From: Rathayibacter sp. Leaf185
GTDB lineage: Bacteria; Actinomycetota; Actinomycetes; Actinomycetales; Microbacteriaceae
Assembly (NCBI RefSeq): GCF_001423885.1
Contig: NZ_LMPP01000002.1
Location: 947,956 to 1,011,955 of the forward strand
Length of the DNA: 64,000 nucleotides
Direction of reading: 5' to 3'
The position numbers were made by a program, and so were the translations under genes. The notes below the pieces were generated by a model that saw only the letters and a program-made list of their open reading frames with translations, had not been told where the DNA came from and made no database searches. Shown here piece after piece: positions 1 through 64,000 of the stretch; the first letter of the stretch is position 1, and each line of letters starts with the position of its first letter.

Positions 1-386
1 AGCGCGGCGACCGAGCAGATCACCTCGGCCGCCCGCCACCTGATCCGCGCGGCCGCGAGCGCCGCCCGGGTCAGCGGCAGGTCCTCGACGAGCAGATGCG
101 CGCGTTCGAGCTCGCGCGACAGCTCCCGCTCGGAGACCCCCGATCCGACCGCGAGCTCGGCGCGGATCGAGCGCTCGACGAGGTCGTGGGACTCGCTGCT
201 CGACAGGCGACCGCGGGCGAACGCGAGCGGGATCGAGAGTGCTGCCCGGTACACCTCGTACAGCTTCTCGGCAGCCGCGAGCAGAGCCGGGGACGCGTTC
301 CGGGCGAGCCGGCCGACCTCGTCCGCGCCCTCGCGAATCGCGTCGAGTGACGCCTCCGCGGGTCTCATTTCTGCTGCAACTGCCAT
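1..386 (-). CDS. DUF222 / HNH-type protein, N-terminal part (runs off the window)
   Basis: About 128 N-terminal residues are visible and the rest lies beyond position 1. The fragment is alpha-helical. It has an acidic pattern around RSIRAELAVGSGVSERELS and then LPLTRAALAAARIRWRAAEV, which resembles the start of DUF222, the helical domain usually followed by an HNH nuclease domain in multicopy actinobacterial proteins. The HNH part is not in view, so nuclease activity cannot be judged. I chose the ATG at 386; an in-frame ATG at 368 is equally possible because neither has a clear Shine-Dalgarno sequence. These proteins often occur as dispersed paralogues and their cellular role is poorly known. 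Confidence 0.6.
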   Translation of the reverse strand, partial: MAVAAEMRPAEASLDAIREGADEVGRLARNASPALLAAAEKLYEVYRAALSIPLAFARGRLSSSESHDLVERSIRAELAVGSGVSERELSRELERAHLLVEDLPLTRAALAAARIRWRAAEVICSVAA

Positions 387-1011
387 ACGGACATCGAACC
401 AGCGAGTACCGACACGGGACCGGCGAAGGCGCCAGAACAGGACGACTCGCGCCACGAGAAGGCCGATGAGAGGAGCGGGTGAGGAGAAGAGGAGCTGCTG
501 CTTGCTCTGGGCCGCGAGACGAGATCTGCGGGTCCCGCCTTCTGACGCGGGTGGATCTCTCTACGCCCGCTGCTCGGCCTACTCGCGCAGCAGGCAGCAG
601 GCAGCAGGCAGCAGGCAGCAGGCAGCAGGCAGCGGGCGGTGGGGATCGGGTGGCTGGCGGCGGCGGTGGGGATCGGTTTGCGGGCGGCAGGCAGCGGGCG
701 GCAGGTGGCGGATGGCGGGAAGCGGGTGGGGAGTCGCGGGTGGCGGGCAGCCGGTACGAGGTGGCTGGCGGCTGGCGTCAGGCGCTGACCAGCGGGCGGT
801 GGGCAGCAGGAGGCAGCCGGCAGGCGGCCGGGGCCGTGGGACCCGGCTGTGAGCGGCTCGCAGCAGTCGGTCGGTGCCGTCGGGTGGCGGCGAGCGGTGG
901 AGTGCGAGCAGCGTGCAGTAGCAAGCGCAGGCGGGGCGGCGGCCGGCAGGTCGGCGGCAGGCCGCGGGCGGCAGCAGGACAGGCGCGAGTCGTGGGTCGC
1001 GGCCGCGGCGG
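387..1011. other. Gene-free, G-skewed repeat-rich intergenic stretch
   Basis: There are 625 bases between the DUF222 gene and the TetR gene. Open frames cross it only because stop codons are rare in this composition; they encode low-complexity Gly/Arg/Ala strings without a family signature. It holds a perfect heptamer tandem array (591-632) followed by about 370 bases of degenerate relatives such as gggcggcagg and ggcagccggcagg. I see no convincing promoter or RNA gene. Confidence 0.7.
591..632. repeat. Tandem repeat, 6 perfect copies of the heptamer CAGGCAG
   Basis: Six head-to-tail copies of caggcag run without interruption, preceded by a partial copy (588-590) and followed by decayed units (cgggcgg at 633-639). 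A 7-bp period would shift a reading frame at each change in copy number, which fits a non-coding position. It is a candidate variable-number tandem repeat. Confidence 0.9.
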
Positions 1012-1539
1012 CTACTGGTCGAGGAGGCGGGCGATGACGGCGAGGACGTCGTCGGCCTGGCCGCGGGGGCCGTCGGCAGAGGGCAGCAGGGCCGAGTTGT
1101 AGTAAAGGCCGTCGCTCATCAGGACGATGGCGCGGGCGATCAAGGGGTCGCCGACGGCGTCGGTGACTACCGCGTTCCAGCTGTCGTGGATCCGGGCGAG
1201 GCCGGCGCTCGCGCGCTCGTCGTGGCCCTGGGCGATGCGCGAGACCGCGAGGATCGTGCGGTCGAAGGGGGTGTCGGCGGCGAACGAGGTGCGGATCAGG
1301 TAGGGGACGACGCCCTCGTCGGAGGTCCTGATCCGGCCGATGTCCTCGGCGAGACGCTCGTCGAGGCGCTCGACGAGACCGTCGACCAGGGCGTCCTTCG
1401 AGGGGAAGTGGTAGAGCAGCCCGCCCTTCGAGACGCCGGCGGTGCGGGCGGTGGCGTCGAGGGTCGCCGCGCGCTCGCCCTGCTCGATGAGGAGCGTCTC
1501 GAACGCGTCGAGGACGCGGTCGCGGGCGGGGGAGGGCAT
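1012..1539 (-). CDS. TetR-family transcriptional regulator
   Basis: 175 residues, within the normal TetR size range. The N-terminal helix-turn-helix covers residues ~7-50, with the signature GVSKGGLLYHFPSKDALV; the rest is the variable ligand-binding/dimer domain. It is divergent from a DHA2-type drug exporter 97 bp away, with a palindrome between them, which is the standard layout of a local efflux repressor (compare the LfrR/LfrA arrangement in mycobacteria). Expected role: bind the shared operator, release it on binding a drug-like ligand, and also control its own gene. The ligand cannot be predicted. Confidence 0.93.
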   Translation of the reverse strand: MPSPARDRVLDAFETLLIEQGERAATLDATARTAGVSKGGLLYHFPSKDALVDGLVERLDERLAEDIGRIRTSDEGVVPYLIRTSFAADTPFDRTILAVSRIAQGHDERASAGLARIHDSWNAVVTDAVGDPLIARAIVLMSDGLYYNSALLPSADGPRGQADDVLAVIARLLDQ

Positions 1540-1573
1540 GCGCCCAGTCTACGAGCGAGACTTCGCCCAGCTC

Positions 1574-1603
1574 TCGACTACTGTACCGGCTGGACGGTAT
1601 ACT
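1574..1603 (+). promoter_or_regulatory. Promoter of the efflux gene with embedded TetR operator
   Basis: The palindrome at 1582-1601 has arms TGTACCG and CGGTATA (6 of 7 bases pair) around a 6-bp centre. A good -10 box, TATACT (1598-1603), overlaps its right arm, and a TCGACT -35-like element lies at 1574-1579 (18-bp spacer). Bound repressor would therefore block RNA polymerase directly. Confidence 0.7.
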
Positions 1604-1636
1604 TCTCCGAGTCGTCCCTCGAGAGGAAGCACCACC

Positions 1637-3187
1637 GTGTCCGCCCGCACCGCCCCCGCCGCCGTCCGCCTGCCCGCCTCCGACCCCGCCACCGACCGGG
1701 TCGGCCGTCGCGCCTGGTTCGCGCTCGCGGTGCTGATGCTGCCCGTGCTGCTGGTCTCGGTCGACAACACCGTCCTCAACTTCGCTCTGCCCTCCATCTC
1801 GGAGGACCTCGGCCCCTCGGGCACCGAGCTGCTCTGGATCGTGGACGCGTACCCGCTCGTGCTCGCGGGACTCCTGGTCGCGATGGGGAGCCTCGGCGAC
1901 CGCGTCGGGCGCCGCAGGCTGCTGATCATCGGCGCGATCGGCTTCGCCGTCGTGTCGGTCGCGGCGGCCTTCGCGCCGACCGCAGGCGCGCTGATCGCCG
2001 CACGTGCCGCGCTCGGCCTCTTCGGCGCGACCCTGATGCCCTCGACGCTGTCGCTGCTCCGGAGCCTCTTCCCGAACCGCGATCAGCGGCGCCTCGCGAT
2101 CGCGATCTGGGCGACCGGGTTCGCGGTCGGGTCCGCGGTCGGACCGCTGGTCGGCGGCGTCCTGCTCGAGAACTTCCCCTGGGGCTCGGTGTTCCTGCTC
2201 GCCGTCCCCGTTCTGCTGCCGCTCGTCGTGCTCGCACCGCTGCTCGTCCCGGAGTCGCGCGACCCGCGGCCCGGCCCCGTCGACATCGTCAGCATCGTGC
2301 TCTCGCTCGCGACGATGGCTCCGATCGTCTACGCGATCAAGTCGGCGGCCGAGCACGGGATCGACGCCGTCGCGATCGTCTCGCTCGTGGTCGGAGTGAC
2401 GAGCGGCGTGCTGTTCGTGCGCCGCCAGCAGCGCCGCGCGGTGCCGATGCTCGACCTCTCGCTCTTCCGCCGCGGCTCGTTCAGCGCGGCGATCCTGGTC
2501 AACCTGCTGAGCGTCGTCGCGCTCGTCGGCGGGCTGTTCTTCGTCTCGCAGCACCTGCAGCTCGTGGTCGGGCTCTCGCCGCTGGAGGCCGGCCTCGTGC
2601 TGGTTCCCGGGCTCGCGGTGATGATCGTGGCGGGGCTGGGTGTCGTACCGGTCGCGCGGAGGATCTCGCCGCGCCTCGTCGTGCCGGCCGGCCTCGTGAT
2701 CTCGGCGGTCGGCTACGCGCTGCTCGCGCTCGGCAGCGACGTGCCGGGCGGCGCCTCCGCGCTGACCGTCGCGGTGGCCTTCGCCTTCCTCGGGCTCGGG
2801 ATCGGCGCCGCGGAGACCGTCTCGAACGAACTGGTCCTGGCGAACGCCCCGGCCGACAAGGCGGGTGCCGCCTCCGCCGTGTCGGAGACCGCGTACGAGC
2901 TCGGCGCGGTGCTCGGCACGGCCACGCTCGGCACAGTGCTCACCGCCGCCTACCGCAGCGGCGTCGTGCTGCCGGAGGGCCTCGACGCCGGTCAAGTGCA
3001 GCGCGCGGGCGAGACCCTGGGCGGAGCGGTCGCCGTCGCGGGCGAGCTGCCCGCCGACTCCGCCGCGAGCCTGCTCGCCTCGGCCGGAGCCGCGTTCGAC
3101 GCGGGCGTGGGCGCCTCGGCCTGGATCGGCGTCGGACTCGTGCTGCTCGCGGGCGGCCTGGCGGCCTGGCGGCTGCGCCGGAGCTGA
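1637..3187 (+). CDS. DHA2-family MFS multidrug exporter (14 TM)
   Basis: 516 residues from a GTG preceded by AGAGGAAG; upstream in-frame codons would run through the promoter and the regulator gene. The family motifs are clear: [14 protein letters not shown] in TM1, [14 protein letters not shown] in TM2 and motif A as [13 protein letters not shown]. The hydrophobic profile fits 14 membrane segments, as in QacA, SmvA and LfrA proton-driven exporters. The divergent TetR gene and promoter-embedded operator indicate drug-responsive control. Substrates in this family are usually cationic amphiphiles, dyes or antibiotics; the actual substrate is unknown. Confidence 0.93.
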
Positions 3188-3245
3188 CCCGCGCGGCCGA
3201 GAGTACGCTGGGGGCGTCCCTGTCCCCGCACGCCTGAGGATCCCC

Positions 3246-4310
3246 ATGCCCCGCACCGTGTCGCCCCGAACCGTGAAGCTCGCCGTCATCCCCGGAGACG
3301 GGATCGGACCGGAGGTGATCACCGAGGCCGTGAAGGTCCTCGACGCCGTCACCGCCGACTCCGACCTGGTGATCGAGAAGACCCCGTTCTCGCTCGGCGC
3401 CGGCCGGTTCCTCGAGACGGGCGACGTGCTCACCGACGAGGACCTCGCCTCGATCGCCGGGCACGACGCGATCCTGCTCGGCGCCGTCGGCGGCGTACCG
3501 GGGGACCCGCGCCTGAAGAACGCGAACATCGAGCGCGGGCTGCTGCTGCGCCTCCGCTTCGCGCTCGACCACTACGTGAACCTGCGGCCGACGCGCCTCT
3601 ACGCCGGGGTGCCGTCGCCGCTGTCGGCGCCCGGCGAGGTCGACTTCGTCGTCGTGCGCGAGGGCACGGAGGGGCCGTACGTCGGCAACGGCGGGGCGAT
3701 CCGCCAGGGCACGCCGCACGAGATCGCCAACGAGGTCTCGGTCAACACGGCCTACGGGGTCGAGCGCGTCGTGCGCCACGCGTTCGAGCTGGCCCGCAAG
3801 CGCCGCTCGAAGCTGACCCTCGTACACAAGACCAACGTGCTGGTCTTCGCCGGCTCGCTCTGGAAGCGACTCGTGGACGAGATCGGGGCCACCTACGAGG
3901 ACGTGGCCGTCGACTACCTCCACGTCGACGCCGCGACGATCTTCCTGGTGACCGACCCTGCTAGGTTCGACGTCATCGTCACCGACAACCTCTTCGGCGA
4001 CATCCTGACCGATCTGGCCGGCGCGATCAGCGGCGGCATCGGCCTCGCCGCCTCGGGCAACATCAACCCCGACGGCGCGTTCCCCAGCATGTTCGAGCCG
4101 GTCCACGGATCCGCGCCCGACATCGCCGGGAAGCAGCTCGCCGATCCGACGGCCGCGATCCTCTCGGTCGCCCTGCTGCTCGACCACCTGGGCCTCCCCG
4201 ACGAGGCCGCCCGCGTGACGGCGGCCGTGACCGCCGACATCGAGTCGCGCGACGGCACCGCGCGCTCGACCTCCGCGATCGGCGACTCCGTCGTCTCCCG
4301 CCTCCGCTGA
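3246..4310 (+). CDS. leuB: 3-isopropylmalate dehydrogenase
   Basis: 354 residues, the usual length of the actinobacterial enzyme. It oxidatively decarboxylates 3-isopropylmalate to 2-oxoisocaproate with NAD+ in leucine synthesis, in the cytosol. Diagnostic segments are [14 protein letters not shown] at the N-terminus, TLVHKTNVL (catalytic lysine), [13 protein letters not shown] with metal-binding aspartates, and [15 protein letters not shown] in the cofactor region. The start is the ATG at 3246; a longer open frame reaches back into the MFS gene but has no homologous content. It is followed 22 bp later by ilvE, making a branched-chain amino acid unit. Confidence 0.97.
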
Positions 4311-4332
4311 CCTCCCGCAGAAAGCTCACACC

Positions 4333-5442
4333 ATGACGATCCCCCTCCCGCTCGCGCAGGACCTCACCTTCGCGGTGACCCCCAACCCGGCCCCCCGCTC
4401 GGCCGAGGAGCGCGCGCACATCCTCCAGGCCCCCGGCTTCGGCGTGCACTTCACCGACCACATGGTCGACCTCTGCTGGTCGCGCGCCGGCGGCTGGCAC
4501 CGACCACGCGTGCAGGCCTACGGCCCGATCTCGCTCGACCCGGCGGCGTCGGTGCTGCACTACGCGCAGGAGATCTTCGAGGGGATGAAGGCCTACCGGC
4601 ACGCCGACGGCTCGATCTGGACGTTCCGCCCCACGGCGAACGCCGCCCGGCTGCAGCGCTCGGCCCGGCGCCTCGCGCTACCCGAGCTGCCGACCGAGCT
4701 CTTCGTCGAGTCGCTCCGCCAGCTCATCGCGGTCGACGGAGACTGGGTCCCGTCGGAGCCCGAGACGAGCCTGTACCTGCGGCCCTTCATGTTCGCGAAG
4801 GAGGCGTTCCTCGGGGTCCGCGCCGCCGAGAAGGTCGCGTACTACGTGATCGCGAGCCCCGCCGGCGCCTACTTCTCGGGAGGCGTCGCCCCCGTGTCGA
4901 TCTGGCTCTCCACTTCCTACGCCCGCGCGGGCAAGGGCGGCACCGGAGCCGCGAAGACCGGCGGCAACTACGCCTCGTCGCTGCTGCCCCAGCAGGAGGC
5001 GTACGAGCACGGCTGCGCGCAGGTGCTCTTCCTCGACTCCGAGGAGTCCCGCTACATCGAGGAGCTCGGCGGCATGAACGTCGTGCTCGTGAAGAAGGAC
5101 GGCACACTCGTCACTCCGGAGTCGGACTCGATCCTCGAGGGCATCACGCGCGACAGCGTGCTGCAGCTCGCCGAGGACCGCGGGCACCGGGTGGAGCGCC
5201 GCCGCGTCACGATCGACGAGTGGCGCGACGGCGTGGCCTCGGGCGACGTGGTCGAGGTCTTCGCCTGCGGGACGGCGGCGGTCATCACTCCGATCGCCGA
5301 GCTCAAGGGCGACGGCTTCTCGGTGGGCCACGAGGGCGCGCCGGCCGGCCCGCTCACGATGTCGCTGCGCGAGGAGCTGACCGACATCCAGTACGGACGT
5401 CGCGAGGACACGCACGGCTGGATGACGAGGTTGGACGCATGA
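4333..5442 (+). CDS. ilvE: Branched-chain amino acid aminotransferase
   Basis: 369 residues, fold-type IV PLP enzyme of the larger (type II) BCAT group. It catalyses the last step of leucine, isoleucine and valine synthesis with glutamate as amino donor. The PLP lysine is K208 in GTGAAKTGGNYASSL; further family landmarks are YAQEIFEGMKAYR (residues ~77-89), YLRPFMFA and EELGGMNV. It follows leuB closely and its stop overlaps the ATG of the next gene (ATGA at 5439-5442), so the three genes are probably cotranscribed. No strong Shine-Dalgarno is seen before the ATG. Confidence 0.97.
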   Translation: MTIPLPLAQDLTFAVTPNPAPRSAEERAHILQAPGFGVHFTDHMVDLCWSRAGGWHRPRVQAYGPISLDPAASVLHYAQEIFEGMKAYRHADGSIWTFRPTANAARLQRSARRLALPELPTELFVESLRQLIAVDGDWVPSEPETSLYLRPFMFAKEAFLGVRAAEKVAYYVIASPAGAYFSGGVAPVSIWLSTSYARAGKGGTGAAKTGGNYASSLLPQQEAYEHGCAQVLFLDSEESRYIEELGGMNVVLVKKDGTLVTPESDSILEGITRDSVLQLAEDRGHRVERRRVTIDEWRDGVASGDVVEVFACGTAAVITPIAELKGDGFSVGHEGAPAGPLTMSLREELTDIQYGRREDTHGWMTRLDA

Positions 5443-6224
5443 AGATCGCACGATTCGCCACGCAGCGCTCCGGGGACAACGGGGGCGCCATCTTCTTCGG
5501 GATCGTCGACGAGGACGAGCTGGTGGTCCTCGCGGGCGACCCGATGTTCGCCGGGTTCGACACGACGGGCGAGCGCATCCCGATCTCGGAGGCGAAGCTG
5601 CTCGCACCGGTCATCCCGCGCTCGAAGGTGGTCGGCATCGGCAAGAACTACTCCGACCACGCGGCCGAGATGGGCGGCGACGCTCCGGCCGAGCCGCTGA
5701 TCTTCCTCAAGCCCAACACCTCGGTGATCGGCCCGGACGAGGCGATCGTGCTGCCCGAGGACAGCCAACAGGTCGAGTACGAGGGCGAGCTGGCGATCGT
5801 GATCGGCGCCGTGGCGCGGAACGTGCGCGCGGAGGACTACGAGGACGTCGTCTTCGGCTACACGATCGCCAACGACGTGACCGCGCGCGATCTGCAGAAG
5901 TCGGACGGGCAGTGGGCGCGCGCGAAGGGCTACGACACGTTCTGCCCGATCGGGCCGGTGATCGAGACCGAGCTGATCTGGAACGAGAGCGCGCTCGAGA
6001 CCCGCGTCAACGGCCGCCGGGTGCAGTCGGGCAACACCGGCGACATGATCCACGGGGTGCCCGAGATCATCGCGTACGTCTCGCGGGTGTTCACGCTGCT
6101 GCCGGGCGACATCATCCTCACCGGCACGCCCGCCGGCGTCGGGCCGATCGCGAACGGCGACACGGTCGCGATCGACATCGAGGGCATCGGCACGCTGTTC
6201 AACCCGGTGATCGTGCGCGGCTGA
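5439..6224 (+). CDS. Fumarylacetoacetate hydrolase family protein
   Basis: 261 residues. The C-terminal FAH catalytic fold covers residues ~60-261 with the metal-binding pattern VEYEGELAIVIG (E115, E117) and NDVTARDLQ (D146), then KGYDTFCPIGP. Family members act on beta-dicarbonyl or oxaloacetate-like compounds with Mg2+ or Mn2+; the substrate cannot be assigned. It overlaps ilvE by 4 bp. In many Actinobacteria an FAH gene sits in the leuB region directly before gltX; here gltX lies about 17.6 kb further on. Confidence 0.93.
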   Translation: MKIARFATQRSGDNGGAIFFGIVDEDELVVLAGDPMFAGFDTTGERIPISEAKLLAPVIPRSKVVGIGKNYSDHAAEMGGDAPAEPLIFLKPNTSVIGPDEAIVLPEDSQQVEYEGELAIVIGAVARNVRAEDYEDVVFGYTIANDVTARDLQKSDGQWARAKGYDTFCPIGPVIETELIWNESALETRVNGRRVQSGNTGDMIHGVPEIIAYVSRVFTLLPGDIILTGTPAGVGPIANGDTVAIDIEGIGTLFNPVIVRG

Positions 6225-6249
6225 GCCGTCACGACCACCGGGTCGGTGC

Positions 6250-6513
6250 TCAGTCGGCGCTCGCGCGGTCGTCGCCGACCGGGCCGTCGGTCTCGTCGGG
6301 GAGGGTCGCGTCATCGGCGACCGTGTCGCCACCGCTGTCGCCCTCGGTCACGGCGTCGCTGACGCCCCGGTCGATGGCCGTGCCCCCGGGGGCAGCGCCC
6401 GCGGCGGAGCCGTCGGTGCCGCCCTCCCCGGGCAGCACGGTCTGGGCTCCTCCGAGGTTCGGTGCCTCGGTGCCGGTCTGCTCCGGCAGGTCCTCGTTCA
6501 CGTTCTCGGCCAC
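6250..6513 (-). CDS. Small acidic hypothetical protein
   Basis: 87 residues from a GTG with an AGAGGAG ribosome site just upstream; an in-frame ATG 33 bases earlier has no such site. The protein is very rich in Asp, Glu, Gly, Ala and Thr, lacks Cys and hydrophobic helices, and is probably disordered. I recognise no family. It is convergent with the FAH gene and divergent from the helicase gene. Confidence 0.6.
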   Translation of the reverse strand: MAENVNEDLPEQTGTEAPNLGGAQTVLPGEGGTDGSAAGAAPGGTAIDRGVSDAVTEGDSGGDTVADDATLPDETDGPVGDDRASAD

Positions 6514-6656
6514 AGCGGCTCCTCTCGTAGGACTCCAGTCGAGCACGCGGGCCGTTCGGCGAGCAGGGTCTTGACACTCCGGGAGGCGGCCGGCCAGGGC
6601 GCTTCACCGTGCTCCCCGGAGCTGTCAAGCAGGGTCGCGGCGGGCGGGCGGAGTCG

Positions 6657-6669
6657 TAGCGTCGAAGGC
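6657..6669 (+). promoter_or_regulatory. Probable leaderless promoter (-10 TAGCGT)
   Basis: TAGCGT at 6657-6662 ends 7 bp before the helicase ATG, so transcription would begin at or next to the start codon. No Shine-Dalgarno sequence precedes this ATG. Five other unrelated genes in the window show the same arrangement. Confidence 0.45.
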
Positions 6670-8331
6670 ATGAGCTCGACCCGCACGACCCGTTCCGCCT
6701 CCGATCCCATCGCCCGCATCGCCCGGGAGGACTTCGGCTGGTCCTCGCTGCTGCCGGGGCAGCGCGAGGCCATCGAGTCGGCAGCCGCGGGGCGCGACAC
6801 CCTGCTCGTCCTCGCCACCGGAGGCGGCAAATCGGCCGTCTACCAGATCGCCGGGGCCGAGCGCGGAGGCGTCGTGCTGGTCGTGTCTCCGCTCGTCGCG
6901 CTGCAGGCCGACCAGCTCGCCTCGATCGAGGCGGCGCCCGCCGCGCCTCCGGCCGTCGCCGTGAACTCGGCCCAGGGAGCCTCGGCCGTGGCCCGGGCCT
7001 GGGAGCGCATCGACGAGGGAGGACCCCTCTACGTGCTCCTGGCTCCCGAGCAGCTCGCGAAGGAGGAGAACGTCGCGCGGCTCGCCGCGGCCGGCGTCTC
7101 GCTCCTCGTGGTCGACGAGGCGCACTGCGTGTCGTCGTGGGGCCACGACTTCCGCCCCGACTACCTCCGCCTCGCCGACGTCCGCCGCGAGCTCGGCGAC
7201 CCTCCGGTACTCGCGATGACGGCGACCGCCTCCGGTCCCGTGCGCGACGAGATCATCGAGCGGTTGCGGATGCACGACCCCGAGGTGCAGGTGCACGGGG
7301 TCGACCGGCCCGAGATCAGGCTCGTCGTGCACCGCCACGAGAGCGAGAACGAGAAGCGCGCGGCGGTCGTCGAGGAGGCGCGCAGCTGGACGGCTCCCGG
7401 GCTCGTCTACGTCGCTACGCGCAAGGAGACCGAGGTCTACGCCGCCGAGATCGCGGCCGAGGGCCGACGGGTCGCGGCGTACCACGCGGGACTCAAGGTC
7501 TCGGAGCGCAAGGTCGTGCACGAGCAGTGGCGGCAGGGCGAGCTCGACGTGGTCGTGGCGACGTCGGCCTTCGGGATGGGTATCGATCGCGGCGACGTGC
7601 GCTTCGTGCTGCACGCGACTACGACGGAGTCGCTGGACGCGTACTACCAGGAGATCGGCCGGGCCGGCCGCGACGGCGAGCCGGCGACCGGAGCCCTGCA
7701 CTACCGCGCGGAGGATCTGGGACTGCGCCGCTTCTTCGCCAAGCGCTCGGTCGACAAGGCCGCTCTGCGGGTGGTCTGGGCCGCCGTCACGAGCCAGCCG
7801 GGCGTGAGCATCGCCGAGCTCGCGGAGGCGTTGGGGAAGCCGGCGCGGACCGTCTCCCGGATCGTGAACGACCTGGCGGACGCGGACCTGCTCGAGACCG
7901 GCGCGGGGCTGCGCGCGACCAGCGAGGTCAGCGGCGATGCCGCCGTGCGGGCGGTGAAGGAGGCGATCGCCTCCCGTGAGCGGATCGCCGAATCACGGCT
8001 CTCGATGATGCGGGCCTACGCGGAGACGACCCACTGCCGCCGCCGGGTGCTGCTGGACTACTTCGGCGTCGAGAGCGAGGAGTGGTGCGGCAACTGCGAC
8101 GGCTGCGAGCGGCGCGAGGCGGCGTTCGAGCACGCGGTCCAGGAGGCCCCGGCCGACGCTCCGCTCTCGGTGGACGAGGCGGTGGAGCACCGCGAGTGGG
8201 GTGCCGGGACGGTCATGAGCGTGGAGGCCGACCGGGCGACGATCTTCTTCGAGTCGGAGGGCTACAAGGTGCTGTCGTTCGCGGCGCTCGAGACGGGAGT
8301 GCTGCGCGAGCGCGAGGACGCCTCCGCCTGA
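6670..8331 (+). CDS. RecQ-family ATP-dependent DNA helicase
   Basis: 553 residues, superfamily 2. Walker A is ATGGGKS (residues 49-55), the DEAH box is VVDEAHCVSSWGHDFRPDY, and motif VI is QEIGRAGRDG. A RecQ-type zinc-binding module follows (CRRRVLLDYFG, then CGNCDGC near residue 475). After it comes a short tail instead of an HRDC domain, making the protein slightly shorter than E. coli RecQ. Expected to unwind DNA 3'-5' in recombination and repair. The ATG at 6670 fits the leaderless pattern; upstream frame extension has no homology. A strong hairpin follows the gene. Confidence 0.93.
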   Translation: MSSTRTTRSASDPIARIAREDFGWSSLLPGQREAIESAAAGRDTLLVLATGGGKSAVYQIAGAERGGVVLVVSPLVALQADQLASIEAAPAAPPAVAVNSAQGASAVARAWERIDEGGPLYVLLAPEQLAKEENVARLAAAGVSLLVVDEAHCVSSWGHDFRPDYLRLADVRRELGDPPVLAMTATASGPVRDEIIERLRMHDPEVQVHGVDRPEIRLVVHRHESENEKRAAVVEEARSWTAPGLVYVATRKETEVYAAEIAAEGRRVAAYHAGLKVSERKVVHEQWRQGELDVVVATSAFGMGIDRGDVRFVLHATTTESLDAYYQEIGRAGRDGEPATGALHYRAEDLGLRRFFAKRSVDKAALRVVWAAVTSQPGVSIAELAEALGKPARTVSRIVNDLADADLLETGAGLRATSEVSGDAAVRAVKEAIASRERIAESRLSMMRAYAETTHCRRRVLLDYFGVESEEWCGNCDGCERREAAFEHAVQEAPADAPLSVDEAVEHREWGAGTVMSVEADRATIFFESEGYKVLSFAALETGVLREREDASA

Positions 8332-8334
8332 GAC

Positions 8335-8374
8335 CACGCAGAAGGCCGCCCCTCACGGGACGGCCTTCTGCGTG
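8335..8374. terminator. Bidirectional hairpin terminator
   Basis: A perfect 14-bp stem (8335-8348 with 8361-8374, arm CACGCAGAAGGCCG) and a 12-nt loop lie between the convergent helicase and DUF2795 genes. There is no long T-run on either side, which is common in very GC-rich Actinobacteria. Confidence 0.85.
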
Positions 8375-8381
8375 ACGGGGC

Positions 8382-8573
8382 TCAGACGTTCGAGACGGCC
8401 GAGCTGACGTCGGTGGGCTTCTCGTAGTCGCCGTCGGGGATCGCACGCAGGGCGTCGAGGACGTCGCCCTCGGCACCCTCCTTCTCGGCGGTCTCGACGA
8501 TCGTGTCCTTCGACGCGGGGTAGTCGATCCCGGCGAGGTACTTCTGGATCTGGATGGGGTTGGGCGTGGCCAT
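8382..8573 (-). CDS. DUF2795 domain protein
   Basis: 63 residues covering nearly the whole small domain: IQIQKYLAGIDYPASKDTIVETAEKEGA-type repeat with the typical DYPASKD and ALRAIPDGDY segments. The function of DUF2795 is not established. A good ribosome site (GAAAGGA) precedes the ATG, and hldE ends 23 bp upstream, so it is the last gene of the aldehyde dehydrogenase-hldE-DUF2795 unit that ends at the hairpin at 8335-8374. Confidence 0.88.
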   Translation of the reverse strand: MATPNPIQIQKYLAGIDYPASKDTIVETAEKEGAEGDVLDALRAIPDGDYEKPTDVSSAVSNV

Positions 8574-8596
8574 GACGGCGTCCTTTCGTGGGGGTG

Positions 8597-10081
8597 TCAG
8601 GAGGGGCGGGTCTGAGTGCCGGAGCGGATGCGGTGCACCATCTCGGTCGTGGAGTGCTCGGAGACGTATCCGACCGTCGTGACGGTGCCGCCGTACGAGC
8701 GCACGACCACCGCCTCCGCGAGCATGTCGGGGGCGTAGTCGCCGCCCTTCACGTAGACGTGCGGCCGCACGCGCTCGAGGAGCGGGATCGGGGTATCGCC
8801 GCTGAAGAGCGTGACGTAGTCGACGCAGCCGAGCTCGGCGATGACTCCTGCGCGGTCGCCCTCGCCGTTGATCGGGCGGCCCTCGCCCTTCAGGCGGCGG
8901 ACGGAGTCGTCGTCGTTCACCGCGACGACCAGCACGTCGCCGAGCTCCCGTGCCTGCCGCAGGTAGGCGGTGTGGCCGCGGTGCAGCACGTCGAAGCAGC
9001 CGTTGGTGAAGACGACCCGGCGGCCGCGGCGCGACTCCTCGGCGAGGACCTCGACGAGGCGGTCCTCGTCGAGCACCGTCGCGGCGGGGGCGGCCAGAGA
9101 GGCGAGCAGGTCGTCGGCGCTGCAGACGGAGGTGCCGGGGCGCTGCACGACGACGTCGGCGGCGGCCTGCGCGAGGTCGACGGCGTTGGCGAGGGAGCGT
9201 CCGGCGGCGAGGGCGAGCGTCGCGGTGGCGGCGAAGGTGTCGCCGGCTCCCGAGGCCTGCTTCTCCTCGGCGGGCTGGGCGAAGGTGCGGGTGAGCGTGC
9301 CGTCGGCGTCGAGGGCGGCCGACCCGTCGCGGTCGAGGGTGACGACGACGTGGCGGGCGCCGGAGCGCTCGCGGAGGCCGTCGGCGTTCGCCCGCACGGC
9401 GGCGGCGCGCGCGGTGCCGCGGCCGAGCGAGCCGCCGAGGAGGAGCTCGGCCTCCTTCGCGTTCGGCGTGACGAGATCGGGTCGCGCGAACGCCCAGTCG
9501 GCGAGGTCGTGCGCGTCGATCACGAGCAGCTCGGGGCGGCCGGCGGCGAGCATCCGCTCGACCGCGGCGCGGAGGACGCCGGAGCCGTAGTCGCAGACGA
9601 GGACGGCATCGGCGCCCCTGGCGGCCTGCACCGCGGTGTGCGCCAGCTCGTCGAGCACCGCGTCACCCGGACGGTGGGGGCCGGAGTCGACGCGCAGCAT
9701 CACGCTGTCGCCGCCGACCACGCGGGTCTTGATCGTCGTGGCGACATCGCTCCGGATGATCGCGCCGGTGTCGAGGCCGGCGCGGTCGAGGGCGGCGAGG
9801 AGGCGGTCTCCCTCGGGATCGCGGCCGGCGACTCCGACCGTGCGGACCTCGGCGCCCAGGGCGCGCAGGTTGGCGGCCGTGTTCGCCGCACCGCCCGCGA
9901 CGTCGACGACGTCATCGAGGCGGAGGACCGGAGCCGGAGCCTCGCGGGTCACCCGCTCGGCCTCGCCCAGCCACCACGAGTCGAGGATGAGATCGCCGAC
10001 GACCACGACGACCGGCGGCCGCTCGCGGACGTGCGCGACGAGAGCGCTCGCGCGCTGGAGAGCCGAGCCCTCGAGGCTCAT
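8597..10081 (-). CDS. hldE: Bifunctional heptose-7-phosphate kinase / heptose-1-phosphate nucleotidyltransferase
   Basis: 494 residues with both HldE (RfaE) domains. Residues ~20-330 are a PfkB-type kinase (GGAANTAANL near 63-72; anion-hole/catalytic GAGDTF at 278-283). Residues ~350-490 are a nucleotidyltransferase with the HxGH motif HRGH at 367-370, FTNGCFDVL and VYVKGGDY. The family phosphorylates D-glycero-D-manno-heptose 7-phosphate at C1 and, after phosphatase action, makes ADP-heptose. The start overlaps the aldehyde dehydrogenase stop by 4 bp. A second fusion lies at 15742-17112; the two are clearly different paralogues. Confidence 0.9.
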   Translation of the reverse strand: MSLEGSALQRASALVAHVRERPPVVVVVGDLILDSWWLGEAERVTREAPAPVLRLDDVVDVAGGAANTAANLRALGAEVRTVGVAGRDPEGDRLLAALDRAGLDTGAIIRSDVATTIKTRVVGGDSVMLRVDSGPHRPGDAVLDELAHTAVQAARGADAVLVCDYGSGVLRAAVERMLAAGRPELLVIDAHDLADWAFARPDLVTPNAKEAELLLGGSLGRGTARAAAVRANADGLRERSGARHVVVTLDRDGSAALDADGTLTRTFAQPAEEKQASGAGDTFAATATLALAAGRSLANAVDLAQAAADVVVQRPGTSVCSADDLLASLAAPAATVLDEDRLVEVLAEESRRGRRVVFTNGCFDVLHRGHTAYLRQARELGDVLVVAVNDDDSVRRLKGEGRPINGEGDRAGVIAELGCVDYVTLFSGDTPIPLLERVRPHVYVKGGDYAPDMLAEAVVVRSYGGTVTTVGYVSEHSTTEMVHRIRSGTQTRPS

Positions 10082-11406
10082 CGGCCGGCGCCGGGGAGCA
10101 CGGGCAGGCCGAAGTGCACGACCGTGGTGGTGGTCATCTCGTCCAGCAGCTCGGGGCCGTAGCCGAAGCCGGAGCCGCTGGTGCCGCGGGGCTGCGCGCT
10201 GCCGCCGGGGGCGCCTCCGAAGACGCCGTTGATCTTGACCGTGCCGACCGGGAGGGTCGCCGCGGCACGGTGGGCGTGCTCCATGTCGGCGGTGAGCACG
10301 GTCGCGGCGAGGCCGTAGGGGCTAGCGGCGGCGCGGGAGAGGGCCTCGTCGAAGTCGTCGACGACGAGGATCGGCGCGACGGGACCGAAGGTCTCCTCGG
10401 TCATGACGAGCATCTCGTCGGTGCAGCCGGTGAGGACGGTGGCGGGGTAGAAGGTGCCGTCGCCGGGCGCGCCTCCCGTGAGGGCGGTCGCTCCGTTCGC
10501 GGTGGCCTGCGACACGTGCTCGTGCACGGCATCGCGCATGCGGGCGTCGACGAGGCGGGGGAGCGGGCCGGCGCTCCAGCGGTCGGCTTCGGCGACGAGG
10601 GCGGCGGTGAACGCCTCGGCGACATCGCGGTGCACGTAGATGCGCTCGACGGAGGTGCAGATCTGGCCGGCGTTGGCGAAGGCGCCGAGGGCGGCCTGCT
10701 CCGCGGCCCAGACCGGGTCGACGTCGCGGTCGACGACGAGCGCGTCGTTGCCGCCGTTCTCGAGGATCACGTGCGCGCCGGTGACGGCGGCGACCCGTGC
10801 GAGCGCGCGGCCGGTGGCGGTCGAGCCGACGTGCGCCAGGACGTCGACGCCCTCGGTGCGGGCGAGCGCGTCGCCCACGGTGCCGTCGCCCTCGACGAGG
10901 GTGAGCACGCCCTCGGGCAGCGCTTCGGCGAGGATCCTGGTGAAGAGCGCACCGGTGCCCGGGCTGCGCTCGCTGGGCTTGTGGATGACGACGTCGCCCG
11001 AGACGATCGCGGCGCCGAGCATGCCGGCGGCGACGGCGACGGGGTCGTTCCACGGGGTGAGCGCGAGGACCACGCCGCGCGGGTGCGGCAGGGCGAGATC
11101 GACGTTGAGGGCGCCTCCGCGCAGGCTCCTGCCGCGGTGCAGCGGGCCGAGCTCGGCGTACTGCAGGAGCGTGTCGACTCCGGCGCGGACCCCGCCGAGG
11201 GCGTCGCCGGCGGGCTTGCCGGTCTCGTGGGTGTTGAGCGCGGCGAGCTCCTCCTCGCGCGCGGCGACGCGGTGCGCGGCGGCACGGAGCAGGGCGCCCC
11301 GCTCGGCGGGCGCGGTGGCGGCCCAGGCGGGGAAGGCGGCGCGGGCGCCTCGGACGGCGTCGGTCGCGAGGGCGGTGGGGGGTGCGGTGTCGATGGTCAC
11401 GGTCAC
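10078..11406 (-). CDS. Aldehyde dehydrogenase family protein
   Basis: 442 residues, somewhat shorter than typical ~480-residue members. The catalytic pair is present: C250 in NAGQICTSVERI and E216 in ILENGGND (the usual LELGGK is altered). PWNDPVAVA replaces PWNFP and HKPSERSP the usual KPAE/KPSE. It would oxidise an aldehyde with NAD(P)+. It is the first gene of a three-gene unit with hldE and a DUF2795 protein, so a sugar-derived aldehyde is possible, but the substrate is unknown. Confidence 0.9.
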   Translation of the reverse strand: MTVTIDTAPPTALATDAVRGARAAFPAWAATAPAERGALLRAAAHRVAAREEELAALNTHETGKPAGDALGGVRAGVDTLLQYAELGPLHRGRSLRGGALNVDLALPHPRGVVLALTPWNDPVAVAAGMLGAAIVSGDVVIHKPSERSPGTGALFTRILAEALPEGVLTLVEGDGTVGDALARTEGVDVLAHVGSTATGRALARVAAVTGAHVILENGGNDALVVDRDVDPVWAAEQAALGAFANAGQICTSVERIYVHRDVAEAFTAALVAEADRWSAGPLPRLVDARMRDAVHEHVSQATANGATALTGGAPGDGTFYPATVLTGCTDEMLVMTEETFGPVAPILVVDDFDEALSRAAASPYGLAATVLTADMEHAHRAAATLPVGTVKINGVFGGAPGGSAQPRGTSGSGFGYGPELLDEMTTTTVVHFGLPVLPGAGR

Positions 11407-11491
11407 CTCTCGGTCGGAGGCGTCCTGCAGGGTCGCGGACGCGCTCCCGTCCCGTACCCTCGCGTCGGGTCGTTAGACACGGCCCCGGCGA

Positions 11492-11953
11492 TCAGCTCCG
11501 CTCGTCGGCGGCGTCGAGCAGCCGGAGCGTGATGCGGTCGAGGACGCTCGCGGCCGCGGAGAGATCATCCGCGGTCGGATCGGCGTCGTCGGGAGAGAGG
11601 TGCCGGTGCAGGTCGCGGTGCATCGCCCGCATCGCCTCGTCACCGGTGGTCGTCAGCTCGAGGTGCAGGCTGCGTCGATCCTGCGGGTGCTCGACCCGGC
11701 GGACGAAGCCCGACGACACCAGCCGCGTGGTGATGCCGGTCACCGCGCCCTTCGACACCGCGAGCAGAGCCGAGAGCTCCTTCGGCGTGATGGAGCCGGC
11801 CGCGCCGATGCGGAAGAGGCAGCGGAGCTCGACGTCCGACAGGCCGTGCTCGGCGGCGAGGCGGCCCCGGTGCCCCTCCAGAGCGCGGACGAACCGCACG
11901 GCCGCATCCGGGAAGCCCTCGAGCCGGTGCTGCTGCGGCGTTCCGCCCGTCAC
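11492..11953 (-). CDS. MarR-family transcriptional regulator
   Basis: 153 residues with the winged helix-turn-helix: ITPKELSALLAVSKGAVTGI (helices 3-4), then the wing EHPQDRRSLHLELTTTG. The DRR triplet is the conserved wing motif. It is divergent from the rhodopsin gene, 94 bp away, with an AT-richer palindrome between them, so it is the obvious candidate regulator of the rhodopsin and of itself. It could instead act on the aldehyde dehydrogenase-hldE unit that follows in the same direction 85 bp downstream. Confidence 0.92.
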   Translation of the reverse strand: MTGGTPQQHRLEGFPDAAVRFVRALEGHRGRLAAEHGLSDVELRCLFRIGAAGSITPKELSALLAVSKGAVTGITTRLVSSGFVRRVEHPQDRRSLHLELTTTGDEAMRAMHRDLHRHLSPDDADPTADDLSAAASVLDRITLRLLDAADERS

Positions 11954-12011
11954 TCGCGTCTCCCCGAATCCACCCCGTTACGCTACGCGGTCGTCGCGGA
12001 GAAGACCACTC

Positions 12012-12046
12012 ATTTGTTCAGTAAACGAATAGTTCACAATCTGAAC
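12012..12046. promoter_or_regulatory. Candidate MarR operator and promoter region of the rhodopsin gene
   Basis: Two inverted repeats lie in this unusually AT-rich spot. ATTTGTT (12012-12018) faces AACGAAT (12024-12030), pairing in 6 of 7 bases. GTTCA (12032-12036) faces TGAAC (12042-12046) perfectly, ending one base before the ATG. A site here would block transcription or translation start of the rhodopsin. No clear Shine-Dalgarno sequence precedes the ATG. Confidence 0.55.
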
Positions 12047-12047
12047 C

Positions 12048-12914
12048 ATGATTCCCGACATCCTGACCCAGGGTCAGTACGACACCGTCTACAACGCCCT
12101 CTCGCTCGTGATCGCCTCCCAGCTGTTCACGGCGATCTTCCTCGCCATCTCGCTGACCAGGATCCTGCCCCGGTACCGGCAGGCGATCACCGTCGCCATC
12201 GTCGTGTGCGGGATCGCGGCCTACCACTACTTCCGCATCTTCGACTCCTTCAAGGAGGCGTTCGTCACCGAGTCGATCGGCGGGACGGGCGACTACACCC
12301 AGGCCGCGGGCGCCTCCTTCAACGAGGGCTACCGCTACGTCGACTGGCTCCTGACCGTGCCGCTGCTGCTGGTCGAGCTCGTCGCGGTGCTCGCCCTCGC
12401 GCGGAAGGTGCAGTCGCGGCTGCTCTTCCGGCTCGTCCCCGCGTCGGCCCTCATGATCGCGCTCGGCTACCCGGGCGAGATCAGCGGGGACAACGGCGTG
12501 CGGGGGATCTTCGGGATCCTCTCGACGATCCCGTTCCTCTACATCCTCTTCATCCTCTTCACGCAGCTGAGCCGCTCGCTCGAGAACCAGCCGGCGGGCG
12601 TGCGGGGCACGCTGGGACGGCTCCGCTTCCTCCTGCTGCTCAGCTGGGGCGTCTACCCGATCGCCTACCTTCTGCCGCTACTCGAGGTCTCGGGTGCTGA
12701 CGCGTGGGTCGGCAAGCAGGTCGGGTACTCGATCGCGGACATCCTCGCGAAGGCGGTCTACGCGCTGATCATCTTCCACGTCGCCAAGATCAAGTCGTAC
12801 GACGACGACCACACGTTCGCGGCGATCGAGACGTCGAGGGCCGACGCCCCGGAGCGGGAGGCGCCGGTCGAGCGCGGTGTCGCCAGCGAGGGCGAGGCGG
12901 CGGCCCGCGGCTGA
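12048..12914 (+). CDS. Light-driven proton pump rhodopsin, xanthorhodopsin-like
   Basis: 288 residues, seven membrane helices. Retinal would bind K235 (DILAKAVYAL, helix 7). Helix 3, YRYVDWLLTVPLLLVE, carries the proton-pump triad D99 (acceptor), T103 and E110 (donor), matching the DTE motif of proteorhodopsins; L107 at the spectral-tuning site suggests green absorption, and H60 matches the conserved helix-2 histidine. By eye, G156 in IFGILST aligns with the glycine that opens the carotenoid antenna site in xanthorhodopsin. The charged C-terminal tail (~residues 250-288) is cytoplasmic and divergent. No carotenoid or retinal synthesis gene is in the window. A weak hairpin (12937-12953) follows. 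Confidence 0.95.
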   Translation: MIPDILTQGQYDTVYNALSLVIASQLFTAIFLAISLTRILPRYRQAITVAIVVCGIAAYHYFRIFDSFKEAFVTESIGGTGDYTQAAGASFNEGYRYVDWLLTVPLLLVELVAVLALARKVQSRLLFRLVPASALMIALGYPGEISGDNGVRGIFGILSTIPFLYILFILFTQLSRSLENQPAGVRGTLGRLRFLLLLSWGVYPIAYLLPLLEVSGADAWVGKQVGYSIADILAKAVYALIIFHVAKIKSYDDDHTFAAIETSRADAPEREAPVERGVASEGEAAARG

Positions 12915-12975
12915 GCGCGCACCGGGCGGCGGTTTGCGGCGGACGGGCCGCCGACCCCTCCGCGGCAGTCCTCGG

Positions 12976-13239
12976 TCACTCCCGCGACCCGCCCCGCCCC
13001 CTCGGACCGACGACGGCTCTCCAGATCCCGACGCCGACCCCGAGTGTCCAGAACGGGAGGCCGACGAACGCCAGGATCCACAGAGGCCCGCCGCGCCGAC
13101 CGGAGCCGACGACCTCGTCGAGACGCCAGTCGTGGGCGATGCAGACGGCGAGAGTGACGGCGAGGAATCCCGCCGACACCGCCGCCAGGAGCAGGGGGCG
13201 GGCGGCGAGGGCCTCGTGGACCTTCCGCCGCTGCGTCAT
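12976..13239 (-). CDS. Small two-TM membrane protein
   Basis: 87 residues with two hydrophobic helices (roughly LLLAAVSAGFLAVTLAVCIA, residues ~16-35, and PLWILAFVGLPFWTLGVGVG, ~52-71) joined by a basic, glycine-rich loop. I do not recognise a named family. It lies 60 bp downstream of another small membrane protein gene in the same direction and may be cotranscribed with it; it is convergent with the rhodopsin gene. Confidence 0.7.
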   Translation of the reverse strand: MTQRRKVHEALAARPLLLAAVSAGFLAVTLAVCIAHDWRLDEVVGSGRRGGPLWILAFVGLPFWTLGVGVGIWRAVVGPRGRGGSRE

Positions 13240-13299
13240 CCCGTCACACTAGGACGGCCCGGATCCTCTCGGCGACCGGCACGGCGGGCGGCCGGATGC

Positions 13300-13719
13300 T
13301 CAGCGGAAGAAGCGGATCGCCGGGACCCTGACCACCCGGCCACCAGAGGACTGCACGAGACCGACGACCGCGACGACGAGAGTGACGACGCCGAGCAGCA
13401 GCCAGACGATCGCGGCGAGATCCCAGGGGAAGAAGCCGCTCGCTCGGATCGACAGGGCGACGACCCACACCACGGTGCACGGGACGGCGATCACGAGAAC
13501 GGTGAGACCCCAGTCCGCGGCTCGGCGGCCGTTCGCGCGCGCGAGTCCGCCTGAGCGGCTCTGATGCAGGCCGACGGCCACCATCACCACGCCGCTGATC
13601 ACGAGAGTGACGAACGGGAGCAGGAGCAGTCCCAGGAGCCCGAGCCCCCAGGACAGGGCCGCCGCGGGCGGTCGGACGGCGGACGGCGGCGGCGGTGTCG
13701 GGGCGTTCGTCACCCGCAC
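13300..13719 (-). CDS. Small membrane protein, four predicted TM segments
   Basis: 139 residues beginning at GTG (13719) or at the GTG two codons later; neither has a strong ribosome site. After a Pro-rich N-terminus there are hydrophobic stretches at residues ~22-50, ~70-90 and ~97-122. It resembles the many small DUF4190/DUF4870-like membrane proteins of Actinobacteria but no signature is decisive. It is divergent from the GT9 gene at 13852. Confidence 0.7.
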   Translation of the reverse strand: MRVTNAPTPPPPSAVRPPAAALSWGLGLLGLLLLPFVTLVISGVVMVAVGLHQSRSGGLARANGRRAADWGLTVLVIAVPCTVVWVVALSIRASGFFPWDLAAIVWLLLGVVTLVVAVVGLVQSSGGRVVRVPAIRFFR

Positions 13720-13851
13720 AGGCTACCGACGGAGGTCCGGCGTGACGCCCCGGAGCACGCGCGCGTTTCGGATCGGCGCCCGCGGGGAACAGGGAGGGTG
13801 CACCCGCCCCCGGAGACGTTCGCGCCTCCGCCGCACCCGAGAGGAACCCCC

Positions 13852-14934
13852 GTGGTCGCCATCGCCCCGCTCCGAGACCGCTTCGACGGAGTCGAGAGGA
13901 TCGCGGTGCTGCGCGGCGGCGGACTGGGCGATCTGCTGTTCGCGCTGCCGGCGGTCGACGCGCTCGCCGCCGCGTACCCGGGTGCCGAGATCACTCTGCT
14001 CGGGAGTCCGGCCCACCGTGTGCTGCTCGACGGCGTCGACTCGCCGGTGGCGGACGTCGAGATCCTGCCCGTCGCGCAGGGCGTCCGCGATGGCGCCGGG
14101 GAGGACGAGCGCGTCGTCGAGGACTTCACGGCGCGCATGCGGGCCCGGCGGTTCGACCTGGCGGTGCAGCTGCACGGGGGCGGCCGGTTCTCGAACCCGT
14201 TCCTGCAGCGGCTCGGAGCGCGGCACACGATCGGGACGCGAACCGACGACGCGGCGGAGCTCGAGCGCACGATCCCCTACGTCTACTACCAGCACGAGAT
14301 GCTGCGTGCGCTCGAGGTCGTCGGCCTGGCAGGGGCCGGAGCGGTCAGGCTCGAGCCGTTCCTGCACGTCGATCCGGAGCGGCGCGACCGGCTCGCGGCC
14401 GCGCTGCCCGCGGGCGGCCCGCTCGTGCTGATCCATCCGGGCGCGACGGATGTGCGTCGGCGCTGGCCGAGCGCCTCCTTCGCCGAGGTGGCGCGGGCGC
14501 TGCTGGCCGATGGGGCGCGCGTGCTCGTCGTGGGTGACGCCTCCGACGTGCCGGCCGCCGACGAGATCGTCGCGGGAGCGCCCGGCGCCCAGTCGTGGGC
14601 GGGCGCGGTCGAGCTGCCCGATCTCGCTCCGCTGCTCTCGCTCGCCGATGTCGTGCTGGGCAACGACAGCGGCCCGCGCCATCTGGCGGCAGCGGTCGGC
14701 GCGCCGACGGTCGGGGTCTTCTGGGTGGGCAACGCGATCAACGCCCAGCCCCTCGGCAGGCAGCGCCACCGCGTGCAGCTCAGCTGGACGACGCGCTGCC
14801 CGGTCTGCGGGATCGACGTCACGCAGGTCGGATGGACGGCTCCGCGCTGCGAGCACGAGCTGAGCTTCGTCGACGACGTGCCGGTCGACCGGGTGCTCGA
14901 GGACGTGCGCGGAGTGCTCGCCGCGACCCGCTGA
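13852..14934 (+). CDS. Glycosyltransferase family 9 (heptosyltransferase-like)
   Basis: 360 residues from a GTG with GAGAGGAAC upstream. It has the GT9 two-Rossmann layout: N-terminal VLRGGGLGDLLFALPAVDAL, middle LIHPGATDVRRRWP, and C-terminal nucleotide-sugar region GNDSGPRHLAAAVGAPTVG. A CPVCG pair near residue 312 resembles the Cys-rich tail of GT9 proteins active in Actinobacteria. GT9 enzymes transfer heptose from ADP-heptose in Gram-negative LPS; here the acceptor is unknown. It stands alone, but lies between the two heptose operons. A 22-bp-stem hairpin follows. Confidence 0.88.
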   Translation: MVAIAPLRDRFDGVERIAVLRGGGLGDLLFALPAVDALAAAYPGAEITLLGSPAHRVLLDGVDSPVADVEILPVAQGVRDGAGEDERVVEDFTARMRARRFDLAVQLHGGGRFSNPFLQRLGARHTIGTRTDDAAELERTIPYVYYQHEMLRALEVVGLAGAGAVRLEPFLHVDPERRDRLAAALPAGGPLVLIHPGATDVRRRWPSASFAEVARALLADGARVLVVGDASDVPAADEIVAGAPGAQSWAGAVELPDLAPLLSLADVVLGNDSGPRHLAAAVGAPTVGVFWVGNAINAQPLGRQRHRVQLSWTTRCPVCGIDVTQVGWTAPRCEHELSFVDDVPVDRVLEDVRGVLAATR

Positions 14935-14997
14935 CCGCGAGATGCCACTTGAGTACACGACACGCCGCGGCGGGCGTACTCAAGTGGCATCTCGCGG
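14935..14997. terminator. Long perfect inverted repeat between convergent genes
   Basis: The arms are 14935-14956 and 14976-14997: 22 of 22 bases pair around a 19-nt GC-rich loop. It starts on the base after the GT9 stop codon and ends shortly before the end of the SDR gene, as expected for a bidirectional terminator. The stem, which includes GATGCCACTTGAGTAC, is longer and more AT-rich than the other hairpins in the window. Confidence 0.75.
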
Positions 14998-15012
14998 AAA
15001 GCCGTCAGGGCA

Positions 15013-15717
15013 TCAGGGCCAGGACGGCTCCTCCTCGTGCGTGATCACGAGCTCGCGGACCTCGCAGCCGCGCGGCTGGCCGAGCACGAACATCACGGCG
15101 TTCGCCACGTTCTCCGGGTCGTTCAGCAGCGCATCCGGTCCCGGCTTGTACTGCGCGTCGCGGTCGTCGAAGAAGCGCGTCTTCATGCCGGAGGGGATCA
15201 GCGTCGTCACGCCGATCTCGCCCTTGGTCTCGGCCGCGAGGGCGCGGGTGAAGCCGAGTACGCCGAACTTCGACGCGCAGTAGGCGGTCGCGTCCGAGAC
15301 GGCCTTGATCGCGAGCGAGGAGGCGACGGTCACGACGCGACCGTGCGACTCGGTGAGGAACGGCAGGGCCGCGCGGACGACCGCCGCAGTGCCGAGCAGG
15401 TTGACCGAGATGACGCGCTCCCACTCCTCCGGCTCGACGTCGACGAGGCGACCGCAGCGGTCGATGCCGGCCGCGGTGACGACGGCGTCGAGCCCGCCGT
15501 GCTCGCGGGCGATCTCGACGACGGCCTTCTCGGCCTCGCGGGTCTTCGCGACGTCGACCTGGTAGGCCGCGACGCCCTCGCCGAGCGAGGAGACGTCGCG
15601 GTCGAGGATGATCGGGGTCCCGCCGGCGGCGGTGACCGCGGCGGCGACGGCGGCGCCGAGGCCCGACGCTCCTCCGGTGATCAGAACGCGGCCGATGGGG
15701 GTGGGAGTGGTGCTCAT
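15013..15717 (-). CDS. Short-chain dehydrogenase/reductase
   Basis: 234 residues, classical SDR. The cofactor motif is GGASGLG (residues ~14-20), NAG is replaced by AAG (TAAGIDRCG), and the catalytic S-Y-K set is seen as VASS followed by YCASK. It lies 24 bp after the second hldE with its own GAAAGGA site, so it is probably the last gene of the heptose operon. It is not HldD: that epimerase is a longer extended SDR with a GxxGFIG start. It may modify the sugar or its precursor by NAD(P)-linked oxidoreduction. Confidence 0.9.
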   Translation of the reverse strand: MSTTPTPIGRVLITGGASGLGAAVAAAVTAAGGTPIILDRDVSSLGEGVAAYQVDVAKTREAEKAVVEIAREHGGLDAVVTAAGIDRCGRLVDVEPEEWERVISVNLLGTAAVVRAALPFLTESHGRVVTVASSLAIKAVSDATAYCASKFGVLGFTRALAAETKGEIGVTTLIPSGMKTRFFDDRDAQYKPGPDALLNDPENVANAVMFVLGQPRGCEVRELVITHEEEPSWP

Positions 15718-15741
15718 GGGTGTCCTTTCGAGGGGGCGGAG

Positions 15742-17112
15742 TCAGCCGACGCGAGCGAGCGCGGCGGCGAGACGGGTGGTCGAGCGGCCGGGGTGGTACG
15801 GCACGGTGAGCACGCGGCCACCCCACTCGGCGACGGTCGCGGTCTCGGGCAGGGACTCGGCGGAGTAGTCGCCGCCCTTGACCCAGACATCGGGGCGGAT
15901 GCGGCGCAACGCCTCGTCGGGCGTGTCCTCGCCGAAGACGAGCACGGCGTCGACGCAGCCGAGCGCGAGGAGGAGGTCGACCCGGTCGTCCTGGGGGATG
16001 ATCGGCCGGAGCTCGCCCTTCAGGCGCCGCACGGAGTCGTCGGAGTTGAGGCAGACGATCAGGCAGTCGCCGAGCGAGCGCGCGGCGGCGAGGGTCCTGG
16101 CGTGGCCGGCGTGCAGCAGGTCGAAGCAGCCTCCGGTGGCGACGACGGTGCCGCCCGAGGCGCGGACCGCCTCGGCGACCCGGAGCGCGTCGACGCCGCC
16201 GCCGTGCAGCGGTGCCGCGTCGGCGGGGGCAGCGAGGGAGGAGACGCCGCCCGCGAGCAGGTAGGCGCCCGCGTCGGCCACGGCGGTGCCGACGGCGGCC
16301 GAGGCGCTCGCGCCGTGCGCGAGGGCGACGGCGGCGGAGGCGGCGAACCGGTCGCCCGCGCCGCACGGGTCGGTCGGCGGCACCGGGGCCGCCGGCACGA
16401 CGACCGGCACGCCGGCTCCCCGGGAGCGCACCAGCGCGCCGCCGGAGCCCATGGTCACGGCGACCGCCCCGCAGCCCCAGCGCTCGAGCAGCGTGGTCGC
16501 TGCCGACTCGGCCAGCGTCACTCCGCGACCCGTCGCTCCGGAGAAGGCGGTCGCCTCCGCGAGATTCGGGGTGACGAGCGTCGCCGCGGCGACCGGAGTA
16601 GAGCCGCGCGGGTGCGGATCCCAGACGAGCGGCACCGTCAGCGCATCGAGCGCTGCGCGCAGCGAGGCGTCCTCGGTGAGGCGCCGTCCGTAGTCGGCGA
16701 CGACGACCGCGTCGACTCCGTCGAGTGCGGCGAGCATCTCCTCCGTCACCGCGGGCACCGGCGGGCGCTCGCAGCCGCGGTCGAGGCGCACGACGGCGTG
16801 CCCGGAGGCGGCGACGCGGGTCTTCACGGGCGTCGGGGCGCCGGACGGCCCGGCGATGACGCGCACGCCGTTCAGCTCGGCGGTCAGCTCGGAGGCGTCG
16901 GGGTCGTCGGAGAGCACCGTCACCAGGGTGACGTCGTGACCGTCGCGGGCGAGCATCCTGGCCACGAGGCCGGCGCCTCCCGCACGGACGCTGCGGGTGG
17001 ACACGTCGATGACGGGCACCGGAGCATCGGGGCTCAGCCGCTCCGCCGGCCCCGAGAGGTCGACGTCGAGCATCACGTCGCCGACGACGGCGATCCGCAG
17101 GCGGGCGCTCAC
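15742..17112 (-). CDS. hldE: Second bifunctional heptose kinase / nucleotidyltransferase
   Basis: 456 residues from a GTG that overlaps the gmhA stop (GTGA). The PfkB-type kinase half (residues ~5-290) starts RIAVVGDVMLDVDLSG and has GAGDRF at 251-256; the nucleotidyltransferase half (~318-456) has ATGGCFDLLHAGH with HAGH at 334-337, NSDDSVRRLKGE and VWVKGGDY. Both active sites look intact. Because it sits with gmhA and gmhB, it is the likely principal HldE of the pathway; the other fusion (8597-10081) may be a specialised copy. Nucleotide specificity (ADP or other) cannot be read from the sequence. Confidence 0.92.
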   Translation of the reverse strand: MSARLRIAVVGDVMLDVDLSGPAERLSPDAPVPVIDVSTRSVRAGGAGLVARMLARDGHDVTLVTVLSDDPDASELTAELNGVRVIAGPSGAPTPVKTRVAASGHAVVRLDRGCERPPVPAVTEEMLAALDGVDAVVVADYGRRLTEDASLRAALDALTVPLVWDPHPRGSTPVAAATLVTPNLAEATAFSGATGRGVTLAESAATTLLERWGCGAVAVTMGSGGALVRSRGAGVPVVVPAAPVPPTDPCGAGDRFAASAAVALAHGASASAAVGTAVADAGAYLLAGGVSSLAAPADAAPLHGGGVDALRVAEAVRASGGTVVATGGCFDLLHAGHARTLAAARSLGDCLIVCLNSDDSVRRLKGELRPIIPQDDRVDLLLALGCVDAVLVFGEDTPDEALRRIRPDVWVKGGDYSAESLPETATVAEWGGRVLTVPYHPGRSTTRLAAALARVG

Positions 17113-17729
17113 GCGGCGGCCTCGGTCCGAGCGCGGATCCGGTGCTCGAACGCCCGGCACAGTGCGTGCACGAGCACGAGCTGCGCCTCCTGCACATTCG
17201 AGCCGTGCCCCTCGAGCGCGATGGAGTCGTCGCACGCCTCGGTCAGCGGGTTGGGCCCATCGCCCGTGAGCGCCCAGGTGCGGGCCCCCGCGGCGCGCGC
17301 CGCCTCGGCCGCGTGCAGCAGGTTGGCGCTGCGTCCGCTGGTCGAGAGCAGCACGACGACGTCTCCCGCGCGGGCGTGCGCGGTGACCTGGCGGGCGAAC
17401 ACGTGGTCGAAGCCGTAGTCGTTGCCGATCGCGGTGAGGCTCGACGACTCCGCGTGCAGCGAGATCGCCGAGAACGGGATCCGGTCGCCGTCGAAGCGGC
17501 CCACCAGCTCGGCCGTCAGATGCTGCGCCTCGGCCGCCGAGCCGCCGTTGCCCGCGGCGAGCAGGCGCGCACCCGAGTGCAGGCGGTCGGCGAGGTCGAT
17601 GCCCCAGGCCGCGATGCGCTCGGAGTGGCGCTCGAGCTGCGCGACGACGTCGAGCGCGCGGGCGACGTGGTCGTCGATCAGGCGGCGGGCCGCGTCGGTC
17701 GGAGTGTCGAGAACGGTGTCGAGGGTCAT
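17109..17729 (-). CDS. gmhA: Sedoheptulose 7-phosphate isomerase (GmhA-like SIS protein)
   Basis: 206 residues, one SIS domain. Signature parts are [20 protein letters not shown] (residues ~57-76) and [17 protein letters not shown]. GmhA converts sedoheptulose 7-phosphate to D-glycero-D-manno-heptose 7-phosphate, the first step of heptose synthesis, in the cytosol. The longer SIS family also includes DiaA, but the operon context (gmhB and hldE) favours GmhA. It overlaps the GT4 gene by 4 bp upstream and hldE by 4 bp downstream, so translation is probably coupled. Confidence 0.92.
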
Positions 17730-19006
17730 CGTGCCGCCTTCCGGGGGAGGGGGAGCGAGGGCGCTCCGGTGAGCAGGGGCTCGGCGAGCGCCGAGAGGTA
17801 GGCGGTCTCGGTGTCCGCGGCGACGCGGTCCCAGGAGTAGCGGGAGGCGACTCGCTCGCGGCCGGCGGCCCCGTAGGCGCGGGCGCGATCGGGCTCGTCG
17901 ATCAGTGCGGCGAGGGCGGAGGCGAGCGCCACCGGGTCGCGCGGCGGCACGTGCACGCCCGTGACGCCGTCGACGACCGTGTCGATGAGCCCGCCGACGG
18001 AGGACGCGACGACCGGGACTCCGCAGGCCATCGCCTCGAGCGGCGTGATGCCGAACGGTTCGTACCAGGGCGCGCAGACCACGATGTCGGCCGAGCGGAG
18101 CATCGACGGCATGTCGGTCTGCGAGAGCTGGCCGACGAGGGCGACGCGGTCGGCGACTCCGAGGCTCTCGGCGATCCCGTGCAGGCGCTGGTACTCGGGG
18201 TCGGCGGCGAGCGCGTCGCCCGAGCCGGAGCCGCCGACGATGACGAGCTCGGCGTCGCGGCCGTCGGCGACCAGCCGGGCCAGCGCCTCGATGGCGTGGC
18301 CCATGCCCTTGCGCGGCACGAGGCGGCCGATGCTCATCAGCCGGGTGCGGTCCGAGCGGGGCGCGACGGGCCCGTCCGGGGTGAAGCGCTCGATGTCGAC
18401 TCCGCACGGCACGATCGAGATGCCCTCGGCCGGGACGCCCAGGGCGGTGAGCTCGGACACCTCGTCGGAGCACGTCGCGACGATGCCGTCGGCGCGGCGG
18501 CCGACCCCGGGCTCGAGCCATTCGCGCTCGGCGGGGCTCGTGTCGTTCGCACCCTGCTGGCGGCGCTTCACGACTCCGAGAGCGTGGAAGGTGTGCACGA
18601 CCGGCACGCGGTGGCCCGTCGCCTGCTCGATCCGCTCGGACGCGTCGAGGGCGGCGACGCCCGACATCCAGAAGTGGCTGTGCACCAGGTCGGGCCGCTC
18701 CTCGAGCCAGTCGGCGGCGAGATCGACCGCGAAGTCGCCCATGAACGGCAGCAGCTCGTCCTTCGAGACCCGGCGGGCCGGTCCCGCGTCGATGTGCACG
18801 ACCTCGACTCCGGAGGAGAAGGGGACGCGGCGGGGGAGGGCGGCGTCGTCGCGGCGCGTGTAGACCACGACGCGGTGGCCGCGGCGGGCGAGAGCCTCGG
18901 CGAGGGCCGCGACGTGCACGTTCTGCCCGCCCGCGTCCACTCCGCCGAGGGTGGCGAGCGGGCTCGCGTGCTCCGACACCATCGCGATGGTCAGGGGCTG
19001 CGTCAT
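17726..19006 (-). CDS. GT4-family glycosyltransferase
   Basis: 426 residues, GT-B fold. The N-terminal acceptor domain opens [20 protein letters not shown], similar to MshA and sucrose-phosphate-synthase type GT4 enzymes. The C-terminal donor domain has [10 protein letters not shown] and the EX7E-like block [20 protein letters not shown]. It would be a retaining transferase using a nucleotide sugar. Its position inside the heptose operon, with 4-bp overlaps on both sides, suggests it helps build the heptose-containing glycan rather than mycothiol, but this is inference. Confidence 0.9.
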
Positions 19007-19974
19007 CGGGTGCTCCCTCTCTCAATGAGGCTGTGGCGGGGGAGGTCGGCGAGCACCGTGTCCCAGTCGCGGTGGAACCGGCCGAGTCCGTAGCGCTCGA
19101 GGGCGACCTCCCGGGCCACCGCTCCGGCGATCGCCGCGCGCTCCGGGTCCTCGATCAGCGCGCGGGCGGCGGAGGCGAGGGCGTCCAGGTCGTTCGTGAT
19201 CGCCCCGGCCTCCGGCGGCACCGCACGGCCCGCCTCCGTCACGTCCAGCGCGACCACGGGCATCCCGAGGTGCATGGCCTCGAGCAGCGCGAGGCCGAGC
19301 GAGGTCCAGCGGAACGGATGCAGGTACACCCGCCGCTGGGCGAGCGCGGCGTGCATGGCCTCGGTGCGGACGTCGCCCTGCACGTTCACGGCGTCGAGCC
19401 CCGGCAGCTCGCGGAGGCGATCGGTCTTCATCCCGAAGACGTCGAGCGGTGCGATCGCGGCGAAGCGCGGCAGCAGGTCCGTCCCGGCGACCCGGCCGCG
19501 GCGCACCGGCTCGTTGACGGCGACGCCGAAGTGCGGCAGCTCGCCCGTGTAGAGCGCGCCGGGGTCGTGGATCCCGTGCTCGATGACCGTGGTCCTCGTC
19601 GATCCGGTGTCCCACATCAGCGCGTTGAAGTGCGTGACGTGCACCAGGAGGAGGTCGTCGCGGTCGGCGAGCGGGTGCCGGTTGTGGGGTACGTCGCCCC
19701 GGGGCGTGTTGTGCTCGACGTAGATCATCGGGACGTCGCGGCCGAGGAGGCGCTGCGCCTCGGCGAGCTCCTCGGGGCGCTGCAGCAGCACCGCGTCGAC
19801 CTCGGCGTCGCGCAGCTCGCGCGGCGCGATCTCGATCGCGTTCGGCCAGTCGCGGCCGCCGGTGCCGAGGCCCCAGCCGTCGCGCTCCGGAGTCGTCGGG
19901 AGCAGGTACTCGTGGTCGCCGCGGACGAACGCGTCCGCCCAGCCGCCGTGCACGTGCCAGAGCAGGATCCTCAT
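19003..19974 (-). CDS. Glycosyltransferase, GT4-like (GT-B fold)
   Basis: 323 residues, short for GT4. The N-terminus [19 protein letters not shown] is typical of a group of actinobacterial transferases. The C-terminal part contains [32 protein letters not shown], matching the donor-binding region with the conserved glutamate of GT4 proteins. No membrane helices. It overlaps the GT9 gene upstream and the GT4 gene downstream by 4 bp each. Acceptor and donor are unknown; operon position implies the heptose glycan. Confidence 0.82.
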
Positions 19975-21002
19975 GCCATCGCCTCCGTCGTCGTCAATCG
20001 CAGGGCGGCGGCGACCGCCTCCTCGGCGCTCACCCCCGCCAGGCAGGGGTGGCCGGGCACCGGGCAGACCCGGGCACGCGAGCCGGCGCAGGCCGCGTGC
20101 TGGTCGCCGAGCAGCGCGACCGGAACGCCGTAGGGCGCCCAGCGCACGGCCGGCACGACCGGCGCGAAGAGGCTGACCACCGGCGTGCCGACGGCCGCCG
20201 AGAGGTGCGCCGGGCCGGTGTTGCCGCAGATCACCACGGAGGCGCGCGCGAGCACCTCGGCGGCCCCAGCGAAGTCGGTGGCCCCGCCCAGGTCGACTCC
20301 GCGCGTGCCTGCGACCTGCGCGGTCAGCGCGCGCTCGCCGGGGCCGCCCGTGACGGCGACCGTCCAGCCGGCGTCGGCGAGCAGCTCGACGGCGCGGGCG
20401 GCGTTCTCGGCGGGCCAGGCCCGGGCCGGGACGGCCGCGCCGGGGTGCACGACCACGTAGCGGCCGACTCCGTCGAGCGCTGCGGGGAGGCCGCCCTCGC
20501 GGCGTACCAGCAGCAGTCCGTCGTCGCCCTCGGGCAGGGGGAACCCGGCCGCGGCGGCGATCGCGAGTGCCCGCTCCGGCTCCGGCTGATCCTCCTCGAG
20601 CGTCTCACCCGGGACCAGGCGCACGTCGAGCAGTGCGCCCGCGAAGTCGACGGAGGCGCCCGAGACGCGGGCGACACCGGCCAGGCGCAGCAGCAGCGCG
20701 AGCGGCAGCGGCGACTGGTGGAACGAGGTGAGGATCACGGCCTCGTCCGGTGCGAAGTCCCGCACGATCGCGGCGAGCTCCTCGACCAGGGCGGCATCGA
20801 CCGGCCGGGAGGCGTCGCCTATCCAGGGGCACGACCAGGTGCGCACGGAGGAGGGGCCGGGCAGCAGGGCGCCCGCGGGCGCCCCCTGCGGCCCGCAGAG
20901 AAGCAGCACCTCGGCGTCCGCCGCGATCGCGCGGACGGCGGGCCCGCAGAGCAGCACGTCCCCGGCGCTGTCGAGGCGGGCGACGAGCACGCGCCGGGTC
21001 AC
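19971..21002 (-). CDS. Glycosyltransferase family 9 (heptosyltransferase-like)
   Basis: 343 residues with the GT9 pattern: LVARLDSAGDVLLCGPAVRA at the N-terminus (GD pair at the acceptor side), VVVHPGAAVPARAWP in the middle and GNTGPAHLSAAVGTPVVSLF for nucleotide-sugar binding. Cysteines in QHAACAGSRARVCPVPGHPC form a tail cluster that may bind a metal. Embedded in the heptose operon between gmhB and the GT4-like gene with 4-bp overlaps, it is the best candidate for the heptosyltransferase that uses the pathway's product. Confidence 0.9.
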   Translation of the reverse strand: MTRRVLVARLDSAGDVLLCGPAVRAIAADAEVLLLCGPQGAPAGALLPGPSSVRTWSCPWIGDASRPVDAALVEELAAIVRDFAPDEAVILTSFHQSPLPLALLLRLAGVARVSGASVDFAGALLDVRLVPGETLEEDQPEPERALAIAAAAGFPLPEGDDGLLLVRREGGLPAALDGVGRYVVVHPGAAVPARAWPAENAARAVELLADAGWTVAVTGGPGERALTAQVAGTRGVDLGGATDFAGAAEVLARASVVICGNTGPAHLSAAVGTPVVSLFAPVVPAVRWAPYGVPVALLGDQHAACAGSRARVCPVPGHPCLAGVSAEEAVAAALRLTTTEAMA

Positions 21003-21580
21003 TCCGCGTCTCCGTCCGGCTGCATCGCGAGCAGCAGCTCGACCGCCTCGAGGAGGGTCGCCGCCTGCAGGGGCGCGGCCGCCACCTCGGCGTCGAGGGT
21101 GATCGGAGTCGGCACGAGCACCCCGCGGGCGCCGGCGGCCGCCGCGGCGCCCACATCAGCGCCGATGTCGCCGATCACCGCGAGGGAGTCGGCGGGCAGC
21201 CCGAGGGCATCGGCCGCGCCGAGCACCATCCCGGGGGCGGGCTTGCGGCAGTCGCAGCCGTCGTCGGGCCCGTGCGGGCAGAGCATCCAGACGTCGAAGC
21301 CGCCGAACAGCTCGTCGACCCGTGCGTTCACGGCGTCGGCCTGTGCGCGGTCGATGATGCCGCGGGCGATGCCCGACTGGTTGGTGACGACTCCGAGGGC
21401 CAGCCCCGCCTCGCGGGCGCGCGCCACGGCGTCGAGCGCGGTCGGCATCGGCACGACCTTCGAGGCGTCGCCGTTGTAGGGCACGTCGACGACGAGCGTC
21501 GCGTCGCGGTCGAAGAGGATCCCGCGGAGCCGCGCCGGGGCGGAGGCCGGGGCGGAGAGGGAGCTCGGGGAGACGTTCAC
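20999..21580 (-). CDS. gmhB: D-glycero-D-manno-heptose 1,7-bisphosphate 7-phosphatase
   Basis: 193 residues, HAD superfamily. Motif I is ILFDRDATLV (nucleophile and acid Asp), motif II is VVTNQSG, and the zinc loop CPHGPDDGCDCRKPAPGM is specific to GmhB/HisB-type phosphatases. It removes the C7 phosphate between the kinase and nucleotidyl transfer steps of HldE. The DRDAT sequence has Ala where Gly is usual (DRDGT). The GTG at 21580 is chosen; the upstream sequence is purine-rich but lies at the promoter. It appears to be the first gene of the operon and faces a divergent GT9 gene. Confidence 0.9.
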   Translation of the reverse strand: MNVSPSSLSAPASAPARLRGILFDRDATLVVDVPYNGDASKVVPMPTALDAVARAREAGLALGVVTNQSGIARGIIDRAQADAVNARVDELFGGFDVWMLCPHGPDDGCDCRKPAPGMVLGAADALGLPADSLAVIGDIGADVGAAAAAGARGVLVPTPITLDAEVAAAPLQAATLLEAVELLLAMQPDGDAE

Positions 21581-21712
21581 GTTCTTCTCGTACCCCTCCC
21601 GGAGGGGTCGTAAACCGGCGGGAGGAGAACTGCTCCTTCTCGGGCGCGTCGAAGCGGGCTCGTCTGAGGTACCGCGGGCGGGGTACCGGTCCCGCGACAG
21701 GAAGGAGGCGCC
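21581..21712. promoter_or_regulatory. Divergent promoter region, heptose operon / GT9
   Basis: 132 bp separate gmhB from the divergent GT9 gene and must hold both promoters. Visible structures are CCTCCCGGAGGGG-type symmetry near 21595-21607, GGAG-AACTG-CTCC near 21623-21635, and two GGTACC hexamers (21668 and 21682) 14 bp apart. None matches a regulator site I know, and no -10/-35 pair is convincing. Confidence 0.4.
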
Positions 21713-22735
21713 GTGCGCGCTCTCACCGACCCCGACGGAACCCCCGAGGTCCTCGCTCTGCGGGCGCTCAAGCTCGGCGACCTGCTCGTCGCCGTCCCGG
21801 CGCTGAAGGCGCTGCGCCGCGGCTTCCCCGAGCACCGGCTGATCCTCGCCACGACCCCCTGGCTCGAGCCGATCGTCGATCTCGTCGACGGCCTCGACGC
21901 CCTGGTCCCGACGCTGCACGGTCTCGACGATCCGCTGCCGGTCGCGCCGCGCCGCATCGATCTCGCCGTCAATCTGCACGGCAATGGCCCGGAGTCGCGC
22001 GACGCGCTCACCGCGCTGATCCCGGAGCGCACCCTCGAGTTCCGCGTCCCCGCGCTCGATCCCGACGCAGGGCCCGATGATCCGCGTCCCGTCTGGATCG
22101 ACGGCGAGCTGGAGCGCGCCCGCTGGGCCCGGCTCGTGAACTCGATCGGTCTCGACGCCGACCCCGAGGACGTCGCGATCGCCGTCCCCGACGCTCCGGC
22201 CCCGATCGACGGCGCGGCCGTCGTGCACATCGGCGCCTTCTACGGCTCGCGCGAGTGGCCGGAGGAGCGCTTCGCCGCGGTCGCGCGCGAGCTCGCCCGG
22301 CAGGGTCACCGCGTCGTCTACACCGGCGGCGCGAACGAGGTCGATCGTGCGCGGCGCGTCGCCGAGCAGGCGGGCACCGGAGAGGTGCTCGCCGGTGCCG
22401 TCGACCTCTCGGAGTTCGCGGCCGTGGTCGCCGCCGCCGAGGTCGTGGTGACCGTCGACACCGGAGCCGCGCACCTCGCCTCGGCGTACGGGATCCCGTC
22501 GGCCGTGATCTTCGGACCGGCGCCGCCCGAGGCGTGGGGGCCGCCCGTCAGCGGCCCGCACGTGGTGCTCACCGACGCGTCGCTGCGACGCGGCGAGGCG
22601 TTCGCCTCCGAGCCCGATCCCGCGCTCCTGGCAGTCCAGGTCGAGGACGTCCTCGCCGCCCTCGCCTCGCTGCCCTCGCGCGCCGAGGCGCACCTCAGGC
22701 GGTCCGCAGGGTCTCGGTCGAGCGCACCGGAGTGA
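21713..22735 (+). CDS. Glycosyltransferase family 9 (heptosyltransferase-like)
   Basis: 340 residues from a GTG with an excellent GAAGGAGG site. GT9 features are LALRALKLGDLLVAVPALKA at the N-terminus, VVHIGAFYGSREWPEERFAA and VTVDTGAAHLASAYGIPSAV. It is divergent from the gmhB-led heptose operon and probably shares its control region. Its 3' end overlaps the sigma factor gene on the other strand by 41 bp. It likely adds a further sugar, possibly heptose, to the same glycan; the acceptor is unknown. Confidence 0.9.
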   Translation: MRALTDPDGTPEVLALRALKLGDLLVAVPALKALRRGFPEHRLILATTPWLEPIVDLVDGLDALVPTLHGLDDPLPVAPRRIDLAVNLHGNGPESRDALTALIPERTLEFRVPALDPDAGPDDPRPVWIDGELERARWARLVNSIGLDADPEDVAIAVPDAPAPIDGAAVVHIGAFYGSREWPEERFAAVARELARQGHRVVYTGGANEVDRARRVAEQAGTGEVLAGAVDLSEFAAVVAAAEVVVTVDTGAAHLASAYGIPSAVIFGPAPPEAWGPPVSGPHVVLTDASLRRGEAFASEPDPALLAVQVEDVLAALASLPSRAEAHLRRSAGSRSSAPE

Positions 22736-23585
22736 CGCGGGCCCGGCGCTCGCGCTCCGGAGCTCCGAGCGCCTCGGCGAGCTGAGCGAGCGTGCGGCGC
22801 TGCAGGCGCGAGACCTGCATCTGAGTGGTGCCGAGCTCGTCCGCGATCTGCTGCTGGGTCATCTCGTCGACGAAGCGCATCCGGAGCAGCTCCTGCTGCC
22901 CCTCCTCGAGCATCGCGAGCGCCTCGGCCAGGCCGTGCCGGCGCTCGATGGCGGCGAGGCGCTCGTCGTCGCCGCCGAGCGTCTCGGCCAGGCGCACCCC
23001 GGCCTCGCCGACCGTCTCGTCGAGCGAGAGCGGGTTCCCCGCCGAGCGCGCATCCGTCACCTCGCCCACCTCGACCCCGAGCCGCCGGGCGACCTCGTGG
23101 TCCGCGGGATGGCGGCCGAGCTCCTGCGCCAGCTCCTCGGCGACCACGGCCTCGCGACGGTGCAGCTCCTGCACGGTGCGGGGCGGGCGGATCATCCAGC
23201 CCAGGTCGCGGAGGTGGCGCTTGAGCTCCCCGGTGATGGTCGGAACCGCGAAGGCGGCGAAGCTGTCGCCGCGGTCGGGAGTGAAGCGCTGCGCCGCCTT
23301 GACCAGGCCGACGTAGGCGACCTGCCGCAGATCCGACCAGTCGCCTCCGGCCTGCGAGCCCGCCGACTGCGGGCCGCCGCGCGAGATCCGGCGGGCCATG
23401 GCCTCGGCCAGCCCCAGGTGGTCGAGGACGATGCGCTCGCGGATGCGGTCGGCCTCCGCGGGCTCGACAGCGGCGCGGCGGAAGAGCGAGAGCGTGCGCG
23501 CGTCCTTCTCGTCCCTGGCCGACTCCGAGAGGGCGCCGGGGCGGGCATCGAGACGGCGCTCTGCGGCGAGATCGGTCAGGCTCAT
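22695..23585 (-). CDS. RNA polymerase sigma factor, SigB/SigF group
   Basis: 296 residues. Region 2 is seen as LVKAAQRFTPDRGDSFAAFAVPTITGELKRHLRD (with the GELKRHLRD stretch typical of group 3 SigB/F/G factors), region 3 around RREAVVAEELAQELGRHP, and region 4.2 as MTQQQIADELGTTQMQVSRLQRRTL. Such factors direct general stress or developmental regulons and are usually held by an anti-sigma factor, but none is adjacent here. The ATG follows GAAAGGCG. It is convergent with the GT9 gene. Confidence 0.93.
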   Translation of the reverse strand: MSLTDLAAERRLDARPGALSESARDEKDARTLSLFRRAAVEPAEADRIRERIVLDHLGLAEAMARRISRGGPQSAGSQAGGDWSDLRQVAYVGLVKAAQRFTPDRGDSFAAFAVPTITGELKRHLRDLGWMIRPPRTVQELHRREAVVAEELAQELGRHPADHEVARRLGVEVGEVTDARSAGNPLSLDETVGEAGVRLAETLGGDDERLAAIERRHGLAEALAMLEEGQQELLRMRFVDEMTQQQIADELGTTQMQVSRLQRRTLAQLAEALGAPERERRARVTPVRSTETLRTA

Positions 23586-23840
23586 GCGGGCGCCTTTCAG
23601 GGTCGGAGAAGAAGGCTTCGGTCGCTCGAGGGCAGGCTGGCGCTCGGCAGACGGGTGGCGAGGGCGCGACCGTCGGGCGGAGGACGATCGCGGGGAGAAG
23701 CGCTCGGCTCAGAGCACCACTGCTCCTCCCCGAAAGGGAGTCCATTGACGCGGAGCACTGCTTCGCGCTAGGAGTCGCGGGGCCCCGCCCGCCCACCGGT
23801 CGGGCGCCGGAGGGCCCCGCGCGGATAAGATCGGACCCGT
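23586..23840. other. Divergent intergenic region, sigma factor / gltX
   Basis: 255 bp without a gene. On the + strand TAAGAT (23826-23831) lies 9 bp before the gltX ATG and is a likely -10 of a leaderless or very short-leader transcript. GAGCA-CCA-CTGCTC symmetry is present near 23718-23730. No good promoter for the sigma gene can be named. Confidence 0.5.
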
Positions 23841-25382
23841 ATGTCTGAGCTCACTTCCCCCCTGGATCGCGCCCCCGACGCGCACCCGTTCACCACCGCG
23901 ACCGGCAGCGATATCCGAGTCCGGTTCTGCCCGTCGCCGACCGGGACCCCGCACGTCGGCCTCATCCGCACCGCCCTGTTCAACTGGGCCTACGCACGGC
24001 ACACCGGAGGCACCTTCGTCTTCCGCATCGAGGACACCGATGCCGCGCGCGACAGCGAGGAGAGCTTCGAGCAGATCATCGACGCGCTGCGCTGGCTGAG
24101 GCTCGACTGGGACGAGGGCGTCGGAGTCGGCGGCCCGCACGGCCCCTACCGCCAGTCCGAGCGGAGCGACGTCTACCTCGACGTGATCGCCCGCCTGCTC
24201 GCCTCCGGCCACCTCTACGAGAGCTACTCGAACGCCGAGGAGATCGACGCGCGCAACGAGGCCGCAGGACGCGCGAAGCAGCACGGCTACGACAACTTCG
24301 ACCGCGGCCTCACCGAGGAGCAGCGCGCAGCCTTCCGCGCCGAGGGCCGGCAGCCCGCGCTGCGCCTCCGCGTACCCGACGCCGACCTGTCGTTCGACGA
24401 CCTCGTCCGGGGGCCGATCACGTTCCCCGCGGGCTCGTTCAGCGACTTCGTCGTCGTGCGTCCCAACGGCCAGCCGCTCTACACGCTGGTGAACCCGGTC
24501 GACGACGCGATCATGCAGATCACGCACGTGCTCCGCGGCGAGGACATCCTGCCCTCCACCGCCCGGCAGATCGCGCTGTACCACGCCCTCATCGACATCG
24601 GAGTGACGACCTTCGTGCCGCGCTTCGGCCACCTCCCCTACGTGATGGGGGAGGGCAACAAGAAGCTCTCGAAGCGCGACCCCTCCGCGAACCTCTTCCA
24701 CCACCGCGACCGGGGCTTCATCCCCGAGGGCCTGGTCAACTACCTGGCGCTGCTCGGCTGGTCGCTGACGCACGACCGCGACGTGTTCTCGATCGACGAG
24801 ATGATCGCCGCGTTCGACGTCGCCGATGTGAACCCCAACCCCGCGCGCTTCGACCTCAAGAAGGCCGAGTCGATCAACGGCGACCACATCCGCCTCCTCG
24901 CCGTCGACGACTTCACCGAGCGGACGATCCCCTACCTCGTCGCCGCGGGCGTGCTCGCGGGTGAGCCGACGGCCGAGCAGCGCGCGGTGCTCGACGCCGC
25001 GGCCCCGCTCGTCCAGGAGCGGATCGGCCTGCTCGGCGAGGCGCCCGGCATGCTCGGCTTCCTCTTCACCGCCTCCGACGCGCTCGAGTACGACGAGGAC
25101 GCGCTGAAGGGCCTGCCCGCGAACGCCGGCGAGGTGCTGGCCGCCTCCGTCGGCGCGCTCGAGCTCGTCCCCGAGAGCGAGTGGCTGGCGGCGTCGGTGC
25201 AGGAGGCGCTCGCCTCCGCCCTCATCGAGGGGCTCGGCCTCAAGCCGCGCATCGCCTACGGCCCGCTCCGCACCGCGATCTCGGGTCGCCGGGTGTCGCC
25301 TCCGCTGTTCGAGTCGATGGAGATCCTCGGCAAGACCGAGTCGATCGCCCGCCTCGTGCGCCTCTCCTCCCGGCTCGCCTGA
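23841..25382 (+). CDS. gltX: Glutamyl-tRNA synthetase
   Basis: 513 residues, class I synthetase. The HIGH-equivalent is in [18 protein letters not shown] (residues ~31-48), followed by [15 protein letters not shown], and the KMSKS-equivalent is KKLSKRD. Length and domain order match discriminating bacterial GluRS. It charges tRNA-Glu; in organisms with GatCAB it may also mischarge tRNA-Gln. It is followed by the reductase gene after one base, and tRNA-Gln lies about 1 kb downstream. In many Actinobacteria it sits directly beside the FAH gene, which here is 17.6 kb away. Confidence 0.97.
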
Positions 25383-25383
25383 C

Positions 25384-26376
25384 ATGCGCGAGGCAGTGGG
25401 AGGCCACTACGACGTCGTCGTGATCGGCGCGGGCCCGGCCGGGCTCTCGGCGGGGCTGAACCTCGTCCGTGCGCGCCGGAGCGTGCTGATGCTCGACGCC
25501 AACCGCCCGCGCAACGCGGCGACGCTGCACTCGCACGGCTTCATCACCCGCGACGGCATCTCGCCGCTCGAGCTGCGCCGCCTCGGCCGCCAGGAGTTCG
25601 AGGCCTACGAGGCAGCCGAGGTGCACAACTGCCTCGTCACCTCGGTCGAGCGCTCGGGTGGCGAGTTCGTCGTCTCGGCCCGCGGCACCCGCGGTGCGGC
25701 CGACCGCCGCGTCCTCGCGACCGCCGTGGTCGTCGCCGGCGGCCTCTCCGAGCGACTGCCCGCCCTGCCGAGCCTGCGCGCCTACTACGGCACCGCGGCG
25801 CACAGCTGCATGGAGTGCGACGGCTATGAGAAGGCGGGCGAGGCGCTCGCCCTGATCGGCGAGACCGACGACCTCGCCGAGCGCGCCATGCTGCTCTCGC
25901 AGTGGTCGACCGACATCATCGTCTTCACCAACGGCGTCGGAGTCGTGAGCGACGCCGACGAGACCCTGCTCGGCTCGATCGGCGTCCGCGTCGAGCGCCG
26001 ACCCGTCGCCGACCTGGCGGGGGAGCGCGCCACGATGACCGGCGTCGCCCTCGTCGACGGCGACGTGATCCCGCGCACCGGCGCCTTCGTGCGCCCGGTC
26101 TGGGTGCCCGTCCTCGACTACCTCGACGCCGCCGGCCCCGAGCGCGACGCCGAGGGCTTCCTCCGCGTCGACGCCGGCGGACGCACCTCGGTGCCCGGCC
26201 TGTACGGCGCGGGCGAGGTGACGGCCCCCGGTCCGCAGCAGCTGATCGTCGCCGCCGGCTCGGGAGCGACGGTCGCCTCGGCGCTGAATCGCGACCTCGT
26301 CCGGGCGCGTCTCGGCGAGGCCGCCCCGGAGTCTGAGCAGATCGCGGTCCCCGATTTGAGCAGCGTCCGCCCGTAG
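25384..26376 (+). CDS. Thioredoxin-reductase-like FAD oxidoreductase
   Basis: 330 residues. The FAD dinucleotide motif is VVVIGAGPAGLSAGL (residues ~11-25) and a redox-active CxxC is present as C142-M-E-C145 followed by DG, exactly as in thioredoxin reductases. The second, NADPH-binding motif is altered: IGETDDLAERA (from residue 158) stands where GGGDSAxEEA is expected, so pyridine nucleotide use is doubtful. The C-terminal FAD segment GLYGAGEVTAPGPQQLIVAAGSG is intact. It begins one base after gltX and should be cotranscribed with it. Partner thiol protein unknown. Confidence 0.85.
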   Translation: MREAVGGHYDVVVIGAGPAGLSAGLNLVRARRSVLMLDANRPRNAATLHSHGFITRDGISPLELRRLGRQEFEAYEAAEVHNCLVTSVERSGGEFVVSARGTRGAADRRVLATAVVVAGGLSERLPALPSLRAYYGTAAHSCMECDGYEKAGEALALIGETDDLAERAMLLSQWSTDIIVFTNGVGVVSDADETLLGSIGVRVERRPVADLAGERATMTGVALVDGDVIPRTGAFVRPVWVPVLDYLDAAGPERDAEGFLRVDAGGRTSVPGLYGAGEVTAPGPQQLIVAAGSGATVASALNRDLVRARLGEAAPESEQIAVPDLSSVRP

Positions 26377-26384
26377 GGTACTGT
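26356..26384 (+). promoter_or_regulatory. Predicted tRNA-Gln promoter
   Basis: TTGAGC (26356-26361) and TACTGT (26379-26384) are separated by an optimal 17 bp. Transcription would start near 26391, giving a precursor leader of about 60 nt. The promoter overlaps the 3' end of the reductase gene. Confidence 0.6.
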
Positions 26385-26420
26385 CGTCTCTCGGCGCTGG
26401 AACTCGTTCCGGCCGCCGCC

Positions 26421-26449
26421 TGGTCATCGGGATCATCCCTGGATGACCA
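26421..26449. repeat. 29-bp nested palindrome directly before tRNA-Gln
   Basis: TGGTCATC (26421-26428) faces GATGACCA (26442-26449), and inside it GGGAT (26429-26433) faces ATCCC (26435-26439); only TG is unpaired. It ends one base before the tRNA. It could terminate transcripts from gltX and the reductase, or form a hairpin in the tRNA precursor leader. Confidence 0.75.
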
Positions 26450-26450
26450 T

Positions 26451-26522
26451 TGGGGTATGGTGTAATTGGCAACACGGCTGATTCTGGTTCAGTTGTTCTT
26501 GGTTCGAGTCCAGGTACCCCAG
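26451..26522 (+). tRNA. tRNA-Gln (anticodon CTG)
   Basis: A full cloverleaf can be drawn: acceptor TGGGGTA with TACCCCA, D-arm GTGT/ACAC around AATTGGCA, anticodon arm GCTGA-TTCTGGT-TCAGT with anticodon CTG at 26484-26486, and T-loop TTCGAGT. The discriminator is G at 26522; a complete CCA is not encoded. It reads CAG codons. Confidence 0.95.
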
Positions 26523-26654
26523 CACTTATTCGGCGGAGCTCAGTCACCTTGCTTCGTCGACCTGCGCGATGGCCGCTGATCACTGGTCGGGTTCGGCGAA
26601 CGGCTCACGGCCGCGGCGATCTGTCCACTCCGATCTCCGTCCTCACCCCGCCGA

Positions 26655-26666
26655 TACGCTGACGAC
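26655..26666 (+). promoter_or_regulatory. Probable leaderless promoter (-10 TACGCT)
   Basis: TACGCT (26655-26660) ends 6 bp before the lipoprotein ATG and no Shine-Dalgarno sequence is present. The identical hexamer and spacing precede the gene at 29664. Confidence 0.5.
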
Positions 26667-27902
26667 ATGACGGCGGAGCGGGTGGTGAGGCTCGGGCCCC
26701 TCGCCCTCGCCCTGATCGCCGTCCTCCTCCTCACCGGCTGCGCGGGCGACTCCTTCCGGGCCGACTTCGCCCGGACCTTCGGCAGCGACGAGGCCGTCGG
26801 CGGAATCGAGCTCTCGACCGTCGACAACATGCCCTTCACCGGCGGGGTGAGTGCCGAGGTGACCGCCCGCGACGGGATCGCCGACGCCGATCTGCTGGCG
26901 CTGGCCGGTCGTCTGAGTGCCTTCGCGGCCGAGCGGCCCGCAGGGGAGGTGCGCGTCGTCCTCGACGCCGATCGCCTCAGCCTGCCCGTGTCGGGCGACT
27001 CCGCTGTCACGGCCTCGAGACTCTCGGCGGCGCTCGACCTCCGCGACGATCCGCGAGTCTCGTCCGTCGCGCTCACTGCTGACGACGACGGCGAGAGCGT
27101 GAACGGGCTCAGTCTCTTCCTCGAGGAGTCGACGCCCGCCGAGGAGGCGTTCACGCTCGCCCGCGACGCTCCCGACCTGCTCCCCGACGCGGGAGTCCCG
27201 CACGTCAGCGTGCAGAGCTCCGACCGGTCGGTGCTCGTCCGCGGAGCGCCGGGTCCGTGGCTCGATGGCGCCGAGCGTGTCTGGGCCGCGGTCGCGGAGG
27301 CGGTTCCGACCACAGGAGTCCGGGCCCAGGAGGAACGGCTCGTGGTCGCGCTCGCGAGTGAGGACGACCTCGCAGCGGCGGAGCTCGCCGCCTCCGTCGA
27401 GACCGCCGCCGGCGCGGTCGACTTCTCGAGCCCGCTGGTCGCCCTCGGCGACAGCGCGTCCGGAGAGCCCGCCCGCACCGTGCTGGCCGCGCTCGCCCCT
27501 GAGATCCGCGCGGAGATCCGCTCTGTCTGGACGGATGACCAGCGACTCCGGATCGCCGTCGACTCGATCGATCGGGCCGGCAGGGTGGCGGACGCCCTGT
27601 CCGACGGAGCGGGCGCTCTCGACCTCGTCACGGTGACGGTCGGCGGCGACACCCCGCCGCTCGAGGTGACGGCCCCGCCCCGCTCCCTCGGAACGGCCGT
27701 GACCGACGCCTCGGCCCTGCTCGCTGCTCCGGGAGTCGTCTCCGTGAATCGCTCGGAGCGGTTCGTGACGGTGATCGCCTCGGGAGACGACTCCGAGCTC
27801 GAGCGTCTCCTGCCGTCCGCGCAGAGTCTCGCCCCCGAGGGCGCTCGCGTGTGCGTGCACCGAGCCGACGGCACGGGAGTCTGCGACACCACCGCGCACT
27901 GA
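26667..27902 (+). CDS. Hypothetical lipoprotein
   Basis: 411 residues. The N-terminus is a lipoprotein signal peptide with the lipobox LLTGC, so the mature protein would be lipid-anchored at C25 on the outer face of the membrane. The rest is acidic and alternates short strands and helices, with repeated patterns around VVLDADRLSLPVSGDS, VLVRGAPGPWLDG and RLRIAVDSIDRAG that suggest two or three copies of a small alpha/beta module. I do not recognise a family. It lies alone between tRNA-Gln and the flotillin gene, in the same direction as both. Confidence 0.85.
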   Translation: MTAERVVRLGPLALALIAVLLLTGCAGDSFRADFARTFGSDEAVGGIELSTVDNMPFTGGVSAEVTARDGIADADLLALAGRLSAFAAERPAGEVRVVLDADRLSLPVSGDSAVTASRLSAALDLRDDPRVSSVALTADDDGESVNGLSLFLEESTPAEEAFTLARDAPDLLPDAGVPHVSVQSSDRSVLVRGAPGPWLDGAERVWAAVAEAVPTTGVRAQEERLVVALASEDDLAAAELAASVETAAGAVDFSSPLVALGDSASGEPARTVLAALAPEIRAEIRSVWTDDQRLRIAVDSIDRAGRVADALSDGAGALDLVTVTVGGDTPPLEVTAPPRSLGTAVTDASALLAAPGVVSVNRSERFVTVIASGDDSELERLLPSAQSLAPEGARVCVHRADGTGVCDTTAH

Positions 27903-28015
27903 CGAGCGCGGACGCGCCGGACCGAGCCCCCGCTCCCTCATGCATGACACGATGGTTCCTGTACATCGCTCAGGAATCCGCTCACCGCGGGTCCCGACAA
28001 GGGGGTCTCTCGTCC

Positions 28016-29524
28016 ATGCAATCTGATCTGCTCTGGATCGTCGTCGCGGGGGTCGCCGTCGGCGCCCTCCTGCTCATCGCCATCATCGGCTTCTTCATCT
28101 TCCGGGCCTGGTACCAGGTGCCGCAGGCCGACGAGGCGATCGTCATCGTCGGTAAGAAGCAGAAGGGCGATGACGGGCTGACGTCGAACATGACCGTCAT
28201 CACCGGTGGTGGCGCGTTCGTCAACAAGCTGACCCAGCGCTCCGACCGCATCTCGCTGCGGTCGCGGCAGATCAAGATGGAGCCGGTCGCGCAGACCAAG
28301 AACGGCGTGACCATCCACCTCGCGGGCGTCGCCCTCGTCAAGATCGGCTCCACCGCCGACCAGGTCCGCGCCGCCGCCGAGCGCTTCGCCTCGCAGGACC
28401 AGTCGATCGACGTCTTCACGACCGAGCAGCTGGAGGGCGCCCTCCGCGGCGTCGTCGCGAAGCTCAGCGTCGAGGAGGTCATGCAGGACCGCCAGAAGCT
28501 CGGTGACGAGATCGCCGAGGGGATCAAGGGCGACCTGCTCGCCCAGGGCCTGGTCCTCGACTCCTTCGCCATCCAGGGGGTCACCGACCGCAACGGCTAC
28601 ATCGAGGCTCTCGGCGCGCAGGAGATCGAGCGCGTCCGGCGCGAGGCCGACGTCGCCCGTATCAACGCGGCCCGCGAGGTCAAGGCCCGTCAGCTCGCCA
28701 CCGACGAGGCGAACCTGATCGAGCAGACCGCCTACGACAAGAACACCGCCGCCGCGAAGTCCGAGGTCGGCCGCGCCAACGCCGAGGCCGAGCAGGCCGA
28801 GAACCTGGCCCGCGCCGAGCGCGAGCAGGCCGTCCTGGTCCAGCGCGCCGAGAACCGGCAGGCCGAGCTCGACGCCGACGTCAAGCGCGTCGCCGACGCC
28901 GAGAAGTACCGCCGCCAGACCGAGGCCGACGCCGACGCCTACGGGCGCGAGAAGAAGGCCTCGACGGATCGTCAGGTCGCGCAGCAGGTGTCCGACGCCG
29001 AGGCCTACGCCGTCCAGCGTCAGGCCGAGGCCCGCCAGGCATCCGCCGCTGCCGAGGCGGCGGCCCTGAGCGCCCGCGCCGAGGCCGAGGCCCACGCACT
29101 GCGGGCGAAGGCCGGCGCCGAGGCCGAGGCCCTGCGCGCGAACGCCACCGCCGAGGCGGAGGCCATCCGCGCCAAGGGAGAGGCGAGCGCGGCCGCGATC
29201 CAGGCCGAGGCGGAGGCGCTCCGCGAGAACCAGGAGGCGATCCTCGGCCGCGAGCTCATCGGGCAGCTCCCGTCGCTGATGGCCGAGTTCGCGAAGGGCT
29301 ACCAGAACGTCGGCACCGTCACCCTGATCGGGGGCGACACCGCCGGCACCCACATCGCCCGCGAGCAGGCGGCGAGCCTCGCGGCGACGTTCGACAGCGT
29401 CAAGTCGGCGACCGGTGTCGACCTCGGAGCGATCCTGCAGGGCCAGGCCTTCGGCCGCGGCGTGGCGACGGCCTCCGGGACGTCCGAGCCCACCGATCCG
29501 ACCGTCATCCCCTCGACGAGCTGA
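28016..29524 (+). CDS. Flotillin-like SPFH/band-7 protein
   Basis: 502 residues. An N-terminal membrane segment (residues ~5-29) is followed by the SPFH domain (~35-200; SDRISLRSRQIKMEPVAQTK and FASQDQSIDVF are typical) and a long Ala/Glu-rich coiled coil (~200-420) with many AEAEAL-type repeats, then GRELIGQLPSLMAEFAKGYQNVGTV near the C-terminus. This order matches bacterial flotillins (FloT/YqiK group), which form oligomeric membrane scaffolds. The ATG at 28016 is preceded by AAGGGGG; an upstream frame extension overlaps the lipoprotein gene and is not conserved in type. No NfeD gene is adjacent. Confidence 0.92.
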   Translation: MQSDLLWIVVAGVAVGALLLIAIIGFFIFRAWYQVPQADEAIVIVGKKQKGDDGLTSNMTVITGGGAFVNKLTQRSDRISLRSRQIKMEPVAQTKNGVTIHLAGVALVKIGSTADQVRAAAERFASQDQSIDVFTTEQLEGALRGVVAKLSVEEVMQDRQKLGDEIAEGIKGDLLAQGLVLDSFAIQGVTDRNGYIEALGAQEIERVRREADVARINAAREVKARQLATDEANLIEQTAYDKNTAAAKSEVGRANAEAEQAENLARAEREQAVLVQRAENRQAELDADVKRVADAEKYRRQTEADADAYGREKKASTDRQVAQQVSDAEAYAVQRQAEARQASAAAEAAALSARAEAEAHALRAKAGAEAEALRANATAEAEAIRAKGEASAAAIQAEAEALRENQEAILGRELIGQLPSLMAEFAKGYQNVGTVTLIGGDTAGTHIAREQAASLAATFDSVKSATGVDLGAILQGQAFGRGVATASGTSEPTDPTVIPSTS

Positions 29525-29532
29525 CGTCCGGG

Positions 29533-29567
29533 GCCGCCCGCCCGCGACGTCCTCGCGAGCGGGCGGC
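29533..29567 (+). terminator. Hairpin terminator after the flotillin gene
   Basis: A 9-bp perfect stem GCCGCCCGC (29533-29541) with GCGGGCGGC (29559-29567) has a second small stem, CGCGA/TCGCG, inside its loop. It is followed by tcgttcggttcg, a weakly T-rich tail. Confidence 0.7.
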
Positions 29568-29651
29568 TCGTTCGGTTCGCTCGACGGCCCGGTCCGCGGA
29601 GCCGAGCCGAGGTCACCCGACCGGCTGATCCCCGCGACAGCAGCGCCTCGT

Positions 29652-29663
29652 TACGCTCGTCGG
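29652..29663 (+). promoter_or_regulatory. Probable leaderless promoter (-10 TACGCT)
   Basis: TACGCT (29652-29657) ends 6 bp before the ATG at 29664; no ribosome site is visible. It is the same arrangement as at 26655-26666. Confidence 0.5.
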
Positions 29664-30017
29664 ATGTTCGCAGGACTCACAGGCTGGCACCTGATCATCA
29701 TCGCCGTCATCGTCTCGCCCGTGCTCATCGCGGCGATCGGCATCCCGATCGCCGTCACGCAGGGCAGGGCCCGGCGCGATGCCGGCCTCGTCACGGATCC
29801 GCGCATCAATCCGCTCTCCATCGCCGCCTTCGTCGCCGCGTTCCTGATCGGCATCGTGGGCGTGGTCCTCGGCCACCTGGCCCGGGCGCAGATCCGCAGG
29901 AGCGGCGAGGCGGGTTGGGGCTTCGCGACCTTCGCGCTGTTCCTCGGCTACTGGGCGACGGCGATCGCGCTGCTGGGCCTCGTGTCGGTGGTCGGCGCTG
30001 CGCTCTGGCAGAGCTGA
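29664..30017 (+). CDS. DUF4190-like small membrane protein
   Basis: 117 residues with three hydrophobic helices: LIIIAVIVSPVLIAAIGIPI at the N-terminus, then IAAFVAAFLIGIVGVVLGHLA, and FATFALFLGYWATAIALLGL near the C-terminus. The middle part, NPLSIAAF...GHLARAQIRRSGEAGWG, is the hallmark of DUF4190 proteins. Function unknown. It stands alone, convergent with the acetyltransferase gene. Confidence 0.8.
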   Translation: MFAGLTGWHLIIIAVIVSPVLIAAIGIPIAVTQGRARRDAGLVTDPRINPLSIAAFVAAFLIGIVGVVLGHLARAQIRRSGEAGWGFATFALFLGYWATAIALLGLVSVVGAALWQS

Positions 30018-30072
30018 CGCCACGCACGGACCTGCGCACCTCGGAGGGCCTCGCACCGGATCCCGGGCGACG

Positions 30073-30540
30073 TCACCCGAGCTCCTTGCGCATCTGCACC
30101 GCCGTCGTCTCGTAGCCGAGCGACTCGTACAGACCTCGCGCGGCCGTGTTGAAGCCGAAGACGTTCAGCGCGAGCGCCCGGCCGCCGCGGGAGGCAGCGT
30201 GCTCCTCCGCCAGCAGCATCGCCGCCCGGCCGAGGCCCCGGCCGCGCTCGGCCGCGTCGACCTGCACGTACCACACCCAGAACACGCCCTCCAGGTCGCT
30301 CGGATGCGGCCCGAGCCAGATCGTGCCGACCCGACGATCCCCGTCGAGGATCACCAGCACGTCGTGACCCGGCGCCGGGACTCCGTCCGGGAAGTACTTC
30401 TCGTACGAGGCGTCGGCGTTGCGGGTCGCCGCCGCCTCGTCGTCTCCGGAGCGGATCCGGTCGGTGATGTACTCCGCGCGCTGAACCTGCACCCAGGCGG
30501 CGAGAGCGGAGTCGGTCAGTGGCGAGAGCGAGACGGTCAC
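30073..30540 (-). CDS. GNAT-family N-acetyltransferase
   Basis: 155 residues, one GNAT domain. Motif A for acetyl-CoA is VQVDAAERGRGLGRAAMLLAEE (RGRGLG), and motif B is LNVFGFNTAARGLYESLGYE. Transfers an acetyl group from acetyl-CoA to an unknown amine. It is divergently or separately placed, 82 bp after the start of nothing else in its direction except the APC permease gene upstream (30623), which may be read through into a different unit. The substrate cannot be predicted. Confidence 0.9.
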   Translation of the reverse strand: MTVSLSPLTDSALAAWVQVQRAEYITDRIRSGDDEAAATRNADASYEKYFPDGVPAPGHDVLVILDGDRRVGTIWLGPHPSDLEGVFWVWYVQVDAAERGRGLGRAAMLLAEEHAASRGGRALALNVFGFNTAARGLYESLGYETTAVQMRKELG

Positions 30541-30622
30541 CCCTCCACCGTGCCACGTCGACCGGTCGCGAACGGCTCCCTCCCGCCGATCGAGGCCGCC
30601 GTTCGTGACGGATCGGCGCGGG

Positions 30623-31966
30623 CTACGAGCGGTCGGCGTGCGCCTTCTTGCCGAAGCGCGTCGCCAGGAACAGCACCGTGCCGACCACGGCGTAGGCCAG
30701 CGCTCCGAGCCACACCGGCCCGGTCTGCTGGGTCAGCAGGACGATGCTCGCGATGATCGCCAGCACCGGCACCACCCGCGGCACCGAGAAGTGCTCGTGG
30801 TCGACCTTGTCCTTCTTCAGCACCAGCACCGAGACGTTCGCCGAGATGAACACCAGCAGGAGCAGCAGCACGGTGGTCTCTGCGAGCGTTCCCACATCGC
30901 CGACGAGGCTGAGGACGGCGGTCGCGACGCCCACCGCGAGGATCGACACCCACGGGGTGCCGCGCTTGGGCAGCACGTAGCCGAAGGCGGTCGGCAGCAG
31001 GCCGGAGGAGGCCAGCCCGAAGCCGACCCGGCTCGCCATCACCATGAACAGCAGGGCGCCGTTCGCGATCGCGACCAGCGCGATCAGGCCGAACAGCCAC
31101 GGCGGCACCGCCACTCCGCTCGCCGAGACGACATCGAGCAGGGGGCCGGTCGAGCTCGCGAGCTCGTCGATCGGCAGGACGATCACGGCGCCGAGCGCGA
31201 TCAGGAGGTAGACCACGGCGGCCGTGAACAGGGCCGCGAAGAGCGCGCGGGGGTAGACCTTCGACGGGTTGCGCACCTCCTCCGCCATGTTCGCGGCGGC
31301 CTCGAAGCCGAGGAACGAGAAGAACGCGACGATGGATGCGGCGAACGCGCCCTGCAGCGGCGCCACATCGGGGTTGAACTCGAGGACGCGCGCGGCGTCC
31401 CCGTTGCCGCCGCCGAAGAAGATGGCGGCGCAGACGATGACGATGACGAGACCGCTGACCTCGATCACCGATGCGACGAGGTTCGCGGTGAGCGACTCCT
31501 TCACGCCGCGCAGGTTGATCAGCGTCAGCAGGGCGATGAAGACGATCGCGGTCGGAGCGGGCGGCACATCGAGCAGCGCGCCCAGGTAGTCGCCGGCGAA
31601 CGCGTTCGCGAGCGAGGCCGCTGTCGTGATGCCCGAGGCCATCATCAGGAAGCCGACGAGGAACGAGAGGTACGGCGTGCCGAACGCCCGGTCGACGTAG
31701 CGGGCCGCGCCGCCCGCGTGCGGGTACTTGGTGATCAGCTCGGCGTAGGTGCCCGCCGTCAGCAACGCGATGACGAGCGCGATGAGCAGGGGCAGCCAGA
31801 TGACGCCTCCGACATCGTTCGCCATCGTGCCGACGAGCGTGTAGATGCCGGCGCCGAGGGTGTCGCCGACGATGAAGGCGAAGAGGAGGGGGCCGGTGAT
31901 GACCTTCTTGAGCGATCCACCGCCCTTCGGAGTGGCGGGGGCCGCGGTGTCCGTCGTATCGGTCAT
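30623..31966 (-). CDS. APC-family amino acid permease
   Basis: 447 residues, 12 predicted membrane helices. TM1 shows VGDTLGAGIYTLVG with the unwound GxG substrate motif, followed by TAGTYAELITKYPHAGGAARYV, as in cationic amino acid transporters (CAT branch of APC). The segment FFSFLGFEAAANMAEEVRNPSKVYPRAL is also characteristic. Start at ATG 31966, with GGTGGAG nearby; an in-frame GTG lies two codons upstream. A far longer open frame over the M20 gene on the other strand is not real. It is divergent from the M20 peptidase gene. Substrate probably an amino acid or amine. Confidence 0.9.
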   Translation of the reverse strand: MTDTTDTAAPATPKGGGSLKKVITGPLLFAFIVGDTLGAGIYTLVGTMANDVGGVIWLPLLIALVIALLTAGTYAELITKYPHAGGAARYVDRAFGTPYLSFLVGFLMMASGITTAASLANAFAGDYLGALLDVPPAPTAIVFIALLTLINLRGVKESLTANLVASVIEVSGLVIVIVCAAIFFGGGNGDAARVLEFNPDVAPLQGAFAASIVAFFSFLGFEAAANMAEEVRNPSKVYPRALFAALFTAAVVYLLIALGAVIVLPIDELASSTGPLLDVVSASGVAVPPWLFGLIALVAIANGALLFMVMASRVGFGLASSGLLPTAFGYVLPKRGTPWVSILAVGVATAVLSLVGDVGTLAETTVLLLLLVFISANVSVLVLKKDKVDHEHFSVPRVVPVLAIIASIVLLTQQTGPVWLGALAYAVVGTVLFLATRFGKKAHADRS

Positions 31967-32107
31967 CCGGACACTCCACCGACCCGGCGCGCCACGCGCA
32001 ACCCCTACCGCGAGATCGCTGCGAGATTTCTCACGATCGAAACACGGGGTGCCCTGCGCTCGCACTGCGGCACGATGAGCAGTGCACCCGCTGAGAGAGG
32101 CACGACC

Positions 32108-33433
32108 ATGGACTCCGTCACCCCGCGCCCCGGCATCGCCGACCGTCTCTCGCAGCTGCTCCGGGTGCCGACCGTCTCCGCCGAGCTGGCGAGCGCCGAT
32201 GAGTTCCTCGCCGCCCTGCGCGAGCTGTACCCCCTCGTGCACGAGCGCCTCGGGCTGGAGCGCATCACCGATCGCGGGCTCCTCTACCGCTGGCCGGGCA
32301 TCGACACGAGTGCGCCTCCGCTGCTGCTGATGGCGCACTTCGACGTCGTGCCGGTCGAGGATCCGGAGGCGTGGACGCATCCGCCGTTCGACGGCACGAT
32401 CGCCGACGGAGCGGTGTGGGGCCGAGGAGCTCTCGACGACAAGGGCCCGCTCGTGGTCGTGCTCGAGGCCGTCGAGAACCTGCTGGCCGCGGGAATCACT
32501 CCGGCCAGGGACGTGCTGCTGGCGTTCGGCGGCGACGAGGAGGTGCGCGGGGCGGCGGCGCAGGCGATCGCGGCGACGCTGCGCGAGCGCGGCGTCACTC
32601 CGTGGCTCGTGCTCGACGAGGGCAGCGCGGTGGTCGAGGCCCCGCTGCCCGGGGTCGTCGGCGCGGTCGCGATGATCGGCGTCGGCGAGAAGGGCCTGCT
32701 CACTCTGCGGCTGACGGCGCGCAGCAGTGGCGGTCACGCCTCCGCCCCGCCCCGACTCACCGCGATCGGCCGCGTCTCGCGCGCGGTCACCCGGCTGACG
32801 CCCTCGACGTTCCCTGCAAGGGTTCCGGAGGCTCTGGCCCGGGCGCTCACGCTCCTGGCCGATCGCGCTCCAGGTCGTCGCGGAGCCGTCTACCGGGCGG
32901 CAGGCGCCCGGCCCCGGCTCGCGGCGCCCCTGCTGGCGGCGCTCGGCGGCGAACCGGCGGCGCTGGTGCGCACGACCATCGCGCCCACGATGCTGCGGGC
33001 GGGGACCACCGACAACGTGCTCGCGGCGGAGGCGTCCGTCACCCTGAACCTGCGCCTCGCGCCCGGCGAGACGGTGCGCAGCGCGACGGAGCGGGTCCGG
33101 CGGCGTGTCCGCGACCCCGAGGTCTCGATCGACGTGGTCGCCGGAGAGGATCCGTCTCCGCAGTCGCCGAGCGAGGGAGCTCCGTTCGAGTCGCTGCGCG
33201 CGGCGCTCGCCGTCTCGCATCCGGGAGCGGCGGTGGTGCCCTATGTGATCAACGCCGCGACCGACTCGCGGCACCTCCACCGTTTCGCCCCGGCGGTGTA
33301 CCGCTTCGCGCCACTGGTGATGTCGCGGGAGCAGCGCGCCGGGATCCACGGGGTCGACGAGCGCGTCGGCGTCGTGGCGCTCGAGCAGGGCGAAGCCTTC
33401 CACCGTGCTCTGATCTCGGGTCTGACGGCATGA
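32108..33433 (+). CDS. M20-family metallopeptidase
   Basis: 441 residues. Zinc ligands and catalytic residues are visible: H77 and D79 in LLMAHFDVVPVE, D110 in GALDDKG, E144-E145 in FGGDEEVRG, and a late histidine in SREQRAGIHGVDERV. The middle part (~residues 180-310) is the dimerisation domain with SSGGHASAPP. Carboxypeptidase S-like members of this family hydrolyse N-acyl amino acids or peptides. GAGAGAGG precedes the ATG. Its stop overlaps the MFS ATG (ATGA), so the two are cotranscribed; uptake or export of its substrate or product is conceivable. Confidence 0.93.
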   Translation: MDSVTPRPGIADRLSQLLRVPTVSAELASADEFLAALRELYPLVHERLGLERITDRGLLYRWPGIDTSAPPLLLMAHFDVVPVEDPEAWTHPPFDGTIADGAVWGRGALDDKGPLVVVLEAVENLLAAGITPARDVLLAFGGDEEVRGAAAQAIAATLRERGVTPWLVLDEGSAVVEAPLPGVVGAVAMIGVGEKGLLTLRLTARSSGGHASAPPRLTAIGRVSRAVTRLTPSTFPARVPEALARALTLLADRAPGRRGAVYRAAGARPRLAAPLLAALGGEPAALVRTTIAPTMLRAGTTDNVLAAEASVTLNLRLAPGETVRSATERVRRRVRDPEVSIDVVAGEDPSPQSPSEGAPFESLRAALAVSHPGAAVVPYVINAATDSRHLHRFAPAVYRFAPLVMSREQRAGIHGVDERVGVVALEQGEAFHRALISGLTA

Positions 33434-34896
33434 CACGCGAGCGGGTGACCGTCCGCACGCTCGCGTCGGTCGTCGGCGTGCTCGTCGTGGTCGAGTTCAC
33501 CAGCGGCGTGCTGCAGGGCTGGTACACGCCGATGCTCACCGACATCGCCCGGAGTCTCGACATCCGCGACGCCGATGTCAACTGGTTCGAGGGGGCGCAG
33601 CTGCTGCTCGCCGCCCTCGTCGTGCCCGCGTTCGCGCGGCTCGGCGACATGCTCGGCCACAGGCGGATGCTGCTCTGGTCGACGGCGCTGACGGCCCTCG
33701 CCTCCCTCGCGCTGCCGTTCACCGGATCCTTCGCACCGTTCCTCGTCGCGTGGGCGCTCCAGGGCTTCTACGTCGTGTGGCTGCCCCTGCAGATCGCGCT
33801 GATCTGGTCGCGGTCGAGGAGCCTCGCGAACCGGGCCGCGGTGACCGCCGCCGCCGCGGGCCTCCTGGTCGGCGCGCTCGAGTTCGGCGCGATCACCGGC
33901 GCGCTGCTCGGCGGAGCGCTCGTCGGCACGCTGCCGCTGCCGGTCGTGCTGCTGATCCCTGCGCTTCTGGTCGTGCTGTGCTTCGTCGTGGTGCTGATCG
34001 GCGTGCGCGAATCGCCGCAGCCGGCCGGCGGGCGCTTCGACGGCGGCGGGCTGGCACTCGTCTCGGTGGGCCTCGTCGGCGCGCTCGGCGGGCTCGGGCT
34101 GCTCCGCATCCTCGGCGCGACGAGCCCAGTGCCGTGGCTGCTGCTCGCGGCGGGGATCGGCGTGCTCGCCGTCTTCGCCCGCTTCGAGCTCCGGCAGGAG
34201 GAGCCGCTGATCGACGTGCGGATGTTCCGCTCGCCGGCGCTCGGCCCCGTCTTCCTCACCGCCGGGCTCTTCGGAGTGAGCGTGCTCGGCGCGCAGGCCC
34301 CGCTGTCGACCTTCGCGCGCACCGACCCCGCCGTCCACGGCTACGGACTCGGGACGACCGGCTTCACCACCTCGCTCATCATCGGCGTGTACCTCATCGC
34401 GATGATCGCCGGCGCGCTCCTCTTCCCGCCGATCGCCCGCGCCGTCTCGCCGCGGCGGACCCTCGTGGGCGCCTCGATCCTGGTGGCCGGCGGCTTCCTC
34501 CTCCTGATACCGCTGAACGGCGCCTACGCGAGCGTGACGGCCTGCATGGTCGTCGTCGGCCTCGGCTCCGGCGCCCTCGTGGCAGCCCTGCCCGCAGCGG
34601 CGGCTGCCGCGGCACCCGCCTCGCAGACCGGAGTCGCGACCGGCCTGACCAACTCGGTCAAGACGGTCGGCGGAGCGATCGCCTCCGCGGTCTTCGGCCT
34701 CGCCCTCGTGCAGGGCGCCTCGACCGCCACCGTCAGTCCCTTCGCCGGCTACGTCACGGTCTGGGCGGTCTGCGCGGGCACCGCGCTCGTCGCGGCCGTG
34801 CTCCTCCTGCTGGTCGTGCCGCGCGACGCGTTCACCGACGCCTCCGTCCCCGCGCGACCAGCCAGAACAGGTACGCCCCGCCGACCGCCCCGGTGA
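33430..34896 (+). CDS. MFS transporter (DHA2-like, 14 TM)
   Basis: 488 residues with about 14 hydrophobic segments. Motif A is seen as FARLGDMLGHRRMLL and the TM5 motif C region as GLLVGALEFGAITGALLGGALVG. Compared with the exporter at 1637-3187 it lacks the typical DxTIVNVALP start, having TSGVLQGWYTPMLTD instead. It overlaps the M20 gene by 4 bp. Its last 65 bp overlap the end of the iron permease gene on the other strand. Exported substrate unknown. Confidence 0.9.
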   Translation: MTRERVTVRTLASVVGVLVVVEFTSGVLQGWYTPMLTDIARSLDIRDADVNWFEGAQLLLAALVVPAFARLGDMLGHRRMLLWSTALTALASLALPFTGSFAPFLVAWALQGFYVVWLPLQIALIWSRSRSLANRAAVTAAAAGLLVGALEFGAITGALLGGALVGTLPLPVVLLIPALLVVLCFVVVLIGVRESPQPAGGRFDGGGLALVSVGLVGALGGLGLLRILGATSPVPWLLLAAGIGVLAVFARFELRQEEPLIDVRMFRSPALGPVFLTAGLFGVSVLGAQAPLSTFARTDPAVHGYGLGTTGFTTSLIIGVYLIAMIAGALLFPPIARAVSPRRTLVGASILVAGGFLLLIPLNGAYASVTACMVVVGLGSGALVAALPAAAAAAAPASQTGVATGLTNSVKTVGGAIASAVFGLALVQGASTATVSPFAGYVTVWAVCAGTALVAAVLLLLVVPRDAFTDASVPARPARTGTPRRPPR

Positions 34897-35809
34897 CGAG
34901 CCCCACCGGCAGCTGCAGCGGGGCGAGCAGGCGCTGCGCGAGCACATCGGAGGCGAGCAGCAGCGCCGCGCCCACCGCCATCGACGCGGTCAGCGGGATC
35001 CCCACCGAGCGGGTGGCCCGGCGGGCCAGCTGCGGGGCGGCCAGGGCGACGAAGCCGATCGGTCCGCTGACGGCGGTGGCGGTGCCGACCAGGCCCGCGG
35101 CGATCAGGAGCAGCAGCAGCCGACTGCGACGCAGGGGGACTCCGAGGCTCGTCGCGACGTCGTCGCCCAGCTCGAGCATCCGCAGGGCCCCGCGCTGCGA
35201 GGCGAGGAGCATCACGAGGACGCCCGCGGCCATCACGAGCAGCACGACGTCGGCCCAGGAGGTGGCCGACAGCGAGCCGAACAGCCACAGGGTCGCCGCG
35301 CGCGCGACCTCGGTCGGCGCCCGCGTCAGCAGGAACTCGTTGACCGCCGAGAGCAGGGCGGCCAGGGCGATGCCCGCGAGGATCGTGCGCTCGCTCGCGA
35401 GCCCCGCGCCGCGGGTGAGGAACAGCACGATCAGCAGCGCGCCGACTCCGCCGGCCCACGCTCCGAGGGCCGGACTCGCGGGGGGCGTGAGCAGCACCAG
35501 GCAGACCAGCGCTCCCGTCGCCGAGCCCGCGCTGAAGCCGACGATGTCGGGGCTGCCCAGCGGGTTCCGCGAGAGCGTCTGGAAGACGGCCCCCGCGAGC
35601 CCGAGCGCGGCGCCCACGAGCAGCCCGGCGATCACGCGCGGGAGGCGCAGGTCGACCACGATCGCCGTCGTGCGCTGCGACGCCGTGCCGAGGAGGGCGT
35701 CGCGGACGTCGCCGAGCGACGTCTGGTACGACCCTCCGACGATGCCGGCCGCGGCGGCGACCACGATCACGGCGATCACGACCGCGAGGACGGTCCGGCT
35801 GCGGATCAC
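34832..35809 (-). CDS. Siderophore-iron ABC transporter permease (FecCD family)
   Basis: 325 residues, about 10 membrane helices. FecCD features include DLRLPRVIAGLLVGAALGLAGAVFQTLSRNPLGSPDIVGFSAG and the EAA-like loop VSGPIGFVALAAPQLAR. It starts at GTG 35809 with AAGGAGGAG in front and overlaps the first permease gene by 4 bp (GTGA); the pair forms the heterodimeric channel, equivalent to FepG with FepD. No ATP-binding subunit gene follows in the window, so it must be encoded elsewhere. Iron control comes from the box at 36840-36858. Confidence 0.93.
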   Translation of the reverse strand: MIRSRTVLAVVIAVIVVAAAAGIVGGSYQTSLGDVRDALLGTASQRTTAIVVDLRLPRVIAGLLVGAALGLAGAVFQTLSRNPLGSPDIVGFSAGSATGALVCLVLLTPPASPALGAWAGGVGALLIVLFLTRGAGLASERTILAGIALAALLSAVNEFLLTRAPTEVARAATLWLFGSLSATSWADVVLLVMAAGVLVMLLASQRGALRMLELGDDVATSLGVPLRRSRLLLLLIAAGLVGTATAVSGPIGFVALAAPQLARRATRSVGIPLTASMAVGAALLLASDVLAQRLLAPLQLPVGLVTGAVGGAYLFWLVARGRRRR

Positions 35810-36840
35810 CGGCTCCTCCTTCTCCCACGCGTCGCGAGATGGAAGAGCAGGGGCGCGCCCACCAGTGCGGTGACGATCCCGACCTCGACCTCGGCGGGCG
35901 CGGACAGGAGTCGGCCGAGCACGTCGCTCGTCACCACCAGGAGCGCACCGCCGAGCACGGCGAGCGGCAGGCCGACGCGCAGATCCGGCCCGCTCCGGGT
36001 GAGCACGACGTGCGCCACGAGGAGCCCCACGAACGCGAGCGGCCCGGCGGCCGCGGTCGCCGCTCCGCAGAGCAGCGTGATCGACGCGCCCGCGCCGAGG
36101 ATCACCGCCAGTGGCCGGACGCCGAGGGAACGCGCCACATCGTGCCCGAGCGCGAGCTGGTTGAGACCCGGGACCACGACCGCCGCCACGACGAGACCGA
36201 GCATCACGAAGGGCGAGAGCTGCGCCGCCGTATCGAGCTCGCGGCGCTCGAGCGAGCCCACGACCCAGAACCGGTACGACTCGAAGGTCTCCTCGTCGAG
36301 GAGGGTGACGATCCCGATCAGCGCGCTGAGGCAGGCGCCGAGCGCGACCCCCGCGAGGACGGTGCCGATCGGATCGCGCCCGTCGCCGCCTCCGACCAGG
36401 TGCACCAGCACGGCGGCCGCCGCGGCGCCGGCGAACGCGAACCAGACGTAGCCGCTCGCGGTGCTCACCCCGAAGAACCCGATCGCGACGACCACCGCGG
36501 CGGAGGCACCCGCGTTCACGCCGAGCAGGCCGGGGTCGGCGAGGCGGTTGCGCGTGACCGCCTGCATCAGCAGTCCGGCCGCCCCGAGTGCCGCGCCGAC
36601 GAGCAGACCGGTCGCCGTCCGGGGAATGCGGAGCTCGCGCACGATCAGGGCGTCGGCGCTCGTGCCGCCGTGGAGCAGCGCGTCGACGGCGGCACCCACG
36701 GGCACAGGGCGCGACCCGACGACGAGACTCGCGACGACGGAGGCGGCCAGCATGAGTACCAGCACGAATACGGAGGCGGTGGTGCGGCCGATCCGGCGGC
36801 GGGAGACGGGCGTCGGGGCCGGTGCGGTCGAGACGGACAT
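35806..36840 (-). CDS. Siderophore-iron ABC transporter permease (FecCD family)
   Basis: 344 residues, about 9-10 helices. Family motifs are ELRIPRTATGLLVGAALGAAGLLMQAVTRNRLADPGLLGVNAGA and AAGPLAFVGLLVAHVV. FepD/FecC-like half of an importer for ferric siderophores. The ATG at 36840 is the last base pair of the iron box and a -10-like TAGCCT (36852-36847 on this strand) lies exactly 6 nt before it, so the mRNA is probably leaderless. It overlaps the second permease gene by 4 bp and diverges from the binding-protein gene. Confidence 0.93.
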   Translation of the reverse strand: MSVSTAPAPTPVSRRRIGRTTASVFVLVLMLAASVVASLVVGSRPVPVGAAVDALLHGGTSADALIVRELRIPRTATGLLVGAALGAAGLLMQAVTRNRLADPGLLGVNAGASAAVVVAIGFFGVSTASGYVWFAFAGAAAAAVLVHLVGGGDGRDPIGTVLAGVALGACLSALIGIVTLLDEETFESYRFWVVGSLERRELDTAAQLSPFVMLGLVVAAVVVPGLNQLALGHDVARSLGVRPLAVILGAGASITLLCGAATAAAGPLAFVGLLVAHVVLTRSGPDLRVGLPLAVLGGALLVVTSDVLGRLLSAPAEVEVGIVTALVGAPLLFHLATRGRRRSR

Positions 36841-36858
36841 TAGCTAAGGCTATCCTTA
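36840..36858. promoter_or_regulatory. IdeR/DtxR-type iron box between divergent iron genes
   Basis: TTAGCTAAGGCTATCCTTA matches the DtxR/IdeR consensus TTAGGTTAGGCTAACCTAA in 15 of 19 positions. It fills nearly the whole 22-bp gap between the two divergent start codons. A -10-like TATCCT (36851-36856) serves the binding-protein gene and TAGCCT (36852-36847, minus strand) the permease gene, so Fe2+-loaded repressor would shut both at once. Confidence 0.88.
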
Positions 36859-36862
36859 CCGC

Positions 36863-37900
36863 GTGAACGTGAATCGCCGCTCCCTCCGCTCCTCCCTCCG
36901 CCGCCCGGGTCTCGCCGTGCTGACCGCCGCCGCGCTCGCGCTGGCGCTCGCCGCGTGCTCGGGCACCGCCTCCGGAGCCTCGGCACCGCCCGACGCCGAG
37001 GCCGCCGCGACCACTGGCGAGTGGACCGTCTCGCGCGTGATGGCCGACGGAATGGGCGCGCCAGAGGCCGACGGCGTGTTCCCGCGCACCGTCGAGCACT
37101 ACTCCGGTTCGACAGTTCTCGAGACCGCGCCCGTGCGGATCGCCGTCGTCTCCACCGGCCAGCTCGACGCGCTCCTCTCGCTCGACGTCGTCCCGGTCGC
37201 GGCGACCCGCGCCGAGACCAGCGGTCTGGTGCCCGAGTACCTCGCCGACCGGATCGACGACCCCTCGGCCATCGCCGACATCGGCGAGCGGACCGAGCCC
37301 GACGTCGAGGCCGTCGCGCAGGCCGACCCCGACCTCATCCTGATCAACTCCGTCCGCGGCGCCGATCTCTACGCATCGCTGAGCGCGATCGCGCCGACCG
37401 TCGTGACGCTGGGCAACGGAGTGAACTGGAAGAGCGACTTCCTCCTCCTCGCCGACGCCCTCGGTCGCGAGGGCGACGCGCAGGCCGTGCTCGACGGGCT
37501 GCACGCCGACGCCGACGCGTTCGCCGCGACCCTCCCCGCGGAGGCGCCCACCGTCTCGTTCCTCCAGTCGACCGGCGACCGGACCCGGATCATGGGCGTG
37601 CCCTCGTTCACCGGCGGCCTCGCCGAGGATCTCGGTCTCGCCCGTCCCGAGTCGCAGCGGTTCGACGACACGTCGCAGGAGATCAGCGCGGAGCAGCTCG
37701 AGCTCGCCGACGCCGACTGGATCTTCTACGCCGGTCAGGGCGACGGCCTCTCGCTGATCGAGGACGCGACGCTCTGGCCCACGCTGAGCGCCGTCGCGGC
37801 CGGCACGATCGAGGAGGTCGAGCTCGACCCGTTCTTCATGAACGCCGGCCCGATCGCCGCGCGCCTCGTGCTCGACACGGTGGCCCGAGCGGTGGCCTGA
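36863..37900 (+). CDS. Siderophore-iron binding lipoprotein (FepB/FatB family)
   Basis: 345 residues. A lipoprotein signal ends in the lipobox LAAC at C32, anchoring it outside the membrane. The mature part is a class III periplasmic-binding fold: APVRIAVVSTGQLDALLSLDVVPVA, then DVEAVAQADPDLILINS, and a C-terminal lobe with WIFYAGQGDG. It would capture a ferric siderophore for the divergent FecCD permeases. Start at GTG 36863, 6 nt after TATCCT, suggests a leaderless transcript; a second in-frame GTG follows two codons later. Confidence 0.93.
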   Translation: MNVNRRSLRSSLRRPGLAVLTAAALALALAACSGTASGASAPPDAEAAATTGEWTVSRVMADGMGAPEADGVFPRTVEHYSGSTVLETAPVRIAVVSTGQLDALLSLDVVPVAATRAETSGLVPEYLADRIDDPSAIADIGERTEPDVEAVAQADPDLILINSVRGADLYASLSAIAPTVVTLGNGVNWKSDFLLLADALGREGDAQAVLDGLHADADAFAATLPAEAPTVSFLQSTGDRTRIMGVPSFTGGLAEDLGLARPESQRFDDTSQEISAEQLELADADWIFYAGQGDGLSLIEDATLWPTLSAVAAGTIEEVELDPFFMNAGPIAARLVLDTVARAVA

Positions 37901-37974
37901 TCCACTCCTTCCACGCCGCGTCCGACCTCTAAGCTGGATTGCTTCGTCGAGAGCGGAGCGGTCGCGGAGGAACG

Positions 37975-39816
37975 ATGGGCAAGAAGCGCAATCAGGGACG
38001 ACCCGGGGGCGGCGGCTCCGGTGGATCCGGTGGCCAGGGCGGCGGGCGCACCGCCGAGACGGCGATGATGGCTCGGTTCCGCAGCTGGTATCGCGCGCAC
38101 CTCGCCGACGTCGCCGTGCTGCACGAGCACCTCGAGGTCGACGAGGCCGTCGAGGTGCTCACCGACCTCTTCGCCATGACCCGTGATCTCCGCCCGCGCG
38201 GCTCCTTCGCCAAGCCCGATGCCGAGCTGCTCGAGGCCGTCTTCGACCAGATCGAGGCCGACCTCTCGGGCGAGGAGAGCGAGGCCGATCTCGACGACAC
38301 GCTCTTCACCGTCGCCGAGGTCGTCGAGCACTTCCTCGACTTCCTCACCGACGAGGACCTCTGGACCGGCACCGACGAGGAGCTCGACGAGTGCCAGGCC
38401 GTGCTCGACGAGGTGCTCGACCTCGCCGGCTCCTTCGTCGAGGCCGTCCTCGACGACCTCCTCGAGCTCGAGCAGGTGCCCGCCGACCGGATGCTCGCCG
38501 CCCTCCGCGCGACCGCCGTCGTCCACGCCGCCGATGTCGTCGTCGAGCACCTCGCGGCGAGCGACGACGCGACGGTGACCGAGCGCGCCGCCCGCGAGAT
38601 CGTGGTCGAGGCGGGTATCGCCTCCGCCGGGTCCACGCCGAGCGACGACGCGGTCCGGATCCCGGTGTCGGCCTGGTGGGACGCGCTGGTCGCCTCCTCC
38701 GTGCTCGAGGCCGACGGCGAGCAGGCCTCCCTCGGCGAGTCCGCTCCGCTCTGGCGCAGCTCGGAGCCGCTCGAGGCGTGGGCCGAGCGGATCGCGTACC
38801 TCGCCCGATTCCTCGGGCAGTGGGTGCTCAGCGCGCAGGAGTCGCTCGCCGCCTCCGACACCGAGAACGGCGCGTTCTCGCCGCGCGAGCGCGCGATCAC
38901 CACGACCGACGCCGTGCTGCTCCGCATGGCGGTCGCCTGCCAGGCCGAGATCCACCCCGGCCTCGTCGTCGGCGAGCTGGTCGACGAGCTCGCCGCCGAT
39001 CTCGACGTCTCCCTCGAGGAGGCGCTCGACGAGCGCGAGCGGATGGTCGGCTCGGCCGAGCGGATGCTCGACGACGCCGCCGAGCTCGGCCTCCTGCTGC
39101 ACGAGCCCGAGTTCGGCTACGTCGTGCCCGACGGGCTCCAGCCGGGCATCGCCTCGATCGTCCGCGCGAGCATCCTGCTGCTCAGCGAGAGCGACGCGAC
39201 GCGCCTCGAGATCCTCGACGAGGCGACGCAGGACACCGCGTCCGTCTTCGCGCTCACCGTCGCCCTGCTCGGCACGAAGCCCGCCGTCTGGCGTCGGCTC
39301 GAGCTGTCGTCGGAGTCGTCACTGCGCGATCTGCACCTCGCCCTGCAGCTCTCGCTCGGCTGGACCGATGCCCAGCCGCACTTCTTCAGTGTCGGCGTGC
39401 CCGACGAGGAGCGCCCGCCGATCGGCTCGCCGGCCGACGCCGAGGAGCTCGGTCCGGATTTGGTCGACGAGTCGCAGGTGGCCCTCGCCGAGGTGCTCGA
39501 CGCCGTCGGCGACGAGCTGTTCTACGTCTACGACCTCGAGGACGAGTGGCGCCACGTCATCCGCCTCGAGGCCGTCGCGCCGATGCGTGCCACGCTGCCG
39601 CGCTGCACCGGGGCTCGTGGTGCCGCTCCGATCGACGCTCCCGGCGGGCCCGTCGCGTGGGCCGACACGGTGCGGGCGGCGACCGACGCCTCCTCGCCGG
39701 ACCACGCGGAGGCGCTCGAGGCGCTCGGCCTCGCCGCCGGAGCGTCGTTCGACCCCGCGGCGGTCGACGTCGACGGGATCAACCGCTCGCTGGGGCTGCT
39801 CCGCTCGGGAGTCTGA
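37975..39816 (+). CDS. Large acidic protein with C-terminal pRiA4b ORF-3-like domain
   Basis: 613 residues. A Gly-rich basic N-terminus (GKKRNQGRPGGGGSGGSGGQ) is followed by a long, very acidic helical region (~residues 40-420). The C-terminus (~420-550) is a pRiA4b ORF-3/IS1096 passenger-like domain: LTVALLGTKPAVWRRLEL, LHLALQLSLGWTDAQPHFFSV and YDLEDEWRHVIRLE. The domain's function is unknown; it was named from a plasmid and from an IS-associated gene, but no IS ends are present here. GGAGG precedes the ATG. Confidence 0.85.
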   Translation: MGKKRNQGRPGGGGSGGSGGQGGGRTAETAMMARFRSWYRAHLADVAVLHEHLEVDEAVEVLTDLFAMTRDLRPRGSFAKPDAELLEAVFDQIEADLSGEESEADLDDTLFTVAEVVEHFLDFLTDEDLWTGTDEELDECQAVLDEVLDLAGSFVEAVLDDLLELEQVPADRMLAALRATAVVHAADVVVEHLAASDDATVTERAAREIVVEAGIASAGSTPSDDAVRIPVSAWWDALVASSVLEADGEQASLGESAPLWRSSEPLEAWAERIAYLARFLGQWVLSAQESLAASDTENGAFSPRERAITTTDAVLLRMAVACQAEIHPGLVVGELVDELAADLDVSLEEALDERERMVGSAERMLDDAAELGLLLHEPEFGYVVPDGLQPGIASIVRASILLLSESDATRLEILDEATQDTASVFALTVALLGTKPAVWRRLELSSESSLRDLHLALQLSLGWTDAQPHFFSVGVPDEERPPIGSPADAEELGPDLVDESQVALAEVLDAVGDELFYVYDLEDEWRHVIRLEAVAPMRATLPRCTGARGAAPIDAPGGPVAWADTVRAATDASSPDHAEALEALGLAAGASFDPAAVDVDGINRSLGLLRSGV

Positions 39817-39827
39817 CCTCAGCGCCG

Positions 39828-40799
39828 CTACGGCGTCAGAAGCAGCTTGCCGATGTGGCCGGACGCGCGCATGCGCTCGTGCGCGCGCTCGGCCTCGGCG
39901 AGCGGCACGACCTCGTCGATGACCGGGCGCACCGTGCCGTCGGCGACCAGCGGCCACACCTTCTCTCGGACCTGCGCGATGATCGCGCGCCGCTCTTCCA
40001 GCGGCCGGGCGCGGAGCGTCGTGGCGTGCACGGCCCCGCGGCGGCGCATCAGCGCGCCGATGTCGAGCGACCCGAGACCGCCGGACTGGTTGCCGATGAA
40101 GACGATGCGGCCGCCGAGCGCGAGCGCCTCGACGTCGCGGGCGAGGTAGTCGTCGCCGACGGGATCGAGGATCACGTCGACGCCGCCGGTCTCCTCGGCG
40201 AGGCGCGCGACGAAGTCCTCCTCGCGGTAGTCGATCAGGATGTCGGCGCCGAGCGCGCGGCAGGCGTCGAGCTTGCGCGCACTGCCGGCCGTCACCGCGA
40301 CGCGGGCGCCGATCGCGACGGCGATCTGGATCGCGGCCGTTCCGATGCCGCTGCCGCCGCCGTGGATCAGCACCGTCTCGCCCGCGCGGAGCTCCGCGAC
40401 CATCACCAGGTTCGACCAGACCGTCGCCGTGGCCTCGGGCAGCGCCGCCGCCGAGACGAGCCCGACCCCCGCGGGCACGGGGAGCAGGAGCCCAGCGTCG
40501 ACGACCGCGTACTCGGCGTAGCCGCCGCCGGACAGGAGCGCGCAGACCTCGTCGCCGACGGAGACCCCGTAGGCGTCGGGCCCGAGCTCGACGACCGCAC
40601 CCGACACCTCCATCCCGAGAACCTCGGAGGCGCCGGGCGGCGGCGGGTACGCGCCCGCCCGCTGCGAGAGGTCGGCGCGGTTGACCCCCGCCGCCGCCAC
40701 CCGGATCAGCACCTCACCCGGTCCGGGCGAGGGCGTCGGCACCTCCTCGAGCACGAGTCGGGAGTCGGGGCCGGGCTGGTCGACGCGGATCGCAAGCAT
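39828..40799 (-). CDS. NAD(P)H:quinone oxidoreductase (MDR family, PIG3-like)
   Basis: 323 residues, zinc-free medium-chain dehydrogenase. The N-terminal GroES-like part includes VAAAGVNRADLSQRAGAYPPPPGASEVLGMEVSG, and the Rossmann part has VLIHGGGSGIGTAAIQIA with the NADPH-binding GxGxxG. The pattern NRADLxQRxGxYPPPPGAS is diagnostic for the PIG3/TIGR02824 group, which reduces quinones. Convergent with the pRiA4b-like gene. Upstream lies the 19-bp repeat array, between it and the next gene in the same direction. Confidence 0.93.
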   Translation of the reverse strand: MLAIRVDQPGPDSRLVLEEVPTPSPGPGEVLIRVAAAGVNRADLSQRAGAYPPPPGASEVLGMEVSGAVVELGPDAYGVSVGDEVCALLSGGGYAEYAVVDAGLLLPVPAGVGLVSAAALPEATATVWSNLVMVAELRAGETVLIHGGGSGIGTAAIQIAVAIGARVAVTAGSARKLDACRALGADILIDYREEDFVARLAEETGGVDVILDPVGDDYLARDVEALALGGRIVFIGNQSGGLGSLDIGALMRRRGAVHATTLRARPLEERRAIIAQVREKVWPLVADGTVRPVIDEVVPLAEAERAHERMRASGHIGKLLLTP

Positions 40800-40838
40800 G
40801 CCGCGATGCTACGCCGCGCGCCTCCGGAGTCTCGTTCT

Positions 40839-40998
40839 GTGCGGTCTGCAGGTGCTCGTGCGGTCTGCAGGTGCTCGTGCGGTCTGCAGGAGAATGTGCG
40901 GTGTGCAGGCGATCTGCGCTGCCTGCACGATCCTGCGCGGATGAGAGCGATCTCTCGTCACCATCTCCTGCAGATCGCACCATCTCCTGCACATCGCA
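40839..40998. repeat. 19-bp repeat array with CTGCAG cores, direct then inverted copies
   Basis: Four contiguous direct units start at 40839, 40858, 40877 and 40896 (type GTGCGGTCTGCAGGTGCTC), and a decayed fifth runs 40915-40932. After a 28-bp non-repetitive stretch come two contiguous inverted copies at 40961-40979 and 40980-40998 (type CCATCTCCTGCAGATCGCA). Unit 3 and the first inverted copy pair in 15 of 16 positions. There are no spacers, so it is not a CRISPR array. Confidence 0.88.
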
Positions 40999-41012
40999 CG
41001 CGTACCCGCGCC

Positions 41013-41786
41013 TCAGGCGTGCTCCGCGAGGAACGCGAGCACCGCGTCCTTGAACGCGCGCGCCGGCACCGTGCTCGTGTGATCGCGGCCCGGGACGCTC
41101 ACGAAGCGCGCGCCCGCCTCGGCGGCCAGCCGCGCGCCTCCGGGAGCGATCGGGTCGGCGTCGCCCGTCACCATCAGCGTCGGCACTGCGGGGTGCGCGC
41201 CGAGCTCCGGGTGCGCCCCTCCGCGCACCCCGTCGGCGACCGCCACCAGCGCCGCGAGATCGTTGCCCGCCACGCCCTCGGCCATGCCGATGAACGCGCG
41301 GGTGAAGCCGTCGTCGATCGCGCCTCCGCCGGCCACGCGCGTCCGCGCCGCGTCGGCGTCGAAGTGCCGCAGCGGCTCGCCGACGGTGAGCCCGCCCAGG
41401 CTCAGGGTCGCCAGTCGCTCCGGATGCCGAAGTCCGAGCACCCAGCCCATCCGCGCCCCGAGCGAGTAGCCGAGGTAGTGCGGCTCGACCAGGTCGTAGG
41501 AGTCGAGGACGCGGACGATGTCGCCCACCATCACGTCGACTCCGTAGGCGTCCGCGCGGTGCGGCTTCTCACTCGCGCCGTGCCCGCGCTGGTCGAGGGC
41601 GACCACGCGGTAGCCGGCGCGGACGAGGGTCCGCAGCCAGCCCGAGGTCTGCCAGTTGAGCAGGGCGTGGGACGCGAAGCCGTGCACCGCGAGCACGGTG
41701 GGTGCACCGTCGTCACCCACGGCGTACGTGGCGATCCGGCTCCCGTCATCGGCCACGACGAACACGGGGGAGGGGAACTCGATCAC
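41013..41786 (-). CDS. Alpha/beta hydrolase
   Basis: 257 residues, complete alpha/beta-hydrolase fold. Oxyanion-hole motif is AVHGFASH (residues 34-41), nucleophile S108 in GYSLGARMG, acid D209 or D211 in VTGDADPI, and H236 in PGRDHTSTV. Substrate unknown; the closest general type is esterase or dehalogenase-like hydrolases. It lies upstream of the 19-bp repeat array and the quinone oxidoreductase gene in the same direction and may share regulation with that gene. Confidence 0.92.
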   Translation of the reverse strand: MIEFPSPVFVVADDGSRIATYAVGDDGAPTVLAVHGFASHALLNWQTSGWLRTLVRAGYRVVALDQRGHGASEKPHRADAYGVDVMVGDIVRVLDSYDLVEPHYLGYSLGARMGWVLGLRHPERLATLSLGGLTVGEPLRHFDADAARTRVAGGGAIDDGFTRAFIGMAEGVAGNDLAALVAVADGVRGGAHPELGAHPAVPTLMVTGDADPIAPGGARLAAEAGARFVSVPGRDHTSTVPARAFKDAVLAFLAEHA

Positions 41787-41846
41787 CCCACCACCCTGCC
41801 ATCCCGCGGCGTCGGGCCGGTGCCGTGGGGGTGGGAGCGACTCGGG

Positions 41847-42278
41847 TCAGCGCGGCGGGCGGGAGGAGCGCACGAACGGCACCGCGATCAGCAGGCGCAC
41901 GGGCTTCCCTCGTCCCGACCGGAGGCCGAGCACGGCGCACAGCACGATGTTCAGCACCGCGAGCAGGAGGATCGCGGCGATGGTGAGCGTCGGCCATTCG
42001 CCGCCGAGGGTGTCGCGGACCGAGACGAGTGCGAGATGCAGCGGCACGAGCATCAGCTGCAGGGCGAGGTAGGTGAGCTGCCAGTTGACGGCGACGACGC
42101 CGTTCCGGTCGCTGAGGGGGCCCGTCCCGCGCTTCGCTCCCCAGGTCATCACCGTCGCGATCAGCGAGATGATCGGCGAGAGGATCACGAATCCGGCCAG
42201 GGCCGCGAGGCCCGCGAGCCAGACGGCCCGGGCGCCCTTCGCGTCCCGCGTGCGGAACCGGACCTCGTCGTCGTCCAT
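41847..42278 (-). CDS. DUF4870-like small membrane protein
   Basis: 143 residues from ATG 42278, preceded by GAGGAGG. Three or four hydrophobic segments are visible (VWLAGLAALAGFVILSPIIS, QLTYLALQLMLVPLHLALVS and LTIAAILLLAVLNIVLCAVL). The NWQLTYL stretch is typical for DUF4870 membrane proteins, whose role is unknown. Upstream in-frame residues would overlap the divergent gene region and are unlikely. It is convergent with nothing; the hydrolase gene follows in the same direction 60 bp on. Confidence 0.82.
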   Translation of the reverse strand: MDDDEVRFRTRDAKGARAVWLAGLAALAGFVILSPIISLIATVMTWGAKRGTGPLSDRNGVVAVNWQLTYLALQLMLVPLHLALVSVRDTLGGEWPTLTIAAILLLAVLNIVLCAVLGLRSGRGKPVRLLIAVPFVRSSRPPR

Positions 42279-42461
42279 CCGCCTCCTCCTCGCGCCCGTC
42301 CGGCTGCGCGCCGGCACCTCAGTCTCGCACCCGCCCCCTGGACGACACGGGGGCTGACCCCACCGCTTCGGGGGTTCCCCGGATGGGTGGCATGCCAGCG
42401 CCTCCGTAGCGTGGAGACATCGCCGGAACGACCACGCCGGCACCTCGAGAAGGAGCACCCC

Positions 42462-42902
42462 ATGACCACCGACGGCAGCAGGACCCCGGCCGCGCAGTCC
42501 ACCGACGAGCAGCCCACCGAGAACCTCGGCACGACCGCCGTCCTCACCGCCCCGGAGCCGCAGCCCGCGCCGCAGCCGCAGCGCGCCCAGGCCCCCTACG
42601 GCACCCCGCCGGCTCCGCACGTCGCCACGCCCGCGCCGTCGACGCCGTTCTCGCTGACCAGCCTCATCCTCGGCGTCACCTCGGTCTTCTTCGGCCTCAC
42701 CGTGATCGCGCCGGTCGCCGGTCTCGTCTTCGGCATCCTCGGCCTGCGCCGCGAGCCGGCCGGCCGCACGCTCGCGATCTGGGGCATCGTGCTGAACGCC
42801 GTGATGACCGGACTCGCCGTCCTCGTCCTGGTCGGCCTGCTGTTCTTCGGCCTCCTGATCCCGCTCCTCGCCCTCGTGTCCGGCAGCGGCGACTACCGCT
42901 GA
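42462..42902 (+). CDS. DUF4190-like membrane protein with Pro-rich N-terminus
   Basis: 146 residues with AGAAGGAGC before the ATG. Residues 1-60 are a Pro/Ala/Gln/Thr-rich, probably disordered cytoplasmic tail. Two membrane helices follow: LTSLILGVTSVFFGLTVIAPVAGLVFGILGL and TLAIWGIVLNAVMTGLAVLVLVGLL. The GLVFGILGLRREPAGRTLAIWGIVLN segment marks DUF4190. Function unknown. It ends 4 bp before the convergent GntR gene, so transcripts must overlap. Confidence 0.88.
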   Translation: MTTDGSRTPAAQSTDEQPTENLGTTAVLTAPEPQPAPQPQRAQAPYGTPPAPHVATPAPSTPFSLTSLILGVTSVFFGLTVIAPVAGLVFGILGLRREPAGRTLAIWGIVLNAVMTGLAVLVLVGLLFFGLLIPLLALVSGSGDYR

Positions 42903-42906
42903 TCCG

Positions 42907-43647
42907 TCACGCCAGGAAGGCGCGCAGAAGCGCCGCCGAGGCCTGCACGTGCTCCGACATGAGGCGCGCGGCCTCGTCGGCGCGTCCGGTGAGGATCGCC
43001 GTGACCAGCGCCCGGTGCTGCTCGTCGGCGTGTGCGATGTTGCGCGGCAGCAGCGGGATGTCGTCGAGCAGCTCGTTGACCCGCATCCGGCTCTCGGCCA
43101 CGAGCGGCAGGAGCGACGGGACCCCGGCCAGCTCCGCCACCGCGAGGTGCAGCCGCGAGTCGAGCCGGCGGTAGTCCTCGGGGCTCGCCGCCTCGACGTC
43201 GGCGAGCGCCTGGAAGAGCTGCCCGCGGTCGGCCGCGGTGAGATCCGACGCCGCCGCCAGCCGCGCGGCTCCGACCTCGAGGATCTCGCGGAGCCCCACC
43301 ACGTCGTCGATCTCGGCGCGGTCGAAGCCCCGGCGCCCCGGCACCTCCGCAGGCAGCTCGACGGCGACGGACGTGCCGCCGTAGCGTCCGCGCCGGACCG
43401 TGAGGAAGCCCGCGTCGGCGAGGGACGAGATCGCGTCGCGCACCGTGTCGCGGCTCACCCCGAGCCGCGCGGCGAGCTCGCGCTCCGGCGGCAGCCGCTC
43501 GCCCGGCGCCACCAGACCGAGCTTCACCGTCTGCATGAGGCGCTGCACCGTCTCCTCGAACGAGTTGCCGGTGCGCACGGGTCGCAGCACCGCCTCCTCG
43601 GCGCTCGCCGCGGGAGCGGCTCCGCTCTCGCCCGCCACGTCGCTCAC
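42907..43647 (-). CDS. GntR-family (FadR-type) transcriptional regulator
   Basis: 246 residues. The winged HTH spans ~20-85 with LAPGERLPPERELAARLGVSRDTVRDAISSLADAGFL-type sequence, and the C-terminal FCD ligand domain contains LREILEVGAARLAA, DSRLHLAVAELAG and the histidine in HADEQHRALVTAI. The GTG start overlaps the SDR stop (GTGA), so it is the last gene of the gamma-glutamyl operon and very likely its regulator. Inverted and direct GACCA repeats in the glnA-like/permease gap (48045-48071) are candidate sites. Confidence 0.92.
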   Translation of the reverse strand: MSDVAGESGAAPAASAEEAVLRPVRTGNSFEETVQRLMQTVKLGLVAPGERLPPERELAARLGVSRDTVRDAISSLADAGFLTVRRGRYGGTSVAVELPAEVPGRRGFDRAEIDDVVGLREILEVGAARLAAASDLTAADRGQLFQALADVEAASPEDYRRLDSRLHLAVAELAGVPSLLPLVAESRMRVNELLDDIPLLPRNIAHADEQHRALVTAILTGRADEAARLMSEHVQASAALLRAFLA

Positions 43648-44447
43648 TCCGGAGTGACGTACGCCGACGAGATGCCGCCGTCGACGAGGAAGGTCGACCC
43701 GGTGATGAAGGAGGCGTCGTCGCTGGCGAGGAATGCGACCGCCGCGGCGAGCTCCTCCGGTTCGGCGAAGCGGCCGACCGGGATGTGCACGAGGCGGCGC
43801 TGGGCCCGCACCGGATCCGCGGCGAACAGCTCCTGCAGCAGCGGCGTGTTCACCGGTCCGGGGCAGAGCGCGTTGACGCGGATGCCCTGGCGCGCGAACT
43901 GCACGCCGAGCTCGCGGCTCATCGCCAGCACGCCGCCCTTCGACGCCGTGTAGCTGATCTGCGAGGTGGCCGAGCCGAGCACCGCCACGAACGACGCGGT
44001 GTTGATGATCGATCCGCTGCCCTGCTTCGTCATGTGCCGCAGCGCCGCGCGGCAGCACAGGTAGACCGACTTGAGGTTCACGTCCTGCACCCGCTCCCAC
44101 GCGGGCAGCTCGGTGATCTCGATCGAGTCGTCGTCGGGGGGAGAGATCCCCGCGTTGTTGAAGGCGATGTCGACCGAGCCGTACGCGTCGACGGCGGCCT
44201 GGAACAGCGCGTCCACCTCGGCCTCGCTCGTGACGTCGACCTTCACGAACAGCCCGCCGAGAGCTTCGGCGACCTCGGTGCCGCGCACCTGATCGACATC
44301 GGCGATGACCACCCGAGCACCCTCGCGCACGAAGCGCGTCGCGGTGGCCAGGCCGATCCCGCTCGCGCCTCCGGTGACGACCGCGACCTTGCCGGCGAGG
44401 CGCTGCCCGAGGTCGAGCGGGGTCGTGTCGAGAGAGGGGATCGCCAT
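43644..44447 (-). CDS. Short-chain dehydrogenase/reductase of the gamma-glutamyl operon
   Basis: 267 residues, classical SDR: VTGGASGIG at the cofactor site, NNAG (FNNAGISPP), catalytic Ser in INTASF, and YTASKGG for Tyr/Lys. The C-terminal GSTFLVDGG is standard. In this operon it could oxidise the alcohol of gamma-glutamylethanolamide to the aldehyde, a step that the aldehyde dehydrogenase gene upstream would then complete. That assignment is inferred from context. GAAAGG precedes the ATG. Confidence 0.9.
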   Translation of the reverse strand: MAIPSLDTTPLDLGQRLAGKVAVVTGGASGIGLATATRFVREGARVVIADVDQVRGTEVAEALGGLFVKVDVTSEAEVDALFQAAVDAYGSVDIAFNNAGISPPDDDSIEITELPAWERVQDVNLKSVYLCCRAALRHMTKQGSGSIINTASFVAVLGSATSQISYTASKGGVLAMSRELGVQFARQGIRVNALCPGPVNTPLLQELFAADPVRAQRRLVHIPVGRFAEPEELAAAVAFLASDDASFITGSTFLVDGGISSAYVTPE

Positions 44448-44496
44448 GGTCGGCCTTTCGGGGTAGGTGCAGAGGTGCGGGGGAGTCGCGGCCGGC

Positions 44497-45855
44497 TCAG
44501 TCGGCCGCGAAGAAGATGTTCTTGGTCTCGGTGAAGCCGAGCGCGGCGTCCGGGCCGAGCTCGCGGCCGAGGCCCGACTGCTTGAAGCCGCCGAAGGGCG
44601 TCGAGTAGCGCACCGACGAGTGCGAGTTGACCGAGAGGTTGCCGCTCTCGACCGCGCGGGACATCCGCAGGGCGCGGCCGAGGTCGCGGGTCCAGATCGA
44701 GCCGGAGAGGCCGTAGTCGGAGTCGTTCGCCAGCCGGATCGCGTCGGCCTCGTCCTCGAACGGCAGCACCGAGACGACAGGTCCGAAGACCTCCTCGCGC
44801 CAGACCGCGTCCTCGCTCGAGGGCAGCAGCACGGTCGGCGGGAACCAGAAGCCGGAGCCGCTCGGCGCCGAGCCGCGGAAGGCCACGGGTGCCCCCTCCG
44901 GAACGAACGACGCGACGCGCTCGAAGTGGGCCGCCGAGACCAGCGGACCCATCTCGGTCGCCTCCTCACGCGGATCGCCGACGACGACGCCCTGCACCGC
45001 CGGCTCGAGCAGCTCGAGGAAGCGGTCGAAGACGCTGCGCTCGACCAGGATGCGGCTGCGGGCGCAGCAGTCCTGCCCGGCGTTCTCGAAGACGCCGTAC
45101 GGAGCGGTGGCCGCCGCGCGCTCGAGGTCGGAGTCCGCGAAGACGATGTTCGCGCTCTTGCCGCCCAGCTCGAGCGTCACGCGCTTCACCTGCTCGGCGC
45201 AGCCCGCCATCACCCGCTTGCCCACGCGCGTCGATCCGGTGAAGACCACCTTGCGCACCAGCGGATGCGTCACGAAGCGCTCGCCGACGACGTCGCCTCG
45301 GCCGGGCAGCACCTGGAAGAGCCCCTCCGGGAGCCCCGACTCCCGCGCCAGCTCGGCGAGGCGGAGGCTCGTCAGCGGCGTCCACTCGGCCGGCTTCACC
45401 ACGACGGCGTTGCCCGCGGCGAGCGCCGGTGCGAAGCCCCAGGAGGCGATCGTCATCGGGAAGTTCCACGGGGTGATGATGCCGACGACGCCCAGCGGTT
45501 CGTGCACCGTCACGTCGAGTCCGCCCGCGACCGGGATCTGCGCGCCGAGCAGCCGCTCCGGAGCGGCGGAGGCGTACTCGAGCACATCGCGCACGTGACC
45601 CGCCTCCCAGCGGGACTGGGTGATCGGGTGGCCGGAGTTGCGGGTCTCGAGCGCGGCCAGCTCCTCGATCGCGCCGTCGACGGAGGCGGCGAAGCGGCGG
45701 AGCGCGCGGGCGCGGTCGACGGGAGCGAGGGCGGCCCAGCCGCGCTGGGCTGTGGCGGCCCGGGCGATCGCGGCGTCGACGCCCGCGAGGTCGACGAGGG
45801 CGATCTCGTCGAAGGCGATACCGGTCGAGGGGTCGACGAGGGACTGCGTGCTCAT
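44497..45855 (-). CDS. Aldehyde dehydrogenase of the gamma-glutamyl operon
   Basis: 452 residues. E229 in TLELGGKSAN and C263 in NAGQDCCARSR are the catalytic pair, with PWNFPMTIASWG and FTGSTRVGKRV for the cofactor. NAD(P)-dependent; in the proposed route it oxidises a gamma-glutamyl aldehyde to the acid. The family resembles PuuC and related gamma-glutamyl-semialdehyde enzymes. It overlaps the PuuD-like gene by 4 bp upstream. Confidence 0.93.
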   Translation of the reverse strand: MSTQSLVDPSTGIAFDEIALVDLAGVDAAIARAATAQRGWAALAPVDRARALRRFAASVDGAIEELAALETRNSGHPITQSRWEAGHVRDVLEYASAAPERLLGAQIPVAGGLDVTVHEPLGVVGIITPWNFPMTIASWGFAPALAAGNAVVVKPAEWTPLTSLRLAELARESGLPEGLFQVLPGRGDVVGERFVTHPLVRKVVFTGSTRVGKRVMAGCAEQVKRVTLELGGKSANIVFADSDLERAAATAPYGVFENAGQDCCARSRILVERSVFDRFLELLEPAVQGVVVGDPREEATEMGPLVSAAHFERVASFVPEGAPVAFRGSAPSGSGFWFPPTVLLPSSEDAVWREEVFGPVVSVLPFEDEADAIRLANDSDYGLSGSIWTRDLGRALRMSRAVESGNLSVNSHSSVRYSTPFGGFKQSGLGRELGPDAALGFTETKNIFFAAD

Positions 45856-46622
45856 GCGTGTGCTGCCTTAGCGCTGAGGGCCTCGCGCCGGGCGAGTGCC
45901 GCCGCGACGAGGCCGGTGAAGAGGCGGGCGTCCGAGGCGTCCTCCTCCGGGTGCCACTGGACGCCCAGGGCGAAGCGCCGCCCGGGCACCTCGAGCGCCT
46001 CGATGGTGCCGTCGGCGGTGCGCGCGGAGACCTCGAGGCCGTCGGCCACCCGGTCGACCGCCTGGTGGTGGTAGACCTGCGCGACGACGGCGTCCTCGCC
46101 GAGCAGCCCGCGCAGCCGCGACTCCGGCTCGACCGCGACATCGACGTGCGAGAACACGCCGCCGCCCACCTGGTAGCGGCGATCGCCGACCACATCGGGC
46201 AGGTGCTGGTGCAGGGTGCCGCCGAGGTTCACGTTGAGCAGCTGAGCGCCGCGGCAGATGCCGAGGAACGGGGTGTCGCTCTCGAGCGCGGCGGTGACGA
46301 GGTGGTCCTCCCACGCGTCGCGCTCGGGGCGGGGCGCGTCGGTCTCGGGGTGGGGCTCCTGCCCGTAGCGGGCGGGGTCGATGTCCTTGCCCCCGCAGAC
46401 GATGAGGCCGTCGAGCCGGTCGACGACCGCGCGCGCCGTCTCGGCCGATGCGGGCTGCGGAGGCAGCAGCAGCGCCACGCCGCCCGCGCGCGTCACCGAG
46501 TCGATGTAGTTCGCGGGCAGGAAGGACGCCTCGACGTCCCAGACTCCGGAGACCGCGCGCTCGCGGTAGGTGGTGAGCCCGATGATCGGCCGCGGGGCGA
46601 CGGAGGCGTCAGAGCCGCTCAA
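45852..46622 (-). CDS. puuD: Gamma-glutamyl-gamma-aminobutyrate hydrolase (PuuD-like)
   Basis: 256 residues, class I glutamine-amidotransferase fold of the peptidase C26 type. The nucleophile is C123 in LGICRGAQLLNV, and the His/Glu pair is H224/E226 in QWHPEED. These enzymes release glutamate from gamma-glutamyl compounds after the amine part has been oxidised. Its gene start overlaps the glutamine-synthetase-like gene by 14 bp, tying ligation and hydrolysis in one transcript. Confidence 0.93.
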   Translation of the reverse strand: MSGSDASVAPRPIIGLTTYRERAVSGVWDVEASFLPANYIDSVTRAGGVALLLPPQPASAETARAVVDRLDGLIVCGGKDIDPARYGQEPHPETDAPRPERDAWEDHLVTAALESDTPFLGICRGAQLLNVNLGGTLHQHLPDVVGDRRYQVGGGVFSHVDVAVEPESRLRGLLGEDAVVAQVYHHQAVDRVADGLEVSARTADGTIEALEVPGRRFALGVQWHPEEDASDARLFTGLVAAALARREALSAKAAHA

Positions 46623-47997
46623 AGCCGCGCACCCTCTCCCAGTCGGTCACCGCCGCGTCGTACGCCGCGAGCTCGACCCGGGCGTTGTTGACGTAGTGGT
46701 CGACGACCTCGTCGCCGAAGGCGGCCCGCGCCAGGGCGGAGTGCTCGAACAGGTCGGCGGCCTCGCGCAGAGTCGTCGGGACCCGCGGAGCACCGGAGCT
46801 GTAGGCGTTGCCGGTGCAGACCTCCTCGAGCTCCAGCTCGTTCTCGATCCCGTGCAGTCCCGCGGCGATGAGCGCGGCGACGGCCAGGTATTGGTTGACG
46901 TCGCCTCCTGGCACGCGGTTCTCGACCCGCATCCCCGGGCCGTGGCCCACGACGCGGAGCGAGCAGGTGCGGTTGTCGAGACCCCAGGCGACCGCGGTCG
47001 GTGCGAAGGAGCCGTCGACGTAGCGCTTGTACGAGTTGATGTTGGGAGCGAAGAAGAGCGTGAACTCGCGCATCGCCGCGAGCTGACCCGCCAGGTAGTG
47101 GCGGAACATCGCCGACATCCCGTGCTCGCCCTCGGCATCGGCGAACACCGGCGTGCCGTCGGTCCCGCGCAGGGAGAGGTGGATGTGGCAGGAGTTGCCC
47201 TCGCGCTCGTTGAACTTGGCCATGAAGGTCAGGCTCTTGCCGTGCTTGTCGGCGATCTCCTTGGCCCCCGACTTGTAGATCGAGTGGTTGTCGCAGGTGA
47301 CCATCGCGGTGTCGTACTTGAACCCGATCTCCTGCTGGCCGAAGTTGCACTCGCCCTTGATGCCCTCGCAGTAGAGACCGGCGCCCTCCATCGAGACGCG
47401 GATGTCGCGCATCAGCGGCTCCATCCGCGTCGAGGCGAGCAGCGCGTAGTCGATGTTGTAGTCGCTCGCCGGGGTCAGCTCGCGGTAGCCCTTCGTGAAG
47501 GCCTCGCGGTAGGAGTCGTCGAAGACGATGAACTCCAGCTCGGTCGCCACGAGTGCCTCGAGTCCGCGCTCGGCGAGGCGGTCGAGCTGGGCGCGGAGGA
47601 TCTGCCGCGGCGCCTCGCCGACCGGCGCGTCGTCGAGCCAGGTCAGGTCGGCCGTCACCATCGCGGTGCCGGGCAGCCAGGGCGCGAGCCGGAGCGTCGA
47701 GAGGTCGGGGATCATCGCCATGTCGCCGTAGCCGCGCTCCCAGCTCGAGATGGCGTAGCCCGCGACCGTGTTCATCTCGACGTCGACGGCGAGCAGGTAG
47801 TTGCAGCACTCCGCTCCGTGCTCGGCGACGTCGTCCTGGAACAGGCGCGCCGAGATGCGCTTGCCCACCAGGCGCCCCTGCATATCGGTGAAGGCGACGA
47901 TGACGGTGTCGATCTCGCCCGCGGCGATCAGCTCGTCGAGGTGATCGAGCGTGAGCATGCCCCTCTTGATCGTCGGATCGGTGCCGGCTGTGCTCAT
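46609..47997 (-). CDS. Glutamine-synthetase-like gamma-glutamyl-amine ligase
   Basis: 462 residues, type I-like GS fold. The C-terminal catalytic region shows GSFAPTAVAWGLDNRT, SLRVVGHGPGMRVENRVPGGDVN and YLAVAALIAAGLHGIE; metal ligands are in ELEFIVFDD and KGECNFGQQEIGF. It lacks the adenylylation tyrosine loop of primary GS. Its operon partners show that it is not for ammonia assimilation but for ligating glutamate to an amine, as PuuA or Streptomyces GlnA3/GlnA4 do. Ethanolamine is favoured by the neighbouring permease and SDR, putrescine is the alternative. Confidence 0.9.
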   Translation of the reverse strand: MSTAGTDPTIKRGMLTLDHLDELIAAGEIDTVIVAFTDMQGRLVGKRISARLFQDDVAEHGAECCNYLLAVDVEMNTVAGYAISSWERGYGDMAMIPDLSTLRLAPWLPGTAMVTADLTWLDDAPVGEAPRQILRAQLDRLAERGLEALVATELEFIVFDDSYREAFTKGYRELTPASDYNIDYALLASTRMEPLMRDIRVSMEGAGLYCEGIKGECNFGQQEIGFKYDTAMVTCDNHSIYKSGAKEIADKHGKSLTFMAKFNEREGNSCHIHLSLRGTDGTPVFADAEGEHGMSAMFRHYLAGQLAAMREFTLFFAPNINSYKRYVDGSFAPTAVAWGLDNRTCSLRVVGHGPGMRVENRVPGGDVNQYLAVAALIAAGLHGIENELELEEVCTGNAYSSGAPRVPTTLREAADLFEHSALARAAFGDEVVDHYVNNARVELAAYDAAVTDWERVRGFERL

Positions 47998-48044
47998 CGT
48001 CTGCCTCCGGGTGCTGGCTCCGCCGGTCGGCCGAGAGGAGGCGC

Positions 48045-48071
48045 ATGGTCGGATCGGGGACCATTAGACCA
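48045..48071. promoter_or_regulatory. Candidate GntR operator between GS-like and permease genes
   Basis: ATGGTC (48045-48050) faces GACCAT (48059-48064) perfectly with an 8-bp spacer, and GACCA occurs again at 48067-48071. TGGT/ACCA halves are the usual core of FadR-subfamily sites. An AT-rich GAATATATGTAG follows at about 48095-48106 and may provide -10 boxes for both directions. Confidence 0.5.
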
Positions 48072-48212
48072 CAGAGCTGCTCGACCTCCCGCTGGAATAT
48101 ATGTAGAGCAATGCTTCAGCGAAGGGAGAGTTTAACCTGCTCGAAACGCCAGTGGCCTTCACAGCGTCCATTGAGGTCCCTATGCTCGGTCGCGACGACC
48201 CGAGGAGACCCG

Positions 48213-49796
48213 ATGACCCAGCAGTCCGACGCCCCGAAGTCCCCGCCCCGGAGCCCTGAGACGGGGGTCCGAACGAAGAGCCCCGACTCCGCGAACGTGA
48301 CGAGCACCGCGGGCGTGAGCTACCGCAAGGCCGAGGAGGGCTACTTCGAGAAGCGGACCCTCCGCCGCTCGGCCGGTGTCTGGGGCCTCTGGGGCCTGGC
48401 GGTCGCCGCGGTCATCTCGGGCGACTTCTCCGGCTGGAACTTCGGCATCGACTTCGCCGGCTTCGGCGGGATGCTGATCGCCTTCGCGATCCTCGTGGTG
48501 ATGTACTACGGCCTCATCTTCTCGATCGGCGAGATGTCGGCGGCCATGCCGCACACCGGAGGCGCCTACTCCTTCGCCCGCTCGGCCATGGGCCCGTGGG
48601 GCGGTCTCGTCACCGGGCTCGCCGAGACGATCGAGTACGTCGCGACGACCGCGGTGGTCGTCTTCTTCTCGGCGCAGTACGCGAACGGAGTGACGAGCGA
48701 GCTGCTCGGCTTCGACCTCTCGGGCGCGATGTGGATCTGGTGGCTCGTCCTCTACATCGTCTTCGTCGCGCTCAACTCGGCGGGAGCGGCCATCTCGTTC
48801 CGCTTCGCGATCGTGGTGTCGATCGTCTCGATCGCGATCCTCCTGGCCTTCTCGGTCATGGCGCTCCTCTCGCCCGCGCTCGACTGGTCGAGCCTCTGGA
48901 ACATCGCGCCCGATGAGGGCCAGACCGAGTTCCTCCCGCACGGCGTGCTGCCGATCCTGTTCGCGCTGCCGTTCGCGATGTGGTTCTTCCTCGGCATCGA
49001 GGAGCTGCCGCTCGCGGCCGAGGAGGCGCACGACCCGGTCCGCGACATCCCGCGCGCCGGGTTCTGGGCCCGCGGCACCCTGATCGTCACCGGCCTGCTG
49101 GTGCTGTTCCTCAACACCGCGCTGATCGGCTCGGAGGACATGGGCGTCTCGGCCGAGCCCCTGCTCGACGGCTTCCGCGCGATGGTCGGCGACGGAGCGG
49201 CGGCCGTGCTCGCCCTCTTCGCGCTGATCGGCCTGCTCGCCTCGCTCCAGGGCATCATGTTCGCCTACGGCCGCAACATGTACTCGCTGTCGCGAGCCGG
49301 GTACTACCCGCGGGTCTTCTCGCTGACCGGCAAGCGCCAGACTCCGTGGATCGCGCTGACGGTCGGCGCGGCGATCGGCTTCGTCGCGCTGGTGGTCGTC
49401 GACCTGCTGACCGCCATCAACCCCGACACGGTCGCCGGTGCGGTCGTGCTCAACATCGCGGTCTGGGGCGCGGTCATCGCCTACTTCATGCAGATGGTCT
49501 CGTTCGTGCTGCTCCGCCGCAGGTTCCCGAACGCGGCGCGCCCCTACCGCAGCCCCTGGGGAGTCCCGGGTGCGGTCATCGCGGGCCTGATCAACGTGCT
49601 GATCTTCTTCGGGTTCCTGCTCAACGAGGCCTTCCAGCCGGCGATCGTCGGCATCGCGGTCGTCTACGTGGTGATCCTGGTCGGGTTCGCCGTCTGGGGC
49701 CGCAAGCGCCTCGTGCTCTCGCCCGAGGAGGAGTACGCGCTGAGCGGCGGACTGCACGCGGCCCCCAGCATCCCGGAACCGGACCGCGTCGACTGA
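48213..49796 (+). CDS. APC-family permease, ethanolamine-permease type
   Basis: 527 residues, 12 membrane helices after a ~60-residue polar N-terminus. The TM1-2 region, GDFSGWNFGIDFAGFGGMLIAF, and GEMSAAMPHTGGAYSFARSAMGPWGG strongly recall the ethanolamine permease branch (Eat/EutH-unrelated, APC type). Further helices contain MWFFLGIEELPLAAEEAHDP. ATG 48213 has GAGGAG upstream. It is divergent from the GS-like gene and should supply the substrate of the gamma-glutamyl operon. A putrescine or amino acid role is not excluded. Confidence 0.88.
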   Translation: MTQQSDAPKSPPRSPETGVRTKSPDSANVTSTAGVSYRKAEEGYFEKRTLRRSAGVWGLWGLAVAAVISGDFSGWNFGIDFAGFGGMLIAFAILVVMYYGLIFSIGEMSAAMPHTGGAYSFARSAMGPWGGLVTGLAETIEYVATTAVVVFFSAQYANGVTSELLGFDLSGAMWIWWLVLYIVFVALNSAGAAISFRFAIVVSIVSIAILLAFSVMALLSPALDWSSLWNIAPDEGQTEFLPHGVLPILFALPFAMWFFLGIEELPLAAEEAHDPVRDIPRAGFWARGTLIVTGLLVLFLNTALIGSEDMGVSAEPLLDGFRAMVGDGAAAVLALFALIGLLASLQGIMFAYGRNMYSLSRAGYYPRVFSLTGKRQTPWIALTVGAAIGFVALVVVDLLTAINPDTVAGAVVLNIAVWGAVIAYFMQMVSFVLLRRRFPNAARPYRSPWGVPGAVIAGLINVLIFFGFLLNEAFQPAIVGIAVVYVVILVGFAVWGRKRLVLSPEEEYALSGGLHAAPSIPEPDRVD

Positions 49797-49797
49797 A

Positions 49798-50052
49798 TCA
49801 GGAGTCGCCTCCGCGGCTGTCGTACTGCGGGTCGAACGCGGCGGGCCGGTACCCGTCGCGTTCGACCGCGCGCACCAGCAGGAGGAGCGCTGTCGCGGCG
49901 AGGACGGCCAGGAGGAGGAGCAGGACGAGCATGAGGAGTCCGATCGGGTCGAGGAGGCGGCCACTTCGGGCCTTCGACTCGAGAGTGGCCCTTGAGACGC
50001 ACTCCGCAGACGCCGAAGAGCAGTCCACCTCGCCGGAGGAGGCTTGGACCAT
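49798..50052 (-). CDS. Possible single-TM small protein
   Basis: 84 residues if the ATG at 50052 is used. One strong hydrophobic segment, LLMLVLLLLLAVLAATALLLL, is followed by RAVERDGYRPAAFDPQYDSRGGDS; the RDGYRP ending is a pattern seen in other small actinobacterial membrane proteins. The N-terminal half has an odd composition and contains an inverted repeat (GGCCACT 49959-49965 with AGTGGCC 49984-49990), so the true start may be further in, for example the ATG at 49932 (44 residues). It is convergent with the permease gene. Confidence 0.45.
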   Translation of the reverse strand: MVQASSGEVDCSSASAECVSRATLESKARSGRLLDPIGLLMLVLLLLLAVLAATALLLLVRAVERDGYRPAAFDPQYDSRGGDS

Positions 50053-50171
50053 TCCAGCCGGGCCCAGGTGGCCTGCCTTCAGCCGCACCGGGCCTGCGGC
50101 GTAGGCTGGAACGAGCAGTTCGCGGACCCCCTGCACTCCCGGGGCCGCACGACGACAGCAATGGAGCTGAC

Positions 50172-51692
50172 GTGACCCTCGCCACGAGCACCCTCCCAGA
50201 CGACCAGCCGGAAGGACGCGACCTGACCACCACCGCACCGGGCACCCCCGCCGAGCCCGCCGCCGCCGTCCGCACCGAGACCGACTCCCTCGGCTCGCTC
50301 GAGATCCCCGCGGACGCCTACTGGGGCATCCACACCGCCCGGGCGCTCGAGAACTTCCCGATCTCGAAGCGCCCCATCTCGATCTACCCCGATCTGGTCA
50401 AGGCGCTCGTCACGGTCAAGCTCGCGGCCGCCCGCGCGAACACCGAGATCGGGAGCCTCTCGCCCGCGAAGGCCGAGCTGATCGAGGCCGCCTGCCGCCG
50501 CATCATCGACGGCGAGTTCCACGACCAGTTCGTGGTCGGCGTGATCCAGGGCGGAGCCGGCACCTCCAGCAACATGAACGCGAACGAGGTCGTCGCCAAC
50601 GTCGCCCTCGAGATCGCTGGTCGTCCCAAGGGCGACTACGCGTTCCTGCACCCGCTCGACGACGTCAATCGCAGCCAGTCGACCAACGACGTCTACCCCA
50701 CGGCGATCAAGATCGCGATGACGTGGTCGCTCCGGCGCCTGCTCGACGAGCTCGCCCTCCTCCGCCAGTCGTTCTCGCACAAGGCGGTCGAGTTCGGCGA
50801 CGTGCTCAAGATCGGCCGCACTCAGCTGCAGGACGCGGTCCCGATGACGCTCGGCCAGGAGTTCCACGGCTTCGCCACCACTCTCGGCGAGGACCACGCG
50901 CGCCTCTCCGAGACCATCTGGCTCCTCGCCGAGGTCAACATCGGCGCGACCGCCATCGGCACGGGCATCACCGCCGATCCCCGCTACGGCGCCGCCGCGG
51001 TGCGCCACCTCAACGAGATCACCGACCTCGACCTCGAGATGGCGCAGGACCTCGTCGAGGCCACCAGCGATACCGGAGTCTTCATGTCGTTCTCGAGCGC
51101 GCTCAAGCGCTCGGCGATCAAGCTGTCCAAGATCTGCAACGACCTGCGGCTGCTCTCCTCCGGCCCGCAGGCCGGCTTCGGCGAGATCAACCTCCCGCCG
51201 CGCCAGGCGGGCTCGAGCATCATGCCGGGCAAGGTGAACCCGGTGATCCCGGAGGTGGTCAACCAGGTCGCGTACTCGGTGGCCGGCGCCGATGTCACCG
51301 TCACCATGGCCGCGGAGGCGGGTCAGCTGCAGCTCAACGCCTTCGAGCCGGTCATCGCGCACTCGCTGCTGCAGAGCATCACCTGGATGACCCAGGCCTG
51401 CCTCACCCTCCGCATCAACTGCATCGACGGCATCACGGCCAACGAGGACCGGCTCGAGGCGATGGTCGCCTCCTCGGTGGGAGTCGTCACCGCGCTGACC
51501 CCGAGCATCGGCTACACCGCCTCCGCCGCCATCGCCAAGGCGGCGCTGTCGACGGGCCGCAACGTCGCCGACCTCGTCGTCGAGGCGGGGCTGATGTCGC
51601 GCGAGGAGGTGCTGCGGCTGATCTCGCCCGCGCGCCTCTCGGGGATCGAGGCGATGACCGCGGCGATCCCGATCATCCCGCCCGAGCAGTGA
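50172..51692 (+). CDS. aspA: Aspartate ammonia-lyase
   Basis: 506 residues. Fumarase/aspartase superfamily signature GSSIMPGKVNPVIPEVVNQVAY is complete, and STNDVYPTAIK, RTQLQDAVPMTLGQEF and TSSNMNANEV mark substrate-binding regions. It converts aspartate to fumarate and ammonia. GTG 50172 has GGAG in front; about 35 residues precede the usual family start, so a shorter protein is possible. Fumarate hydratase class II is the alternative, but the QLQDAVPMTLGQEF pattern favours aspartase. The 3' end overlaps the ada-alkA gene by 20 bp. Confidence 0.92.
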   Translation: MTLATSTLPDDQPEGRDLTTTAPGTPAEPAAAVRTETDSLGSLEIPADAYWGIHTARALENFPISKRPISIYPDLVKALVTVKLAAARANTEIGSLSPAKAELIEAACRRIIDGEFHDQFVVGVIQGGAGTSSNMNANEVVANVALEIAGRPKGDYAFLHPLDDVNRSQSTNDVYPTAIKIAMTWSLRRLLDELALLRQSFSHKAVEFGDVLKIGRTQLQDAVPMTLGQEFHGFATTLGEDHARLSETIWLLAEVNIGATAIGTGITADPRYGAAAVRHLNEITDLDLEMAQDLVEATSDTGVFMSFSSALKRSAIKLSKICNDLRLLSSGPQAGFGEINLPPRQAGSSIMPGKVNPVIPEVVNQVAYSVAGADVTVTMAAEAGQLQLNAFEPVIAHSLLQSITWMTQACLTLRINCIDGITANEDRLEAMVASSVGVVTALTPSIGYTASAAIAKAALSTGRNVADLVVEAGLMSREEVLRLISPARLSGIEAMTAAIPIIPPEQ

Positions 51693-53166
51693 TCGCCCGC
51701 GGGCGCGCCGCTCGCCAGAGGTGCATCCCGGCGTAGCTGCGCCACGGTGCCCAGACGAGTCCGCGCTCGGCCAGGGCCCGGGCCTCGGAGGGCAGCCCGG
51801 CCACCGCCGCTCCGGAGCGCAGAGCCAGGTCGCCGGTGAGCAGCACGTCCGGGTCGCCGGTGACCCGCATCGCCACATAGCCGGCGGTCCACGGTCCGAT
51901 CCCCGGCACCGCGAGCAGCTGCTCGGCGAGCTCGTCGCGGCTCCCGCCCGCGTCCAGGCGCAGGGTCCCCTCGGCGAGCAGCCCGCAGACCCGCAGCACC
52001 GTGTCGATGCGGCGGGCGGGGCCGCGCAGCACGTCCGCCCCGCGCTCGGCGATCGCGGCGGCGGAGGGGAACGAGCGCCTGATCGTGCCGGTTGCGATCG
52101 CGGGCGGCAGCTCGTCGCCGAGCGCCTCGACCAGTCGGCCGAGCGCGGTGCGGGCGGCGCCGACCGAGACCTGCTGACCGAGCAGGGTGCGCACGAGCGT
52201 CTCGTCGGCATCGACCGAGCCGGGCAGCCGGATACCCGGGGTCGCCGCGACCAGGGGAGCGAGCGCGGGGTCGGCGGCGAGCGCCTCGTCGATCGCCCGG
52301 GAGTCGGCGTCGAGGTCGAGCAGCCGGCGCACTCGGGCGACGAGGGGTCCCGCATCGGCGAGCGAGGTGAGGGTCGCCGTGCAGCGCACCCGCTCGCCGT
52401 CGAGCTCGAGCCGCACGAGGGCCGGCCCGCCGGGGAGTGTCAGCGCGCGCGAGTAGACGCCGGGCGCCGCCTCCTCGAGCCCTGTGACGGCCCGATCGCC
52501 GAGGAACGCCAGCACCCCCGCATCGAACGGCGCGCGCACCGGCAGCCGCAGCCGCAGCGTCGTCGCGCCGGCGTGCACCTCGGTCTCGGAGCGGTCGGCG
52601 CGGGCACTGGCACGCAGGGCGCTCGGGGTGCGCTCGTACACCTCGGCCAGCGTCGCGTTGAACTGCCGGATGCTGGTGAACCCGGCCGCGAAGGCGACGT
52701 CCGAGACCGGGAGCCCGGTCCCGGTCAGCAGCAGCCGGGCCGTCTGCGCCCGCTGGGCGCGGGCCAGAGCGAGCGGAGGCGCGCCCAGCTCCTCCCGCAG
52801 GATGCGGCCGAGGTGCCGCGATCCGTAGCCGAGGCGCGCGGCGAGTCCCTCGACGCCCTCACGGTCCACGACTCCGTCGGCGATGAGCCGCATCGCCCGG
52901 GCGGCGGTGTCGTCGCGGAGGTTCCACTCGGGGGAGCCGGGCACCGCGTCGGGCAGGCAGCGCTTGCAGGCGCGGAGGCCCGCCTCGTGCGCGGCCGCGG
53001 CGGTCGGGTAGAAGCGGACGTTCCTCCGCCGGGGCGTCGTGGCGGGGCAGCTCGGCCTGCAGTAGATCCCGGTCGAGTGCACACCGGTGATGAACCGGCC
53101 GTCGAAGCGCGAGTCGCGGGAGGCGACCGCGCGGTAGCGCTCCTCGAACAGCGGATCGGTCGACAT
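51673..53166 (-). CDS. alkA: Ada-AlkA fusion: DNA methylation repair protein
   Basis: 497 residues in three parts. Residues ~1-80 are the Ada zinc domain with all four cysteines (C36, C40, C67, C70) for methylphosphotriester transfer. Residues ~95-185 are an AraC-type double HTH (RLGYGSRHLGRILREELG, VAFAAGFTSIRQFNATL). The C-terminus (~200-490) is an AlkA DNA-3-methyladenine glycosylase with the helix-hairpin-helix GIGPWTAGYVAMR and the catalytic Asp in LLTGDLALR. The fusion can sense methylation, activate transcription and remove alkylated bases. It stands without an ogt/ada methyltransferase partner. Confidence 0.95.
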   Translation of the reverse strand: MSTDPLFEERYRAVASRDSRFDGRFITGVHSTGIYCRPSCPATTPRRRNVRFYPTAAAAHEAGLRACKRCLPDAVPGSPEWNLRDDTAARAMRLIADGVVDREGVEGLAARLGYGSRHLGRILREELGAPPLALARAQRAQTARLLLTGTGLPVSDVAFAAGFTSIRQFNATLAEVYERTPSALRASARADRSETEVHAGATTLRLRLPVRAPFDAGVLAFLGDRAVTGLEEAAPGVYSRALTLPGGPALVRLELDGERVRCTATLTSLADAGPLVARVRRLLDLDADSRAIDEALAADPALAPLVAATPGIRLPGSVDADETLVRTLLGQQVSVGAARTALGRLVEALGDELPPAIATGTIRRSFPSAAAIAERGADVLRGPARRIDTVLRVCGLLAEGTLRLDAGGSRDELAEQLLAVPGIGPWTAGYVAMRVTGDPDVLLTGDLALRSGAAVAGLPSEARALAERGLVWAPWRSYAGMHLWRAARPRAITARAG

Positions 53167-53269
53167 GCCTCGAGCCTCGCACGGTCGGAGGCGGACCGAT
53201 CGCGGTAATCGGACATCGCAGCCGCGGCCCCGCCGCTGTCAAGCACCGGAGCGCAGCGCACCCGTGCCC

Positions 53270-53283
53270 TACTCTCGGACCCC
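53270..53283 (+). promoter_or_regulatory. Probable leaderless promoter (-10 TACTCT)
   Basis: TACTCT (53270-53275) ends 8 bp before the PrsW ATG with no Shine-Dalgarno sequence between. Confidence 0.4.
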
Positions 53284-54402
53284 ATGAGCGCCTACCCGCC
53301 GCCGACTCCGCCCGCCCGCCCCTCCGTCGTGCCGACCGTCCTCGGTGCCATCGGGGTCGCGCTGCTGGGCATCCTGCTGCTGCTGGTCCTCGCCTACGTC
53401 GTCCTCGGGCTCGGAGTGAGCGCCGCCGCGGTCTGCGCCGTGATCGCGCTCATTCCGCTGACGCTCGTGCTCGCCGGGGTCCGCTGGGTGGACCGCTGGG
53501 AGCCCGAGGCGCCGCTGGGCCTCTGGTTCGCGTTCCTCTGGGGTGCCGGCGGCTCGGTGGCGATCGCGCTGCTGGTCGACCTCGGTGTGCAGGTCGCGGT
53601 GTACGCCTCCGGATCGCAGCCCAGCGAGTCCGACTTCGTCGGCGCCGTGATCCAGGCGCCGCTCGTCGAGGAGACAGCGAAGGGTCTCGGAGTCCTCCTG
53701 GTGCTGCTGATCTGGCGACGCTCGTTCGACGGGCCGGTCGACGGCATCGTCTACGCGGCGGTCGTCGCCTCGGGCTTCGCTTTCGTCGAGAACATCCTCT
53801 ACTTCGGCAGCGCGCTGGTCGAGGGCGGCCTCGGCTCGCTCGCGGTGACGTTCTTCCTCCGCGGGGTGCTCTCGCCCTTCGCGCACGTGCTGTTCACGGC
53901 GTGCACCGGGGCGGCGCTGGGCTTCGCGGCGAGTCGGCGCGGAGCCGCGGCGGTCCCGATCGCGCTCCTCGGCCTCGCGCTCGCCGCGTTCCTCCACGCG
54001 CTCTGGAACGGCTCCTCGTTCCTCGTCTCCGACTGGTTCGGCTTCTACGGAGTCGTCCAGGTGCCGCTCTTCGTCGTCGCCGTGGTCGTCGTGGTGCTGC
54101 TGCGCCGCCGCGAGCGCGCGGTCACCCTCGAGCGCCTCGGCGACTACGCGGCCGCGGGCTGGCTCTCCCCGGCCGAGGTCCGGATGATCGGCACGGCCGA
54201 GGGACGCCGCACCGCCCTTCGATGGGCGAGGACCGCGGGCAGCGACCGACCCCGGGCGATGACGGGCTTCATCCGCACGGCCACGCGCCTCGCGCACCTC
54301 AGGCAGCACCAGATCGCCGGGCGCGGCGGCCGGGCGGCGGCCCTCGACGAGGGCGTGCTGCTCGACGAGCTCGTGGCCCGCCGAGCCGCTCTCATGCGCT
54401 GA
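53284..54402 (+). CDS. PrsW-family glutamic intramembrane protease
   Basis: 372 residues with 8 or so membrane helices after a Pro-rich start. PrsW motifs are present: EETAK (residues 129-133), the FAFVEN block (165-170) and a histidine H201 in FAHVLFTACTG, plus HALWNG near residue 240. B. subtilis PrsW cleaves the anti-sigma factor RsiW; here the target is unknown and no anti-sigma factor is adjacent. The hydrophilic C-terminal ~90 residues are cytoplasmic. It overlaps the convergent MFS gene by 11 bp. Confidence 0.92.
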   Translation: MSAYPPPTPPARPSVVPTVLGAIGVALLGILLLLVLAYVVLGLGVSAAAVCAVIALIPLTLVLAGVRWVDRWEPEAPLGLWFAFLWGAGGSVAIALLVDLGVQVAVYASGSQPSESDFVGAVIQAPLVEETAKGLGVLLVLLIWRRSFDGPVDGIVYAAVVASGFAFVENILYFGSALVEGGLGSLAVTFFLRGVLSPFAHVLFTACTGAALGFAASRRGAAAVPIALLGLALAAFLHALWNGSSFLVSDWFGFYGVVQVPLFVVAVVVVVLLRRRERAVTLERLGDYAAAGWLSPAEVRMIGTAEGRRTALRWARTAGSDRPRAMTGFIRTATRLAHLRQHQIAGRGGRAAALDEGVLLDELVARRAALMR

Positions 54403-55600
54403 CGAGTCGGGCGGAGCGACGGCTGCGGAGATCGACCAGCGCCACGACTCCTGCAGCGACGCACACGACCGCCACCGCGGGGGCGACCAGGTCGATCGAG
54501 GCCTCGAGCCCGAGCGCCGTCGCGAGTGCTCCCGCGACGACCGCTGTGACGGCCTGACCGAGGTAGCTCAGGAGGTAGACCGCCGAGATCATCGAGCCGC
54601 GGTGCTCGGCGGGCGCGGCTCGCCCGACGAGCGCGAGACCGCCCGAGAAGCTCAGCGAGTAGCCGATGCCGCTGACCACGGCGAACGCGAAGAACAGGGG
54701 GAGGGAGCCGCTCGCGGCCGTCCACTCGAGCAGCCCGAGCGAGACGATCGCCACGACGGCGCCGATCACGATCGCCGTGTGCGCAGGGACCCTCTGGATC
54801 GCGAGCGCGGTGCTGCCGATGACGATCGCCGACAGTGCCAGGACCGACCCGGTGACGAGCAGGTCCGTGGTGCCCGTCAGCTCGCGCACCATCTGGGCGC
54901 CGAGCGAGAGCACCAGAGCGCCCACCGCGTACGCGACGGTGACGGCGAGCGTCGCCGAGGCGTACGCCCTCCGCAGCCCCGAGGGCACGTGGGGGAGGCG
55001 CGGTCGCCACCGGCGCGCCCCGGCCGGCCGGTCGTCGCGGGTCACCGCGAGCAGCGCGAGGGTGGCGATGCCCACGACGGCGAGGACCCAGAAGCTGAGC
55101 TGGAGGGGGAGGGGAGCGTACTGGGCGAGTGCACCCGAGAGCAGCAGCGAGAGCGTGAGCCCCGTGGCGGTCGAGACGGTCGTCAGCGACGAGGGCACCC
55201 GGGGGTTCCCGGACACGTTGTTGTCGACGAGGGAGGCGCTCGCCGCACCCAGCGCCAGCGCGGTGCCCAGGCCCTGCAGCGCGCGGCCGACGTAGAGCAG
55301 CGCGATGCCGTCGGCGAACGAGAACGCGACGGCCGACACCGAGATGAGCGCGATGCCCAGCAGCATGGTGCGCCGGCGTCCGATCACGTCGGACAGGTCG
55401 CCGACCACGAGCAGCGCGAGCAGTAGCACGAGCGGGTAGGCGCCGAACACCGTCGTGATGACGACAGGCGAGAGGTCCCACTCCCTCGCGTAGCTCGGGT
55501 AGAGCACCGAGGGGGAGCCGCTCGACCAGAGGCAGAGCGCCAGCACCAGGGTCGAGACCCAGAAGCTGCCGCGACGGCCGAGGCGCCCGGGCCGCGGCAT
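54392..55600 (-). CDS. MFS transporter (12 TM)
   Basis: 402 residues, 12 predicted helices. Motif A is VGDLSDVIGRRRTML, the N-terminus has WSSGSPSVLYPSYAREW, and RALQGLGTALALGAASASLVD is the TM4-5 region. It resembles drug/metabolite exporters of the DHA1 type. The ATG shares a base with the stop of the DUF1684 gene (TGATG), so the two are cotranscribed. Substrate unknown. Confidence 0.92.
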   Translation of the reverse strand: MPRPGRLGRRGSFWVSTLVLALCLWSSGSPSVLYPSYAREWDLSPVVITTVFGAYPLVLLLALLVVGDLSDVIGRRRTMLLGIALISVSAVAFSFADGIALLYVGRALQGLGTALALGAASASLVDNNVSGNPRVPSSLTTVSTATGLTLSLLLSGALAQYAPLPLQLSFWVLAVVGIATLALLAVTRDDRPAGARRWRPRLPHVPSGLRRAYASATLAVTVAYAVGALVLSLGAQMVRELTGTTDLLVTGSVLALSAIVIGSTALAIQRVPAHTAIVIGAVVAIVSLGLLEWTAASGSLPLFFAFAVVSGIGYSLSFSGGLALVGRAAPAEHRGSMISAVYLLSYLGQAVTAVVAGALATALGLEASIDLVAPAVAVVCVAAGVVALVDLRSRRSARLVSA

Positions 55601-56385
55601 CAGGCCGCGACGGCGCGGCGCACGCGGCGCTCACCGGCGGTCACCGCGACGGCGAGGCGGTTCTGCGCGGGCGGCAGCGGGCAGTTGTAGTGCGGCGAGA
55701 ATCCGCACGGCGGGATGTAGGCCCGGTTGAAGTCGAGCAGCACGGGCCCCGGGGTTCCGGCGTCGGCCGCACCGCCGAGGCGCTGCACGACGAGGAAGCG
55801 CCCGACCGGGTAGCTCGCCAGCTCCGGGTCGTCGCTGCGGTTGGTCGGGTCGCCGAACGGGACGAGCAGCGTGCCACCGTCGTCGAACGCCGCGACCGTG
55901 TACTCGCGGGCCCGGCCGTCGTCGACGAGCGCGAAGGTGATGTCGCCGGGCACGACGAGGTCGCGGGTCGCCCCGTTGTCGCGAAGGTGCTCGAACGGGA
56001 TGGTCCGCTCCTCGTCGACCGGCTCGAACCAGGCCTCGAGCACCCAGGCCGCGTCGAACGGGAACGTCTCGATCGCGTCGAACTCCCGGATCGCCTCCGA
56101 GCGTGCGTCCCAGACGCGGTAGCCGTACTCGTCCGCGCCGGTGTCGAGGCTCGCGCGCCGCATGCGGGTGAGGGTGGCGGTCGGGCCGTAGCCGGCGAGC
56201 GCGGTCTCGTCGTCGACGCTCTCGCCCGGCTCGAGCCAGCGGGTCTCGACCAGGGCGAGGTCGCCGCGGGGGCCCGTGACGCGGGCGGCGCGGCGGAGGA
56301 GCCACGCCTCCCAGCCGGCGCGCGCCGACTCGGTCAGGTCCATCGAGGCACGGGAGGGGGCGGTGATGCTGCTCGTCGACGACAT
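55600..56385 (-). CDS. DUF1684 protein
   Basis: 261 residues. The C-terminal half has the DUF1684 hallmark NRAYIPPCGFSPHYNCPLPPAQNRL, with a conserved Cys pair and His, and LLVPFGDPTNRSD earlier. The family is widespread and uncharacterised; the fold is a beta-rich barrel in predicted models. Start is ATG 56385; an in-frame ATG at 56343 (MDLTESARAGW) matches the family better and may be the true start. Cotranscribed with the following MFS gene. Confidence 0.88.
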   Translation of the reverse strand: MSSTSSITAPSRASMDLTESARAGWEAWLLRRAARVTGPRGDLALVETRWLEPGESVDDETALAGYGPTATLTRMRRASLDTGADEYGYRVWDARSEAIREFDAIETFPFDAAWVLEAWFEPVDEERTIPFEHLRDNGATRDLVVPGDITFALVDDGRAREYTVAAFDDGGTLLVPFGDPTNRSDDPELASYPVGRFLVVQRLGGAADAGTPGPVLLDFNRAYIPPCGFSPHYNCPLPPAQNRLAVAVTAGERRVRRAVAA

Positions 56386-56688
56386 GCGCAGTGCAACGCG
56401 AGAACGCCCGCAACACTTCCCGACGCGCGCTGCCGATGGGGTTAAAGAGCTCGACGCCCTGCGGCAGCGGCGCAGCCGGCTGCTCTGACGGGGCGTCGAG
56501 CTCTTCTTGTCTCGATGATGCTCCCGGTCGATCCGATCCGCAAGAGCTGCGAGGTGTTCGCTCGCGGCCTCCGCCGAGGAGGAGTCCGGGCCCCGAGCGC
56601 TCGTTAGACTGGACCGCCTGTTTTCTCGCGACCCCCCGGAGTGCACTCCGCCTCCGGACCGCGACGGCGATGCACGGGAAGGCGCACG
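56386..56688. other. Divergent gap between DUF1684 and HelR genes
   Basis: 303 bases without a convincing gene. It contains the hairpin at 56445-56505 and otherwise ordinary GC-rich sequence. I find no RIF-associated element (consensus like GGGGCTTGCGGCAAG) known upstream of some helR genes. TTAGACTGG at ~56605-56613 holds a TAGACT box that could be a -10 for HelR transcription. Confidence 0.6.
56445..56505 (+). terminator. Terminator-like hairpin in the 5' region of helR
   Basis: AAGAGCTCGACGCCC (56445-56459) pairs perfectly with GGGCGTCGAGCTCTT (56491-56505), a 15-bp stem with a 31-nt loop that can form a smaller GC hairpin. CTTGT follows. It lies in a divergent gap, where a terminator is not needed for either gene. 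Confidence 0.75.
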
Positions 56689-58932
56689 ATGGCAGACTCC
56701 GACACCGTCCTCGAGTCCGAGCTGACGAGGGAGCGCGACTACGTGGCCGGGCTCTACGCCCGCCTCGACGAGCTGATCGCCGAGGCCCGGTCGGCGCTCG
56801 ACTCCGTGCGCATCGAGAGCGTCGGAGGCAATCACCAGAGCCGTTCCGAGCGCGACGCGTTCGCGCGGCTGTACGAGGACCGCCTGCGGATGCTCACGGG
56901 CGCCGACGACCGGCTCGCCTTCGGCCGCCTGACCCTGGCCGACAGCGACACCGAGCACCGGTACATCGGCCGGATCGGCCTCCGCGACGAGGAGCAGGAC
57001 GCGCTCCTGCTCGACTGGCGCGCTCCGCAGTCGGCCGCCTTCTACCAGGCGACCGCCGCGCAGCCGATGGGCACCCGCGCCCGCCGGCACCTGACCACCC
57101 GCGGCCGAGAGGTCCTCCGCTTCGAGGACGAGGTGTTCGATGAAGAGCTCCTGCGCGAGGGCACGGCCCTGCAGGGCGAGGGCGCTCTGATGGCGGCCCT
57201 CGGCGCCGAGCGCACCGGGCGGATGCACGACATCGTCGCCACGATCCAGAGCGAGCAGGACCGCATCATCCGCTCCGACCTCCGCGGCGTGCTCGTCGTG
57301 CAGGGCGGTCCCGGCACCGGGAAGACCGCCGTGGCGCTGCACCGCGCCGCCTACCTGCTCTACTCCTACCGCGAGCGGATCGCCTCCCAGGGCGTGCTCG
57401 TCGTCGGCCCGTCGCGCTCGTTCCTGCGCTACATCGAGGCCGTTCTGCCCTCCCTCGGCGAGACCGGTGTCGTGCTCTCGACCCTCGGCCAGCTCTACCC
57501 CGGCCTCGACCTCGTCGAGGAGGACGAGCCGACCGTCGCCCGGGTGAAGGGCTCGGCGCGCATGGCCGAGCTGCTCAAGCGCGCCGTCCGCTCCCGGCAG
57601 GTGATCCCCGCCGAGACGCAGATCCTCGAGGTGAACGGCGAGAAGCTTCGCCTCGAGCCGCACGAGGTCGAGCGCGCGATCACGCGGGCTCGCGACTCGC
57701 GCAAGCCGCACAACGAGGCGCGCGTCACGTTCGTCAAGGCGATGCTCTCGCAGCTGACCCGTCAGCTCGCCGACCAGCTGCGGAGCCACGGCAACACGGT
57801 CGACGAGGCCGACGAGGCGGTGCTGCGCGAGGACGTCCGGACCGCCGACGACGTCCGCGTCGCGCTCAACACCGCGTGGATCCCGCTCACCCCCGAGAAG
57901 CTGCTGCAGGACCTCTACGCGCGGCCGAACTGGTTCGCCTCCCTCACGCCGCGCTGGACCGCGGCCCAGCGCGCCCTGCTCCGACGCGACCGCAGTGCTC
58001 CGTTCACCGTCTCGGACGTCCCGCTGCTCGACGAGGCCGCCGAGCTGCTCGGCGCCTACGACGACCACGCCGACGCTCAGAAGAAGGCCGAGAAGGAGCA
58101 GCGCCGCCGCGACGTCGAGAACGCCGAAGCCGCCATCCGCAACATGGGCGTCGAGGGCCTCGTGAACGCGAAGGACCTCGCCGCGGGCTTCGCCGAGCGC
58201 ACCAGCATGGGCACCACCTCCGAGCGCGCCGCCGCCGACCGCTCGTGGGCCTACGGCCACGTGGTCGTCGACGAGGCGCAGGAGCTCTCGCCGATGCAGT
58301 GGCGCGTGCTGATCCGCCGCTGTCCGATGCGCTCGTTCACGATCGTCGGCGACGTCGCCCAGGCGTCCGGCGCCTCCGCGGCATCGAGCTGGGACGACGC
58401 GCTGCGCGACGCCTTCGGCCGCCAGGGTCGACCCGGGGAGGCACCCGCGTGGCGCCTCGAGGAGCTCACCGTCAACTACCGCACCCCCGCTCAGATCGTG
58501 GCGCTCGCTGAGCGCACCGCCCGCGAGAACGGGCTCGAGATCACCCCGAGCCGCTCGGTGCGGTCGACGGAGTGGCCGGTCCGCACCGTCCGCGACCGCG
58601 GCGAGGCACCGCTCGCCGACCGCGTGCTGGCCGCCGTCCGCGAGGACCGCGCGATCAGCACCGACGGAACGCTCGCGATCATCGCTCCCGACGCCGACCT
58701 CGACGCGATCGCCGTGCGAGCGGAGGCGGAGCTCGGTCGAGAGGTCGGCCGCGGATCGCGCGGACTCGACCGCCCGGTGGCGATCCTCTCGACGACCGAG
58801 GCGAAGGGGCTGGAGTTCGACTCCGTCGTCATCGCCCGGCCGCGCCTGATCGCGGCGACGGGCGAGCGGGGAGCCGCGGCGCTGTACGTCGCGATGACCC
58901 GGCCGACGCAGCGGCTCACGCTGGTGGAGTGA
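56689..58932 (+). CDS. helR: HelR/HelD-type RNA polymerase recycling ATPase
   Basis: 747 residues, superfamily 1 (UvrD-like). The N-terminal coiled-coil arm (residues ~1-90) that enters the polymerase secondary channel is followed by RIGLRDEEQDALLLDWRAP, Walker A GGPGTGKT (206-213), motif II VVVDEAQELSPMQW, the YRTP motif and GLEFDSVVIA. HelD/HelR proteins remove stalled or rifampicin-bound RNA polymerase from DNA, with no demonstrated strand unwinding. GGGAAGG stands before the ATG. A 15-bp hairpin 180 bp upstream might take part in its regulation. Confidence 0.92.
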   Translation: MADSDTVLESELTRERDYVAGLYARLDELIAEARSALDSVRIESVGGNHQSRSERDAFARLYEDRLRMLTGADDRLAFGRLTLADSDTEHRYIGRIGLRDEEQDALLLDWRAPQSAAFYQATAAQPMGTRARRHLTTRGREVLRFEDEVFDEELLREGTALQGEGALMAALGAERTGRMHDIVATIQSEQDRIIRSDLRGVLVVQGGPGTGKTAVALHRAAYLLYSYRERIASQGVLVVGPSRSFLRYIEAVLPSLGETGVVLSTLGQLYPGLDLVEEDEPTVARVKGSARMAELLKRAVRSRQVIPAETQILEVNGEKLRLEPHEVERAITRARDSRKPHNEARVTFVKAMLSQLTRQLADQLRSHGNTVDEADEAVLREDVRTADDVRVALNTAWIPLTPEKLLQDLYARPNWFASLTPRWTAAQRALLRRDRSAPFTVSDVPLLDEAAELLGAYDDHADAQKKAEKEQRRRDVENAEAAIRNMGVEGLVNAKDLAAGFAERTSMGTTSERAAADRSWAYGHVVVDEAQELSPMQWRVLIRRCPMRSFTIVGDVAQASGASAASSWDDALRDAFGRQGRPGEAPAWRLEELTVNYRTPAQIVALAERTARENGLEITPSRSVRSTEWPVRTVRDRGEAPLADRVLAAVREDRAISTDGTLAIIAPDADLDAIAVRAEAELGREVGRGSRGLDRPVAILSTTEAKGLEFDSVVIARPRLIAATGERGAAALYVAMTRPTQRLTLVE

Positions 58933-58968
58933 GCACGGCGGTCCAGGGGACTCCCCGACGCCGCGTCC

Positions 58969-58982
58969 TAGGATTGACGACC
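58969..58982 (+). promoter_or_regulatory. Probable leaderless promoter (-10 TAGGAT)
   Basis: TAGGAT (58969-58974) ends 8 bp before the FKBP ATG; no Shine-Dalgarno sequence lies between. Confidence 0.45.
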
Positions 58983-59357
58983 ATGAGCAGCGAGAACCTG
59001 ACCAAGCCCGAACTCGACGCGCCCGACGGCCCGGCCCCCGACACCCTCGTCGTCGAGGACCTCGTCATCGGTGACGGCGCCGAGGCCCAGCCCGGCTCCA
59101 CCGTCGACGTCCACTACCTCGGCGTCGAGTACGACACCGGCGAGGAGTTCGACTCCTCCTGGAGCCGCAACCAGTCGATCAACTTCCCCCTGAACAACCT
59201 GATCCGCGCCTGGCAGCAGGGCATCCCCGGCATGAAGGTCGGCGGCCGTCGCAAGCTGGTCTGCCCGCCCGCCCTCGCGTACGGGCCCGCCGGCGGCGGA
59301 CACCCGCTGTCGGGCAAGACCCTGATCTTCGTGATCGACCTGCTCGGCACGAAGTAG
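58983..59357 (+). CDS. FKBP-type peptidyl-prolyl isomerase
   Basis: 124 residues, a single FKBP domain without signal peptide, so cytoplasmic. Active-site signature parts are VHYLGVEYDTGEEFDSSWSRN, INFPLNNLIRAWQQGIPGMKVGGRRKLVCPPALAYG and LIFVIDLL. The enzyme speeds cis-trans isomerisation of prolyl bonds during folding. This short form is common in Actinobacteria. A hairpin follows 16 bp after the stop codon. Confidence 0.95.
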   Translation: MSSENLTKPELDAPDGPAPDTLVVEDLVIGDGAEAQPGSTVDVHYLGVEYDTGEEFDSSWSRNQSINFPLNNLIRAWQQGIPGMKVGGRRKLVCPPALAYGPAGGGHPLSGKTLIFVIDLLGTK

Positions 59358-59373
59358 TCGCACGCCCACGGCG

Positions 59374-59411
59374 AGAAGGCGCGGTCCCGAGCTATCGGGG
59401 CTGCGCCTTCT
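59374..59411. terminator. Hairpin terminator between FKBP and emfourin genes
   Basis: AGAAGGCGC (59374-59382) pairs with GCGCCTTCT (59403-59411), and CCCGA/TCGGG extends the stem inside. Its right arm overlaps the last codons of the emfourin gene, so it serves mainly the FKBP transcript. Confidence 0.7.
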
Positions 59412-59670
59412 TCACGCGGTCGACGAGTTCGCGCCACGCGCCGTCGAGCTCGGTCTCTCCGAGGCGGACGTGGTGCGTCTGCACGCGGATCTCGTAGACG
59501 AAGCGGTCGGGTCGGCCGGTGGCGGCGGTGCGCGGCGCCTCCGACTCGGCCCAGGGGAGCGACTGCAGCAGCTCGAGCCAGGAGCGCTCGTCCGGCTGCT
59601 CGGTGACATCCACCCGCCACACCCGGCGCAGCCCGGCGAAGCCGCCGCTGCGCGACACGATCACGTCCAT
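59392..59670 (-). CDS. Emfourin-like M4 protease inhibitor
   Basis: 92 residues matching the small protealysin-inhibitor family: the start MDVIVSRSGGFAGLRRVWRVDV is characteristic, with WLELLQSLPW and the strand pattern YEIRVQTHHVRLGE further on. It has no signal peptide, so it would inhibit the enzyme inside the cell. Its gene lies 48 bp downstream of the M4 protease gene in the same direction, as is usual for this pair. It ends in the hairpin at 59374-59411. Confidence 0.88.
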   Translation of the reverse strand: MDVIVSRSGGFAGLRRVWRVDVTEQPDERSWLELLQSLPWAESEAPRTAATGRPDRFVYEIRVQTHHVRLGETELDGAWRELVDRVKKAQPR

Positions 59671-59718
59671 GGGCGCGATGCTACTCGCCGCTCCCGCGCA
59701 ACGCCGGGGCAGCGCGGG

Positions 59719-60804
59719 TCACGCCTCCGGGAACTCGACGCCGACCGTCGTCCAGCCGGTGCGGACGGCCCGCTCGACGTCGGAGCCCGCTCCGTAGCGC
59801 GTGGCGGCCGCTCGCACGGTGAGACCCGCGAAGGCCGGGAAGTCGGCGGTCGCGGTGAGGACGCCTCCGGTGAGCACGTCGTACCAGACCTGCCCTGCCC
59901 GCTCCCAGGCGTTCCCGCCCAGGGTGGTCGCGGCGACCGCGAAGGCCCGGTTGGGGATGCCGGAGTTGATGTGCACGCCGCCGTTGTCGTCGTCGGTGTC
60001 GACGTAGTCGGCCATCGAGCCGGGCTGCGGGTCGGTGCCGAGCACGTCGTCGTCGTAGGCGGTGCCCGGCGCGATCATCGAGCGCAGCGCCGCCCCCTCG
60101 ACCTCGTCGGTGAACAGGCCCTCGCCGATCAGCCAGGTCGCCTCCTCGGCGCTCTGCCCGGCGCCGAACTGCTCGAGCAGTGCACCGAAGACGTCCGAGA
60201 TGGACTCGTTGAGCGCGCCCGACTGGCCGCGGTAGACGAGGTTGGCCGTGTACTCGGTGATGCCGTGCGCGAGCTCGTGCCCGATGACGCTCGGCGAGAC
60301 GGTGAAGCGGCGGAACACCTGGCCGTCGCCGTCGCCGAACACCATCCGGGAGCCGTCCCAGAAGGCGTTGTCGTACTCGTCGCCGTAGTGCACGGTCGCG
60401 TCCAGCGGCAGCCAGGCGTCGTCGATGGAGTCGCGGCCGTACGCCTGCTGCAGGAACGCGAACATGGCGCCGAGGCCGTCGTAGGCCTCGTCGACGGCGG
60501 GATCTCCGGTCGCGGCCCCGCCCTCGCGCCGGACGACCGTGCCGGGGAGGACCTCGGCGGTCTCGGCGTCCGAGATGGTGCGCTGGAGCGCCTCCACCCG
60601 CTGCCGCGGCGACGGGGTAGCCGTGGCCGTCGGGCCGGGAGCGCCGCGGCCGGGCCCCGGGGCGGGCTCGCCCGGCCGGACGCGGCGGAAGGGCTCGTCC
60701 TGCTCGAGGGAGCGGCTCGCAGCCCTGGCGGCCCGCGCGAACGCGGGATCGTCGAGGCGGGCGATGCGGACGAGGAGGTACGGCGGCACGACGGTTCGTC
60801 TCAT
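59719..60804 (-). CDS. M4-family metalloprotease, protealysin-like
   Basis: 361 residues. The N-terminal propeptide is short and holds PPYLLVRIA (residues 7-15), the hallmark of protealysin-like enzymes, and there is no signal peptide. The zinc site is H176-E177-L-A-H180 with E200 in GALNESISD; the catalytic histidine is in DNGGVHINSGIPNRAF. The Pro/Gly/Thr-rich linker (~44-68) separates pro- and mature parts and is the probable cleavage zone. It is cotranscribed with its emfourin inhibitor and divergent from the molybdopterin oxidoreductase gene. Confidence 0.95.
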   Translation of the reverse strand: MRRTVVPPYLLVRIARLDDPAFARAARAASRSLEQDEPFRRVRPGEPAPGPGRGAPGPTATATPSPRQRVEALQRTISDAETAEVLPGTVVRREGGAATGDPAVDEAYDGLGAMFAFLQQAYGRDSIDDAWLPLDATVHYGDEYDNAFWDGSRMVFGDGDGQVFRRFTVSPSVIGHELAHGITEYTANLVYRGQSGALNESISDVFGALLEQFGAGQSAEEATWLIGEGLFTDEVEGAALRSMIAPGTAYDDDVLGTDPQPGSMADYVDTDDDNGGVHINSGIPNRAFAVAATTLGGNAWERAGQVWYDVLTGGVLTATADFPAFAGLTVRAAATRYGAGSDVERAVRTGWTTVGVEFPEA

Positions 60805-60866
60805 GCTGCGATCCTCGCACCGACCTCCGACACCGTCCCGGGCTCGATCGACGCGGGCGGATGCGG

Positions 60867-60898
60867 TATCGCCCTCCTGATATCGCCCCCGCGCGATA
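60867..60898. promoter_or_regulatory. TATCGCCC repeats and inverted GCGATA in a divergent promoter region
   Basis: TATCGCCC occurs at 60867-60874 and 60881-60888, 14 bp apart, and GCGATA (60893-60898) inverts the core. The site lies between the M4 protease gene and the molybdopterin oxidoreductase gene, which diverge. A regulator could bind here; no candidate gene is adjacent. Confidence 0.35.
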
Positions 60899-60961
60899 GC
60901 CTGACGCTCGACGAGCGGTATCCATCGATCCGGGCGCACCCCGGGGAGCACGAGGGCGAGC

Positions 60962-61546
60962 ATGGGCATCATCACGCGGGGATTCTTCGGCAAGCGCGAA
61001 CAGAATCCCGACATCCCTCCGGGCCAGTACCTCGAGAACGGCTTCCCCGTCCTCTCGATCGGCCCGACGCCCAACATCCACGAGTGGGCCTTCTCGATCG
61101 ACGCGGGCCCGGCCGGCCAGCGCCGCTGGACGCGAGCCGAGTTCGACGCCCTCCCGCACGAGGACGTCCACACCGATATCCACTGCGTCACCCGGTGGTC
61201 GAAGCTCGGCACGAGCTGGCGCGGCGTCTCGGTCGACACCCTCCTCGACGGGATCGAGAGCGACGCGGGCTTCGTGATGGCCGAGAGCTTCGGCGGCTAC
61301 ACGACCAACCTCCCCCTCGCCGAGATCCGCGGCGGCAAGGCGTGGGTCGTCACGGAGTTCGAGGGCGCGCCGCTGGCACCCGAGCACGGAGGACCGGCCA
61401 GGCTGCTCGTTCCCCACCTCTACTTCTGGAAGAGTGCGAAGTGGGTCAGGACCCTGCGCCTCATGCCGGGCGACCAGCCCGGGTTCTGGGAGCAGAACGG
61501 CTACAACATGCACGGGGACCCGTGGAAAGAGGAGCGCTACTGGTGA
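60962..61546 (+). CDS. Sulfite-oxidase-like molybdopterin oxidoreductase
   Basis: 194 residues, a single oxidoreductase-molybdopterin domain of the YuiH/MsrP-like type. The molybdenum ligand is C75 in DIHCVTRWSKLGTSWRGV; GFVMAESFGGYTTNLPL and VPHLYFWKSAKWVRTL are conserved parts. No Tat signal is visible, so it is cytoplasmic. It oxidises or reduces a small sulfur or nitrogen compound; the next gene encodes a ferredoxin-reductase-like partner with a 1-bp overlap, implying electron transfer between them. Confidence 0.92.
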   Translation: MGIITRGFFGKREQNPDIPPGQYLENGFPVLSIGPTPNIHEWAFSIDAGPAGQRRWTRAEFDALPHEDVHTDIHCVTRWSKLGTSWRGVSVDTLLDGIESDAGFVMAESFGGYTTNLPLAEIRGGKAWVVTEFEGAPLAPEHGGPARLLVPHLYFWKSAKWVRTLRLMPGDQPGFWEQNGYNMHGDPWKEERYW

Positions 61547-62271
61547 TGTGGACGGAGGCGGTGACCGAGTCGGTCGCCCCGCTCACCCCGACGTCGCGCC
61601 TCCTCACCCTGCGGGTGCCCGGCTGGCCCGGTCACCTGGCCGGTCAGCACCTGGACGTGCGGCTGACCGCCCCCGACGGCTACCAGGCGAGCCGCTCGTA
61701 CTCGATCGGCGCTCCCTCGAACGGGGAGCTCGTCGAGCTGGCCGTCGAGCGCCTCGACGACGGCGAGGTCTCGCCCTACCTGGTCGACGGACTCGAGGCG
61801 GGCGACCGCCTCGAGGTCAAGGGCCCGATCGGCGGCTGGTTCGTCTGGCGCAGCGACCAGGTCGAGCCGGTCCAGCTGATCGCGGGCGGGAGCGGGCTGG
61901 TTCCCCTGATGGCGATGGCACGCGAGCACGGCCGGAGCGGCAGCGCGGCTCCGATGCGCCTGCTCTACTCGGTGCGCTCGCCCGTCTTCGCCTACTACCA
62001 GGCCGATCTGGGGGCCCTCGCGCAGGCGTCTCCCGAGCACGGCGGAGTCGTGACCGACATGGTCTACACCCGCGTCGCGCCGCCCGGGGCCTTACGGCCG
62101 GCCGGCCGCGTCACTCCGGAGCTGCTGGCCGCGGCGACCCTGCCGCCGTCGGCGCAGCCCACGATCTACGTCTGCGGCCCCACAGCGTTCGTGGAGGCCG
62201 TCGCGACGGCGCTCGTCGCGCAGGGTCACGCTCCCGAGCGCGTCCGCACCGAGCGCTTCGGCGGCCCCTGA
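61546..62271 (+). CDS. FAD/NAD-binding ferredoxin-reductase-type protein
   Basis: 241 residues. The FAD motif is ASRSYSIGAPSNGELVELAV (RSYSI), NAD binding is LIAGGSGLVPLMAM, and YVCGPTAFVEAV is the C-terminal signature. No iron-sulfur domain is attached. ATG 61546 shares a base with the upstream stop (TGATG); an in-frame GTG directly before it is possible. It probably shuttles electrons between NAD(P)H and the molybdopterin protein. Confidence 0.92.
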   Translation: MWTEAVTESVAPLTPTSRLLTLRVPGWPGHLAGQHLDVRLTAPDGYQASRSYSIGAPSNGELVELAVERLDDGEVSPYLVDGLEAGDRLEVKGPIGGWFVWRSDQVEPVQLIAGGSGLVPLMAMAREHGRSGSAAPMRLLYSVRSPVFAYYQADLGALAQASPEHGGVVTDMVYTRVAPPGALRPAGRVTPELLAAATLPPSAQPTIYVCGPTAFVEAVATALVAQGHAPERVRTERFGGP

Positions 62272-62301
62272 GCAGGGACAGCCGAGCGCTCGTACCGGCC
62301 G

Positions 62302-62808
62302 CTACTCGAACGACACCGTGCGGTTCTCGCCGATGTCGGGCTGGCCGCCGGTCACGGCCGCTGCGATCACCTTGAAGAGGACGACGGGGCGCGCGTCGTC
62401 GGTCGTCCACAGCTCGACGGTCTCGGCGGCGACGCGGATGAGCGCGATCGTCGGGTCCTCCTTGCCCTCCGGGAACCACGCTGACACCGAGGGCGTCCAC
62501 AGCTCGTCGACCTTCGCCGCATCGTGCACGATCGTCGCCGAGCCGGCGACGGAGAGGTAGCCCTTCTTCGACTCGAAGGCCACGTTCACGCTCGGGTTGG
62601 CCCGGATGTCGTCGACCTTGGGCGACGGGTCCTGGGTGAAGAACCAGAGATCGCCGTCGAAGTCGGTGTCCTGTGCGGCGAGCGGGCGGCTGACGAGCTG
62701 GCCGGTCTCGTTGACGGTGGTGAGGAGCCCGATCCTGGCGCTCGTCACGAGCTCGGCGATCTGGGCGATGTCGTCGGAGCCGGCGGGGGTGATCTCTGTG
62801 TCGGTCAT
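62302..62808 (-). CDS. Pyridoxamine 5'-phosphate oxidase family protein (general stress type)
   Basis: 168 residues, split-barrel flavin-binding fold. Characteristic parts are IGLLTTVNETGQLVSRPL, DLWFFTQDPSPKVDDIRANPSVNVAFESKKGYLSVAG and VELWTTDDARPVVLFKV. It resembles the general stress protein 26 group, which binds FMN, F420 or haem; true PNPOx activity is unlikely. Start at ATG 62808. It is convergent with the FAD/NAD oxidoreductase gene and divergent from the small acidic protein gene. Confidence 0.9.
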   Translation of the reverse strand: MTDTEITPAGSDDIAQIAELVTSARIGLLTTVNETGQLVSRPLAAQDTDFDGDLWFFTQDPSPKVDDIRANPSVNVAFESKKGYLSVAGSATIVHDAAKVDELWTPSVSAWFPEGKEDPTIALIRVAAETVELWTTDDARPVVLFKVIAAAVTGGQPDIGENRTVSFE

Positions 62809-62871
62809 GCACCCGACGCTACGCGCGCCGCTCCCCGGAGCAAGGGGTGGCGGGCCCGCCGCTCGCGTGTC

Positions 62872-62883
62872 TAGCGTCGAGGC
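62872..62883 (+). promoter_or_regulatory. Probable leaderless promoter (-10 TAGCGT)
   Basis: TAGCGT (62872-62877) ends 6 bp before the ATG at 62884. The hexamer is identical to the one before the helicase gene (6657-6662). Confidence 0.45.
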
Positions 62884-63159
62884 ATGGAATCCACCACGTA
62901 CACGGCCATCCTCGACAGCGGCGCCGAGCAGGAGAGCATCCGCCTCGAATACGTCGACGGCGCTCCGCAGCCCACCCTGACCCGCCTCGCCGACATCGAC
63001 GGCGAGGACGTCGAGGTCGTCTGGGAGCTCGAGCCCGACGACGAGGGCTTCCACGTCTACCGTCCGGTGCGCGTCGCGGGACGCGACGACGACAGCGGAG
63101 CCGTCTCGGACGAGAACCTGACGGACGGCAACGGCGCCGGCGCCTACTCCGGCGAGTGA
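62884..63159 (+). CDS. Small acidic hypothetical protein
   Basis: 91 residues, strongly acidic, beta-rich N-terminal part (YTAILDSGAEQESIRLEYVDG, EDVEVVWELEPDDEGFHVYRPVRV) and a disordered Gly/Asp/Ser tail. It has no Cys and no membrane segment. I recognise no family. The TAGCGT box before the start supports that it is expressed. It is convergent with the truncated MFS gene. Confidence 0.7.
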   Translation: MESTTYTAILDSGAEQESIRLEYVDGAPQPTLTRLADIDGEDVEVVWELEPDDEGFHVYRPVRVAGRDDDSGAVSDENLTDGNGAGAYSGE

Positions 63160-63166
63160 CTCGGCC

Positions 63167-63252
63167 CGGGGAGGAGCCATCTGCGGCGTTGTCCTCAGTC
63201 GCGATACCGCCGGTACCGCTCCTTCGTCCGCCTTGCAGCTGACTCCTCCCCG
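63167..63252. repeat. Inverted repeat with long loop between convergent genes
   Basis: CGGGGAGGAG (63167-63176) and CTCCTCCCCG (63243-63252) pair perfectly across 66 nt; CTCGG (63160-63164) and CCGAG (63255-63259) add an outer 5-bp stem. It fills the gap between the acidic protein and MFS genes and may act as terminator for both. Confidence 0.6.
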
Positions 63253-63263
63253 ACCCGAGGCTG

Positions 63264-64000
63264 CTAGGCCACGGGGTGCAGTGCGTCGTAGTCGCGGAAC
63301 GCCACGCGGGTGCGCAGGACCACGGCGAGGATCGCGATGATCGCGAGCCCGCCCGCGAGCGGCGGCAGCCAGAGCAGGGCGAGTGAGGCGAGCAGCCCCG
63401 TGTAGAGGTCGCCCACCCGTGGCCCGCCGGTGACGACCACGATGAAGACGCCCTGCAGGCGGCCCCGCATGTTGTCGGGGACCGCGGTCTGCAGCATCGT
63501 CTGACGGAAGATCGAGCTCACGTTATCGGCCGCCCCGGCTCCCGCGAGGGCGACGGAGGCGGCGATCACGAGGGGGAGGTTCGGCACGGAGGCGTCGTGC
63601 TCGACGAGCGCCGCGACGAGCAGCACGGCGCCGAACGCGACGATGAAGCCTCCGTACACCTGGATCGAGCGGCCGATCGCGAGACCCTGGCGGCGGACGC
63701 CCGTCAGCCTCCCCGAGAACACGCCGCTGAGCAGCGCGCCGATCGCGAACGCCGCGGTCAGCACCCCCACCGTCACCGCGCCTCCGCCGAGCAGGATCGC
63801 GGCCGCCGCGGGGAACACGACCCGCGGCTGTCCGAAGGTCATCGCGACGATGTCGACCACGAACGACATCCGGATGTTCGGTGCTCCCTTGAGGAACCGC
63901 ATCCCGAACCGCAGCGATTCGAGCCCCGGTCGCTGCCGCTCGCCCTCCGGCACGAGCGTCGGCAGGCCGGCGATCCCGAGGAACGCCGCGAGGAACAGCA
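63264..64000 (-). CDS. MFS transporter, C-terminal part (5' end outside window)
   Basis: The frame is open to the window edge, giving 245 residues of the C-terminal part; the GTG at 63953 lies inside a hydrophilic loop and is not the start. About six membrane segments are visible, with GVFSGRLTGVRRQGLAIGRSIQ as a motif-A-like loop and NMRGRLQGVFIVVVTGGPRVGD, a pattern of the EntS-type (enterobactin exporter-like) MFS group. Substrate unknown. Confidence 0.9.
   Translation of the reverse strand, partial: LFLAAFLGIAGLPTLVPEGERQRPGLESLRFGMRFLKGAPNIRMSFVVDIVAMTFGQPRVVFPAAAAILLGGGAVTVGVLTAAFAIGALLSGVFSGRLTGVRRQGLAIGRSIQVYGGFIVAFGAVLLVAALVEHDASVPNLPLVIAASVALAGAGAADNVSSIFRQTMLQTAVPDNMRGRLQGVFIVVVTGGPRVGDLYTGLLASLALLWLPPLAGGLAIIAILAVVLRTRVAFRDYDALHPVA

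Follow-up and report, generated by a model that had tools for sequence, protein, structure and literature searches.

Heptose is commonly treated as a mark of Gram-negative lipopolysaccharide (LPS). Genes of a putative nucleotide-heptose pathway in the Gram-positive actinobacterium Rathayibacter sp. Leaf185 raise the question of what such a sugar would be made for and where it would be attached. A 2008 survey found L-glycero-D-manno-heptose in Gram-negatives only (PMC2543016), and vertebrates detect NDP-heptoses through ALPK1, as a commentary states (PMC11573728).

The window, i.e., the whole stretch of 64,000 nucleotides that was analyzed, had been described in a sequence-only reading as holding an operon of gmhB, GT9, GT4-like, GT4, gmhA and hldE, then an SDR gene, with a divergent GT9 gene. 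This description proved accurate: the cluster coordinates 15013-22735 are exact, with the SDR gene (minus strand) at one end and GT9b (plus strand) at the other, the five joins between the minus-strand genes gmhB, GT9a, GT4L, GT4, gmhA and hldE-B are each an overlap of exactly 4 bp, a gap of 24 bp separates the end of hldE-B from the SDR gene, and GT9b is divergent to the gmhB-led operon (Table 1). To the genes listed earlier we added a second HldE (HldE-A) behind an aldehyde dehydrogenase (ALDH) and a third GT9 (GT9c). The Pfam families found were PfkB and CTP_transf_like (HldE), SIS_2 (GmhA), HAD (GmhB), GT9, GT4, and adh_short (SDR). A rhodopsin and a MarR gene (11492-12914) were rejected as parts of the system, since none of the 133 related loci gave a match to either.

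Table 1. Features of the heptose cluster and its surroundings (positions in the window; products predicted).
Feature	Predicted product	Position	Strand	Basis or remark
gmhB	heptose 1,7-bisphosphate 7-phosphatase (HAD-IIIA)	20999..21580	-	GTG start at 21580 inferred; profiles and alignment to 4pnh, 2gmw
GT9a	heptosyltransferase-like	19971..21002	-	GNTG motif replaces Asp-containing motif
GT4L	GT4-like glycosyltransferase	19003..19974	-	Pfam match limited to C-terminal part
GT4	MshA / sucrose-phosphate-synthase-like glycosyltransferase	17726..19006	-	NCBIfam/Pfam profiles and solved relatives
gmhA	sedoheptulose 7-phosphate isomerase	17109..17729	-	profiles and alignment
hldE-B	heptose 7-phosphate kinase / heptose 1-phosphate nucleotidyltransferase	15742..17112	-	GRSTT (STTR5-like) motif
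SDR	oxidoreductase of the classical SDR type; normally closes the core	15013..15717	-	adh_short
GT9b	heptosyltransferase-like	21713..22735	+	DTG motif, like WaaC
GT9c	heptosyltransferase-like	13852..14934	+	NDSG, like WaaF; ORF opens at 13564, likely start GTG 13852
ALDH	aldehyde dehydrogenase	10078..11406	-	4-bp overlap with hldE-A
hldE-A	second HldE	8597..10081	-	EHSTT motif, own clade

A search of related genomes for the same operon, proposed by the sequence-only reading, found the complete seven-gene core in 76 of the 78 named actinobacterial loci, with the window order among labelled genes in 71, so the association of the core genes is not chance; these loci were found via hldE-B, and the count thus shows linkage and not prevalence. 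Twenty fetched phylum regions contained the six genes up to hldE-B in 18 cases, the SDR gene too in 17, and the exact window order in 9, as counted from the tblastn table after clustering by the GC3 gene caller, with its many antisense ORFs, had been dropped. The core occurs in Microbacteriaceae, Micrococcaceae, Pseudonocardiaceae, and Nocardioidaceae, and its proteins show a median identity of 58-65% to those of the window (rows mostly of the window's gene order). One relative, the non-pathogenic soil bacterium Paenarthrobacter aurescens TC1 (L182), has HldE-A in addition to the core. Within the genus, HldE-B was found in 12 of 15 genomes, the match being split in two pieces in three of them; there were 13 raw matches, and that of genome G599, an HldE-A fragment, was left out. 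The family search gave 157 raw matches in 299 genomes, including many weak generic ones, from which HldE-B was counted by hand in 45 genomes (43 near full-length, 2 in pieces), with 2 more having the kinase part only. At the level of the phylum, TIGR02199 matched 97 of 296, again with many weak generic matches, and 35 of the 296 were above the cut-off.

GmhA, GmhB, and HldE carry the sequence features expected for NDP-D,D-heptose biosynthesis. Active-site residues were compared by alignment to solved relatives, as had also been suggested: GmhA has the motifs GNGGSA, QH..AE..GR, STSG, and QE......H in common with solved GmhA; GmhB aligns to the D,D-heptose 1,7-bisphosphate phosphatases 4pnh and 2gmw and shares DRD, NQSG, CPH..DD.CDCRKP, and GD...D with 4pnh (DxD and Cys/His site present); and the HldE kinase domain, aligned to heptose 7-phosphate kinase 4e84, contains GAGD. 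Among the heptose-specific NCBIfam models, cluster proteins exceeded only the cut-off for the HldE nucleotidyltransferase domain (TIGR02199, 181.5), with scores of 189.4 for HldE-A and 183.7 for HldE-B. Scores below the cut-offs were obtained for GmhA (140.1 vs 209.45), GmhB (108 vs 178), and the kinase of HldE-B (TIGR02198, 144 vs 345) as well as that of HldE-A. GmhB also exceeded the cut-offs of two less specific HAD models, including a histidinol-phosphatase domain (102.1 vs 84.15).

Searches of the genome gave no match to WaaA or LpxC; among 14 control genomes, 3 (WaaA) and 4 (LpxC) were matched, including E. coli. Likewise, no HldD was found in the genome above the curated cut-off, the best match reaching 119.9 of 274.6 bits. 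Both results agree with the earlier claims that the organism has no LPS and lacks this epimerase. Since WaaA and LpxC are unmatched and no HldD exceeds the cut-off, D,D-heptose on a non-LPS acceptor would be the expected outcome. The SDR was not assumed to be an HldD, because it is a classical adh_short protein (234 aa) with best solved relatives of other kinds (hydroxyacyl-CoA-dehydrogenase-, FabG-, and sugar-dehydrogenase-like). Given its weak Epimerase match (PF01370), barely above the cut-off (22.5 vs 20.9), the SDR may nevertheless catalyze an epimerization.

The three GT9 proteins score 95.5, 81.0, and 77.4 bits on Pfam GT9 (cut-off 22) and are the only GT9 matches of the whole genome, while remaining under the cut-offs of the NCBIfam equivalog models for LPS heptosyltransferases. 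GT9 heptosyltransferases have a conserved and important Asp within the pattern (N/V)D(T/S)G. It is present in GT9b and GT9c, and GT9a has Asn instead; at least 109 of its 120 orthologues likewise read N-T-G. Since WaaC and WaaF have D at this position, the donor of GT9a may be other than heptose. GT4 most resembles, among solved proteins, Tll1590 and MshA, which we take to be enzymes acting on small phosphorylated acceptors.

We consider it probable that the locus makes NDP-D,D-heptose (NDP-D-glycero-D-manno-heptose), which is then transferred stepwise by GT9 and GT4 enzymes to a non-LPS acceptor. Judging from homology, GmhA would isomerize sedoheptulose 7-phosphate, phosphorylation by the kinase domains of HldE-B (and HldE-A) would give heptose 1,7-bisphosphate, GmhB would remove the 7-phosphate, and the HldE nucleotidyltransferase domains would yield NDP-heptose, namely ADP-heptose and perhaps also CDP/UDP-heptose from HldE-B. 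The sugar should stay D,D because there is no HldD. Less firmly than these steps of synthesis, GT9a, GT9b, and GT9c may transfer heptose, the two GT4-type enzymes may prime or extend the chain, and the SDR, together with the ALDH in the window, may modify sugar or acceptor. A partial look at the window cluster and at recurrent annotated neighbours in relatives revealed no flippase, polymerase, ligase, or export genes. As this look noticed no polymerase or flippase, and as the nearest solved relatives of GT4 use primers of this kind, the likeliest acceptor is a phosphorylated small molecule or a lipid-linked primer in the cytoplasm. Points against this pathway are the sub-cut-off heptose-specific scores, the match of GmhB to the broader histidinol-phosphatase domain model, the D-to-N exchange in GT9a, the Epimerase match of the SDR, and the patchy distribution. 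The pathway is favoured by a split transketolase pair that adjoins the cluster in a single one of the 133 loci (Lentzea, L190), transketolase being a source of sedoheptulose 7-phosphate. A Na/H exchanger adjoins the cluster in L046.

With the ADP-L-glycero-D-manno-heptose pathway of Gram-negative LPS (GmhA-HldE-GmhB-HldD, WaaC/WaaF), the locus has the homologues of the first three enzymes, their motifs, and the GT9 enzymes in common, but differs in having no HldD over the cut-off, no WaaA/LpxC match, two HldE, linked GT4s, SDR, and ALDH, and the altered GT9a. That actinobacteria synthesize NDP-heptose has been published before. The earlier interpretation is supported in part, namely for D,D-heptose on a non-LPS acceptor as the expected outcome; it needs the correction that the pathway is not new to actinobacteria, where it is known from heptose antibiotics. 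Work by Tang from 2018 reportedly describes the septacidin and hygromycin B heptoses of Streptomyces, and work by Tang from 2022 is said to describe actinobacterial tridomain NDP-heptose synthetases. The former supply, likened here by description alone, is likewise actinobacterial and starts from sedoheptulose 7-phosphate, whereas the window's core is common to several families. Unlike in the tridomain enzymes, GmhA and HldE are encoded by two distinct genes in the window, a joint isomerase-kinase-nucleotidyltransferase ORF being found by motif pattern in 1 of 133 loci (L184). Of the 133 related loci, 22 have a carbamoyltransferase (Pfam Carbam_trans), which in 19 of them lies no more than 1.2 kb from gmhB; it was also found in 16 of 20 fetched phylum regions, and Lentzea is one lineage that has it. 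It is mutually exclusive with HldE-A (91 loci), with no co-occurrence in the 133 stretches examined. It recalls, by Pfam family and not by WapO sequence, the carbamoylated heptose of the Pseudomonas LPS core (PMC8005017), but the window's own genome has no carbamoyltransferase match. No paper on the assembly locus or its product was recognised in the openly licensed literature searched, a scope outside which the key actinobacterial papers fall.

Heptose on a capsule, exopolysaccharide, or cell-wall glycopolymer, in line with the surface polymer suggested by the sequence-only reading, is a real possibility, if somewhat short of an even chance. The locus is rich in glycosyltransferases and patchily distributed, and another heptose route provides a precedent, as a gmhD (GDP-type) deletion in Rhodococcus ruber reportedly lacked 'capsule lipopolysaccharides' (PMC12298843). 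That the partial look at the cluster and its neighbours noticed no flippase, polymerase, or ligase argues against such a polymer, although export genes could be unlinked.

A small diffusible glycoside or natural product, such as a pseudo-oligosaccharide with heptose that resembles septacidin or hygromycin B, appears rather unlikely. Besides the reported Streptomyces precedent and the small acceptors presumed for the relatives of GT4, SDRs and carbamoyltransferases, the latter seen in relatives, are common tailoring enzymes, and a gene for MFS efflux is found at 1442-3187, an observation made for the window only. However, a core that several families have in common and that has changed moderately among them is in our opinion unusual for a natural product, and no natural-product scaffold genes were noticed in the window.

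The two HldE proteins could also make different heptose nucleotides for different glycosyltransferases, CDP/UDP-heptose by HldE-B and ADP-heptose by HldE-A. HldE-A was rejected as a pseudogene or recent duplicate, because its frame is open, its HldE-model scores are above those of HldE-B, and the two form separate groups with a branch support of 100 in a tree made by a quick method. The STTR5 pattern, (F/L)XXGRSTT, is a mark of NTP promiscuity (PMC11573728), and its R is found in 112 of 119 HldE-B vs 21 of 87 HldE-A (9 of the 87 unreadable). Yet 21 HldE-A also carry the R, and the HldE-B motif of the window, YHPGRSTT, keeps the R but starts with Y instead of F/L. Moreover, in genomes G348 and G471 nothing but the kinase part remains of HldE-B, whereas the adjacent HldE-A is intact, suggesting that both HldE probably serve one pathway and that a nucleotide of HldE-B's own is not always needed. 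In G418 (L109), HldE-A is kept, and gmhA, GT4L, and HldE-B were not found in the cluster. We regard two nucleotides as improbable. Still more doubtful is an undescribed class of actinobacterial heptose glycoconjugates with a conserved core, two alternative finishing sets, and both nucleotides, CDP/UDP-heptose from HldE-B and ADP-heptose from HldE-A, which, if true, would be the first known physiological use of CDP/UDP-heptose. That the GT9 enzymes heptosylate proteins, as Aah/TibC do, is very unlikely. A weak match of GT9b to TIGR04414 (hepto_Aah_TibC; 19 bits vs a cut-off of 200) speaks for it, but several glycosyltransferases and sugar-modifying enzymes occur together and no acceptor protein gene was noticed in the cluster.

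Our preferred reading remains the stepwise transfer of D,D-heptose to a non-LPS acceptor. The roles of CDP/UDP-heptose are called elusive in the commentary, which suggests genes beside the biosynthetic ones as a place to look (PMC11573728), and the locus offers such genes. A Gram-positive without key endotoxin-coat genes appears to carry genes to make heptose and attach it elsewhere, in a set common to many relatives, and a conserved heptose assembly locus in four actinobacterial families points to a so far overlooked glycan in widespread actinobacteria.

Two linked gene groups lie between 8.6 and 22.7 kb of the window, whose G+C is 0.69-0.77 in 2-kb steps. The genome is 4.1 Mb (completeness 99.99); going by HldE-B, the named organisms nearest to it belong to Rathayibacter (Microbacteriaceae), at 86-87% identity. 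The core runs on the minus strand in the order gmhB-GT9a-GT4L-GT4-gmhA-hldE-B (GT4L being GT4-like), with exact 4-bp overlaps at five joins; the SDR follows hldE-B after a 24-bp gap, and the divergent GT9b begins some 130 bp from the core, on the opposite strand. Gene calls and joins confirmed this part of the gene list in the sequence-only reading, which had overlooked the second group: an aldehyde dehydrogenase (ALDH) gene and hldE-A, encoding a second HldE, overlap by 4 bp, and GT9c is encoded on the strand opposite to them. The MarR and bacteriorhodopsin-family genes between ALDH and GT9c (see table) had matches in 0 of 133 related loci and are probably a local insertion. Of 78 named loci, 46 have a homologue of the sigma-70 factor next to the cluster.

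Positions of features in the window and in loci from relatives (L numbers)
Feature	Sequence	Position	Strand	Remark
MFS efflux protein	window	1442-3187	+	most like LfrA, 652 bits, below cut-off of 825
MarR regulator and bacteriorhodopsin-family protein (PF01036)	window	11492-12914		between ALDH and GT9c; Pfam
Two small hydrophobic ORFs	window	12976-13239, 13300-13719	-	upstream of GT9c, opposite strand; both also in L084
Sigma-70 family factor	window	22695-23585	-	convergent with GT9b
Antitoxin-like ORF	L084	~5126-5395		near relative, gap corresponding to that between ALDH and GT9c; named by eye
Kinase-only hldE-B	L117	~6083-6940		beside intact hldE-A
Kinase-only hldE-B	L213	~8337-9209		beside intact hldE-A
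Split transketolase N/C pair	L190 (Lentzea)	2424-4228	+	directly before GT9b

Pfam backs every enzyme assignment in both groups. Among the heptose-specific NCBI models, a cut-off was passed only by the HldE nucleotidyltransferase domains (183.7 for HldE-B and 189.4 for HldE-A vs 181.5); against the kinase, GmhA, GmhB and GT9 equivalog models all window proteins remained under the curated cut-offs, and GmhB also exceeded the cut-offs of broader HAD models, a histidinol-phosphatase domain among them. Aligned to proteins of solved structure (GmhA to 5i01/1tk9, GmhB to 4pnh/3l8h, HldE to 4e84 and 5x9q), the predicted heptose enzymes keep the main motifs. The same motif residues are conserved across 121 gmhA, 116 gmhB, 120 hldE-B and 88 hldE-A orthologue rows, which include the window; sequences interrupted by stop codons or of aberrant length had been removed. 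In one Rathayibacter contig (L184), the motifs of gmhA and hldE-B lie within a single 899-aa ORF.

Genome-level searches agree with the proposed lack of LPS and of HldD. Models for WaaA (PF04413) and LpxC (PF03331), which do hit controls including E. coli, matched nothing in the genome, and the best HldD (TIGR02197) match reached 119.9 bits against a cut-off of 274.6. All three GT9 matches of the genome fall in the window. From these results together, a D,D-heptose attached to a non-LPS acceptor is the predicted product, barring epimerisation by the SDR.

HldE-A and HldE-B form separate groups with a support of 100 by a quick tree method; of the 93 rows used, 22 fall outside both. According to two commentaries (PMC11573728, PMC11461863), an R at one HldE position marks promiscuous nucleotidyltransferases. 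This R is present in 112 of 119 HldE-B proteins; at the same position, 49 of 87 HldE-A proteins carry H, 21 R and 8 another residue, and 9 could not be read. By the same commentaries, HldE-B would be able to make CDP- and UDP-heptose too. In two genomes of different genera (G348 and G471) HldE-B is kinase-only and HldE-A whole; at L109, a locus of genome G418, HldE-B was not found, and a GmhA homologue is located elsewhere in that genome. HldE-A is therefore probably able to supply the core, and one pathway shared by both proteins is likelier than two unrelated ones.

In a phylum sample the nucleotidyltransferase model matched 97 of 296 genomes, with 35 passing the cut-off and 37 scoring >170 bits. 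Twenty regions were fetched from 19 of the 36 other genomes above 170 bits; 18 contain the six genes from gmhB to hldE-B, 17 of these also the SDR (L039 runs to the contig end), and nine match the window's gene order exactly. Of the labelled genes, L048 has none and L037 just HldE-A, GT2 and GT9c, the core of the latter's genome lying elsewhere (L038). HldE-B occurs in 45 of 299 family-sample genomes (near full-length in 43, as fragments in 2) and its kinase part alone in 2 more, counts that exclude the weak domain hits in the raw tally of 157/299. Within the genus it is found in 12 of 15 genomes; of the others, one matches by an HldE-A fragment and two lack any match. The match is split in two in three of the 12 (G592, G593, G595), presumably through decay or assembly error. 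The complete seven-gene core recurs in 76 of the 78 named loci tabulated (>8 kb, of 80 in all, some duplicating sampled genomes), in window order in 71; as these loci were found through HldE-B, the figure reflects linkage and not prevalence.

Two putative finishing sets were compared across 133 stretches, mostly of about 20 kb. A carbamoyltransferase is present in 22 and HldE-A in 91, never together (0/133). The carbamoyltransferase lies ≤1.2 kb from gmhB in 19 of its 22 loci, and a GT2 is present in the same 22. The HldE-A stretches contain GT9c in 76 cases, ALDH in 69 and, in 57, a GT2 unlike that of the carbamoyltransferase loci; this second GT2 was found in G513 and had no match in the window's genome, G409, G596 or G597. 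The window's genome has no carbamoyltransferase. Apart from the L190 transketolase pair and a 72-residue match at the corresponding place in L192, no transketolase was matched in the 133 loci, so the hint of a link with transketolase, a source of sedoheptulose 7-phosphate, is slight.

The GT9b motif in the window is DTG, as in WaaC (the pattern gave no match in 42 of 94 orthologues), and that of GT9c is NDSG, as in WaaF. GT9a has GNTG, in which N replaces the D of all four; at least 109 of the 120 orthologues share this N (7 without a pattern match, 1 misread, 3 outside the count). Judging from this exchange, GT9a may use another donor. The solved proteins nearest to GT4 are Tll1590 (6kih) and then MshA (3c48), which act on small phosphorylated acceptors.

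Given the observed presence, order, motifs, linkage and absences of genes at the heptose locus, family knowledge suggests that sedoheptulose 7-phosphate would be converted to NDP-D,D-heptose. More tentatively, the GT9 and GT4 enzymes might build a short oligosaccharide, which the SDR and ALDH might then modify. The acceptor could well be a small primer, phosphorylated or linked to a lipid, which would agree with GT4 and with the finding that no export or polymer genes were noticed in the cluster or among the neighbours annotated in relatives. Alternatively, the heptose may go onto a surface polymer whose export genes lie elsewhere, or the product might be a diffusible glycoside.

Earlier work describes NDP-heptose enzymes across kingdoms (PMC11461863), septacidin and hygromycin B as actinobacterial occurrences of heptose (PMC10948575), a GDP-heptose gene affecting the capsule of Rhodococcus ruber (PMC12298843, PMC12786566) and, in a Cryobacterium genome paper, GT9 in one strain only (PMC12113805). 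Nothing on this cluster was recognised in the open-licence literature searched, whose coverage leaves out key papers. The heptose locus is real and coherent; its pathway is known already, and the locus of assembly and its product appear to be new.
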